A DNA stretch of 35,597 bases from the NCBI GenBank assembly GCA_035653615.1, contig DASRBN010000026.1, positions 1-35,597 on the forward strand, read 5' to 3'. The stretch comes from Ktedonobacteraceae bacterium. GTDB lineage: Bacteria > Chloroflexota > Ktedonobacteria > Ktedonobacterales > Ktedonobacteraceae. The notes below the pieces were generated by a model, which searched no databases, was not told where the DNA came from, and worked only from the letters and a program-made list of their open reading frames with translations. This document shows positions 1 through 35,597 of the stretch, piece after piece; positions within the stretch are counted from its first letter, which is position 1, and each line of letters starts with the position of its first letter. Made by a program: the position numbers and the translations under genes.

Positions 1-546
1 GCGGTATAGTCAGAGACCTGCCCGTTGGGATCAGCATCGGTGAAGGTGGCGCTCAGGCTGGCCCTGTGATGACCCAGCGGGTTGGCCGCGAACTGCGTCA
101 GGGTGAGGGCTGCATCGCCCACGGTAGCCGGACTGGTCGCCACCACCGGTGTTAATCGAGCCATTGGCAACAGTGATAGCATTGAGGGTGAAGTTGACAC
201 CCATGTCTACCAAAAACACTTGTAGTTGGCCACTGCCGTCGAGGGTAACGCTCTGGTTGCTGCCATCGATCGTCATGCGACCGGCGATGATGAGCGTGCG
301 GCTCAGGAGAATATCACCACCGCAGGCGAAGGTGATGGTATCCCCATTGTTGTCTTTGTTGGCCTGACTGACATCGGCTTGCAACTGACTATCATCGCTA
401 CAATTTGTGACTGTAAGGGTACTAGCAGCATAGGCGTAAGCGGGCGCTGCCGCCCAGTTGGCCAGCAGGCCAAGCGTGGCGACCAGCCCCAGCAAGAGCA
501 GCAGGCGTCCCAGAAATCTGCCGTGACCGTGGGTGAGTATCTTCAT
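1..546 (-). CDS. Secreted beta-helix/Ig-like surface protein, 3' cut by window edge, apparent frameshift
   Basis: The N-terminus has a basic stretch and then a long hydrophobic segment (GRLLLLLGLVATLGLLANWA) ending near AYA, a Sec signal peptide. The next ~90 residues (DTITFACGGDILLSRTL, MTIDGSNQSVTLDGSG) resemble the start of right-handed beta-helix 'polymorphic repeat' surface proteins. An upstream ATG exists at 555, but AAGGAAAGG directly abuts it and sits 9 bases from the ATG at 546, so 546 is preferred. Around 140-150 the sense frame shifts: the first frame turns into arginine/proline-rich nonsense and stops at 31, while the neighbouring frame reads on to position 1 as TSPATVGDAALTLTQFAANP and LSATFTDADPNGQVSDYTA, typical of Ig/PKD-like surface domains. 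This is either a real frameshift or a one-base sequence error. Exported and probably surface-attached; exact role unknown. Confidence 0.6.
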
Positions 547-786
547 GCACAACATCCTTTCCTTGTGCTGTGTCCGGGTATGGACCTGTTCTTACCTTGC
601 GCCTATCGTGCGGAGCAGAACCATTTCCTCTGCCTGCCAGAGGCGGGCCGGTCTTTCCCTACAAGGCGCTCTTGCTGTCGAGTATAGGCAAACTTCATCC
701 AAAACACATGAGGAGATTTCCCTGTTTTTCGCTCGTGTGGTGAGGAATGCAGCGAGGATGAGGACAGGTGATCTAGGGAAAATTCT

Positions 787-1587
787 CTATTTCTTTCCCA
801 CTACAATCTGCCTGGTTCCCTTGCCAAAGGGCTTCCAATCATAGCCGCCGTAGATGGCCTCGATGCCGAAGCCGGTGGCAAGAAAGAGCAGTTGTAGTTC
901 GCGCGGGAAGAAGATGTGCATATCGAGTTTGGTCAGGTAGCGTTCGTTTTCTCCGGTTTCAAAAAATTTTTCGTGCGTCCATAGAATGTGCTGCAATTGT
1001 TCAAATGGATCATATTTGCGACTGGTATAGAGCAGCATGGTAAATTCGTTCTCGCCGGATTCGATCTCGTCTTCCAGGTAGACATGCGAGGGACGGTTCA
1101 GGGCGTCGCTGAGGTAGTCGATGTCGGGCAGGAATGTATCGACGACGAAGCGGCCTCCAGGCGCGAGATGGTCATAGGTGTTTTTGAAGGTATCAAGCTG
1201 CTGTTCGATTTCATAGAGATGGGTAACGGAATTAAACGGCAAAAAGATCAGGTCAAACTGGCCTTTGTGTTCGAGTTGATACCCGGTCATATCGGCTTCA
1301 TGCAGCGTGACGCGCTGCTGGACGGATTCGGGTTCGCGTGCCAGCTTGCGGCGATAGGCATGAAGCATGTCGTGTGAGATGTCGAGGCCTTCGAGCAGGA
1401 AGTCGCCGGGACTGTGCAGCAGTTCGAGGCCGATGCGCCCGCTGCCGCAGGCAAGTTCAAGGACGCGCCGGGGGGTGTAGCGCATGATGAGCTCGCACCA
1501 GAATGGAATATCCTGCTCCGATTGGCTCGAATATTCCAGGTCATAGTCGCTGGCGCGCTCGTAATATGCCCCCATGTTGTAGTGCAT
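787..1587 (-). CDS. Class I SAM-dependent methyltransferase
   Basis: A 266-residue soluble protein with a Rossmann-fold methyltransferase core. SAM-binding motif I is VLELACGSGRIG (about residues 42-53); an acidic motif follows (LEGLDIS), then ADM, then FDLIFLPFNSVTHL as motif IV, and LAPGGRFVVDTF as the post-motif strand. The C-terminal part (FFPRELQLLFLATGFGIEAIYGGYDWKPF) matches the usual end of small-molecule or polyketide-type methyltransferases. A TTG start at 1593 is possible, but AGAGG lies directly against it and 9 bases from the ATG at 1587, so I use the ATG. The substrate cannot be read from the sequence. It is divergent from the small gene at 1661. Confidence 0.85.
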   Translation of the reverse strand: MHYNMGAYYERASDYDLEYSSQSEQDIPFWCELIMRYTPRRVLELACGSGRIGLELLHSPGDFLLEGLDISHDMLHAYRRKLAREPESVQQRVTLHEADMTGYQLEHKGQFDLIFLPFNSVTHLYEIEQQLDTFKNTYDHLAPGGRFVVDTFLPDIDYLSDALNRPSHVYLEDEIESGENEFTMLLYTSRKYDPFEQLQHILWTHEKFFETGENERYLTKLDMHIFFPRELQLLFLATGFGIEAIYGGYDWKPFGKGTRQIVVGKK

Positions 1588-1660
1588 AGGCAATTACCTC
1601 TACAGTGAATGAGAAAAAACAAGACTAAGGTACAGAGAATTAAGAAAACAGTCAGGCTGT

Positions 1661-2104
1661 TTGGAGTTAGATGCAGAGACCCCGCAGGAGAAGCATCCAG
1701 TATATTCCATAGAAGAGATTACCACAAGTAGAGGGAGAAACGCAAGAGAGTTATCAACGATGTTTTCCTTCGTTGCCAATTTTTCGTTTACCTTAATAGA
1801 GAGGATGAGAGATCTAAGCCCCGGCATGCTATTTGTGCCGGAGAAGTGGCAGGAAGAGGACTGGATGCTTAGTGAATGGAAGGCCATTCTGACGAACGAT
1901 CTGGATGCGCTCAAACAACTGGTGGGAAAAGACGAGACCACGCGCGTCCAATATAAGCTGAAAGTGCAGGAAATCGGACAGCACTGCTATCAAGCAGAAG
2001 AGACGCTGACCGACAAAGAGCTCGCGCGGCTGAAAAAGGCGCTGGGTCTGACAGATCAAGAGTGGCATGCTTTTAAAGCAAAGGTACATTCGGAGCAGGC
2101 CTAG
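1661..2104 (+). CDS. Hypothetical protein, helical, unrecognised
   Basis: The frame is open for 147 codons from a TTG at 1661. An ATG at 1760, with AGAGAG about 9 bases upstream, would give a 114-residue protein and is an equally plausible start. The C-terminal two thirds is amphipathic and charged (LVGKDETTRVQYKLKVQEIG, TLTDKELARLKKALGLTDQE) and should be alpha-helical. No signal peptide or convincing transmembrane segment is seen. I do not recognise the family. It lies between a divergent methyltransferase and the amidase and ends about 115 bases before the amidase. Codon use and charge pattern look like a real gene, but the start is unsettled. Confidence 0.55.
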   Translation: MELDAETPQEKHPVYSIEEITTSRGRNARELSTMFSFVANFSFTLIERMRDLSPGMLFVPEKWQEEDWMLSEWKAILTNDLDALKQLVGKDETTRVQYKLKVQEIGQHCYQAEETLTDKELARLKKALGLTDQEWHAFKAKVHSEQA

Positions 2105-2132
2105 CCCGCCTTTTTCACAAGCATCTTGAATC

Positions 2133-2141
2133 TGATACAAT
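2133..2141 (+). promoter_or_regulatory. Extended -10 promoter upstream of the amidase
   Basis: TGATACAAT fits an extended -10 (TG-n-TACAAT). The -35 position, 17 bases upstream, reads TTTCAC and is weak. Predicted transcription would begin near 2148, about 70 bases before the amidase start. Confidence 0.4.
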
Positions 2142-2218
2142 AATGCCGGTGGATAACGTATTTTGTTGTTTCCTGGCCGCAATTTCAACTGTCTGCAATC
2201 GAGGAAAAGAGTAGACCC

Positions 2219-3640
2219 ATGCCCTACACATCCATACGCGAAGCCGCTGAAGAGATACATTCCGGCCTCATCACCCCTGCCGAACTGGTGCTTGAAACGC
2301 TTGAACGCATTGACGCGCTCGATGCAGAGATACATGCCTACGTGACGGTAATGCGCGAGCAGGCGCTGGCCGATGCTGAACGGCTTGAACGCGAATTACG
2401 CACGGGACTGTATCGCAGCCCGCTGCATGGCATTCCTGTCGCGATAAAGGATCTGATCGCCGTGAAGGATGTGCGCCTGGCGGCGGGATCGAAGGTCCTG
2501 GCGGACAATATCGCGCGTGAGGATGCCACAGTGGTCGAGTTGCTACGCAAGGCCGGAGCTATTATAATTGGGAAGACGAATACGCATGAGTTTGCGTATG
2601 GAACGTATACACCGCCGACGCGCAATCCCTGGGATTTGTCGCGCATTCCTGGTGGCTCGAGTGGAGGTTCGGCGGCGGCGCTGGCGGCGAATATGTGCCT
2701 GGGCGCGCTGGGAACCGATACCGGCGGCTCGATTCGCATTCCGGCGGCCTGTTGCGGTGTGACAGGGCTGAAGCCAACTTATGGACGCGTGAGTTGCTAT
2801 GGAGTGATTCCTTTGAGTTGGTCGCTGGATCACACCGGGCCGATGGGCCGCGGCGCGGAAGACTGCGCGATATTGTTTGATGCCATTGCCGGTTATGATC
2901 CGCGCGACCCCAATAGTGTTTCGGGCCCACCGGTCGGGGCCAGCGCCAGTTTGATTGCGGGACCGGAGGGACGAGGAGCGCTTTCATTGCAGGGACTTCG
3001 ACTTGGCGTGCTGCCGGATGCATTTGTTGCTCCGCTCGATGCAGAAGTACGGACGGCATGGCAGGCGGCAATACTGGTGTTGAAAGAAGCGGGCGCTGAG
3101 GTCGTGAATGTCGATGTACAGCGTCCGACGCTGGAAACATATCGCACCATTCAGATGCCGGAGGCCTCGCTGGCGCATATGCAAAATGGCTGGCTGGTGG
3201 AACGTAGCCAGGATTATAGCGCGGTGACACACGCGCGCCTGCTGGCCGGGCAGAAAATCACAGCAGTCGATTACCTGCAAGCGCAGCAAACGAGGCGCGC
3301 CTTTTCCAGCAGCTTGAGGGCGGCGATGTATCCGGTTGATGCGTTGGTACTTCCTACCATCCCAATGCCGGCTATACAGGTTGCGCAAATTGACCAGGAT
3401 ATTCGCGTCGACGGGGCAACTGAAAATGCGACGGCGGCGCTCTTGAGGCTGACGATGCCCTTTAATCTCGCGGGCCTGCCTGCGATCTCGTTGCCCTGCG
3501 GTTTCTCATCGGCGGGTTTGCCGATAGGCTTGCAGCTTGTAGGCAAGCCATTTGAAGAAACGATGATCTTACGCATCGCACATGCCTACCAGCAATTCAC
3601 AGATTGGCATACGCAAAACGCGCAGCCGCGGCGTTCATAG
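2219..3640 (+). CDS. Amidase-signature family hydrolase (GatA-like fold)
   Basis: This 473-residue protein is a full-length amidase-signature enzyme, hydrolysing or transferring an amide through a Ser-cisSer-Lys triad. The predicted triad is Lys77 (in PVAIKDLI), cis-Ser147 (in PGGSSGGSAAA) and nucleophile Ser171 (in GTDTGGSIRIP); the 24-residue Ser-Ser spacing equals that of FAAH. The C-terminal LAGLPAISLPCGFSSAGLP is also typical. There is no signal peptide, so it is cytoplasmic. GatA of the Asp/Glu-tRNA amidotransferase shares the fold, but no gatB or gatC is adjacent, so a stand-alone amidase is more likely; the substrate is unknown. The ATG at 2219 follows GAGGAAA by about 12 bases. The stop codon directly abuts a dispersed repeat. 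Confidence 0.9.
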   Translation: MPYTSIREAAEEIHSGLITPAELVLETLERIDALDAEIHAYVTVMREQALADAERLERELRTGLYRSPLHGIPVAIKDLIAVKDVRLAAGSKVLADNIAREDATVVELLRKAGAIIIGKTNTHEFAYGTYTPPTRNPWDLSRIPGGSSGGSAAALAANMCLGALGTDTGGSIRIPAACCGVTGLKPTYGRVSCYGVIPLSWSLDHTGPMGRGAEDCAILFDAIAGYDPRDPNSVSGPPVGASASLIAGPEGRGALSLQGLRLGVLPDAFVAPLDAEVRTAWQAAILVLKEAGAEVVNVDVQRPTLETYRTIQMPEASLAHMQNGWLVERSQDYSAVTHARLLAGQKITAVDYLQAQQTRRAFSSSLRAAMYPVDALVLPTIPMPAIQVAQIDQDIRVDGATENATAALLRLTMPFNLAGLPAISLPCGFSSAGLPIGLQLVGKPFEETMILRIAHAYQQFTDWHTQNAQPRRS

Positions 3641-3745
3641 TAGGGGCCGATTGATCGCGCCCACCGCCGATTCATCGGCCCTACGTCCATTACCGGCGTA
3701 TTTTGTTAAAGTGCATTATCGCGCCCCTACGGGCCTGGGGCCTTT
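3640..3745 (+). repeat. Dispersed GTAGGGGCCGATTGATCG palindromic repeat
   Basis: Starting at the amidase stop codon, GTAGGGGCCGATTGATCGCG is followed by an imperfect inverted copy ending in TTCATCGGCCCTAC at 3684. Further fragments (GCGCCCCTACGGGCCTGGGGCC) lie at 3721-3742. Related sequences occur near 18500, 26443, 34010 and 34854 in this window. It is a REP-like, non-coding repeat in the gap before the kinase gene. Confidence 0.7.
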
Positions 3746-3784
3746 GCGTCAGGAATCTCGTGCGCAGAGTAGGAGTATAGAGTT

Positions 3785-4939
3785 ATGAACGATCCAATGA
3801 TTGGGCGCATCATCAATAACCGTTACAAGTTGCTTGACGAACGAGGCAGTGGGAGCTTCGGCGCGGTTTATATTGCGCGTGATCTGCAGACCAACTACCT
3901 GTACGCGGCAAAAACCTTGCATATCGGCTTCTCGGAAGATAATGAACTGCTGGAGCGTTTCAAGCGCGAGGCCTATATTCTGGAACGATTGAAAGACCCG
4001 CATATTGTGCGTATCGTTGACTATGGGAACGATAAAGATATCTATTTCATCATTATGAATCATATCGATGGACAAAACCTCAAGTATTATATGGTCAATC
4101 AGGGTCCAATGGACCTCCAGCGCGCTTTGAATTATGTGCAGCAGGCAGCTGAAGGGCTGGAAACAGCGCACAAGCATGGGGTGATTCATCGCGATCTTAA
4201 GCCGCAGAATATTCTGGTGAATAATAAGGGCGTGGTGAAACTGGTCGATTTTGGGTTATCACGCGGTCGTGATATGCCGACGATCACCCATTCCGATAAG
4301 TTTATGGGGACGGTCTACTACTGCGCGCCGGAGCAAATTGTGAGCAGCCACACCGCGGATATTCGCTCCGACCTCTACTCACTGGCAGTTGTGCTATTCG
4401 AACTGCTAACCGGTCGTCCCCCATTTGATGGCAGGACGGCGGTAGAAGTGATTATCAAGCATCAACAGGAAGAAGTGCCATCGATCCAACGTTTCTACCC
4501 CGATAAGCCCCTGCTAGATGCCTTTTTCCAAAAAGCAATGGCGAAAGACCCCAGGCAGCGTTTCCAGACGCCGCGCGAATTTATTGCCGCAATCCAGCGT
4601 ATCCAGCAAGGCACCACGGCTCCACTCCCGCAGCCGCGCCTGGTATTTACGGCGAACAACAGGGTGGTACTGCTAAACGGAACAGAGATGCTGGTTGGCC
4701 GCGAGGACCCCAAGCGCGAGATTCACCCGGATATTCAGGTCGAGGATCAGACGATGACCGTCGGACGGCAGCACGCGCGCTTAATCAATAGTCAAGGTAC
4801 CTGGATGATCGAAGACCGCAACTCGCGGAACAAGACACGCTTAAATGGTGAGATTTTACCGCCATATGAAGCTCGCCCGTTGAAGGATGGCGATATCATC
4901 AGTTTTGGCCGCATCGAGGCACGTTTCGAACTTCGTTGA
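3785..4939 (+). CDS. Soluble Ser/Thr protein kinase with C-terminal FHA domain
   Basis: A Hanks-type kinase fills residues 14-275: glycine loop GSGSFGAV (21-28), catalytic Lys43, alpha-C Glu62, HRDLKPQN with catalytic Asp137, DFG at 155-157 and APE at 181-183. After a short proline-rich linker, residues ~288-384 form a forkhead-associated (FHA) domain, which binds phosphothreonine: LVGRED, VGRQHARL, RNSRNKTRLNGE and LKDGDIISFG. The usual S-x-x-H of FHA domains reads G-R-Q-H, slightly divergent. There is no transmembrane segment, unlike PknB-type receptors, so it is cytoplasmic. The FHA domain could bind its own autophosphorylated activation loop or other phosphoproteins. TAGGAG lies about 10 bases before the ATG. 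It is followed by a stress-protein gene, with no clear operon partner. Confidence 0.93.
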   Translation: MNDPMIGRIINNRYKLLDERGSGSFGAVYIARDLQTNYLYAAKTLHIGFSEDNELLERFKREAYILERLKDPHIVRIVDYGNDKDIYFIIMNHIDGQNLKYYMVNQGPMDLQRALNYVQQAAEGLETAHKHGVIHRDLKPQNILVNNKGVVKLVDFGLSRGRDMPTITHSDKFMGTVYYCAPEQIVSSHTADIRSDLYSLAVVLFELLTGRPPFDGRTAVEVIIKHQQEEVPSIQRFYPDKPLLDAFFQKAMAKDPRQRFQTPREFIAAIQRIQQGTTAPLPQPRLVFTANNRVVLLNGTEMLVGREDPKREIHPDIQVEDQTMTVGRQHARLINSQGTWMIEDRNSRNKTRLNGEILPPYEARPLKDGDIISFGRIEARFELR

Positions 4940-5035
4940 TAGGTTCCCCTGCAACTTTTCCGAAATCGCGCGCGTGTACTTTTCAAAAGAACGGTTGGAA
5001 GTAAAATCACTGATACGTGCATAAAGGGGAAAAGT

Positions 5036-5428
5036 ATGGCAGAGAACAAAACTCCGATTATTGTAGGTGTTTTTCAAGATCGCAAGCAGGCAGAAGAGGC
5101 TTATAACGAACTGGATAGCCTCGGCTTTGGCAAGGATTACCTCGGCTTCGCGGAACCCGGTGATGGCAGTAAGGGCCTGCTCAAACAATTCAAGAATGTG
5201 GGCGTGCCGGAAGGTGATGCCCAGTTCTATGCGCGCGAATATGATGCGGGCCGCACGCTTGTAACTGTGAGGGCCGGCGGATTGCCCGAAAGTTCAATTC
5301 AGCATGCTATCACGATCCTGAAGAAACATGGGGCATACGATGCCGCGAGTCGTGGTAATTCACAGAACAGGATGGGTTCCAATGTAAACAGGTCGGCAGA
5401 GAGGCCATTCTTTGATACGACATCTTAG
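5036..5428 (+). CDS. YflT-like general stress protein
   Basis: This is a 130-residue soluble protein. Residues 8-95 carry the pattern of the heat-induced stress protein YflT/17M domain: IVGVFQDRKQAEEAYNELDS at the start, then LGFGKDYLGFA, GVPEGDAQFYAREYDAGRTL and VTVRAGGLPESSIQHAITIL. The tail from about residue 105 is polar and probably disordered. The molecular function of the family is not established; members are induced by general stress in Bacillus. AAAGGGGAAAAG provides the ribosome site just before ATG 5036. The gene stands alone, about 95 bases after the kinase gene, with a palindromic repeat downstream. Confidence 0.75.
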   Translation: MAENKTPIIVGVFQDRKQAEEAYNELDSLGFGKDYLGFAEPGDGSKGLLKQFKNVGVPEGDAQFYAREYDAGRTLVTVRAGGLPESSIQHAITILKKHGAYDAASRGNSQNRMGSNVNRSAERPFFDTTS

Positions 5429-5516
5429 CCGGCAAAATTTTGCCCGGTTTTGCCGGTGATGATTCAGAAGTGGGTCAGGTGATTGAAACCGGGGCGGCTG
5501 GACGATCTGAGGTGGG

Positions 5517-5591
5517 AGATTCTTCGCTGCGCTCAGAATGACATGCTCCGGACATGCCTGGGCATGTCATTCTGAGCGCAGCGAAGAATCT
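5517..5591. repeat. Perfect 30-bp inverted repeat of the GTCATTCTGAGCGCAGCG family
   Basis: The left arm 5517-5546 and right arm 5562-5591 are exact reverse complements of 30 bases, separated by 15 bases. The core is TCATTCTGAGCGCAGCGAAG. The same core recurs at 10186-10264 and 23876-23969. It is non-coding and can fold into one long hairpin, so it may act as a transcript end after the stress-protein gene, although no T-run follows. Confidence 0.9.
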
Positions 5592-5655
5592 CCGCCGTTC
5601 TGGAGTGTTACCAGGCTGATTTTCTCCACTTTTGGGAATCAGCAGGGTTTTCTAG

Positions 5656-5682
5656 TTGACAAACACGTACCTCTTCTAGTAT
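5656..5682 (+). promoter_or_regulatory. Candidate promoter for the small ORF/rsgA leader
   Basis: TTGACA at 5656-5661 is a perfect -35. TAGTAT at 5677-5682 is the best -10, with a 15-base spacer, shorter than the usual 17. The transcript would carry a leader of about 60 bases before the small ORF at 5750. Confidence 0.45.
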
Positions 5683-5749
5683 CCTCTATTTAAATAAAGA
5701 GAGACGTTCGCATAAGTTCTGGTTCGCCAGTGAATAGGAGGTGCAAAGT

Positions 5750-5863
5750 ATGAGGAAGCACGTACATTTCGCAATTGTGCTTGTATGCACCTTGTCTACC
5801 CAAGGAGAGGGTATCGAGCGAACGCTGCCAGGACTGAACAAGAAGTTACCTGGCATCTGCTAA
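5750..5863 (+). CDS. 37-residue small ORF in the rsgA leader
   Basis: ATG at 5750 follows a near-perfect AGGAGGTG ribosome site by 6 bases and runs 37 codons to TAA. The peptide starts MRKHVHFAIVLVCTLS, a basic end plus a short hydrophobic core, and finishes LPGLNKKLPGIC. It could be a leader peptide whose translation controls rsgA, or a small secreted or membrane peptide; I recognise no family. Its ribosome site (AGGTGCA, 5739-5745) is exactly complementary to TGCACCT inside its own coding region (5786-5792). That helix competes with a second one, CCTTG/CAAGG (5790-5794/5801-5805). The 3' part holds two back-to-back hairpins: TGCCAGG/CCTGGCA (5826-5832/5849-5855) and TCTGC/GCAGA (5856-5860/5867-5871). 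Support is from sequence pattern only. Confidence 0.5.
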   Translation: MRKHVHFAIVLVCTLSTQGEGIERTLPGLNKKLPGIC

Positions 5864-5881
5864 AAGGCAGAAAATGGCTCC

Positions 5882-5947
5882 TTCCCTCCGCACGGTAGAC
5901 ATCAAAAGAATTGATTGAGCCGTGTTTTTTTATTCTCCTGGAGGGAA
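5882..5947 (+). promoter_or_regulatory. Terminator/anti-Shine-Dalgarno structure before rsgA
   Basis: CACGG (5891-5895) pairs with CCGTG (5920-5924) around an inner ATCAA/TTGAT helix (5901-5905/5911-5915), followed by seven T residues (5925-5931): a rho-independent terminator shape. Outside it, TTCCCTCC (5882-5889) is exactly complementary to GGAGGGAA (5940-5947), the ribosome site of rsgA. Together they could stop transcription or hide the rsgA start. Attenuation is inferred, not shown. Confidence 0.55.
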
Positions 5948-5952
5948 AGCAT

Positions 5953-6972
5953 TTGATTAAAGACCCGGAGACACTTACCGGCGTTGTTTTGCACGGCGCG
6001 CATGGTATCTATGATGTACATACCGATCATGGTATCTTACGCTGCACGCTGCGAGGAAAACTCAAAAAATCCTTTGCTCAGGCCCGCTCCGCAAAATTAA
6101 CAGGCAAGGCCAGCCTTTACAAAGACAAATCCTATGCATCACGCTACCAGCGAAATGGACTAGAAACACCCCTACCACAGCGTCTTACCGTGGGCGACTA
6201 TGTTAAGCTGCGCCAACTCGACAATAAAACGGGCCTGATCGAGGAGATCCTGCCCCGCCAGAGCGCCCTTTTGCGCAAGGACGCCAATACCGATGCCAAG
6301 CGGCCCACAGCTCAAACGATGCTTGCCAATCTGGACCAGGTCGTGATTGTTTTCGCTACGACCCGCCCGGAGCCGCATTTTGGTATGCTTGATCGCTACC
6401 TGGCAATCTGCGAATCGGCAAGAATACGGCCCATCATCTGCCTCAACAAGGTTGACCTGCCACATGACGAGCGCGTAGAGAAGGCGGCAGATCTGTATAG
6501 CCACCTGGGTTATACGGTGATCTGGACGAGTCCCAAAACCGGCACGGGAATCGACACCCTGCGTACCCTGCTCAAAGAACACACGACGCTCTTCACCGGC
6601 CCTTCAGGAGCAGGAAAGTCGTCGTTGGTGAATGCGATTGAGCCTGGAATGGCGCTCAAGACCGGACTGGTGAGCGATGCGACCGGCAAGGGACGGCATA
6701 CCACGACGAGTTCGCAGTTATACCCTTTATCAGAGGGCGGTTGGCTGGCCGATTCGGCGGGCATCCGCGCTCTTGCGACCTGGGATATAGCGCCCGAAGA
6801 CCTGGGTTGGTGCTTTGTGGAATTTCGCCCATTCCTGGACCAGTGCCTCTACTCCGATTGCCTGCACGTTGACGAGGAGGGCTGCGCAGTTCGCCAGGCC
6901 GTTGAAGATGGCCTGATAAACGAGGAACGCTATACCAGCTATGTGAGGATGGTGACGGGGGAGGAGAGGTAG
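5953..6972 (+). CDS. rsgA: Ribosome small-subunit-dependent GTPase A
   Basis: RsgA is a circularly permuted GTPase that checks late maturation of the 30S ribosomal subunit. Counted from the TTG at 5953 (339 residues), an N-terminal OB-fold comes first, then G4 NKVD (165-168), the P-loop GPSGAGKSS (216-224) and G3 DSAG (267-270, instead of the usual DSPG), the permuted order typical of the family. A zinc finger follows: C298, C303, H305, C311 (CLYSDCLHVDEEGC). The frame is open back to 5911, but that stretch overlaps the upstream terminator. GGAGGG lies 7 bases before the TTG at 5953, and the protein then begins LIKDPETLTGVVLHG, as homologues do. A strong terminator follows the gene. Confidence 0.93.
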   Translation: MIKDPETLTGVVLHGAHGIYDVHTDHGILRCTLRGKLKKSFAQARSAKLTGKASLYKDKSYASRYQRNGLETPLPQRLTVGDYVKLRQLDNKTGLIEEILPRQSALLRKDANTDAKRPTAQTMLANLDQVVIVFATTRPEPHFGMLDRYLAICESARIRPIICLNKVDLPHDERVEKAADLYSHLGYTVIWTSPKTGTGIDTLRTLLKEHTTLFTGPSGAGKSSLVNAIEPGMALKTGLVSDATGKGRHTTTSSQLYPLSEGGWLADSAGIRALATWDIAPEDLGWCFVEFRPFLDQCLYSDCLHVDEEGCAVRQAVEDGLINEERYTSYVRMVTGEER

Positions 6973-6974
6973 AC

Positions 6975-7041
6975 GCTGAGCCATATAATGCAGGCTCTGG
7001 AAGCCTCCAGAGCCTGCATTATATGGCTCAGCCAACTTTTT
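6975..7041 (+). terminator. Strong hairpin terminator after rsgA
   Basis: Arms 6975-7001 and 7006-7032 are exact 27-base reverse complements with a 4-base loop (AGCC), followed by AACTTTTT. It starts 3 bases after the rsgA stop. The long perfect stem is unusual for a simple terminator and may also separate the converging gene at 7079. Confidence 0.85.
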
Positions 7042-7078
7042 AGAAATCAAAGTGGCAACACAGAAACGGCTATCTGAC

Positions 7079-7486
7079 CTACTGTCCGCGAGCAAGTATT
7101 TGTAATACCTGATCGAGCTTTCCTTCCACAGAGATAAAGCGCTGATCAAACCCCTCCACACGATCCTTGATAGCAGTAATGCCTTGTTCCTGAGCCTCCA
7201 CACGATCCTTGATAGCAGTAATATTGCGACCTTGAGACGTGAAATGCAGGTCAAAGCCATCCAGGCGTTCTTTAATCGCTTTAATATCGCGTCCCTGCGA
7301 TCCAACAACACCCGTAAGAATCGTTATTTCATGATCGGCATCTCTTAAATTCTCTTCTTGATGCAGAATTACCTTATTAAGGGTCGTCATGCTGCGCGTG
7401 TTGTCAACAATCGCTTGCAAGAAATCGTTGCGCAATGTAGTGACTGTTTGTTCCACGATAGCGAGCCGTTCTTCCGATGTTGGCAT
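7079..7486 (-). CDS. Small coiled-coil protein with 14-residue repeats
   Basis: This is a 135-residue charged, helical protein with no signal peptide or membrane segment. Residues ~65-120 consist of tandem units of about 14 residues, such as QGRDIKAIKERLDGFD, QGRNITAIKDRVEA and EQGITAIKDRVEGFDQ, with heptad-like hydrophobic spacing; this predicts a coiled coil. In DNA, a 28-base unit is repeated exactly at 7153-7180 and 7195-7222, so the repeat is recent. AAGGAGGT lies 6 bases before the ATG and an extended -10 TGTTATAAT is upstream, so expression is well supported. The family is unrecognised; a structural or oligomerising role is a guess. Confidence 0.75.
   Translation of the reverse strand: MPTSEERLAIVEQTVTTLRNDFLQAIVDNTRSMTTLNKVILHQEENLRDADHEITILTGVVGSQGRDIKAIKERLDGFDLHFTSQGRNITAIKDRVEAQEQGITAIKDRVEGFDQRFISVEGKLDQVLQILARGQ
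7153..7222. repeat. Exact 28-bp direct repeat within coiled-coil gene
   Basis: 7153-7180 and 7195-7222 are identical, offset by 42 bases (14 codons), so the repeat preserves the reading frame. It encodes two copies of the TAIKDRVE unit. Confidence 0.9.
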
Positions 7487-7522
7487 GAAAATACCTCCTT
7501 TAAACGCGCCCTGTCTGTACGC

Positions 7523-7531
7523 ATTATAACA
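7523..7531 (-). promoter_or_regulatory. Extended -10 promoter for the coiled-coil gene
   Basis: On the minus strand TGTTATAAT is a perfect extended -10, about 37 bases upstream of the ATG at 7486. No good -35 is visible, as is common with extended -10 promoters. Confidence 0.55.
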
Positions 7532-7754
7532 TACTTTTCGGCGGTTGAGTTGATATCAACGTCTTTACAAGTACTTTCGATAGCAGACATGAGCGCAGGC
7601 TTAACAAAATACCCGGTGCTTGAATTTGTTCAAAGCCTGGGCCGACTGGTAGGGATGATATTTGTTTCCCTACTATATCTCTATACAACTCGCAGCCGAA
7701 AAAGCGGAAATGTCAGGCGCTATTAGGATAAAAAAACTTTCCAGGAACAAAGAC

Positions 7755-9143
7755 TTAATTCCCTATCTGCTCCACTAACCCCTCAATCACCTCCCCATCC
7801 TGCTCTTCCAGCACCGTGCGTGGATCGAGCAGCAGGGTATCACGAAAGATGCGCCCGATAATAGGAATTTTGCGCGTTCGCAAGCGTTTCGCCAGTTCAT
7901 CCAATGGTATTGATACGTGCGCGGCATCGATGGCCAGCAGGGTGGTAGGAAGTGTCTCGCCGGGAAGCGAGCCGCCGCCGATGGTTGATTCACCTCGTTG
8001 GGTGCGGGCCGCGATACCATAAGCCTGGAACTGCGAGGACCAGCTTGTGGCGCGGGAGGCAACTTTCGCGGGAGACGTTGAGATCATGCGCCAGATGGGA
8101 ATATGTGTCTCCGCTTCGCCACGCTGGTAGTGGCGCAGCGTGGCTTCGAGCGCGGCAAGCGTCATTTTGTCGATACGCACGGCTCGCATGAGTGGGTGTT
8201 TGGCGATGCGCTGTAGGACCGCGGCTTTGCCCAGCAGAATACCGGCTTGCGGGCCGCCTAGCAGTTTATCGCCTGAAAAACACACGATATCGGCTCCTGC
8301 GGCGATACTTTCCTGCGGCATCGGTTCGTGCGCTAAGCCATAGCGCTCGCTGGGAAGCAAACAGCCGCTTCCAAGGTCATCCATAACGAGCAGGCCATGG
8401 CGATGCGCCAGTTCCACCATGGCGCTGAGCGGGGTCGATTCGGTGAAGCCCATGATCTGGAAATTGCTGGGATGTACGCTTAAAAGCAGGGCCGTCTGCC
8501 CGCTCAGGGCGGCTTCGTAATCGGCAATGCGCGTGCGATTGGTAGTGCCAACCTCGACCAGGTGGCAACCGCTCTGGCGCATCACGTCGGGCACCCGGAA
8601 TCCGCCGCCGATCTCGACGAGCTGACCACGTGAGATGATCACCTCGCGTCCCATAGCCAGTGTGCTGAGTGCCAGCAGTACCGCTGCCGCGTTGTTGTTC
8701 GTGACAAGCGCGGCCTCGGCTCCCGTCAAATCGCGTAACAGGTCGATCACGTGGGTATGGCGGGAGTCGCGTTCTCCTGCTTCCAGGTCGTATTCCAGGT
8801 TGGAGTAACCGCCTGCAACTTGCTGCACCGCGGCGAGCGCTGATTGGCTGAGCGGAGCGCGTCCTAGATTCGTGTTGATGATCACGCCGGTGGCGTTGAT
8901 GACGGGTCGCAGGTTTGGCTGCTGCTCTTGCTCCAGCATATGTCCGGCGGCAAGCAGGAGTTCTTGTGAAGAAGGACAGGAGGCCCCGGCGAGAATAGTG
9001 GTGCGCGCCTGGGCGATAGTGGCACGGAGAGCGCGGAGAGCCAGGGGGCGGGAAAAGCGCTCAATGAGTTGCTGCCCGGCAGGCGAATGCAGCAGTTCAT
9101 CGATAGATGGCAAGAGTCGAAGCTGTTCCTGATCGACGTTCAT
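7755..9143 (-). CDS. selA: L-seryl-tRNA(Sec) selenium transferase
   Basis: SelA is a PLP enzyme that converts seryl-tRNA(Sec) to selenocysteyl-tRNA(Sec) using selenophosphate. The sequence has the family landmarks: an N-terminal helical domain (LPSIDELLHSPAGQQLIERF), INATGVIINTNLGRAPL, AALVTNNNAAAVLLAL, the DDLGSG segment and PLP lysine Lys293 in CFSGDKLLGGPQAGIL. The length, 462 residues from ATG 9143, matches the family. The frame is open to a TTG at 9170, but AAGGAAG sits 11 bases before the ATG at 9143. Neither selB, selD nor tRNA-Sec lies in this window; they would have to be elsewhere for function. It follows the MazF-like gene on the same strand after 122 bases. Confidence 0.93.
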   Translation of the reverse strand: MNVDQEQLRLLPSIDELLHSPAGQQLIERFSRPLALRALRATIAQARTTILAGASCPSSQELLLAAGHMLEQEQQPNLRPVINATGVIINTNLGRAPLSQSALAAVQQVAGGYSNLEYDLEAGERDSRHTHVIDLLRDLTGAEAALVTNNNAAAVLLALSTLAMGREVIISRGQLVEIGGGFRVPDVMRQSGCHLVEVGTTNRTRIADYEAALSGQTALLLSVHPSNFQIMGFTESTPLSAMVELAHRHGLLVMDDLGSGCLLPSERYGLAHEPMPQESIAAGADIVCFSGDKLLGGPQAGILLGKAAVLQRIAKHPLMRAVRIDKMTLAALEATLRHYQRGEAETHIPIWRMISTSPAKVASRATSWSSQFQAYGIAARTQRGESTIGGGSLPGETLPTTLLAIDAAHVSIPLDELAKRLRTRKIPIIGRIFRDTLLLDPRTVLEEQDGEVIEGLVEQIGN

Positions 9144-9265
9144 GTATGTGCATACTTCCTTGTGAACCAATGGCTATTCGCCAGCGCGGTTGCACCTGAC
9201 CTTTGCGGGTTTGGCGGCCCTGACGAGGATAGGCCTTTCCTGTACCCGTTTAGGGATAGAAACAA

Positions 9266-9697
9266 CTAGTGTAGCGCGTAAAACATTGTAATTGCCAGGC
9301 TGTTGGCGACCTTGCCCATGATAGCGCGCAGGTCGGCTTCGTTGAGCATACAGATCGCGTACTGGTCTGCCAGCAGGCTGCGCAGGACAGGATACATCAA
9401 TTCTGTCTTGACAAGACTGTCGGTGTCAAGCAGGGGATAGTCGCGTTTTAAGAGGAGGTGGTGATAAGGACGCAATTTTCCACGGTAGGAGGTCAGGGCT
9501 ACAACGTTGACGGCTCCGGCATGCCGGCAAAAGGGCTCGCCTGAAACGACCAGTGCGGGATGCCAATCGAGGATGCGCTTCTCTTCAATGCCAGGTGGGA
9601 GGGAAGGATAACCGAAGTTGACCCAGTACAACATGCCGAATTGCACTGGCGTCTGGTAGGTAAGTGCATCCGGTCCAAGTTCTTGTGGGTGAGGCAT
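9266..9697 (-). CDS. MazF/PemK-like protein, putative toxin
   Basis: The 143-residue protein shows the layout of the MazF/PemK endoribonuclease fold: MLYWVNFGYPSLPPG as first strand and loop, then RILDWHPALVVSG in place of the usual K-R-P-A-L-V-L-S, NVVALTSYRG in place of the V-A-P-I-T-S strand, and DTDSLVKTELMYPVLRSLL in place of the D-S-V-V-x-x-x-Q-L-R-T motif. Conserved arginine and serine/threonine positions are only partly kept, so activity is uncertain. Such enzymes cleave mRNA in toxin-antitoxin modules. The gene starts 42 bases after the small gene at 9740-9970 on the same strand. The call rests on pattern matching and is moderate. Confidence 0.5.
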   Translation of the reverse strand: MPHPQELGPDALTYQTPVQFGMLYWVNFGYPSLPPGIEEKRILDWHPALVVSGEPFCRHAGAVNVVALTSYRGKLRPYHHLLLKRDYPLLDTDSLVKTELMYPVLRSLLADQYAICMLNEADLRAIMGKVANSLAITMFYALH

Positions 9698-9739
9698 TGC
9701 TAGCTACAAATCTTCTTACAAACAAGGAGTACAATGACG

Positions 9740-9970
9740 TTACATATGGGCCACGGCCACTGGAACATGTGCCGGAGTCGAGGCATCGCTCGCTTCGAGT
9801 TGCCCATGGAAACAGGTGCAGGTAAGTGACCAGGAGCGCTCTACAAGGCCAAGGCGCTCATCACGTTCATCCTGACTTTCTTCCTGAAGAGCGGCAGCGA
9901 TGAGTTCCATTTCGCGCTGGTACTGTTCTGTAAGCAAGGAAGAACGGCTGAAGTCACAATTTGTTGCCAT
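9740..9970 (-). CDS. Small acidic protein upstream of MazF-like gene, putative antitoxin
   Basis: This is a 76-residue protein with a predicted acidic helix (TEQYQREMELIAAALQEESQ, then DERDERLGLVERSW) and a less structured C-terminal tail. I recognise no ribbon-helix-helix or AbrB-type DNA-binding motif. Position argues for an antitoxin: it is the first gene of the pair, small and acidic, and driven by a strong extended -10 promoter with an adjoining inverted repeat. AGAGG lies 7 bases before the ATG. The function is inferred from position only. Confidence 0.4.
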   Translation of the reverse strand: MATNCDFSRSSLLTEQYQREMELIAAALQEESQDERDERLGLVERSWSLTCTCFHGQLEASDASTPAHVPVAVAHM

Positions 9971-10066
9971 AAAGAAACCTCTTTGTTCCGAACGAAGTCC
10001 ACTATCGAATGAACTAGCTATCCGTTATTAATGGTGCCAGCCACAAGGCTCGAGGGTCATGTAATT

Positions 10067-10082
10067 TCTCCAACATCGGAGA
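10067..10082. promoter_or_regulatory. Inverted repeat at the start site, possible operator
   Basis: TCTCC-N6-GGAGA overlaps the last -10 base and the predicted start of the promoter for the MazF-like pair. An operator here would fit toxin-antitoxin self-regulation, but the arms are only 5 bases. Confidence 0.3.
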
Positions 10083-10110
10083 TTATACCAGCAAATTGTG
10101 CAATACGCAA
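10082..10110 (-). promoter_or_regulatory. Promoter for the MazF-like pair
   Basis: On the minus strand the -35 is TTGCGT (10110-10105), then 17 bases, then TATAAT (10087-10082) preceded by TGG, an extended -10. The start would be near 10075, about 105 bases before the ATG at 9970. Confidence 0.6.
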
Positions 10111-10185
10111 TAGTTTTTGGAATGATTTTCCAAAGCTGTTCCAAATGTGCGACTAATCTGCCTGATGATTCCCCAGAAGTTGGGC

Positions 10186-10264
10186 GGGATTCTTCGCTGC
10201 GCTCAGAATGACATGATGAAGGACCGTCCTTCATCATGTCATTCTGAGCGCAGCGAAGAATCCC
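10186..10264. repeat. Perfect 39-bp inverted repeat of the GTCATTCTGAGCGCAGCG family
   Basis: Arms 10186-10224 and 10226-10264 are exact reverse complements of 39 bases with a single central base. The outer part shares the core of the repeat at 5517-5591; the inner part (ACATGATGAAGGAC) is specific to this copy. It separates two divergent transcription units. Confidence 0.92.
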
Positions 10265-10290
10265 ACGCCCATTTCTAAGCAATCTGCATC

Positions 10291-10319
10291 TCGACGTTCA
10301 TACTCAACTCTGATATAAT
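10291..10319 (+). promoter_or_regulatory. ruvB promoter
   Basis: TCGACG (10291-10296), a 17-base spacer and TATAAT (10314-10319) with TGA just before it (extended -10). Transcription would start near 10326, about 50 bases before the ruvB ATG. Confidence 0.6.
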
Positions 10320-10377
10320 GATACCAGCGATAAATAGAACACCAGTTTCATTTGTGCAGGCAGGAGAACATAAGACC

Positions 10378-11436
10378 ATGAGCGACCGGCTCGTCTCACC
10401 GAAGATGACAGAAGAGGAGCAGGCCATCGAGGGCAGTTTGCGCCCCCGCCGCCTGTCGGAATATATCGGGCAGGAGAAAATCAAGGAGAATCTGAGCATA
10501 TTGCTGGAAGCGGCCCGGCGACGCAATGAATCGGTTGACCACGTGCTGCTGTATGGCCCGCCCGGATTGGGCAAAACCACCTTATGCAATATCATTGCCG
10601 TCGAGATGGGCGTCAGTATGAAGACCACTTCCGGCCCGGCCATCGAACATGCCGGCGACCTGGCCTCGATCCTCACCGCGCTGCAACCGGGTGAAGTTCT
10701 CTTCATTGACGAAATACACCGCCTGGCTCGTGCCGTTGAGGAACGCCTCTATTCGGCCATGGAGGATTTTGCCCTCGACGTGATGATTGGCAAAGGACCG
10801 AGCGCCAGGGCGCTGCGCCTCTCGCTGCCACCATTCACGGTTGTGGGAGCCACCACCAGGGTCGGTGCATTGACTGCCCCCCTGCGCGATCGCTTTGGGG
10901 CCATCTACCGCATGGAATACTACGACTCTGCCTCGCTAAAACAGATTTTGATCCGCTCGGCGCGCATTCTCAAGGTTCCGGCAGACGAGGGAGGCATCGA
11001 GGAAATCGCGGGCCGCGCTCGTGGCACGCCGCGTATCGTCAACCGGCTGCTCAAGCGCGTGCGTGACTATGCCCAGGTAAGGGCCGATGGCGTGATTACG
11101 CGCGATGTGGCAAAGGCGGCGCTGGACGCGCTGGAAATCGACCATATCGGGCTTGATCAGACCGACCGCAACCTCTTGCTCACCATCATGCAAAAATTTG
11201 ATGGTGGCCCGGTCGGGTTGGATACGCTGGCCGCCAGCACGAGCGAGGACCCTGAAACGATTGAAGATGTGTACGAGCCATACCTGCTGCAACTGGGCTT
11301 CATCGCGCGTACCCCGCGCGGGCGCATCGCCACGCGCTTAGCCTACGCGCACCTTGGATTGGACGCGCCGCATGGCGGAAATGGAATAGGACCGGGATTG
11401 TGGACAACAGCAACGACGCCAACACCTGGCAAATGA
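10378..11436 (+). CDS. ruvB: Holliday junction branch migration DNA helicase RuvB
   Basis: RuvB is the hexameric AAA+ motor that drives Holliday-junction branch migration with RuvA. In the 352-residue protein: Walker [10 protein letters not shown] (60-68), Walker B/DEIH (LFIDEIHR, 109-115), sensor 1 GATTR (157-161), the PLRDRFG segment with the arginine finger (~168-174), and the C-terminal winged helix ([20 protein letters not shown]). The frame opens at 10318, but that ATG overlaps the promoter -10; AGGAGA stands about 11 bases before ATG 10378, and homologues begin near here. The stop overlaps the queA ATG as ATGA, so the two are translationally coupled. ruvA and ruvC are not in the window. 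Confidence 0.96.
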
Positions 11437-12503
11437 GCGATTTCGATTACGATTTACCCCAGGAACTGATCGCACAGACACCAATTGAGCCACGCGATGC
11501 CTCGCGTTTATTGATCGTCAATCGCGCGACGGGCGGGCTTGAGCATCGCCATTTTCGTGATATCGGCGATTACCTGCATCCGGGAGATCTGCTAATTGCC
11601 AATCAGAGCCGCGTGATTCCAGCACGCCTGCTGGGACGGCGCGCGGAAACCGGCGGCGCAGTAGAAGTCCTGCTGCTGGCCGAACGGCCCGACCTCGGCC
11701 CCGATCATTGGGAAACGCTGGTACGGCCAGGACGCCGCCTGCGCGAAGGCGCACGCATCCTTTTTGGCGATGAGCAAGAGCAAGGGCCAACATTACAGGC
11801 GGAAATTCTCCAGCGCACCGAGGCAGGCGGGCGCATTGTGCGCTTCTCGGCCCCGCATTCCACGCCCGATGTCACAGACCTGGCCGTCAAAAATCTCATC
11901 GAACGTCTGGGGCGCATGCCGTTGCCGCCATATATTCACGAAACGCTGGCCGATCCTGAGCGTTACCAGACAGTCTACGCGCGCATCAGTGGCTCGGCAG
12001 CTGCGCCCACAGCCGGTCTGCATTTTACCCCGCACCTGCTGGAAGAATTGCGCCGGCAAGGAGTGCGTGTTGGCTTCGTGACGCTGCATGTGGGGTTGGA
12101 TACTTTCCGGCCTGTCGAGATCGAGAACTATCGCGAGCATAAGATGCACAGCGAGGCAATCGACCTGGATGCTCCTACAGCCGAACTGATTCGCGAGACG
12201 CGCAAAGCAGGCGGGCGCATCGTGGCCGTTGGCACAACATCTGTACGCGTTCTAGAGGGCGTGGCAAGTATCTACAACGGCGAGATACAACCCTATTCGG
12301 GTTCCACGCGCCTGTATATCACCCCAGGCTATCGCTTCCAGGTAGTTGATGCCCTGATTACCAACTTCCACCTGCCGCGGTCAACGCTGCTGCTGCTCGT
12401 CAGCGCCTTCATGGGTAAGCAATTGATGGAAAAAGCCTACCAGGAAGCGATTCGCGAACGCTATCGCTTTTTCAGCTTCGGGGACGCGATGCTGATTGTG
12501 TAA
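11433..12503 (+). CDS. queA: S-adenosylmethionine:tRNA ribosyltransferase-isomerase
   Basis: QueA transfers and rearranges the ribosyl part of SAM onto 7-aminomethyl-7-deazaguanine in tRNA, making epoxyqueuosine. The protein is 356 residues. It begins [17 protein letters not shown], the standard family N-terminus, and has [70 protein letters not shown] and [24 protein letters not shown] at 11400 would add 11 residues inside ruvB; I prefer ATG 11433, which overlaps the ruvB stop by 4 bases. ruvB-queA pairing occurs in many bacteria. The stop lies only 8 bases from the end of the converging ridA gene. Confidence 0.96.
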
Positions 12504-12511
12504 GGCCATTA

Positions 12512-12901
12512 TTATTCCTCAATTAATGCTTCCGCTTCAATCTCAACCAGCATTTCAGGTGAGATCAGACGCTTTATCTCCACCATTGACGTGGCCGGGC
12601 GAATCTCGCCGAAAAATTCGCTGTGCGCCCTGCCGATGTGCGGCCAGTCGTCGATGTTGATGACATAGATGCGCGTGCGCACGACATCTTTGAGACTCGC
12701 TCCCGCCATCTCAAGGGCAGCGCGAATATTATTCAGGGTCTGAACGGCTTGAGCATACGGGTCGCCGGCGCCAACCACCTCGCCATTAGTATTGGTCGCG
12801 GTTGTGCCTGAGACGTAGACGGCGTTGCCAACACGGACGGCCCGCGAGTAGCCGACAATGGGTTCCCAGGGAGTGCCTGTGGCGATGTTTTGTCTCTGCA
12901 T
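12512..12901 (-). CDS. RidA/YjgF family deaminase
   Basis: A 129-residue protein of the RidA/YjgF/UK114 family, small trimeric enzymes that hydrolyse reactive enamine/imine intermediates from amino-acid metabolism. Visible features are [20 protein letters not shown] at the N-terminus, [20 protein letters not shown], the segment [15 protein letters not shown] with the arginine expected to bind the substrate carboxylate, and [20 protein letters not shown] with the terminal Glu region. Subfamily members differ in activity, so a RidA-type deaminase is likely but the substrate is open. AAGGA lies just before ATG 12901. It is transcribed from its own extended -10 promoter and converges on queA. Confidence 0.88.
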
Positions 12902-12961
12902 AGTCCTTCTTTCTCTCTTCTTCTATGAAAAAAAAGCCGGCAGCGCAAATTTTCGCAGCTC

Positions 12962-12989
12962 ATTGTATCACAATTGATAAAATCGCCAA
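12962..12989 (-). promoter_or_regulatory. ridA promoter
   Basis: Minus strand: TTGGCG (12989-12984), 16-base spacer, TACAAT (12967-12962) preceded by TGA, an extended -10. It lies about 60 bases before the ridA ATG. Confidence 0.5.
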
Positions 12990-13017
12990 TGATTTGCAAA
13001 CTTTCGCCAAGATACTC

Positions 13018-13046
13018 TTGACAGACCATCCACCTGTATGTAAAAT
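13018..13046 (+). promoter_or_regulatory. MFS transporter promoter
   Basis: TTGACA (13018-13023), a 17-base spacer and TAAAAT (13041-13046): a near-consensus vegetative promoter. The untranslated leader would be about 65 bases. Confidence 0.7.
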
Positions 13047-13117
13047 ATTATCATAAAATTAATCAAAAGTGCCAAATAAAAACCATTTTGTGAAACTTAT
13101 TACCGGGAGAGAAAATC

Positions 13118-14425
13118 ATGCTGTCAGTTATACGTCAACGCAATTTTGGCCTGCTCTGGATTGGACAGATTATCTCAATGACCGGCGACTGGGTACTCTT
13201 CATCGCCCTGCCGTTCTACATCTATGCCTTGACAGGCTCAACTCTGGCTACCGGCATCATGTTCATCGTGCAAACGCTGCCGAGGCTCTTTTTTGGCTCG
13301 GTGGCAGGGGTGTTCGTAGATCGCTGGAATCGTAAGTATACGATGGTCATCGTCAACCTGGTGCAGGCGCTCATCCTGCTGCCCCTCTTCCTGGTACGCT
13401 CGCAAGACCTCGTCTGGATCGTCTACCTCTGCGCGTTTGCCGATTCTCTGGTTTCGCAATTCTTTAATCCGGCCCAGACGGCCATTATCCCCATGCTGGT
13501 CGAGGAGAAAGACCTGTTAGCGGCCAATTCCCTCAATTCCATGAGCCAGGAGTTGACGCGCCTGGTCGGTCCCTCGCTGGGTGGACTGCTATTTGGCCTG
13601 CTGGGCATCGGCAGCGTTATCACCGTCGATTTGATTTCGTTCCTCTTTTCTGCTGCGCTTGTGGCTTTGATCATTATTCCGGCTCGCGTGACAGCAGTGA
13701 AACAGGAGCAGCAGTTAGCGAGTAGCGAAGGCGGCATTCTTAAGAATAGCCTGCTAAAAGTGTGGCAGGAATGGCGCGCAGGCATGGGCCTGGTGAAAAA
13801 AGAGCAGCTTGTGCGCGCCATTTTCATTATCATCGGCGTCGCAATGGTCGGCGAGGGCATTATCGAGGTGCTGATTGCGCCTTATGTCGAGCGTATTTTG
13901 CACGGTACGCCGCTGGTGCTTGGCTGGCTGATGTCGGCCCAGGCTGTCGGTGGTATCCTGGGTTCCCTGGCCATTCCGCGCCTGAGTAAAAACTTGCGTC
14001 CTGGCCGCTTAATGGCCATCTGCGGGCTCGTCTTCAGCAGTGTGATCGTTGTGCTCGCTTTGATGCCGCTGGTACCTGTCATTCTGTCGCTGATCATCTT
14101 CGCGGGAGCCGGGGCTGTCGGCTTCTTCATTCCGATGCTGACCCTGCTGCAAACTAATGTGGCGAATGAATATCAAGGGCGCATCTTCGGCGCTCTCAAT
14201 GCTATCCAGGCGGTCACTCTGCTCGTAGGCATGGGCCTGGCAGGTGGCCTGGGTGATCGCATCGGGATTGTGCCCCTGCTGCTCGTCGATGCCGGCTTCA
14301 ACTTTCTGGCCACGTTCCTGGCGTTTGGACTGATACGTGTCCCTGTTCTATCCGCTCAGCCAGCCGTCGATGAGATCAGGCAGGATAGGGGTGAGTTGCC
14401 TGAACCTGTGCCTGAGAGCTTGTAA
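13118..14425 (+). CDS. MFS transporter, DHA3-like exporter
   Basis: This 435-residue integral membrane protein has about 12 hydrophobic segments. The loop between segments 2 and 3 carries the MFS motif A variant GSVAGVFVDRWNRKYTM (60-76). The segment SQFFNPAQTAIIPMLVEEKD followed by LLAANSLNSMSQELTRLVGP is typical of DHA3/MefA-type drug exporters and enterobactin-exporter relatives. A charged loop near residue 195-225 separates the two halves. It probably exports a small molecule using the proton gradient; the substrate is unknown. GGGAGAG lies 7-8 bases before the ATG. It is monocistronic, driven by the promoter at 13018. Confidence 0.88.
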   Translation: MLSVIRQRNFGLLWIGQIISMTGDWVLFIALPFYIYALTGSTLATGIMFIVQTLPRLFFGSVAGVFVDRWNRKYTMVIVNLVQALILLPLFLVRSQDLVWIVYLCAFADSLVSQFFNPAQTAIIPMLVEEKDLLAANSLNSMSQELTRLVGPSLGGLLFGLLGIGSVITVDLISFLFSAALVALIIIPARVTAVKQEQQLASSEGGILKNSLLKVWQEWRAGMGLVKKEQLVRAIFIIIGVAMVGEGIIEVLIAPYVERILHGTPLVLGWLMSAQAVGGILGSLAIPRLSKNLRPGRLMAICGLVFSSVIVVLALMPLVPVILSLIIFAGAGAVGFFIPMLTLLQTNVANEYQGRIFGALNAIQAVTLLVGMGLAGGLGDRIGIVPLLLVDAGFNFLATFLAFGLIRVPVLSAQPAVDEIRQDRGELPEPVPESL

Positions 14426-14494
14426 TATCGTCTGAAGTTGAAGAAGAAATGGGTGATTGTCCAGCAGTCCTTACAGAAGTACAGAAGAAATTTC

Positions 14495-14523
14495 TTGTAA
14501 GCAAGAAACAACTATGCTAAACT
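14495..14523 (+). promoter_or_regulatory. Promoter for the amino-acid ABC transporter
   Basis: TTGTAA (14495-14500), 17-base spacer, TAAACT (14518-14523) preceded by TGC, an extended -10. It lies about 50 bases before the substrate-binding-protein ATG. Confidence 0.55.
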
Positions 14524-14575
14524 AGGTTTACTTATCCAGAAGCATATGGCTATTTCTGACTTACAGGAGGTTTTC

Positions 14576-15475
14576 ATGATATCTTTTTCCCCAGCTAAAC
14601 GAGGACAACGCGGTTCAATGGCTATGCTGTTCGTGGGAGTGTTGCTCTCACTCACCTTGCTGCTCGCCGCATGTGGCAACGGTGGCACATCCACGGGCAG
14701 CGGCAATGTTCCCACTCCCAATACCAAAACGCCCACCGTTACCCCGCCCAACGACCTGCTGACTCCCGGCACATTGACAGTCGGTAGTGACACGACGTAT
14801 CCGCCGCAGGAATACATCGACACCACTACTCACCAGCCTGCCGGTTTCGACATCGATTTAATCACCGAGATTGCGCAACGCATGGGCCTGCAGGCAAAAA
14901 TTGTCAGCACCAGCTTTGATACGATCATCAATAGCCTCAACTCGAAGCGCTTCGATGTCGTCATATCGGCAGTCACCATCAATCCGCAGCGCCAGCAACA
15001 GGTGGATTTCATACCGTATTTCAATGCCGGTGAGTCTCTACTTGTGCAGAGCGGCAATCCCATGCACATCACCAGTATTGACCAGCTGTGCGGGCAGAAT
15101 GTAGGAGTCCAGAACGGCACGGTGGAGCAGACCGATTTGCAGACGGCCAGCGCCAATTGTACAAAAGCGGGAAAACCTGCTATCCACATCACCGCGCTGA
15201 CGAATCAGACCGATGTTATCCAGTTGTTAGCGACGAACCGTGTCGTCGCGACATACCAGGACTCACCGGTTACCGATTACTACAACAAGCTGCATCCCGG
15301 CCAATTCACCGTCGGTGGTTCTGTAGTGAACGCAGCTCCTGAAGGTATCGTGGTGCGCAAGGGCGATACTTCGATGTTCAATGCTATTCAGACTGCTTTC
15401 AATGAGTTGAAGGCCAGCGGAGCATATCATGCTCTGATCGAAAAATGGGGCCTGACCGACGAGGAAATCCACTGA
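14576..15475 (+). CDS. Amino-acid ABC transporter substrate-binding lipoprotein
   Basis: The 299-residue protein is an SBP family 3 binding protein. It starts with a lipoprotein signal peptide ending in LLLAAC, with Cys33 the predicted lipidated residue, then a proline/threonine-rich linker of about 35 residues. The binding domain runs LTVGSDTTYPPQEY, GFDIDLITEIAQRMG, DTIINSLNSKRFDVVISAVT and INPQRQQQVDFIPYFNAGES to the C-terminal ALIEKWGL. These match polar amino-acid binding proteins (His, Gln, Arg, cystine types); the ligand is not readable. ACAGGAGGT precedes ATG 14576; an earlier ATG at 14546 lacks a ribosome site. The permease and ATPase follow on the same strand. Confidence 0.93.
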   Translation: MISFSPAKRGQRGSMAMLFVGVLLSLTLLLAACGNGGTSTGSGNVPTPNTKTPTVTPPNDLLTPGTLTVGSDTTYPPQEYIDTTTHQPAGFDIDLITEIAQRMGLQAKIVSTSFDTIINSLNSKRFDVVISAVTINPQRQQQVDFIPYFNAGESLLVQSGNPMHITSIDQLCGQNVGVQNGTVEQTDLQTASANCTKAGKPAIHITALTNQTDVIQLLATNRVVATYQDSPVTDYYNKLHPGQFTVGGSVVNAAPEGIVVRKGDTSMFNAIQTAFNELKASGAYHALIEKWGLTDEEIH

Positions 15476-15534
15476 TCGTCCAGCGAGCCGATTACGTCTG
15501 AAAATCACAAAGCCCAACGATACTATACAACTCC

Positions 15535-15571
15535 CATCAGGCACCTCGTAAATTGGCAGAGGCGCCTGATG
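15535..15571 (+). terminator. Hairpin between binding-protein and permease genes
   Basis: CATCAGGC (15535-15542) pairs with GCCTGATG (15564-15571), with one mismatch and then CCTC/GAGG inside. It is followed by AATTTT, a poor T-run. It may be a partial terminator or stabiliser that leaves the binding-protein mRNA in excess, as in many ABC importers. Confidence 0.45.
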
Positions 15572-15704
15572 AATTTTGACAATCGAATCGGCGAATTAAG
15601 ATCATCGTATCGTCCTGTAGGAACAATGGCCGGTCCCTATCCTGGCACACCTCGTGCTGGGAAATCAGCAGTGCTACTATCTCCCTATCTACGCTTCCAT
15701 GATG

Positions 15705-15710
15705 TATAAT
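15705..15710 (+). promoter_or_regulatory. Possible secondary -10 before permease
   Basis: A perfect TATAAT lies 36 bases before the permease ATG, but the -35 position reads TCCCTA. It may allow separate expression of permease and ATPase. Confidence 0.3.
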
Positions 15711-15745
15711 TTGAAAAATCAGCATGGTTCCATAAGGAGGTGTAT

Positions 15746-16513
15746 ATGTTTCATTGGGATGTCGTCTGGCAAAATCTCTTCTCGACGGTTTTTCTTGCTG
15801 CGGCGTGGACAACGCTATGGATCGCGGTGGTTGCCCAGGCCTGTGGAGTCATCATCGGGCTATTCCTTGCCTTGATGCGCATTTCGCGTTTTCCCGTTTT
15901 TTCCTGGTTTGCGCGTTTCTATATCTGGCTTTTTCGCGGTAGTCCCCTACTGGTGCAGCTTCTCATCCTCTATTTTGGTGTTCCCGAAGTTTTTCCGGCT
16001 CTAACTCCATATATTACCGTCTATTCCGCAGCTCTTATAGCCTTTTCTTTCAATGAAGGCGCTTATATGTCGGAGATCATTCGTGCCGGTATCACATCGG
16101 TAGACCCGGGCCAGATGGAGGCCGCGAAAGCACTCGGTATGCGCTATTCGCTTGCCATGCGCCGCATCATCTTGCCGCAGGCTGCCCGCGTCATTATTCC
16201 TCCGCTTGGTAACGAATTCAACAACATGCTTAAGACGACTTCGCTTGCCCTGGTTATTGGACTCGCTGAACTCACGTACACCGCGCAGACGAATGGGTCT
16301 CAGAGCTTCACCTACTTCGAGTTACTCATCGTTGCTACCTTCTACTACCTGGTCATGACGACACTATGGGGCTATATCCAGAGCTGGATAGAGAACCGCA
16401 TAGATCCCAATCGCACCACAAAATATGAACTGGCAGATAAAAAGAGCTTCACCCAGCGCGTCATCGGCTTCGGCTCGCGAACCGGTAGTGGCACCCTCGT
16501 CGGCGGTCGTTAG
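15746..16513 (+). CDS. Amino-acid ABC transporter permease (HisM/GlnP family)
   Basis: A 255-residue inner-membrane permease with about five hydrophobic segments. The HisM/GlnP hallmarks are LWIAVVAQACGVIIGLFLAL, WLFRGSPLLVQLLILYFGVP and the EAA loop EAAKALGMRYSLAMRRIILP (125-144) that contacts the ATPase, then ARVIIPPLGNEFNNMLKTTS. It would form a homodimeric channel for a polar amino acid. The frame opens with GTG at 15740, but AAGGAGG is better spaced for ATG 15746. It lies 36 bases before the ATPase gene. Confidence 0.95.
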   Translation: MFHWDVVWQNLFSTVFLAAAWTTLWIAVVAQACGVIIGLFLALMRISRFPVFSWFARFYIWLFRGSPLLVQLLILYFGVPEVFPALTPYITVYSAALIAFSFNEGAYMSEIIRAGITSVDPGQMEAAKALGMRYSLAMRRIILPQAARVIIPPLGNEFNNMLKTTSLALVIGLAELTYTAQTNGSQSFTYFELLIVATFYYLVMTTLWGYIQSWIENRIDPNRTTKYELADKKSFTQRVIGFGSRTGSGTLVGGR

Positions 16514-16548
16514 AAGTGATTTACGGCAAATAAGGAGTTAAAAATAGT

Positions 16549-17349
16549 ATGAGCATAGAATCCGCCAATGGTAACGTTCTCACACGTACCGACGAAATGG
16601 TGCGCGCCGAGCAGATCGTCAAGCGCTTCGGCAATCTAACCGTGTTAAATGGCGTTGACCTTTCGGTTAAGCGCGGGCAGGTTGTGGTTGTCATTGGACC
16701 CAGCGGTTCCGGCAAAACGACCCTGCTGCGCTGCATCAATCACCTGGAGAAGATCGACAGCGGGCGTATCTATATAGAAGGAGAGATGATCGGTTATCGC
16801 GAGGTGAACGGCAAACTGGTGGAAGACCGCGAGGCGACTATCGCCCGCATCCGCTCGCAAATTGGCTTCGTCTTCCAGCGCTTCAACCTGTTCCCACATA
16901 TGACCGCGCTTGAGAACGTTATCGAGGCTCCGATACATGTTCTGGGTCAGCCGCGGGCAGAGGTGACGGAACGCGCTATAGAGTTGCTTGCGAAGGTTGG
17001 CCTGGCGGATAAAGCGCATGTTTATCCGCACAAGCTTTCAGGCGGCCAGCAGCAGCGTGTCGCCATCGCCCGCGCCCTGGCCATGAATCCCAAACTCATG
17101 CTTTTTGACGAAGCCACTTCCGCGCTTGACCCCGAGCTGGTCGGTGAGGTATTGAAAGTCATGCGCCAGCTTGCCGAAGAAGGCATGACCATGGTCGTCG
17201 TTACGCATGAGATGGGCTTCGCGCGCGAAGTGGCCGATCACGTCGTCTTCATGGATAAAGCCGTCATTGTAGAGGAAGGCCCGCCGGAACAGATTTTTGA
17301 TAACCCACAGAACGAGCGTACTCGCGCATTTCTGCGGATGATCCTCTAA
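16549..17349 (+). CDS. Amino-acid ABC transporter ATP-binding protein (GlnQ/HisP family)
   Basis: The 266-residue ATPase drives the importer formed with the two preceding genes. Motifs: Walker [10 protein letters not shown] (50-58), Q-loop Gln110 ([11 protein letters not shown]), signature LSGGQQQR (163-170), Walker [14 protein letters not shown] (183-195) with the D-loop, and the H-loop VTHEMGFA. The stretch between Walker A and the Q-loop ([20 protein letters not shown]) is about 10 residues longer than in GlnQ, as in several HisP-type proteins. AAGGAG lies 11 bases before the ATG. The C-terminus [16 protein letters not shown] is characteristic of polar amino-acid importers. The stop is 2 bases from the end of the converging HD-GYP gene. 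Confidence 0.96.
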
Positions 17350-17351
17350 TC

Positions 17352-18023
17352 TCACACTTCTACCATATGGGAAAAGCGGAATTTGCGTTTTGTCTTCTCC
17401 GGCAAAGCGCAGATACGCTGTGGCAGCGTGAAATGGGGGTGCGTATCCAGCAGGTACAGCAGGGCGCGCACGATCATGGGATCAAAACTTCGCCCCGCCC
17501 CCAGGAGCAAACGCTCGCGTGCCGCTTCCTCAGAAAGCGCAGCCTTGTAAGGCCGCTGCGATGTCAGCACATCATAGACATCCGCGACGGTCAGAATACG
17601 GGCGCTTAACGGAATCTCTTCACCTTTCAGGCCGGTGGGGTAGCCGCGCCCGTCCCAGGCCTCGTGATGATAGAGTACCGTTTCGACAAAAAAGGGATGC
17701 ACATCGCAACCGATCAGAATACGCGCGCCTATAATCGGATGCCGCTCCATCTTGCGCCGTTCTTCATCGGAAAGGGCCTCTGATTTCATCAGAATATCGT
17801 TGGCGATCCAGGTCTTTCCAAGGTCATGCACCAGCGCCGCCAGTGCCAGATCGCGCGCCTCTCGCCTGCTCCATCCCAGGTAACGTGCCAGTCGTTGCGC
17901 GTATGTAGCGACGCGCCGCGAGTGTTCATACGTCACAATGTCGCGTTCCTGAATGCTTTTGGCGAACGAGAGCAGCACCTGCCGGTTCTCGGCCTCTTGA
18001 TCAAAACGTTTTATTCCCACCAC
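17352..18023 (-). CDS. HD-GYP domain phosphohydrolase
   Basis: This 223-residue cytoplasmic protein consists of little more than an HD-GYP domain, a class that includes cyclic di-GMP phosphodiesterases. Metal and signature residues are present: His34 (YEHSRRVA), HD at 66-67 (LVHDLGK), His95 (RHPIIGARIL), His119-His120 (LYHHEAWDGRGYP) with the GYP at 127-129, and Asp148 (LTVADVYDVLTSQRPYK). No sensor domain is attached, so regulation would come from a partner. The start is GTG, at 18023 or 18020; GGAG lies 5-8 bases upstream. It converges on the ABC transporter, with only 2 bases between stops. Confidence 0.92.
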   Translation of the reverse strand: MVGIKRFDQEAENRQVLLSFAKSIQERDIVTYEHSRRVATYAQRLARYLGWSRREARDLALAALVHDLGKTWIANDILMKSEALSDEERRKMERHPIIGARILIGCDVHPFFVETVLYHHEAWDGRGYPTGLKGEEIPLSARILTVADVYDVLTSQRPYKAALSEEAARERLLLGAGRSFDPMIVRALLYLLDTHPHFTLPQRICALPEKTKRKFRFSHMVEV

Positions 18024-18554
18024 TCTACTCCACGTAACTACAAGCCCGCTGCGCTGATTTATTTGCTGTATATTTCATGAGCAATACCACATGTATTGAA
18101 GATGGTAGAGTAGCCGGTACTCCTATCATCTTTCTTCATATTGATTTATTACGGACCATATTTCCTGGGAACATACATCTTATACTGAAGACGCCTACAG
18201 GTTCAGCTTTTGGTGTATGCGCATCATAGCAACATCGGCTTTTCTGGTCAAAATGTTAGGACTTCTGGATACAGTACTGAAGCCCTTACTAAGATTACCG
18301 CCTGGCAGTACGAATCGTCTCAAATTGCGGACTAACTGGTACTAATGTATGACGAATGAAGCGCGTCATTTTCAAACCCTTACCAAATAGTCCCTCTTTC
18401 GCTGCCACTGGTATTGAATCGTCACCGTTTGTGATAGACTCATCTTGAGGTAGAGAAATATAGCCAGGGATTGTGCAGCTTTGAGGTTGAGGGGAGGGTG
18501 TAGGGGCCAGATTGATCGCGCCCTGGGTAGGCTTCCTTTTCGAGGGGTGAAAAA
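18024..18554. other. Gap between HD-GYP and Mre11-like genes
   Basis: A 530-base AT-richer stretch. It contains a fragment of the GTAGGGGCC repeat (18500-18523) 31 bases before the next gene. I see no convincing promoter, RNA gene or ribosome-site-backed small ORF. Confidence 0.5.
18500..18523 (+). repeat. GTAGGGGCC-type repeat fragment
   Basis: GTAGGGGCCAGATTGATCGC followed by GCCC matches the repeat after the amidase gene (3640) apart from one inserted base. It lies in the leader of the Mre11-like gene. Confidence 0.65.
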
Positions 18555-19949
18555 ATGGAAGAAGATATGCTGCAAAATCCTGCTGTAACGCAGGAAAATA
18601 GCGAAGATGCATCGCGCAATGGTCATGGGCAAGGTGATATCGTTACCATTGTACTCACGGCCGGTAATCGTCTTGGACACACTGCTTTCAGTTTCACTCA
18701 AAATCCTCATAAACGCGAGGAGGGACGGCAGCGCCTGCGCCAGGCTTTCCAGCGGGTAACAGACTTTGCCGCCGGGCAGGGCGTCGACCTGTTTGTACAG
18801 GCTGGGGATCTGTTTGATTCGACCAATCCCGACGAAGAAGACCGCAGTTTTGTGGCCGAACGCCTGGCACAACTGCGCCAGGCTGGAGTTCGTGCGTTTG
18901 CGCTTGGCGGCGTGCTTGATACACCCGCCACTGCATATGCCACTGTGGATTCCGGTAGCTATGCCGCCCACGCTCTGCCACCTCAAATCAGTTATGCCCG
19001 CCTGGGCGCGCTGCAGTATTTTCCGCCGGCAGGGAGCGTACCTCCGGCAAATGGACGTGCAAGCGAGCCGGCAACGCGAGGCGCTTATCTAGAACCGGTC
19101 ATGGTGAATGTGCGCGACACACTGGTTGGTATCTGTGGCCTCGGCATTCAGGCAGATCAGGATGGGGACCCCCTGGCACATGTGCATGTAGATAGCGATA
19201 TCGAGCGTGCTGCCATCCCCCTGCTCATATTGCATGCCCCGCTTGAAGCCATGCCCACCGGCGCTTCTGGTGGAACCTCAATGGTCACCAACGCCAGCAT
19301 CGCAAGCCAGACCGTGTTCAAATATATCTTAGCTGGTTACCACCAGAGCTATCGTCAATTGCATATCGGCCAGGCTGATGTTGTCGTAGCCGGGACTACG
19401 CAGCGTGTTGACTTCAATGACCCTGACGACGAGCCTGGCTTTGTCTTCCTCGGAATAGCCGCCGGTGGCATTCGCTGGTGCCAGCATATTCCTGTAGATA
19501 CCCTCAAGCTGCGTCGCCTGCGCATCAACCTGGCTGAACTCTGGGCGCAGGATTCAAATAGCGAGGATAGCTCCGTTACAGAGCGCATTCTCCAGCTTCT
19601 CGAGCCGCTATGCAGCCCGGAGACGCTGGTGCAAATCCAGCTTACAGGTGAGGTGACGCGCAGCCAGTATCATCAACTGGATTTAAATCGGGTGCGGCAT
19701 TTTGGCGAAGAACGTTGTTTTGCCCTGGAAGTCGACGAAAGCGGCCTGCTGTTTGCGAGCGACGAATCGCGACTTGCGACCGGTGTAGCCGGTTCTAACG
19801 CATTTGAAGAACGCATATCTGTTCGTGAGGAACTTATTATCCTTGCCGGCGAATGGATTGCCGCTGTCCAGGATGAGCAGGAGCGGCAAGCCTTGCAGAT
19901 GACAAGGGAAGAATTGCTGGCAGCCTTCTCCTCTGGAGTAAACCTATGA
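18555..19949 (+). CDS. Degenerate Mre11/SbcD-like metallophosphoesterase, probably nuclease-deficient
   Basis: The 464-residue protein follows the Mre11/SbcD/YhaO plan: an N-terminal phosphoesterase region (about 30-320), then a capping and C-terminal partner-binding part. Only some metal ligands survive. Motif I (usual T-A-D-x-H-L-G-H) reads TAGNRLGH (35-42), losing Asp and His. Motif II GDLFD is intact (Asp85). Motif III (GNHD) reads GGVLD (118-122), losing Asn and His. Motif IV His227 (LLILHAP) is kept. Motif V (G-H-x-H) reads AGYHQSYRQ (260-268). GTTQRVDFNDPDDEPGFVFL resembles the strand after motif V in true Mre11, which anchors the alignment. It is probably a non-catalytic adaptor. GAGGGG precedes the ATG. 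The stop overlaps the next gene as ATGA, so the pair is coupled. Confidence 0.75.
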   Translation: MEEDMLQNPAVTQENSEDASRNGHGQGDIVTIVLTAGNRLGHTAFSFTQNPHKREEGRQRLRQAFQRVTDFAAGQGVDLFVQAGDLFDSTNPDEEDRSFVAERLAQLRQAGVRAFALGGVLDTPATAYATVDSGSYAAHALPPQISYARLGALQYFPPAGSVPPANGRASEPATRGAYLEPVMVNVRDTLVGICGLGIQADQDGDPLAHVHVDSDIERAAIPLLILHAPLEAMPTGASGGTSMVTNASIASQTVFKYILAGYHQSYRQLHIGQADVVVAGTTQRVDFNDPDDEPGFVFLGIAAGGIRWCQHIPVDTLKLRRLRINLAELWAQDSNSEDSSVTERILQLLEPLCSPETLVQIQLTGEVTRSQYHQLDLNRVRHFGEERCFALEVDESGLLFASDESRLATGVAGSNAFEERISVREELIILAGEWIAAVQDEQERQALQMTREELLAAFSSGVNL

Positions 19950-22900
19950 TCATCCTTAAGCATTTGACAACTGAACAATTCAGACTCTTGCGCGAGATCG
20001 ACCTGTACTTCCCACAGCGCGGAAGTATCCTCATCCAGGGACCGAACGAGGCAGGCAAATCAACGATCTTTGAAGCTATCTACTTCGCGCTTTATGGCGA
20101 ACCCCTGACTTCCCCGTCTCAACGCGGGAAACGCCGGGACTCGGATCGCGGCCTGGACGATTTAATCCACTATGGCGAGCCTTCCGCTATTGTGTCTCTT
20201 GATCTCTCGATAGGCGTTACATCATTATCGATCAGGCGCACTATTGAGCGCGGTAAGGGGCAGCAGGTCAGCTTGCGAGTGCAGCGATTGGGCATGCCGG
20301 AAGAGTCACCGGTTACGAACCTGAAGGCCGCCAATGAGCGTATCATTGCCGAATTGGGGCGCATCGATGGCGAGACGCTGCGCAATTCCTGCCTGATTGA
20401 GCAAAAAGGACTGTCACGACTGGAGCAAATGGATGGTCGCGAGCGCGAAACAGTGTTGCGCAAACTGCTTGGCCTGGAAAAGCTTACCCGCCTGTCCGAA
20501 CAATTCAAATTAACTGAACAGGATGAGGAACTTCTCAACGAGAGTCGCATGCGTCTAACATTGGCCGAAGTGCAGGCGCGTATCCCTGAGCTAAGTATGC
20601 AATTGGGAGACATTGAGGCCGCGCTCGACGCCGTCTCCATCACCGAACACCTGGCCGAGATAGACCGGCAAGAGGTAGAAATCGATGAACAGCAGCGGGC
20701 GCTCGAACAGATCGAGGTGCAGCGTCGCGAACTGCGCGCGCGCCAGAGTCGCATTCAACAGTTGAAGAAAGCCGATGCTGTACTTGGCGAAATCATGGCA
20801 TCATATGATGCCATCGCCGAGGCCCAGCGTTCTCTGCCCGAAATTGAACGCCAGCTTGCCGAACTCGAACTCCGCAGGAGCGAAGAACTGCCCGCGCTCG
20901 AACAACGGGTTCGCGATTTATCCGAACTTTCTCGCTCCTTCGGAACGCTGGAGCGTATGGCGGGCGACCTGCTGGCGGTCGTCAACACCATCAAAGAGTT
21001 GGAGCAGGAACTCAAAGACTATGAACAGGTGCAGGCAGATATTCAGGAACTGGACGAGAAAATTATTCACGCCCGCCTGCGCGTCGAAGAAGCTCAACAG
21101 GCCCGGCATGAGATGGAAGAGCAGCGGCGCTCGGCAAAACCGCAGTTAGAACAGCGACTCCAGCGCCTGCGCCGGTTAGCGCAACAACTTCATGCTCTGC
21201 GGCAGGCAGAGGAAGAATACCGGCAGATACAGGCCCGGCAGGGATCGCCTCAGGAACAGATAGAGCAACTCAAGAAGGTTGAGCGAGAACTGCAAGAAAG
21301 CGAACAGGAACTCGCGCTTGTGCAGAATGAAGCGCAACAACTACAACAGCAGGCCGATGACATCGAGAAGCGCTGGCGCAAGCTCAGTTTGCATCGCCAG
21401 CTGGAAGAGTGGCAGCGCTTAAAAGGCTTGATGAAAGGCCTGACTGAAGCCGAGCAACATGTCATGGCTGCTCACCAGCAGCAGGAGCGATTGACACTGG
21501 AGGCCCTCGCTCAGCGCCGCGCCGCCACTATCCAGCTTGGTATTACTATCGCCTGTGTTGTTCTGTTCCTGCTCTGTGGTAGTGCAGCGCTTGTCGAGGC
21601 CCTGAATAAGTCAATCATTTTCGCTACCATCGCCGGTTTAGCCGCTATTTTGTTAGCTGCCAGCGCCGGCTACAGCTATCAGACGTACAGCAAGATACGT
21701 AAAAAGGAGCAGGAGGCCGACCGGCAAATGCAGGAGGCCATCAACCAGGTAAGCATGATGGTGGCTGCGCGCGAAACTGCCATTCGCATGAGCGGGGGCC
21801 AGGGGGGCAATCAGGAGGCGCTTGAGCAGATAGAACACGAGATTCGCTCGCTTGGTGGCGCTGTACCACGCTCCCTGGAAGAGGCACAGCACCTGCTGCA
21901 ACAGGTTTCTACCTCTGACGAGAGCCTTGCCGATATCCAGCAGCAAATGAACGAGAGCCGTAACAAGGCACTGGCGGCTCGCAACCAGGTCAATGTGACC
22001 ATGGAAGCGGTAGCCGCGGCTCGTAAGGAACGTGCGCGCCTGCAAGCGCTCGGCAACCGGGAAAGCCAGGAAGTCATTCATGAAAAGCTACAGGCTAAGC
22101 AGGCGGCCATCGGGCAAATACAAAACGAGATTGTAGTTGCCGCCGGTAAAGAGGGTCTACCATTGCCTGTAGGAGAAACGTTCAACGCGCCCATGGAAGA
22201 CGGGCAAGAGCAGGTCAAACCCTATGAGAGCGTGGTTGAAGATGCCATCAAATCAACCGAACGCGAAATAGCCGTACTGGATGGTAAGCTGTCATCTCTG
22301 CCGGATCTTGCTACCCAGGTCAAAATCTATCAAGATGCCCTGGATGTCTTGCTCGCGCGAAAACAGGCACACCTGGAGCGTTTGGAGCGCTACCAGGACA
22401 ATCTCCCTATGCAACGAATAGAACGCGCCCGCGAACAACAGCTTACACTGCGCGATGCGCTTCGCAGTTTGCAGGATTCCTTGCGTAAGCGTGTCCAGCC
22501 GCTTGGCTTCGCCTTTGGTCAGGCGGCAATCAACAGTGCTGAATCCGGCGCTCGTAAGCAACTGGAATTACTACATATCACGCTCGATAGCAAGATAGAG
22601 CTTGAGAATCGCCATGCTTTCTATACCGCTCTCCTCAAGGAACGCCAGGAAGCCCTATCCGCCGGTTATCGGCAACTGGCAAAATTCAGCACCACCCTTG
22701 GCAGCTGGATCGTTCCTCCGAATCCATTTGCCGAAGCCCTCGTGGCTCTACGCAGCCGCTGCCAGCGCGAGATAGAGCAAGAGGGTGAGGAAAATATCTT
22801 GCGCGAACTCGAAGGCTTAAGGCTCCAGGAGGGCGCCTCGCGAGTGAAAATCGAGCTATGCCGCGGAGAGATTGAAATCGCCCAGGAACGCATTGCCACA

Positions 22901-23815
22901 ATACTGGCACAACGCAACCGGCCACCCGCGAAAGGCTTCACCCTTGTTGATATCGCGGCAGTCTGGCCCCTCGTTGGCGAATACTCGCCGGAGCAGCGCG
23001 CCCGCCTTGAAGAGGATCTGGCGCGCGTCGACCAGGAATTGCACCAGCTAGAACAACAGGAGTTGGAATTGAGCACGCAACTCCATACGGGCGGTGAAAA
23101 GTTAGATCTCGAGCTGGCTCGCAAGCATTTGGAGCAGCAAGAACGCAGTTACCAGACCAAAAAACGCGGCGGTCTGCTGATCGATGCCACATGCGAGCGC
23201 ATCATGCGCAAGATGATACCGCGCATAGAATACTTTATGCAGCAGCTACTCCCCCTGCTGACACGCGGTCGCTACCATGATGTGCGCCTGGCAACAGAAC
23301 CGGAAGAGGGGATTGCCAGTGGAGGGCCATTCCAACTGAGTATATGGGAGCCTTCTGCCGGAGAATATATCGCGAAATCGGCTCTTTCGGGCGGCGCCGC
23401 CGATCAAATCTCGCTGGCGCTGCGATTAGCGTTTGCCATTGCTGCCTTGCCACGCGAACTCAGCGCCGCGCCAGGATTTCTGCTCCTCGACGAGCCATTT
23501 GGCTCTTTTAGCCGTGACCGCATGCAAGCCCTGGCGCAGCTTGTTACAGGCGATGCACTCGGCCAGCACTTTGAGCAGGTGCTGTTTATCTCGCACGACA
23601 GCGCTTTCGAATCTACACTGTTTCCCTATCACGTCTCTATTGAGGATGGCGCCATTGTCGATAGCAATCTCTCCATGAGAGCAGGAGATGCTCAGCATGC
23701 CTCATCCCAGGGAAGCAATCAATCTGGTCCCTACCCTCGCCGGTTCACCCGGCCATTAGAGGCTGATACCTCTAGCAATGGGACAACACCATTAACGGCT
23801 TCACAATACTCATAG
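19946..23815 (+). CDS. SbcC/Rad50-like SMC ATPase with central membrane hairpin
   Basis: The 1289-residue protein has a split ABC ATPase head joined by long coiled coils. Walker A GPNEAGKST is at 32-40. Near the C-terminus come signature SALSGGAADQISLALRLAFA, Walker B GFLLLDEPFGSF and H-loop VLFISHD, all intact. Residues ~190-525 and ~580-1090 are glutamate/glutamine-rich coiled coil. Between them, about residues 530-577, are two hydrophobic helices (LGITIACVVLFLLCGSAALV and IIFATIAGLAAILLAASAGY). Rad50 carries its CxxC zinc hook at the coil apex; no CxxC is seen here. The layout recalls Bacillus YhaN, partner of YhaO. The coils should project from a membrane-held apex. The last ~60 residues are low-complexity. 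It overlaps the Mre11-like gene by ATGA. DNA as substrate is inferred. Confidence 0.85.
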   Translation: MIILKHLTTEQFRLLREIDLYFPQRGSILIQGPNEAGKSTIFEAIYFALYGEPLTSPSQRGKRRDSDRGLDDLIHYGEPSAIVSLDLSIGVTSLSIRRTIERGKGQQVSLRVQRLGMPEESPVTNLKAANERIIAELGRIDGETLRNSCLIEQKGLSRLEQMDGRERETVLRKLLGLEKLTRLSEQFKLTEQDEELLNESRMRLTLAEVQARIPELSMQLGDIEAALDAVSITEHLAEIDRQEVEIDEQQRALEQIEVQRRELRARQSRIQQLKKADAVLGEIMASYDAIAEAQRSLPEIERQLAELELRRSEELPALEQRVRDLSELSRSFGTLERMAGDLLAVVNTIKELEQELKDYEQVQADIQELDEKIIHARLRVEEAQQARHEMEEQRRSAKPQLEQRLQRLRRLAQQLHALRQAEEEYRQIQARQGSPQEQIEQLKKVERELQESEQELALVQNEAQQLQQQADDIEKRWRKLSLHRQLEEWQRLKGLMKGLTEAEQHVMAAHQQQERLTLEALAQRRAATIQLGITIACVVLFLLCGSAALVEALNKSIIFATIAGLAAILLAASAGYSYQTYSKIRKKEQEADRQMQEAINQVSMMVAARETAIRMSGGQGGNQEALEQIEHEIRSLGGAVPRSLEEAQHLLQQVSTSDESLADIQQQMNESRNKALAARNQVNVTMEAVAAARKERARLQALGNRESQEVIHEKLQAKQAAIGQIQNEIVVAAGKEGLPLPVGETFNAPMEDGQEQVKPYESVVEDAIKSTEREIAVLDGKLSSLPDLATQVKIYQDALDVLLARKQAHLERLERYQDNLPMQRIERAREQQLTLRDALRSLQDSLRKRVQPLGFAFGQAAINSAESGARKQLELLHITLDSKIELENRHAFYTALLKERQEALSAGYRQLAKFSTTLGSWIVPPNPFAEALVALRSRCQREIEQEGEENILRELEGLRLQEGASRVKIELCRGEIEIAQERIATILAQRNRPPAKGFTLVDIAAVWPLVGEYSPEQRARLEEDLARVDQELHQLEQQELELSTQLHTGGEKLDLELARKHLEQQERSYQTKKRGGLLIDATCERIMRKMIPRIEYFMQQLLPLLTRGRYHDVRLATEPEEGIASGGPFQLSIWEPSAGEYIAKSALSGGAADQISLALRLAFAIAALPRELSAAPGFLLLDEPFGSFSRDRMQALAQLVTGDALGQHFEQVLFISHDSAFESTLFPYHVSIEDGAIVDSNLSMRAGDAQHASSQGSNQSGPYPRRFTRPLEADTSSNGTTPLTASQYS

Positions 23816-23875
23816 AGGATTTGCGGACATGTGATGAAGTTTCACCAGCACAACCTGTAAGCACCCTCTAGCCGT

Positions 23876-23969
23876 GTCATTCTGAGCGCAGCGAAGAATC
23901 TGCGTCCAGGCCCAGAGATTCTTCCCCGTTCGCTGCGCTCAGGGCTTCGGCTCGCACGCTCAGAATCAC
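23876..23969. repeat. Degenerate copy of the GTCATTCTGAGCGCAGCG inverted repeat
   Basis: The left arm 23876-23901 matches the other copies. The right arm starts GATTCTT but is interrupted by CCCCGTT, and part of the core (GCTCAG) is duplicated before it ends in CAGAATCAC. It is an eroded or rearranged third copy of the family. Confidence 0.75.
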
Positions 23970-24059
23970 AGAACCCGAGCCTCCAGATTACCGATTGTGG
24001 AAGGCAAAATTCATGAGGAACAGCCCTGCGATTCCCCTACATGCTGTAGTAGACGAAAA

Positions 24060-24122
24060 AAGAGGTATTACTAGGGGGAAACGCCGGGTATGGGGATGCC
24101 CAACGTTATAGTAATACCTCTT
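24060..24122. repeat. 63-base hairpin element with 14-bp perfect arms
   Basis: AAGAGGTATTACTA (24060-24073) and TAGTAATACCTCTT (24109-24122) are exact reverse complements. The 35-base loop contains a second hairpin, GGGTAT-GGGG-ATGCCC. I saw no second copy in the window. It may be a small non-autonomous element, a structured RNA or a processing site. Confidence 0.6.
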
Positions 24123-24379
24123 AGAGTAGGAACGTTCTGCTTGCACGTTTGGTGGCAAATTTCGGCCACGAAAATAACTGTTTTGGCAAAAAGTACTAAA
24201 ATTGGTGTTAAGTGGCTCCTATTACGGCTTCTTTGCTTCCTTATATTTATAGTGAAAATTGGGAACAGTGACGTAGCAAGGTCGATCAAAAGTACGGTGG
24301 CTCATCCTGGAGAGTACGTTTTATGAGGGAGATAAGTTACAGAAGTGATTGATTTCCCCTATCACTCCGGCGCATCCTG

Positions 24380-24388
24380 TGGTACACT
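24380..24388 (+). promoter_or_regulatory. Extended -10 promoter for translin
   Basis: TGGTACACT fits TG-n-TACACT. No matching -35 is seen. The start would be near 24395, 17-35 bases before the candidate start codons. Confidence 0.4.
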
Positions 24389-24429
24389 GAAATGGAATGA
24401 TTTTGGCATAGATGAGAGTAACATTTCTT

Positions 24430-25083
24430 ATGACAGACAAACTTGATCAGGCAGCATCCGCTGCGCAACAATACCTGGCGCTCAAACATGCGGCGCGCGA
24501 ACGGGCTTTACCCAAATCGCGTACAGCCATCCGTTACTGCGCCAATAGCATCCGCGCGACGCACCGCCAGGAATTTCAAGCTGCGGCGGAACTTCTGCGC
24601 CACGCCAATATTCTGCTGGCCGAAATGAGCGCTGATTTGCAGGAACAGCAGGATATCTATTTCGCGGGATTTTTGCAGGACGCGCAGAAGGAATATGCCG
24701 AAGCCGCAACATTTCTGGCCCTGGCGCAACATCGACCCGTTCCGCTTGCCTCTGAACTCTCCATCGACTGGATTCCCTATCTCAATGGGCTGGGTGAGAC
24801 CGTTGGAGAACTTCGCCGCTACCTGCTCGATCAATTGCGCCGCGGCAACATCGAGACATGCGAAACCCTGCTGGGTTACATGGATGATATCTATGCCCTC
24901 CTCATCACCATCGACTACCCCGATGCCATTACCGGTGGCCTGCGCCGCACTACCGATGCTGCTCGCGGTATCCTCGAAAAGACGCGCGGCGACCTCACCA
25001 TCGCCGTCGGGCAAGATCAATTACAGCAAACCCTGCTCACATTGCAGCGCGAACTAGAGAAATTGCGCCTCGATTCCCTGTAG
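24430..25083 (+). CDS. Translin family protein
   Basis: Translin and its partner Trax are helical proteins that bind single-stranded nucleic acid; Trax-type subunits are Mg-dependent ribonucleases. From ATG 24430 (217 residues) the family pattern is clear: KSRTAIRYCANSIRATHRQE (29-48), the EYAEA motif with Glu88 and Glu91 spaced like the catalytic glutamates of Trax, YLNGLGETVGELRRYLLDQL (117-136), and DYPDAITGGLRRTTDAARGI then LEKTRGDLT (162-190). It is therefore more likely a catalytic, Trax/archaeal-type subunit than a pure binder. An ATG at 24412 would add 6 residues; neither start has a strong ribosome site. It stands alone between the SMC-like pair and dnaN. Confidence 0.88.
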   Translation: MTDKLDQAASAAQQYLALKHAARERALPKSRTAIRYCANSIRATHRQEFQAAAELLRHANILLAEMSADLQEQQDIYFAGFLQDAQKEYAEAATFLALAQHRPVPLASELSIDWIPYLNGLGETVGELRRYLLDQLRRGNIETCETLLGYMDDIYALLITIDYPDAITGGLRRTTDAARGILEKTRGDLTIAVGQDQLQQTLLTLQRELEKLRLDSL

Positions 25084-25207
25084 GGACAGCGCCTTGTGCC
25101 TGTGTTCGTGCCCGTCCTCCTCAATGTCTTGTGCTGCTCTACCCTGCTCCGGCTGCGGTTCAATTGCAGGTGCCACAATGAGATTGCATAGGTTCTGATG
25201 AAATTGG

Positions 25208-25236
25208 TTTACAGCCGTCTCGGAATACTGTATACT
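25208..25236 (+). promoter_or_regulatory. dnaN promoter
   Basis: TTTACA (25208-25213), 17-base spacer, TATACT (25231-25236). The start would be near 25243, leaving a leader of about 49 bases. Confidence 0.7.
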
Positions 25237-25291
25237 AACCAGGAATTTGACCCTGCATTTCTTTGGTTGTGTTCTGGAGGAAGAGTATCAT

Positions 25292-26431
25292 ATGAAACTA
25301 ACCTGTAAACAACAAGACTTGAGCCGCGGGCTTTCTGCCGTCAGCCACGCCGTGTCGAATCGCAGCACGCTCCCTATTCTTTCCAATATCTTGCTCGCGA
25401 CCGATAATGGCCGCCTCAAACTTTCCGCTACCAATCTGGAGATTGGCATTAATTGCTGGGTTGACGCGCAGATCGCCGAAGATGGGGCTACCACCGTACC
25501 CGCCAGGCTGCTCACCGATCTCGTCAACAGCCTGCCGCAGGCCACCGTCGATATCAGCGCCAATGAAGATTCCAATATCCTTAGCGTCAAAAGCGCGGGC
25601 AGTAGCGCCAACATTAAAGGCCTGGACCCATCCGAATTTCCCTTGATCCCCAGCGCCGAGGGCGGAGAGCCGCCCGTGCGCTTCGAAGCCTCGCGCTTGA
25701 AAGAGATGATCGATGAGGTCGCGTTCGCCGCCGCCGATGATGACTCCCGTCCCGTTTTTACCGGCGTCCTCATTCAGGTCAGTGAAGAGAAAATTACCTT
25801 TGCCGCTGCCGACGCTTTTCGCCTGGCCGTGCGCGTCGATGCGCTTCCCGGTGATGACCATCCACGCGGCGACATCCTCGTTCCGGCGCGTACCCTCACC
25901 GAACTCGCCCGCATCCTGCCATCCGAAGGGCAGGTCGAGATGATCGTGACACCCAATCGCAGCCAGGTGCTCTTCCATACGCCGCAACTGGACCTGGTCT
26001 CGCGTCTCATCGATGGCACCTTTCCCAACTTCCGGCAGATTATTCCGAAGGAACACAGCACGCGCGCGGTCGTCGAAACGAAGCAATTTGCCGAAGCCGC
26101 TAAACGTGCCGCCCTGTTCGCCCGTGATAGCTCCAATATCACACGCATCAAAATCAACCCTGGCGCGAACGATGGGCTGGAGCCGGGATCGGTTACCGTC
26201 GAGGCGACTGCCGAAGACCTGGGAGACAACGTCACCACCATTAACGCCGCCGTCGATGGACCCGAACTACAGATTATCTTTAACGTCAAATACCTGGCCG
26301 ACGTACTTGCCGTTATCGATACGCCCGAAGTAGCGCTCGAAGCCAACGCGCCTACCAAACCGGGCGTTATCAAACCTGTAGGCTCCAACGATTATACCTA
26401 TGTGATTATGCCCATGCATATCAATCGATGA
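25292..26431 (+). CDS. dnaN: DNA polymerase III beta sliding clamp
   Basis: DnaN is the dimeric ring that tethers polymerase III to DNA. The 379-residue protein has the three repeated clamp folds: MKLTCKQQDLSRGLSAVSHA with RSTLPILSNILL in the first, RPVFTGVLIQ and AADAFRLAVRV in the second, VSRLIDGTFPNFRQIIPK and the C-terminal YTYVIMPMHI in the third. That MPM-(R/H)-(I/L) end is part of the partner-binding pocket. The frame opens at 25247, but GGAGGAAG sits 8 bases before ATG 25292 and homologues begin with M-K/R-L. recF follows after a repeat-containing gap. dnaA, which often precedes dnaN, is not here; translin takes its place, and I saw no DnaA-box cluster. Confidence 0.97.
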   Translation: MKLTCKQQDLSRGLSAVSHAVSNRSTLPILSNILLATDNGRLKLSATNLEIGINCWVDAQIAEDGATTVPARLLTDLVNSLPQATVDISANEDSNILSVKSAGSSANIKGLDPSEFPLIPSAEGGEPPVRFEASRLKEMIDEVAFAAADDDSRPVFTGVLIQVSEEKITFAAADAFRLAVRVDALPGDDHPRGDILVPARTLTELARILPSEGQVEMIVTPNRSQVLFHTPQLDLVSRLIDGTFPNFRQIIPKEHSTRAVVETKQFAEAAKRAALFARDSSNITRIKINPGANDGLEPGSVTVEATAEDLGDNVTTINAAVDGPELQIIFNVKYLADVLAVIDTPEVALEANAPTKPGVIKPVGSNDYTYVIMPMHINR

Positions 26432-26442
26432 GTACTTTGCCC

Positions 26443-26490
26443 GTAGGGGCCGGTTCACCGTACACATCGCCGATTGATCGGCCCCCACGC
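26443..26490 (+). repeat. GTAGGGGCC-type palindromic repeat between dnaN and recF
   Basis: GTAGGGGCCGGTTCACCG is followed by an imperfect inverted arm CCGATTGATCGGCCCCCACG. It begins 11 bases after the dnaN stop. Confidence 0.7.
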
Positions 26491-26536
26491 GCACAACAAA
26501 CATCTTCCAAAAGCCATTGCCAGTCTGGACACATGC

Positions 26537-27697
26537 ATGTATCTTGCTCACCTCGCACTACACGACTTTCGCAATTATAAACAACTCGACCTTCCACTTG
26601 GGCCTGGTCTGTATCTCTTTTGTGGCGAGAACGCGCAGGGCAAAACGAACCTGCTCGAAGCCGTGGCTATGCTCGCCACCTCCAATTCATTCCACGCCGC
26701 CTCCGACCGCGAAATCGTCAACTGGCAGGCGCCCGATCACATTGCGCGTCTCGTGGCCAGCGTCGAACGGCACAGCGGTGAAGTAAAGATCGAGATCGTC
26801 ATCGTCGATCCTACGCCTGCCAATGGCGCCGATTTCAGCGTTCCCGAAAGCAGGCAGCGCAAGCGCGTCAAAATCAATAATGTGCCAAAGAAGCCTATGG
26901 ACCTGGTAGGGCAGGTGACCGTCGTGCTCTTCGCTCCTACCGATTTGCGACTCGTCGATGGCCCTCCCGAAGAGCGGCGCCGCTTTCTGGACCGCGCGTT
27001 ATGCCAGATGCAACCCCGTTACTGCGCAGTGCTTGGCAAGTATCGCAAGGTGATTACACAGCGTTCCGCCCTTCTCAAGCGCATCCGCGAAAATCAGGAA
27101 GATCCACGCATGCTCGGCTACCTGGATGAGAAACTGACCGAGTGGGCCAATCTGATCATCTTTGAGCGCCAGCGCATGGTGGCCTCGCTCAATGCTCAGG
27201 TGGATGAACTGCAAGCGACGATCAGCGGCGGGCGCGAACACCTGCAAATCGTCTATCGTCCCTCGTTCACCGTCAATCCCGAATGGAACACCATCGAGGC
27301 GCTTGAGCATTACCGCGAGCAACTGCACGAGGCGCGGCGCAAGGAGATTTACCAGGGCGTGTGCCTGTTGGGCCCGCACCGCGATGACCTGGAATTTCTG
27401 GTCAACGGCGTCAACATGCTCACTTACGGCTCGCGCGGGCAGCAGCGCACCGTGGCGCTCTCGGCCAAGCTGGCGGAACTGGCCTACATGCATGGCGTCA
27501 CCGGCGAAGAGCCAATCCTGCTGCTGGATGATGTATTCAGCGAACTCGATTCACTGCGCCGCGAATACCTGCTGCGCCAGATACTACAGCACGAGCAGGT
27601 CTTGATTACGGCCACCGATTTCACCAATTTCCCGCAGGAGATTCTGGGTAAAGCCCACAGATATCAGGTGGTGGATGGGGCGATAACAGAGGCGTAA
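26537..27697 (+). CDS. recF: DNA replication and repair protein RecF
   Basis: RecF is an SMC-like ATPase without a long coil that loads RecA at single-strand gaps with RecO and RecR. The 386-residue protein starts MYLAHLALHDFRNYKQLDLP, has Walker A GENAQGKT (30-37), APTDLRLVDGPPEERRRFLD, LLGPHRDDLEF, signature YGSRGQQRTVALSAKLAEL, Walker B ILLLDDVFSELD and VLITATDF near the end. The frame opens at 26474, but that extension overlaps the upstream repeat; ATG 26537 gives the usual N-terminus, although its ribosome site is weak. dnaN-recF adjacency is the common bacterial arrangement. Confidence 0.96.
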   Translation: MYLAHLALHDFRNYKQLDLPLGPGLYLFCGENAQGKTNLLEAVAMLATSNSFHAASDREIVNWQAPDHIARLVASVERHSGEVKIEIVIVDPTPANGADFSVPESRQRKRVKINNVPKKPMDLVGQVTVVLFAPTDLRLVDGPPEERRRFLDRALCQMQPRYCAVLGKYRKVITQRSALLKRIRENQEDPRMLGYLDEKLTEWANLIIFERQRMVASLNAQVDELQATISGGREHLQIVYRPSFTVNPEWNTIEALEHYREQLHEARRKEIYQGVCLLGPHRDDLEFLVNGVNMLTYGSRGQQRTVALSAKLAELAYMHGVTGEEPILLLDDVFSELDSLRREYLLRQILQHEQVLITATDFTNFPQEILGKAHRYQVVDGAITEA

Positions 27698-27757
27698 CTG
27701 CTTTCTTTTTCTCGACTATTTTACCAACTCTCTTCTATCCTATGATCATGCCCGACT

Positions 27758-27955
27758 CTAATCAGCCTCGCTCTCGTGAGATTTGCGTATCAAGCGAAAT
27801 AGTACCTGGATAAGGATGAATCCGAGAAAGAGCAGGATGATGACCGCTACCGGATCGACCGTTCCGGTAGAAACCATGTGATACGCCAGATAACCCATCA
27901 GTCCGAGAACAATGACGAGTATGACAAGAGGAGGGAAACCCAATATGCCTGACAT
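27758..27955 (-). CDS. Small two-helix membrane protein
   Basis: A 65-residue protein with two transmembrane helices, PLVILVIVLGLMGYLAYHMV (about 9-28) and PVAVIILLFLGFILIQVLF (about 35-53), and a short charged tail RLIRKSHESEAD. AAAAAGGAG lies 5-7 bases before the ATG. It starts 33 bases after the large zinc-ribbon/BACON gene on the same strand, so the two are probably co-transcribed. The family is unrecognised. It could be an accessory of the large membrane protein, or unrelated. Confidence 0.7.
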   Translation of the reverse strand: MSGILGFPPLVILVIVLGLMGYLAYHMVSTGTVDPVAVIILLFLGFILIQVLFRLIRKSHESEAD

Positions 27956-27987
27956 CTTTACTCCTTTTTGTTAAGGGGTTAGAGACA

Positions 27988-30900
27988 TTAACTAACCGTC
28001 AAGCTGACCGTCACCGTGACCGCATTGCCAGAAGAGGGCGTAATATCGACCGTGGCCGAGTAGGTGCCCGCGGACAAACCCGTTACATCCACCGAGAAGG
28101 TGAGCGAGGAACTTTGACCAGCATCGTCGCTGCCACTGGTGGGTGAAACGGTCAGCCAGCTTTGAGAAGGTGTATCGGTCGTCCATGTGAGCGAGTTGCC
28201 GCCGGTGTTGGTAATCGTAATGGCCTGCGTATCGGGGTTGACGCCCACATTGGCGGTGAAAGCCAGGCTGTCTGAACTGAGCTGCATGGCGGGTGGCGCG
28301 ATGTTGATGGTGATGGGAACGGTGACCGGGCTGCCCGCTACAGCATTACCCGTAATCGGATCAATGGCGCTTATGGTGGCGCTGGTGGTGTAGGTTGTGC
28401 CGCCCTGCAAGCCGCTGGCATCGACAATCACGTCGATGTTGGTGCCGCTTCCTCCCGCCAGGCCCGTGCCGGATGTTGCCGAGAGCGAGACGAAGGATGG
28501 CGCGTTGGGGTCCAACGCCGCCGTCCAGTTCAACGGTTCGCCGCCGGCGTTGTTGATGGCAATCTGCTGGTCGCTTGATCCTGTATCAACGTTGAACGTC
28601 AGCGCGCCCGGACCTGCGTTCAGCACGGGCGCCGCTATCACATTCGTGGTTATTCCGACCTGCTGCGGGCTGCCCTCAATCGTCATACCGTTACTATCCA
28701 CCGCTGCCAGCGAAACGGTGCCGTTGTATGTTCCGGCAGAGAGCGAGCCAGATGTTACCGCGACCGTAAATGTAGCGCTATTGCCGCTCGTTACCTGCGC
28801 CGACGATGGCGTGACCGCGAGCCAGCTTCCTCCATCGCCCGTCGTGACCGTTGGCGTAATCGTTACGCTACCACTGCACGTGCCGCTGACGGCAATGCTG
28901 AATGTCTGCGTGGCGGGGTTCAATCCTACCTCGGCGGAATAGGTCTCGCCGCTATCCGATGGCGCTTGCAACATACATGGCGGCTGCACTGTGAGCGTAA
29001 TGGCAATCGTTTGCGCTGTACCCGCCTGCTGCCCGCTGACACTGTCAACTGCCGTGATCGTAACCGTGCCCGCATAGCTGCCGGCGGATAGACCGGCAAG
29101 CGAGACGCCGACGTTGGTGGACGAGGAGGCCGAGAGGCTGACCGTGCCGCTGGCGGGTGAGGCCGACAGCCATGTGCCACCGGAAGAGGTATTGACGCTG
29201 GCTGTCCAATTCAGCGCGTGCGCGCATGTCCCACTGGCGGCGATGTTCACAGCCTGCGTGGCGGGGTTTGCCTGACCAACAATGCCCGTGAAGTTGAGCG
29301 CGAGCGGAGTCGCTCCAATAGCGCACGGCGGTTGCACGACAAAGGTAACCGGAATCGACTGCGGGCTGCCCATTGCCGGATTGCCCGATCCATCCGTCGC
29401 GTTAAAGGTGATTGTTCCAGTGTAGGTGCCGGGGGAGAGCGATTGTAACAGTATAGCTGTAACGGTAATGCTGGCCGACTGACCGCTGGAAAGGCTGCCC
29501 GAGGTGGTTGAAATTGAAAGCCATGGTGCTCCTGTAGATGTTGTCGCCGAGGCATTCCATGCCAGCGTGCCTCCACCAGAGTTGGTGATCGTAGCGACCT
29601 GGGCAGGTGGGTTTACCTGGCCGTAGATGGCGCTAAAATTCATCGTCGCGGGCCCTACGCTGAGAACCGGTGTCGCGACCGGTGCCACGATCAGTGTCAC
29701 GGGTATAGTCTGATTGCCTGATTTTGTGCTGAAGATGAGCGCGCCCGTATATGTGGCAGGCGAGAGGCCAGAGCTATTGACGCTCACCTGAGGATAGGCC
29801 GGAGTTCTGCCGCTAGCCTGGTTGATGCTGAGCCAGTGCCCACCATTATTGGTTGTGACTGAGGCGTTCCACTGCATCGGGCTTGAACATCCCTGGCTAA
29901 GGCCCACATCGATGGTCTTGGGCCCCGGTGAGGGCTGCGAAGATACAGCGGTAAACGTCAGACTGCCCGGTGAGACCTGGACCGCGCATTGCGGTAGAAT
30001 GGTCAGGCTGACAAAGATCGATTGTGGGCTATCCTTTACCGGGTCCGGTCCTGTGCTGGAGAACGTGACGCGACCGCTATACGTACCCGGCAGCATCATG
30101 CTGGTATTCACGCCGATCTTTACCGCCAGGCTGCCACCTTTGCCTATGGTGCTGGATCGTGTCCCTACTACCAGCCAGTTTGACCCATCGTCGGTGGAAC
30201 TCGAGGCACTCCACTGCAAAGGTAGCAGGCCGGGATTGCTGATGGTGACGACCTGGGCCACCGGATTGGCGCCGCCATCTATGCCGGTGAAGGAAAGTAC
30301 GCCGGGCATGAGCTGGAGTACAGCTTCATGTTGGGGTTCGAGCGGCGTCACATTCATCTTGACAGGCAGCATTAATTGTCCGGCGTTCGATGAAAAGATC
30401 ACGTTGCCCTTATATACTCCCTGCTTCAGATTTGCGCGGTCTCCCGCAATGGTTACCTTCATCGGTTGGCCGGCCACAAAGGTGCCGCTATTCGGGCTAA
30501 GCAGCAGCCAGGGCTGCGTCGTGCCGCTTTGCCAGGAAATCGTTCCGCCGCCGGCATTATTCAGCGTAATCGCCATGGCGCTGTCGGTCGCCTGGTCGCC
30601 GGAACCGAGATTGAGGCTGCTCACCGAGATTTCCAGGTGCGGTGGCTTTGAGGCGCTTTTGCCGGTCACATTAATCGCAAAGCTGGCCGTTTTATGGGTG
30701 GCAGCATCTTCTGCCTGTATGGTATGCGAACCGGACAACCATGTTGGATCGACCGTGACCGTGTCGCTGAAATTACCTGAGCTATTGGTGGTTATAATAT
30801 GCGAGCCTGCGGTATCGATGACCGGAATATGCGTATCGCGAGTCAGGCCTACGCGCCCATTGGGGCTGAACCTGGTGCCGCGCAGCGTAATGGTTCCCCC

Positions 30901-31689
30901 AAGCGCAATGGTAGAAGGAGTGACCTGCAACGAGAACGCGCCTTGTCCAGACGACGATTGTGCCGTGGGCGAGCGCCCCAGGACACTGACGATGCCAAAA
31001 ATTCCGCCCAGCAAGAGGGCTATAATCGCAAGCGTGCTTAGCCAGAAGAATAGCTTCGGCTGGGGCCGCCTGGGTGGTGGCTGTTGCTGAACAGGTTGTA
31101 CGCGTTGCGTTGGCAGTACAGGTGGTGGAGTGCCGGGTGTGACAAGTGGCTCAAGTTGCGGTGGTGTGAGAACTGTGCTACGGTTCTTATTGCGGACAAC
31201 TTTATTCCAGGTCGAGAAAGGCCGCATCTCAGGTTGGTCATGAATGATACCATCCTCGCTGTCCATGAGGCGAGTTGAGAATGATATATCGTCGCCCGCG
31301 GCCAGGCGCTGCCACTGGCTGGGTGAGATGACCACAACTTCTTCGCCGGCGCGATTTCCTATTCGCTGCGTCTCTACATCCTCGTTGCCGGCATTGCCCG
31401 GCATAGCCTGAGTAGGGGCCTCTTCTTCCGCGGGCATAGGCTGCGTTGGAAGTTCCTCGTTCTCGCGTAGTGGGTAGAGACGATGTGATTTGAAGATGGC
31501 CGTTCGTCCAGAATCCGGAGCCTCTGGCGCATTAGGAGGGTTAGCCTGTTTTCCACCTGTAGGGACAGCGCCAGGCGCCTGTCCATCCATACCGGCTAGA
31601 GGCGCCACCAGGGGCAGTCCACATGCCGGGCAGTATTTTGCGATCCGGGGAAGCGGCTCAGCGCAATTTGGGCAGCTTATCATATTCAT
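27988..31689 (-). CDS. Membrane protein: zinc ribbon, single TM helix, Ig-like domain and about eight BACON-like repeats
   Basis: A 1233-residue protein. Residues 6-23 form a zinc ribbon (C6-PN-C9 and C20-PA-C23). A polar, proline-rich cytoplasmic region follows with four T-Q-x-(M/I/V) motifs at Thr82, 93, 107 and 194. One transmembrane helix spans 213-237. Outside, residues ~248-340 resemble an IPT/Ig-like domain (TPSTIALGGTITLRGTRFSP). Then come about eight BACON-like units of 90-110 residues, each with a 'NFSAIYGQVNPPAQVATITN' strand pair, 'W-L-S/T-I-S-P-x-S-G' and 'L-S-P-G-T-Y-T-G-x-I-x-F'. Such repeats usually bind glycans or build stalks. There is no signal peptide: the internal TM helix would insert it, N-terminus inside. 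Function unknown. GAGGG lies 7 bases before the ATG. The small membrane gene follows. Confidence 0.85.
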   Translation of the reverse strand: MNMISCPNCAEPLPRIAKYCPACGLPLVAPLAGMDGQAPGAVPTGGKQANPPNAPEAPDSGRTAIFKSHRLYPLRENEELPTQPMPAEEEAPTQAMPGNAGNEDVETQRIGNRAGEEVVVISPSQWQRLAAGDDISFSTRLMDSEDGIIHDQPEMRPFSTWNKVVRNKNRSTVLTPPQLEPLVTPGTPPPVLPTQRVQPVQQQPPPRRPQPKLFFWLSTLAIIALLLGGIFGIVSVLGRSPTAQSSSGQGAFSLQVTPSTIALGGTITLRGTRFSPNGRVGLTRDTHIPVIDTAGSHIITTNSSGNFSDTVTVDPTWLSGSHTIQAEDAATHKTASFAINVTGKSASKPPHLEISVSSLNLGSGDQATDSAMAITLNNAGGGTISWQSGTTQPWLLLSPNSGTFVAGQPMKVTIAGDRANLKQGVYKGNVIFSSNAGQLMLPVKMNVTPLEPQHEAVLQLMPGVLSFTGIDGGANPVAQVVTISNPGLLPLQWSASSSTDDGSNWLVVGTRSSTIGKGGSLAVKIGVNTSMMLPGTYSGRVTFSSTGPDPVKDSPQSIFVSLTILPQCAVQVSPGSLTFTAVSSQPSPGPKTIDVGLSQGCSSPMQWNASVTTNNGGHWLSINQASGRTPAYPQVSVNSSGLSPATYTGALIFSTKSGNQTIPVTLIVAPVATPVLSVGPATMNFSAIYGQVNPPAQVATITNSGGGTLAWNASATTSTGAPWLSISTTSGSLSSGQSASITVTAILLQSLSPGTYTGTITFNATDGSGNPAMGSPQSIPVTFVVQPPCAIGATPLALNFTGIVGQANPATQAVNIAASGTCAHALNWTASVNTSSGGTWLSASPASGTVSLSASSSTNVGVSLAGLSAGSYAGTVTITAVDSVSGQQAGTAQTIAITLTVQPPCMLQAPSDSGETYSAEVGLNPATQTFSIAVSGTCSGSVTITPTVTTGDGGSWLAVTPSSAQVTSGNSATFTVAVTSGSLSAGTYNGTVSLAAVDSNGMTIEGSPQQVGITTNVIAAPVLNAGPGALTFNVDTGSSDQQIAINNAGGEPLNWTAALDPNAPSFVSLSATSGTGLAGGSGTNIDVIVDASGLQGGTTYTTSATISAIDPITGNAVAGSPVTVPITINIAPPAMQLSSDSLAFTANVGVNPDTQAITITNTGGNSLTWTTDTPSQSWLTVSPTSGSDDAGQSSSLTFSVDVTGLSAGTYSATVDITPSSGNAVTVTVSLTVS
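31559..31584 (+). repeat. GTAGGGACAGCGCC repeat inside a coding region
   Basis: GTAGGGACAGCGCC followed by GGCGCCTGTCC is nearly palindromic. The first 14 bases also occur at 25080-25093, just at the translin stop codon. Here it lies in frame within the linker after the zinc ribbon of the large membrane protein. Confidence 0.6.
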
Positions 31690-31794
31690 AGTCTACCCTC
31701 GAAAACGACCATCCGCGGGGGCGTACCGTTGTGGTCGCCCGGCGATTGATCCAGCACGTGGTATACCCCTACAAAAGGACATCGCCTGTATCAA

Positions 31795-31824
31795 AGTGTA
31801 CGAGAAAGTTTGACCGCTTGTCAA
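31795..31824 (-). promoter_or_regulatory. Promoter for the zinc-ribbon/BACON gene
   Basis: Minus strand: TTGACA (31824-31819), 18-base spacer, TACACT (31800-31795). Leader about 100 bases. Confidence 0.6.
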
Positions 31825-31930
31825 TGCCAATCAATCAACCCCTTTTTCCTTTATACGATGTAAACCCTGGTTTTGGGACACATGAATGCACCAGGAGAGG
31901 CGGCTTGTCCCTGTCTCCTCAATTGTTGAT

Positions 31931-31960
31931 TTGACATCTTCAGATTGCTAAGACTATACT
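31931..31960 (+). promoter_or_regulatory. tatD promoter
   Basis: TTGACA (31931-31936), 18-base spacer, TATACT (31955-31960). The predicted start near 31967 lies downstream of the open-frame codons at 31945 and 31963, which rules them out as start codons for this transcript. Confidence 0.7.
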
Positions 31961-32046
31961 TTATGAAGTGTGGAGGCATTGCAAGCCCAGGACAGGCACA
32001 GGGCGCTGTCTCTACAGGTGACGATACGTTAGGAAAGGATAATCGT

Positions 32047-32835
32047 TTGCTCGTCGATAGTCATGCCCACATTGATACTTCGCGTTTCAATGCCGACCGC
32101 GAAGCCGTGATCGCGGCTGCGCGTGAGGGAGGTATTACTCGCATTATTAACCCGGGCGTTGATCTTGCGTCGAGCCAGTTCGCGCTGGCGCTGGCAAAAT
32201 CGCATCCCGGCTGTATCTTTGCCGGCGTAGGCACTCATCCACACGATGCCACGACCTATACTGAGGAGGTCGGTACGCGCTATCGTGAGATGGCACGCGA
32301 GCCGGAGGTGGTAGCCATCGGCGAGTTCGGATTGGACTATTTCCGCATGCTATCGCCGCGCGAGGTGCAGAGGGCCGTCTTCTGCGCGCACCTTGAGCTT
32401 GCCCGCGCCTGTGATCTGCCCTGCATCATCCATGTCCGCGACTCCCATGATGATGTGATCGAGTTGCTGCGCGCCCATGGGCAGGGATTGCGCGGCGTCT
32501 TCCACTGTTTTTCGGGCAACGTTGCGCAGGCGGAGGAATGCCTGGCGTTCGACGGCTTCATGCTCTCGTTTGCCGGCCCGCTTACCCGCCAGGACAATGA
32601 TTTGCCGGAGGTCGCGCGTATGGCCCCGCTGGAGCGTATCCTGGTCGAAACCGATAGTCCTTACCTGGTGCCGCAGCCGCTGCGTGCCAGGCGCAATGAG
32701 CCATTATTCGTCAAATATACTGCCGAAAGGCTGGCCGAGATTCGCGGTATGTCCCTGCCGGAAATTGCCCAGGTAACTACCGCCAATGCCATTCGCCTGT
32801 TCAATCTGGAGAACAACCCTGATGAAGCTGTTTAA
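32047..32835 (+). CDS. TatD family metal-dependent hydrolase
   Basis: TatD-type proteins are TIM-barrel DNases/hydrolases with two metal ions. From the TTG at 32047 the protein is 262 residues, the family's usual size, and begins (L)LVDSHAHIDTSRF with metal ligands His6 and His8. Next come GVGTHPHDA, VAIGEFGLDYFR (metal-bridging Glu), IIHVRDSHDD, GVFHCFSGN and ILVETDSPYLVPQP with the final Asp. AGGAAAGG lies 8 bases before this TTG. Longer versions would start upstream of the predicted transcript start. The 3' end overlaps the next gene by 14 bases, so the two are co-translated. Confidence 0.9.
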   Translation: MLVDSHAHIDTSRFNADREAVIAAAREGGITRIINPGVDLASSQFALALAKSHPGCIFAGVGTHPHDATTYTEEVGTRYREMAREPEVVAIGEFGLDYFRMLSPREVQRAVFCAHLELARACDLPCIIHVRDSHDDVIELLRAHGQGLRGVFHCFSGNVAQAEECLAFDGFMLSFAGPLTRQDNDLPEVARMAPLERILVETDSPYLVPQPLRARRNEPLFVKYTAERLAEIRGMSLPEIAQVTTANAIRLFNLENNPDEAV

Positions 32836-34006
32836 TACCCTGACGCAATCCCTCGAAGACTTTGTTCCCTTAGAAGACAAACTGGTGCGTATGTATGTTT
32901 GCGGCGTGACCCCTTATGACACCACCCACCTGGGGCATGCCTTCACCTATGTCTCGTTCGATACCTTGATTCGCTACCTGGAATTTAGCGGCTACACGGT
33001 CAAATACGTGCAGAACGTGACCGACATCGATGACGATATCCTGCGTAAGGCCCGCGAACTAAACATGGCGTGGGATGAACTGGGCCGCCGCGAAACCGAG
33101 CGCTACCTGCGCGACATGGATTCGCTCAATGTGCGCCGCCCCGATGTGTACGCGCACGCCACGGAAGAAATTCCCACCATGATCGAGGTAATCCAGGCGC
33201 TGGTGTCGCGCGGCTATGCTTACGAGCGCGAGGGCAACGTCTATTTCAGCGTCAAAAAGGACCCGGAATTTACTGTCATGCCGCACGTGCTGGGCCTGGA
33301 TTCGTATGACGCCATGCTCAAGATCGCCAATGAGCGCGGCAATTACCCGGATGACCCGCACAAGAAGGACCCGCTTGATTTTGTACTCTGGCAAGCGCAG
33401 GCGCCAGGGGAACCGGCGTGGCCGAGTCCCTGGGGTCCCGGGCGTCCCGGCTGGCACATCGAATGCAGCGCCATGTCCATGAAATACCTGGGGCCGCAGA
33501 TCGACATTCATGGAGGGGGCGCGGACCTTGCATTCCCGCATCACACCTGCGAAATTGCGCAATCCGAGCATTTTACGGGTATTGCTCCTTTCGTGCGCAT
33601 CTGGATGCATACCGGCATGGTCTACCAGGAAGGCGAGAAGATGAGCAAATCATTGGGTAACCTCACGCTCGTCAGGAACCTGCTCAAAGACTACAGCGCC
33701 AATGCCATTCGCATCACGCTGCTCAACCACCATTATCGCTATCCCTGGGAATGTTTCCCCGCGGATCTGGAGGTAGCCACGGAGATCACCGCGCATATTC
33801 AGCAAGTGCAGGCCCTGGTGGGCGAGCAAACAGGCGGCGAGGACATGCTCCTGCGCGGTCGCTTCCATGCTGCCATGGAGAACGATCTCAACACCCCTGA
33901 AGCCATCATGTTACTCCGGCAGGCGGCAGAAACGGTCATCGCCAACCACGATCTCAATACCGGGGCCGAGATATTGCGACTTGTCAAAGTGTTGGGATTG
34001 AGGTAA
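32822..34006 (+). CDS. Short cysteinyl ligase: CysRS or MshC-like
   Basis: This is a class I cysteine-activating enzyme of 394 residues. Cysteinyl-tRNA synthetases are about 460; MshC, the mycothiol-pathway cysteine ligase, is about 410. Like MshC it lacks room for the full C-terminal tRNA-binding region, and several motifs match my recollection of MshC better: MYVCGVTPYDTTHLGHA (24-40), DPHKKDPLDFVLW then PGEPAWPSPWGPGRPGWHIE, and WMHTGMVYQEGEKMSKS (261-277). The zinc site C27, C215, H241, E244 (PHHTCEIAQSE) is of CysRS type, because MshC has lost the Glu. It is therefore intermediate. It may charge tRNA-Cys or make a cysteine-containing thiol. It overlaps tatD by 14 bases. Confidence 0.75.
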   Translation: MKLFNTLTQSLEDFVPLEDKLVRMYVCGVTPYDTTHLGHAFTYVSFDTLIRYLEFSGYTVKYVQNVTDIDDDILRKARELNMAWDELGRRETERYLRDMDSLNVRRPDVYAHATEEIPTMIEVIQALVSRGYAYEREGNVYFSVKKDPEFTVMPHVLGLDSYDAMLKIANERGNYPDDPHKKDPLDFVLWQAQAPGEPAWPSPWGPGRPGWHIECSAMSMKYLGPQIDIHGGGADLAFPHHTCEIAQSEHFTGIAPFVRIWMHTGMVYQEGEKMSKSLGNLTLVRNLLKDYSANAIRITLLNHHYRYPWECFPADLEVATEITAHIQQVQALVGEQTGGEDMLLRGRFHAAMENDLNTPEAIMLLRQAAETVIANHDLNTGAEILRLVKVLGLR

Positions 34007-34009
34007 CGC

Positions 34010-34029
34010 CGGGGCCGATTTATCGGCCC
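34010..34029 (+). repeat. Short GGGGCCGAT palindrome after the cysteinyl-ligase gene
   Basis: GGGGCCGATTTATCGGCCC, the minimal palindrome of the dispersed repeat, lies directly after the stop codon and may end the transcript, although no T-run follows. Confidence 0.55.
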
Positions 34030-34044
34030 AAACTGCCCCTCAGC

Positions 34045-34073
34045 TTGACATTTGCGCTTGCATCTAATACAAC
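34045..34073 (+). promoter_or_regulatory. Superoxide dismutase promoter
   Basis: TTGACA (34045-34050), 17-base spacer, TACAAC (34068-34073). It gives a long leader of about 158 bases. Confidence 0.5.
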
Positions 34074-34095
34074 TAATTACAGAAAGGCTTTGAAA

Positions 34096-34196
34096 ATCGC
34101 CTCTGCCTTACTCAGACGAGAATAGTAGGACTTGCCCAGGCTCGACAAAGAGTATCAAATTGCAAGTTGATCGATGAGGCAAGGCATTGAGGCGAT
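34096..34196 (+). promoter_or_regulatory. Structured leader of superoxide dismutase
   Basis: ATCGCCTC-TGCCTT (34096-34109) pairs with AAGGCA-tt-GAGGCGAT (34181-34196): 14 base pairs with a 2-base bulge. Inside, ACTTGC (34130-34135) pairs with GCAAGT (34162-34167), and ATCAA/TTGAT offers an overlapping alternative. It may be a cis-regulatory RNA; no known family was recognised. Confidence 0.4.
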
Positions 34197-34237
34197 CTAA
34201 TAATGGATCAGTAGTTTATTTTTAAGGAGACATGTTT

Positions 34238-34855
34238 ATGGCGTATGAACTTCCACCTTTGCCCTACGACTACAACGCGTTAGAGCCGTATATCGACGAA
34301 GAGACTATGCACCTGCATCATGACAAGCACCACCAGGCGTATGTGAACAACTTGAATGCGGCAGTCCAGGGCCAGAGCCAGTATGCTTCCATGCCGGTTG
34401 AGCAGTTGATCCAGCACATCAACGAACTGCCCGAGAATATTCGCACGGCTGTGCGCAACAACGGCGGCGGCCATGCCAACCACAGCATGTTCTGGCAGAT
34501 CATGAAGCCCAATGGTGGTGGCCAGCCCAGCGGCGAGCTGGCGAATGCGATCAACTCGACCTTTGGTTCGTTCGATCAGTTCAAGGCCGCTTTCAACGAT
34601 GCCGGCGCCAAACGCTTCGGCTCCGGTTGGGCCTGGCTGGTCATGGACCGCAACGGCAATCTCCAGGTCATCTCTACCGCTAACCAGGACAGCCCATTGA
34701 TGGAGGGACTCTTCCCGATTATGGGCAACGATGTCTGGGAACATGCCTATTACCTCAAGTACCAGAACCGCCGTCCAGACTATCTCAATGCCTGGTGGAA
34801 CGTGGTCAACTGGGACGAGGTCGAGAAACGCTACCAGCAGGCGAAAGGAAAGTAG
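34238..34855 (+). CDS. Superoxide dismutase, Mn-type (Fe/Mn family)
   Basis: The 205-residue enzyme removes superoxide in the cytoplasm; there is no signal peptide. It begins [20 protein letters not shown]. Metal ligands are His27 (MHLHHDKHH), His82 ([11 protein letters not shown]), Asp165 and His169 ([20 protein letters not shown]). Gln150 in TANQDSPL and the GGHANH glycines are features of manganese enzymes, although metal use cannot be settled from sequence. An upstream ATG at 34232 is too close to AAGGAG; ATG 34238 is 8 bases from it. The gene has its own promoter and a long structured leader. Its TAG stop is the start of a repeat element. Confidence 0.96.
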
Positions 34856-35072
34856 GGGCTAGATGTATTGCGCCCCTTCCAGCGCACCTGCAAGGGTAGG
34901 CGTTTTGAAACAGCGCGGGTGCCAGTAGGGGCTGGCGCGTGGAGGTCTGGAGGGGTTCTGTAGGGGCGGGAGTGGAGTTGGGCGGGGTTGGGTCCCTTGT
35001 GGCCCCCCATAGTGGGGTCCAACCCCGCTCCCGCCCCTACGGGGACGGACTCCGCTTCGAAACACCTCCACG
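34852..35072. repeat. Compound palindromic repeat cluster after superoxide dismutase
   Basis: Three GTAGGGGC units start at 34852, 34924 and 34960. The last forms an inverted pair with 35028-35040 (GTAGGGGCGGGAG / CTCCCGCCCCTAC); an additional GCGGGGTTGG/CCAACCCCGC match lies inside, with about 10 extra bases in the left arm. An outer pair CGTGGAGGT (34938-34946) / ACCTCCACG (35064-35072) encloses it. The cluster includes the sod stop codon and looks like nested insertion or duplication of the window's dispersed repeat. Confidence 0.7.
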
Positions 35073-35444
35073 TATCAGATCCCTGCGGTCGCCCCCTGGT
35101 TCTTTATTCCTCCAAACTATTCTTGGACTTGCCATCTCTAAATATCGCTTCTATCTCCTCGCCTCTGTGATTTTTGACAAATCCTGCAAAAAAGGTTGCT
35201 TGTACCCTTGACTCTACAACAGAAATCGACTATACTTTGGTCAACAGCAAAGGAAACAGGCATATTTCGGAGAACGCAGGCAATAGGGGTTGCCTCATTT
35301 CCCTCTCTCTTGTTTTCTGGCTTTCATTCTCTGACTGTTCAGGTGACCTTTTTCTTTGCATCTCTCTCTGTCTTATATAGTGTGCTAACACGCTCTCTCC
35401 GTTGGCTCTACGCGAAAAAGTGTGTTGCCTACTCTTTTTACTGA
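34856..35444. other. Gene-free stretch near the right edge
   Basis: The first ~215 bases are the compound palindrome. After that I see a promoter-like site (35208-35236) and a small hairpin AGGCAA-TAGGGG-TTGCCT (35278-35295). Open frames here lack ribosome sites and protein-like composition. Confidence 0.5.
35208..35236 (+). promoter_or_regulatory. Promoter near the right edge
   Basis: TTGACT (35208-35213), 17-base spacer, TATACT (35231-35236). It reads toward the edge; no gene with a ribosome site follows within the window before 35445. Confidence 0.5.
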
Positions 35445-35597
35445 GGAGCATTCAGCGCCTGTGCCACCTATGACGCCTCGACCTATGATACGCACATCGT
35501 TGGCGCGGCCAACGCCCTCAATCAGCAGGCCGGTTCGGTCTATGATCCTGGCAGCGCGGGCGGCTTCGGTCAATGGCTGACGTCGCTCACCGATGTC
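35445..35597 (+). pseudogene. Orphan coding fragment running off the right edge
   Basis: After a TGA at 35442-35444 the frame is open to the window end and reads protein-like: YDASTYDTHIVGAANALNQQ, then AGSVYDPGSAGGFGQWLTSL. No start codon with a ribosome site lies in this frame. It could be the interior of a gene whose 5' end was lost or replaced, or a gene with an upstream frameshift. The family is unrecognised. Confidence 0.35.

Follow-up and report, generated by a model that had tools for sequence, protein, structure and literature searches.

What does an Mre11-like protein contribute to its complex once the residues that bind its metals are gone? Mre11–Rad50 is a textbook nuclease complex, and point mutants have long fed a debate over how much of its work is structural. 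The question is raised by a locus in a 35,597-nucleotide stretch of DNA from a Ktedonobacteraceae bacterium (GenBank assembly GCA_035653615.1, contig DASRBN010000026.1, positions 1 to 35,597; this whole stretch is called the window below), where an earlier reading of the letters alone, the original prediction, had recognised an Mre11/SbcD-like pseudo-nuclease kept as a structural partner of a Rad50-like ATPase. We consider it probable, at about three chances in four, that the product of this gene is a pseudo-Mre11, which arose by stepwise loss and serves a membrane-anchored Rad50-like ATPase as its non-catalytic subunit.

Gene pair at the locus

The Mre11-like frame is open across 464 codons and is coupled by an ATGA overlap to a Rad50-like ORF, as had been predicted. 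Its family matches all lie under the cut-offs: NCBIfam sbcd reaches E 4e-7 and 30 bits, with the curated cut-off of 77.65 far above, NCBIfam Mre11_Halo reaches 7e-7, far under its own curated cut-off, and Pfam Metallophos scores 16.8 against a cut-off of 21.5. The gene order HD / mre11 / rad50 is syntenic throughout the family, and the genes of the locus are:

17352–18023, − strand: HD-domain gene, divergent neighbour; a synteny anchor kept at the locus across the family and outside the complex
18555–19949, + strand: pseudo-Mre11 ORF (P0001), 464 aa; NCBIfam sbcd and Mre11_Halo, AF2 model match to Mre11
19946–23815, + strand: Rad50-like ATPase (P0002), 1289 aa; NCBIfam Rad50 2.4e-18, Pfam AAA_23 4e-9

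Further along, an ORF at 24412–25083, between rad50 and dnaN, matches the Translin family below threshold (E 1.4e-4). This translin-like ORF and dnaN/recF were considered as part of the system and rejected, as this neighbourhood is not kept in relatives. Adjoining dnaN/recF, positions 27988–31689 encode a protein of 1233 aa that combines a zinc ribbon at its N-terminus with eight BACON_2 repeats and HYDIN-like Ig domains. A defence-system reading was also set aside: PADLOC matched the partner only generically, as SMC-like, and the Mre11-like protein not at all, and the reading is therefore without support here. A plasmid search gave only remote ATPase matches, and a literature search, for which subscription journals were mostly out of reach, found no paper on a bacterial pseudo-Mre11.

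Catalytic site and fold of the window Mre11

The residue register was taken from an alignment to Thermotoga maritima Mre11 and 28 relatives, with catalytic residues given in P. furiosus numbering. In P. furiosus Mre11, metal 1 is bound by D8, H10, D49 and H208 and metal 2 by D49, N84, H173 and H206, while H85 is catalytic. Six of these eight residues are lost in the window protein by alignment (D8G, H10R, N84V, H85L, H206Y and H208Q), leaving only D49 (Asp85) and H173 (His227). The window positions equivalent to D8, H10, D49, N84, H85, H173, H206 and H208 are G37, R39, D85, V120, L121, H227, Y262 and Q264, and the motifs placed by this alignment are:

18663–18671, + strand: motif I, G37-N38-R39 replacing D-x-H (D8, H10)
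18804–18818, + strand: motif II GDLFD, bridging Asp85 (D49) retained
18909–18920, + strand: motif III, G119-V120-L121-D122 replacing GNHD (N84, H85)
19233–19235, + strand: motif IV, His227 (H173) retained
19335–19346, + strand: motif V, G261-Y262-H263-Q264 replacing GHxH (H206, H208)

The residue calls of the original prediction (G-x-R, an intact GDLFD, GGVLD and a broken motif V) are right by this alignment, and its claim of a pseudo-nuclease is supported by the missing residues, the GNHD histidine among them. Of 49 columns in which 27 or more of the 28 relatives share one residue, the window protein departs in six, four of which are catalytic (D37G, H39R, H121L and H264Q); it also departs in nine of 104 columns invariant among 23 same-family orthologues, and three of these nine are catalytic (hypergeometric p = 0.004). 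The changes are concentrated on catalytic columns and are therefore not random drift. Judged by sequence, D85, H227 and possibly H263 are all that remain from which another two-metal site could be assembled, and these three may bind a single metal. At this level there is good support for loss of the nuclease site, and the protein would be expected to lack nuclease activity.

The fold has outlasted the site. An AF2 model of the window protein, built with 28 relatives (mean pLDDT 82), matches Mre11 over the nuclease and capping domains, with both the calcineurin-like phosphoesterase fold and the capping domain present; its VIA Z is 28.9 to human MRE11 (9q9j_E) over 335 residues and 27.3 to P. 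furiosus Mre11 (1ii7_A), bearing out the recognisable Mre11-like fold that had been predicted. The capping domain evolves faster, with a mean identity to other genera of 47% compared with 58–67% for the others. Two C-terminal helices of the model (423–437 and 441–462) align to the ends of Rad50-bound Mre11/SbcD chains, where the Rad50-binding hairpin of those chains lies, and they form a putative hairpin of this type, by which the window protein would bind its partner.

19500–19775, + strand: capping domain, aa 316–407; AF2 model
19809–19937, + strand: C-terminal helical hairpin, aa 419–461, a Rad50-binding-type domain; AF2 model, part kept in the 76-aa ORFs of genus g3 described below

The Rad50-like partner

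The partner keeps the motifs of an ABC-type ATPase (Walker A GPNEAGKS, signature LSGGAADQ and Walker B FLLLDEP). Pfam AAA_27 (PF13514) also passes its cut-off in this protein, a match that is unspecific and is found in 13 of 14 control genomes as well. None of the Rad50-like partners read has a CxxC zinc hook, and two hydrophobic helices stand mid-chain instead. An AF2 model of this region (pLDDT 87) shows a long helix, a turn of three residues (aa 554–556) and a helix running back, a layout that therefore makes the hydrophobic pair the tip of the coiled coil; the hairpin is predicted to insert into the membrane. In a fold search the apex model matched nothing but generic coiled coils, all at E of 0.001 or above.

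20039–20062, + strand: Walker A GPNEAGKS; sequence
21518–21679, + strand: predicted transmembrane hairpin, about aa 525–578, at the coiled-coil apex; hydropathy and AF2 apex model
23510–23512, + strand: D-loop Ser1189, Asp in 20 of 20 relatives; alignment

In P. furiosus Rad50, the D-loop change D829N gives faster ATP hydrolysis and a weaker closed state (PMC7049730). The lost D-loop aspartate and the fast capping domain of the window pair fit a complex that has been freed from gating a nuclease, and they also fit slow decay.

Ligand loss among same-family orthologues

The window genome belongs to a group of Ktedonobacteraceae and relatives (f1) that includes Ktedonobacter racemifer, Dictyobacter and Thermogemmatispora. 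Orthologues were found by an alignment-based search of genome contigs, where a single-protein query had returned none. All 23 f1 orthologues have V, L or T at N84 and Y or F at H206, while H10, D49, H85, H173 and H208 are kept throughout and D8 in 22 of 23, the exception having Glu. Comparison of the altered residues in related genomes, the check proposed with the original prediction, thus separates losses shared by the whole family (N84, H206) from losses found in the window lineage only (D8, H10, H85, H208). The orthologues are intermediates that keep six of the eight residues, so that the ancestor lost N84 and H206 and the window lineage lost the other four later; these four private losses are known from the window genome alone, the nearest compared relatives standing at dS > 2. 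Outside this clade, the site is complete or nearly so at 20 further Chloroflexota loci of the protein family, of which two are paralogues inside f1 genomes; the departures are an Asp at H206 in three loci and a Thr at N84 in one.

The family-level form of the motifs (DNH / GDLFD / GGVHD / GYHH) may itself belong to an active variant nuclease, with pseudo-nucleases confined to the window and g3 lineages. We hold this tentatively, as a serious possibility a little short of even, and it is compatible with a pseudo-Mre11 in the window. The near-complete retention of the remaining six residues would be a strong constraint if catalysis were dead, but the two that have been replaced, N84 and H206, are both ligands of one metal.

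Reduction of Mre11 to its tail in another genus

In two species of another genus, g3 (G002 and G014), the search matches only the last ∼45 residues of the window Mre11. Both species have a 76-codon ORF between the HD gene and rad50, joined to rad50 by an ATGA overlap and 72% identical to window residues 419–461, such that the nuclease and capping domains are gone and the Rad50-binding-type tail is kept. A search of the g3 genomes for more of this mre11 gave no further match, barring a separate intact-type SbcD relative in one. Between the two species the ORF differs by eight synonymous and six non-synonymous changes and no indel, and the resulting ratio of 0.20 (dN 0.035, dS 0.177) indicates purifying selection. 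A C-terminal match in G040 (a 72-aa frame) was considered as a second mini-gene and rejected as a contig-end fragment.

On the Rad50 tree the window groups with Thermogemmatispora (98/97), and a clade of window and g3 is rejected (AU p 2.2e-7); the two advanced losses are therefore independent. Further loss has occurred twice, and the tail has stayed both times. In vitro, the Mre11 HLH on its own and the Rad50 NBD have served as a working complex (PMC7049730), so an Mre11 consisting of the tail alone can do as a partner. The role of structural partner that had been proposed for the window protein is supported by the synteny of the family and by this g3 tail, coupled to rad50 and under purifying selection, and we infer that role from them. 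Together these observations are strong evolutionary evidence that the partner-binding part of Mre11 is what evolution keeps.

Ligandless Mre11 in a second Chloroflexota order

In a second Chloroflexota order (families f13 and f26), a matching mre11-like gene is present in 24 of 24 genomes, 23 found by one query and the last by another. The site is gone in the 19 complete copies read and in one partial copy, and every copy except one has G or N in place of the motif I aspartate. At the loci L174–L188, L127, L133, L134 and L146 of these families, each genome read has a ligandless Mre11 coupled to a Rad50-like gene. The Rad50-like partners of f26 keep the P-loop in most cases; those of f13 have wholly lost Walker A, with the hydrophobic (TM) hairpin still there. 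Pairwise dN/dS is 0.18–0.44 for the Mre11-like and 0.15–0.28 for the Rad50-like genes, which indicates purifying selection. The losses of the window lineage are taken as separate from those in f13/f26 not from the tree, on which one clade of f1, f13 and f26 is not rejected (AU p 0.335) and the losses in f1 and f13/f26 may share a root, but because f1 orthologues still hold D8, H10, H85 and H208.

Intact relatives in the same genome

The genome of the window (G000) encodes two further Mre11 relatives with intact motifs, on contigs C37 and C19. An archaeal-type nurA-herA-mre11-rad50 operon (L042:3761–12070, on C37) pairs an intact Mre11 with a Rad50 of the TM-hairpin type; Ktedonobacter sp. SOSP1-85 has an operon like it (L041). 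An orphan SbcD/Mre11 relative, also with intact motifs, stands at L043, and this orphan is present in most genomes of the family. Elsewhere in the genome (L106:4533–8967, on C27), a canonical-type Rad50 overlaps a NurA-domain gene, and its SbcD-like partner is likely L043:5719–7122, on another contig. The intact relatives could supply the nuclease, and their presence therefore makes a dispensable nuclease in the window complex plausible.

The same relatives could instead mean that the window gene is in early decay: with two other Mre11 proteins covering the same task, selection on the whole complex would be relaxed, and the lost ligands would be its first visible damage. The faster capping domain and the D-loop aspartate lost in the partner speak for such decay as well. 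We nevertheless regard it as unlikely. Both frames are open, over 464 and 1289 codons, and invariant columns are kept in 95 of 104 cases in Mre11 and in 222 of 239 in Rad50. Distances to the nearest relatives are dN 0.32–0.34 against dS > 2, an average over the whole branch, and purifying selection acts on the g3 remnant, a parallel case, as well as on the pseudo-complexes of the other order. That the window Mre11 is still an enzyme, with another or a single-metal site made from D85, H227, H263 and their neighbours, is very improbable: D85 and H227 are kept, most of the family has the extra His263 in motif V and there are structures of S. pombe Mre11 with a single Mn in each site (4fbk title), but the window protein has kept neither the metal-1 ligands D8, H10 and H208 nor the catalytic His85, the change H84Q at the equivalent of H85 is by itself described as making E. 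coli SbcD nuclease-deficient (PMC6265447), and the whole domain is dispensable in g3.

Discussion

The residues were lost in steps. N84 and H206, both ligands of metal 2, went first, in the ancestor of the family, and three more ligands (D8, H10 and H208) went later in the window lineage together with catalytic His85, such that its two-metal phosphoesterase site would no longer form while the Mre11 fold persisted. Independently, genus g3 shed the nuclease and capping domains entirely and retained only the Rad50-binding-type tail. In the complex, the tip of the Rad50 coiled coil would sit in the membrane by way of the transmembrane hairpin, replacing the zinc hook, and at the far end the ATPase heads would hold DNA or other cargo, with the helical hairpin at the C-terminus of the pseudo-Mre11 as their brace. 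The complex would then act as an SMC-like membrane scaffold that does not cut. Tethering as its function, cargo included, is what we infer from this architecture.

Compared with known systems, the window protein resembles Mre11/SbcD in its fold, its capping domain, its C-terminal hairpin of the putative Rad50-binding type and its operon with a Rad50-like ATPase, and differs in the six missing catalytic residues and the sub-cut-off family scores. Its partner resembles Rad50/SbcC in Walker A, signature, Walker B and a long coiled coil, but lacks the CxxC zinc hook and has a transmembrane hairpin at the apex and Ser in the D-loop. YhaO/YhaN of Bacillus is also a pair of Mre11-like and Rad50-like proteins, to which the unspecific AAA_27 match of the window partner adds a likeness; YhaO is not known to have lost its metal site. 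A nuclease has become a scaffold elsewhere: the PolD DP1 nuclease gave rise to the scaffold B-subunits of eukaryotic polymerases, in which the catalytic residues are lost (PMC4996933). These subunits are likewise a calcineurin-like nuclease turned scaffold, whereas the window complex has an SMC-like ATPase partner, surviving intermediates and one genus in which the domain has been deleted.

On a wider scale, the chances seem evenly balanced that a class of membrane-anchored Mre11–Rad50 complexes in Chloroflexota has repeatedly been turned into non-catalytic scaffolds, by loss of ligands in the window, by deletion of the nuclease in g3 (the 76-aa Mre11) and, in the second order, by loss of the metal site along with the P-loop while purifying selection kept the TM hairpin. 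The core of such a class would be membrane tethering by a coiled coil, not cutting, and it would not always be driven by ATP. One locus offers a graded natural series, from a complete site through a half site and no site to no nuclease domain, in which the TM-hairpin Rad50 is constant. With this series a non-nuclease role of Mre11 becomes directly testable. The part of Mre11 that the series marks out as indispensable is its C-terminal Rad50-binding-type hairpin, and the series suggests that what the cell needs here is the part of Mre11 that binds its partner, not its nuclease.

Follow-up and report, generated by a model that had tools for sequence, protein, structure and literature searches.

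In complexes of the Mre11-Rad50 (SbcCD) type, two Rad50 coils are joined by a zinc hook, a CxxC motif at the coil apex. Whether Mre11-Rad50 is mainly a nuclease or mainly a tether is debated, and the nuclease-dead Mre11-Rad50 mutants that we know of are laboratory constructs. A related layout is that of YhaN/SbcE, whose B. subtilis representative was reportedly described in 2010 with a central transmembrane domain, and is said, in the abstract of the same study, to form foci on the nucleoid. Furthermore, a title in the reference list of PMC4205851 reports B. subtilis SbcE (YhaN) in DSB repair and competence.

The window, which is the whole stretch of 35,597 nucleotides that was analysed, contains a gene pair with this layout (Table 1), and the stop of the first gene overlaps the start of the second by 4 bases (ATGA). 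The second gene encodes an ATPase which, according to Pfam, matches AAA_27 with 26.8 bits (gathering threshold 22) and AAA_23 with 37.8 bits (gathering threshold 27), and its head matches Rad50/SbcC profiles and Rad50 structures in PDB. Besides Rad50 heads, Foldseek returned mostly long-coil SMC matches of low TM-score for the ATPase model, and the head matches alone were used; matches to DndD, MADS and JetC were set aside as generic similarity of head or coil. The alignment shows an intact Q-loop in addition to the intact motifs of Table 1. The D-loop has Ser1189 in place of an Asp which is present in the other 32 of the 33 aligned sequences. By what holds for ABC and Rad50 proteins, we take this position to be important for ATP hydrolysis between the heads; the window ATPase may thus be weakened too, which would fit a decaying and a repurposed system alike.

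Table 1. Features of the gene pair, with their positions in the window.
Feature	Position	Strand	Basis
Mre11/SbcD-fold partner, 464 aa, catalytically degenerate	18555-19949	+	AlphaFold2, Foldseek, HMMs
Motif I DxH, reads G-N-R; D8 to G37, H10 to R39; codons GGT, CGT	18663-18671	+	Alignment
Motif II Asp (D49), retained	18807-18809	+	Alignment
Motif III GNHD, reads GVLD; N84 to V120, H85 to L121	18912-18917	+	Alignment
Motif IV His (H173), retained	19233-19235	+	Alignment
Motif V GHxH, reads GYHQ; H206 to Y262, H208 to Q264	19338-19346	+	Alignment
C-terminal helix-turn-helix, aa 423-463, presumed Rad50-binding element; portion kept in the 76-aa relict	19821-19943	+	AlphaFold2 helices 423-437 and 441-463; relict identity
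Rad50/SbcC/YhaN-like ABC ATPase with membrane hairpin, 1289 aa	19946-23815	+	Pfam, Rad50 HMMs, PDB Rad50 matches
Walker A region GPNEAGKST, intact	20027-20077	+	Alignment
First predicted membrane helix, aa 528-550	21527-21595	+	dG -1.95 kcal/mol; Kyte-Doolittle 2.51
Turn EALNKS	21596-21613	+	Sequence; AlphaFold2 break at 554-556
Second predicted membrane helix, aa 557-578	21614-21679	+	dG -0.69 kcal/mol; Kyte-Doolittle 2.24
ABC signature LSGGA, aa 1147-1151, intact	23384-23398	+	Alignment
Walker B LLLDEP, intact; D-loop Asp to Ser1189 (AGC at 23510-23512)	23480-23512	+	Alignment

An earlier note on this DNA had described a two-helix hydrophobic hairpin interrupting the coil at 21530-21690, and this position was right within about 10 bases. 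The two segments are the top hydropathy peaks of the ATPase (Kyte-Doolittle, residues 532-550 and 557-575), the third peak being 1.42, and both have a negative insertion score of the dG type, calculated with constants of the Hessa/von Heijne predictor. The zinc hook of SbcC and Rad50 is absent, as had also been noted: the whole ATPase contains no CxxC, and its six cysteines are scattered. The AlphaFold2 model, based on a 31-row alignment and with a pLDDT of about 80 in this region, shows a helix from residue 435 to 553, a turn of three residues and a helix from 557 to 615. When the residues of the ATPase were shuffled, a segment with dG below 0 appeared in 13 of 60 shuffles, and the maximal Kyte-Doolittle value was up to 3.2 in 5000. 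Since composition alone readily yields one such segment, the window sequence by itself is weak evidence and conservation carries the argument. Two segments with dG of 0.5 or lower were found at the equivalent place in all 28 orthologues found in the Ktedonobacteria family of the source genome (from here on, the host family), and the letters of the hairpin are poorly conserved among them. The earlier placement of the hairpin at the coil apex stands mainly through short-coil relatives, L094 (581 aa) and L095 (618 aa), in which it lies near the middle, the arms of L094 being nearly equal (about 100 and 87 aa). In the window ATPase, however, one arm has about 345 aa and the other about 524 aa, and the model of the descending arm is broken in several places, so that this arm probably has extra folded inserts.

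Pairs with a hairpin ATPase were found in 28 of 29 host-family genomes. Related pairs are distributed across the class Ktedonobacteria (Thermosporothrix, Thermogemmatispora and Tengunoibacter), elsewhere in Chloroflexota and in one Rubrobacter MAG, and YhaO/YhaN-type pairs in a Bacillaceae species, Lachnospiraceae and one Mollicutes MAG. The hairpin is present in most of these relatives, including the YhaN-type proteins from Bacillaceae, Lachnospiraceae, Mollicutes and Rubrobacter; the Bacillaceae ATPase (L134, Sediminibacillus massiliensis; L-numbers are loci of relatives or of the same genome) shows one strong and one weaker hydrophobic segment, and the Lachnospiraceae and Mollicutes relatives show a hairpin. 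Its presence in YhaN-type relatives of other phyla marks it as a trait of the known YhaN/SbcE family, hence as nothing new, and these relatives, together with the host-family orthologues, rule out a hairpin exclusive to the window. The window pair has the characters of that family: a Rad50/SbcC-type ATPase with an AAA_27-type N-terminus, a central hairpin without zinc hook and an adjacent Mre11/SbcD-type gene. The comparison, in which L134 stood in for the B. subtilis YhaN sequence, supports YhaN as the nearest layout, as the earlier note had it. A few Chloroflexota members (L100, L101 and L103) have a single segment or none. In L100, L101, L111 and L112, all from Chloroflexota, the hairpin is not detectable and the partner motifs are intact, and therefore the anchor can be lost too.

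The product of the first gene had been proposed as the partner of the ATPase, with which it would form a complex, and both the gene overlap and the Mre11 fold support this. Its AlphaFold2 model (pLDDT 85) has the Mre11/SbcD fold, and the top 50 Foldseek matches in PDB are all Mre11 or SbcD, with E values of 1.6e-16 to 1e-12; matches to TIGR00619 and Mre11 HMMs are weak. Eight active-site positions, in what we take as P. furiosus Mre11 numbering, were mapped on an alignment of host-family partners and relatives, and D49 and H173 alone are left of the eight residues in the phosphoesterase motifs DxH, GDxxD, GNHD, H and GHxH. All 26 host-family copies read have substitutions at N84 (V/L/T) and H206 (Y/F), both of which, by known Mre11 structures, are presumably second-metal ligands; outside the host family N84 is kept except for T in two sequences, and H206 except for D in three. 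In the window copy alone, H10 has become R, H85 has become L and H208 has become Q, and D8 is G in the window and E in L012, these two being the exceptions to a DxH found in every host-family copy with the N-terminus read. Host-family copies other than the window copy retain D8 (E in one), H10, D49, H85, H173 and H208, so a one-metal or altered enzyme is possible outside the window genome. Sequencing error was ruled out as the source of the lost motifs: the ORF is intact and its catalytic codons are altered by separate substitutions, two of the residues are missing family-wide, and the deletion described below occurs in two genomes with the same junction. The window partner is therefore predicted to lack nuclease activity, and with six of its eight active-site residues gone, the DNA-processing role suggested in the earlier note is unlikely for this pair. 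In the partners of L044, L045 and L102, GHxH reads GDxH, a possible change of metal chemistry. The open-licence literature searched contained no natural nuclease-dead or truncated Mre11/SbcD.

In the sister genus g6, the loss extends to the domain itself. Both available g6 genomes have the ATPase and the hairpin, and upstream of it a relict of the Mre11 partner of 76 aa (L015:5241-5471 and L029:3299-3529, both on the minus strand), which consists of a short N-terminal stretch and the last 50 or so partner residues; the whole phosphoesterase domain is deleted. The relict ORF overlaps the ATPase start and adjoins the same HD-domain gene as in the window, and over 55-57 matched residues it shares 70-71% identity with the C-terminal part of the L028 orthologue. 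No second close homologue was found in the two g6 genomes. Between them, the relict has a dN/dS of 0.20 and the ATPase one of 0.21; the synonymous excess in the relict is significant (p = 0.004), and it is under purifying selection. The residues kept presumably correspond to the C-terminal helix-turn-helix that binds the base of the Rad50 coil in Mre11-Rad50 structures, and by this analogy the C-terminal helices of the window partner would bind Rad50. As far as the sequences go, then, catalytic residues have been lost stepwise, in g6 the nuclease domain as well, and the C-terminal helices are selected.

Taken together, the conserved ATPase and anchor, the stepwise loss and final deletion of the nuclease and the selection on the presumed Rad50-binding element argue for a clamp or tether. 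In the same sense, the partner branch of the window pair is long relative to its ATPase branch, with a ratio of 1.45 against 0.42-1.14 in other host-family members. We consider it rather probable that the pair is an Mre11-Rad50-like complex of the YhaN/SbcE type, turned into a DNA clamp that is anchored in the membrane and no longer works as a nuclease. Because the nuclease centre of the partner is lost, and the g6 partner is reduced to the presumed ATPase-binding piece, the complex probably serves to retain DNA at the membrane, not to cut it. The ABC heads of two ATPase subunits would clasp DNA between them, depending on ATP, and the coils would extend from there to the cytoplasmic membrane and transmit the grip; at the membrane the hairpin, replacing the zinc hook, would anchor the apex. 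The Mre11 partner would no longer be nucleolytic, its retained portion presumably bracing the coils at the heads. Such a tether would probably serve to keep DNA that is broken, branched or incoming at the membrane, undegraded, for RecA-dependent steps. A more far-reaching version is plausible, and we put it forward tentatively: that a complex of the Mre11-Rad50 type has turned into a tether of purely mechanical function, anchored in the membrane, with the ligands of site 2 lost family-wide, those of site 1 lost in the window, and the g6 partner left as a 76-aa Rad50 brace.

The chief rival is decay, in which the window copy, damaged in nuclease and ATPase D-loop, is being lost while a second pair in the same genome takes over. 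That pair, on contig C37 (L034:6993-8342 and 8339-12070), resembles the window pair in hairpin, gene order and 4-base overlap (35% identity in the partner, 29% in the ATPase), but all eight active-site residues of its partner are intact and it is presumably active. Decay would also account for the D-loop substitution being unique to the window, and for the window partner having the longest branch of the host-family clade in the larger tree (0.61). However, both window ORFs are intact and overlapping, and the ATPase branch is not long (0.35). Of the columns that are near-invariant in 18 other host-family members, the window partner has substitutions in 4 of the 6 catalytic ones and in 14 of the 145 others (Fisher p = 0.0019), so that 131 non-catalytic positions are kept. 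Decay in a single strain explains the window alone and gives no account of the family-wide loss of N84 and H206 or of the selected relict, and we consider it unlikely. Apart from both pairs, the same genome also encodes a Rad50-like ATPase (L063:4533-7709) that has no membrane segments, and it contains an Mre11-like gene (L064:4719-6122); with these and the second pair present, the dead-nuclease complex is an addition to Mre11-Rad50 and not its sole form. The L063 protein also has no CxxC hook.

It is less likely still that the hydrophobic helices are not inserted in the membrane but form an apolar tip through which the coil dimerises, with protein-protein contacts taking the place of the zinc hook. 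The nucleoid foci which B. subtilis SbcE is said to form, with no obvious membrane binding, would agree with such a tip, as would the missing hairpin of L100 and L101. A bilayer is better suited by segments of 19-23 residues with negative dG, and by their charges: across 25 proteins, the 15-residue flanks average 2.7 and 2.8 K/R and the turn 0.08, which would be the positive-inside pattern of an N-in/C-in hairpin. We therefore favour a hairpin that inserts in the membrane and tethers the coil there.

That the pair is an ordinary YhaN/SbcE nuclease complex, in which the hairpin keeps a functional Mre11-type nuclease at the membrane, as the earlier note implies, is very unlikely. The hairpin is a family trait, the pair agrees with YhaO/YhaN in fold and gene order, and all catalytic residues are kept in other lineages and in the L034 pair; nevertheless, the residues lost from the window copy include ligands of both metal sites, and in g6 the domain is wholly deleted. 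Membrane-inserting segments can serve as effectors in defence, and the PADLOC model of Lamassu LmuB matches the ATPase (1.1e-25), but an anti-phage system with an SMC-like ATPase related to LmuB and the hairpin as effector is most improbable, since the match covers head and coil only, the pair is near-universal in the host family with partners forming one clade, no defence genes or Lamassu partner were recognised beside it, and a neighbouring HD-GYP gene is kept in 8 of the 9 other host-family neighbourhoods examined.

The neighbours checked were ABC transporter parts, HD-GYP, Translin-like, DnaN and RecF-like genes. The HD-GYP-type gene, for a c-di-GMP phosphodiesterase (HHEAWDGRGYP; 17352-18023, minus strand), is divergent from the pair. 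A Translin-like ORF, DnaN (beta clamp) and a RecF-like ATPase lie directly downstream (24412-27697, plus strand), a neighbourhood not common to the relatives examined. Elsewhere in the window, the minus strand encodes a 1233-aa protein with seven BACON_2 repeats, a HYDIN-like Ig domain and an N-terminal zinc ribbon (27988-31689), and SelA, selenocysteine synthase (7755-9170). No tRNA genes were found in the window.

If the mechanical tether is real, selection can maintain a Rad50-type machine in a role that needs no nuclease, and selection here appears to have separated the nuclease from the ATPase, the hairpin and the C-terminal helices of the partner. The pair would then be a natural system in which to test what a Rad50-type ATPase does when it does not cut, and what purpose the poorly understood YhaN/SbcE membrane anchor serves.

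Compared with known systems, the window pair shares with SbcCD and Mre11-Rad50 a Rad50-type head, a long coil, an Mre11-fold partner and the arrangement as a gene pair, but it has a membrane hairpin instead of the zinc hook and no intact nuclease centre. Lamassu LmuB, the best PADLOC match, is likewise an SMC-like ATPase with a coil; however, Lamassu has LmuA/LmuC partners and an island-like distribution, whereas the window gene has no recognised Lamassu partner among the neighbours checked and is found in nearly every host-family genome, not as an island gene. YhaN/SbcE with YhaO (B. subtilis SbcEF; Krishnamurthy et al. 2010, NAR 38:455) is the closest, with an SbcC-like ATPase, a central membrane hairpin and no zinc hook beside an Mre11/SbcD-type gene. 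The L134 pair is built in the same way as the window pair, although its YhaO-type partner has all the catalytic residues, six of eight being gone in the window copy, and its ATPase has 988 aa versus 1289 aa. The hairpin is thus already known in the YhaN/SbcE family, and what is less ordinary in this locus is a partner without a nuclease centre.
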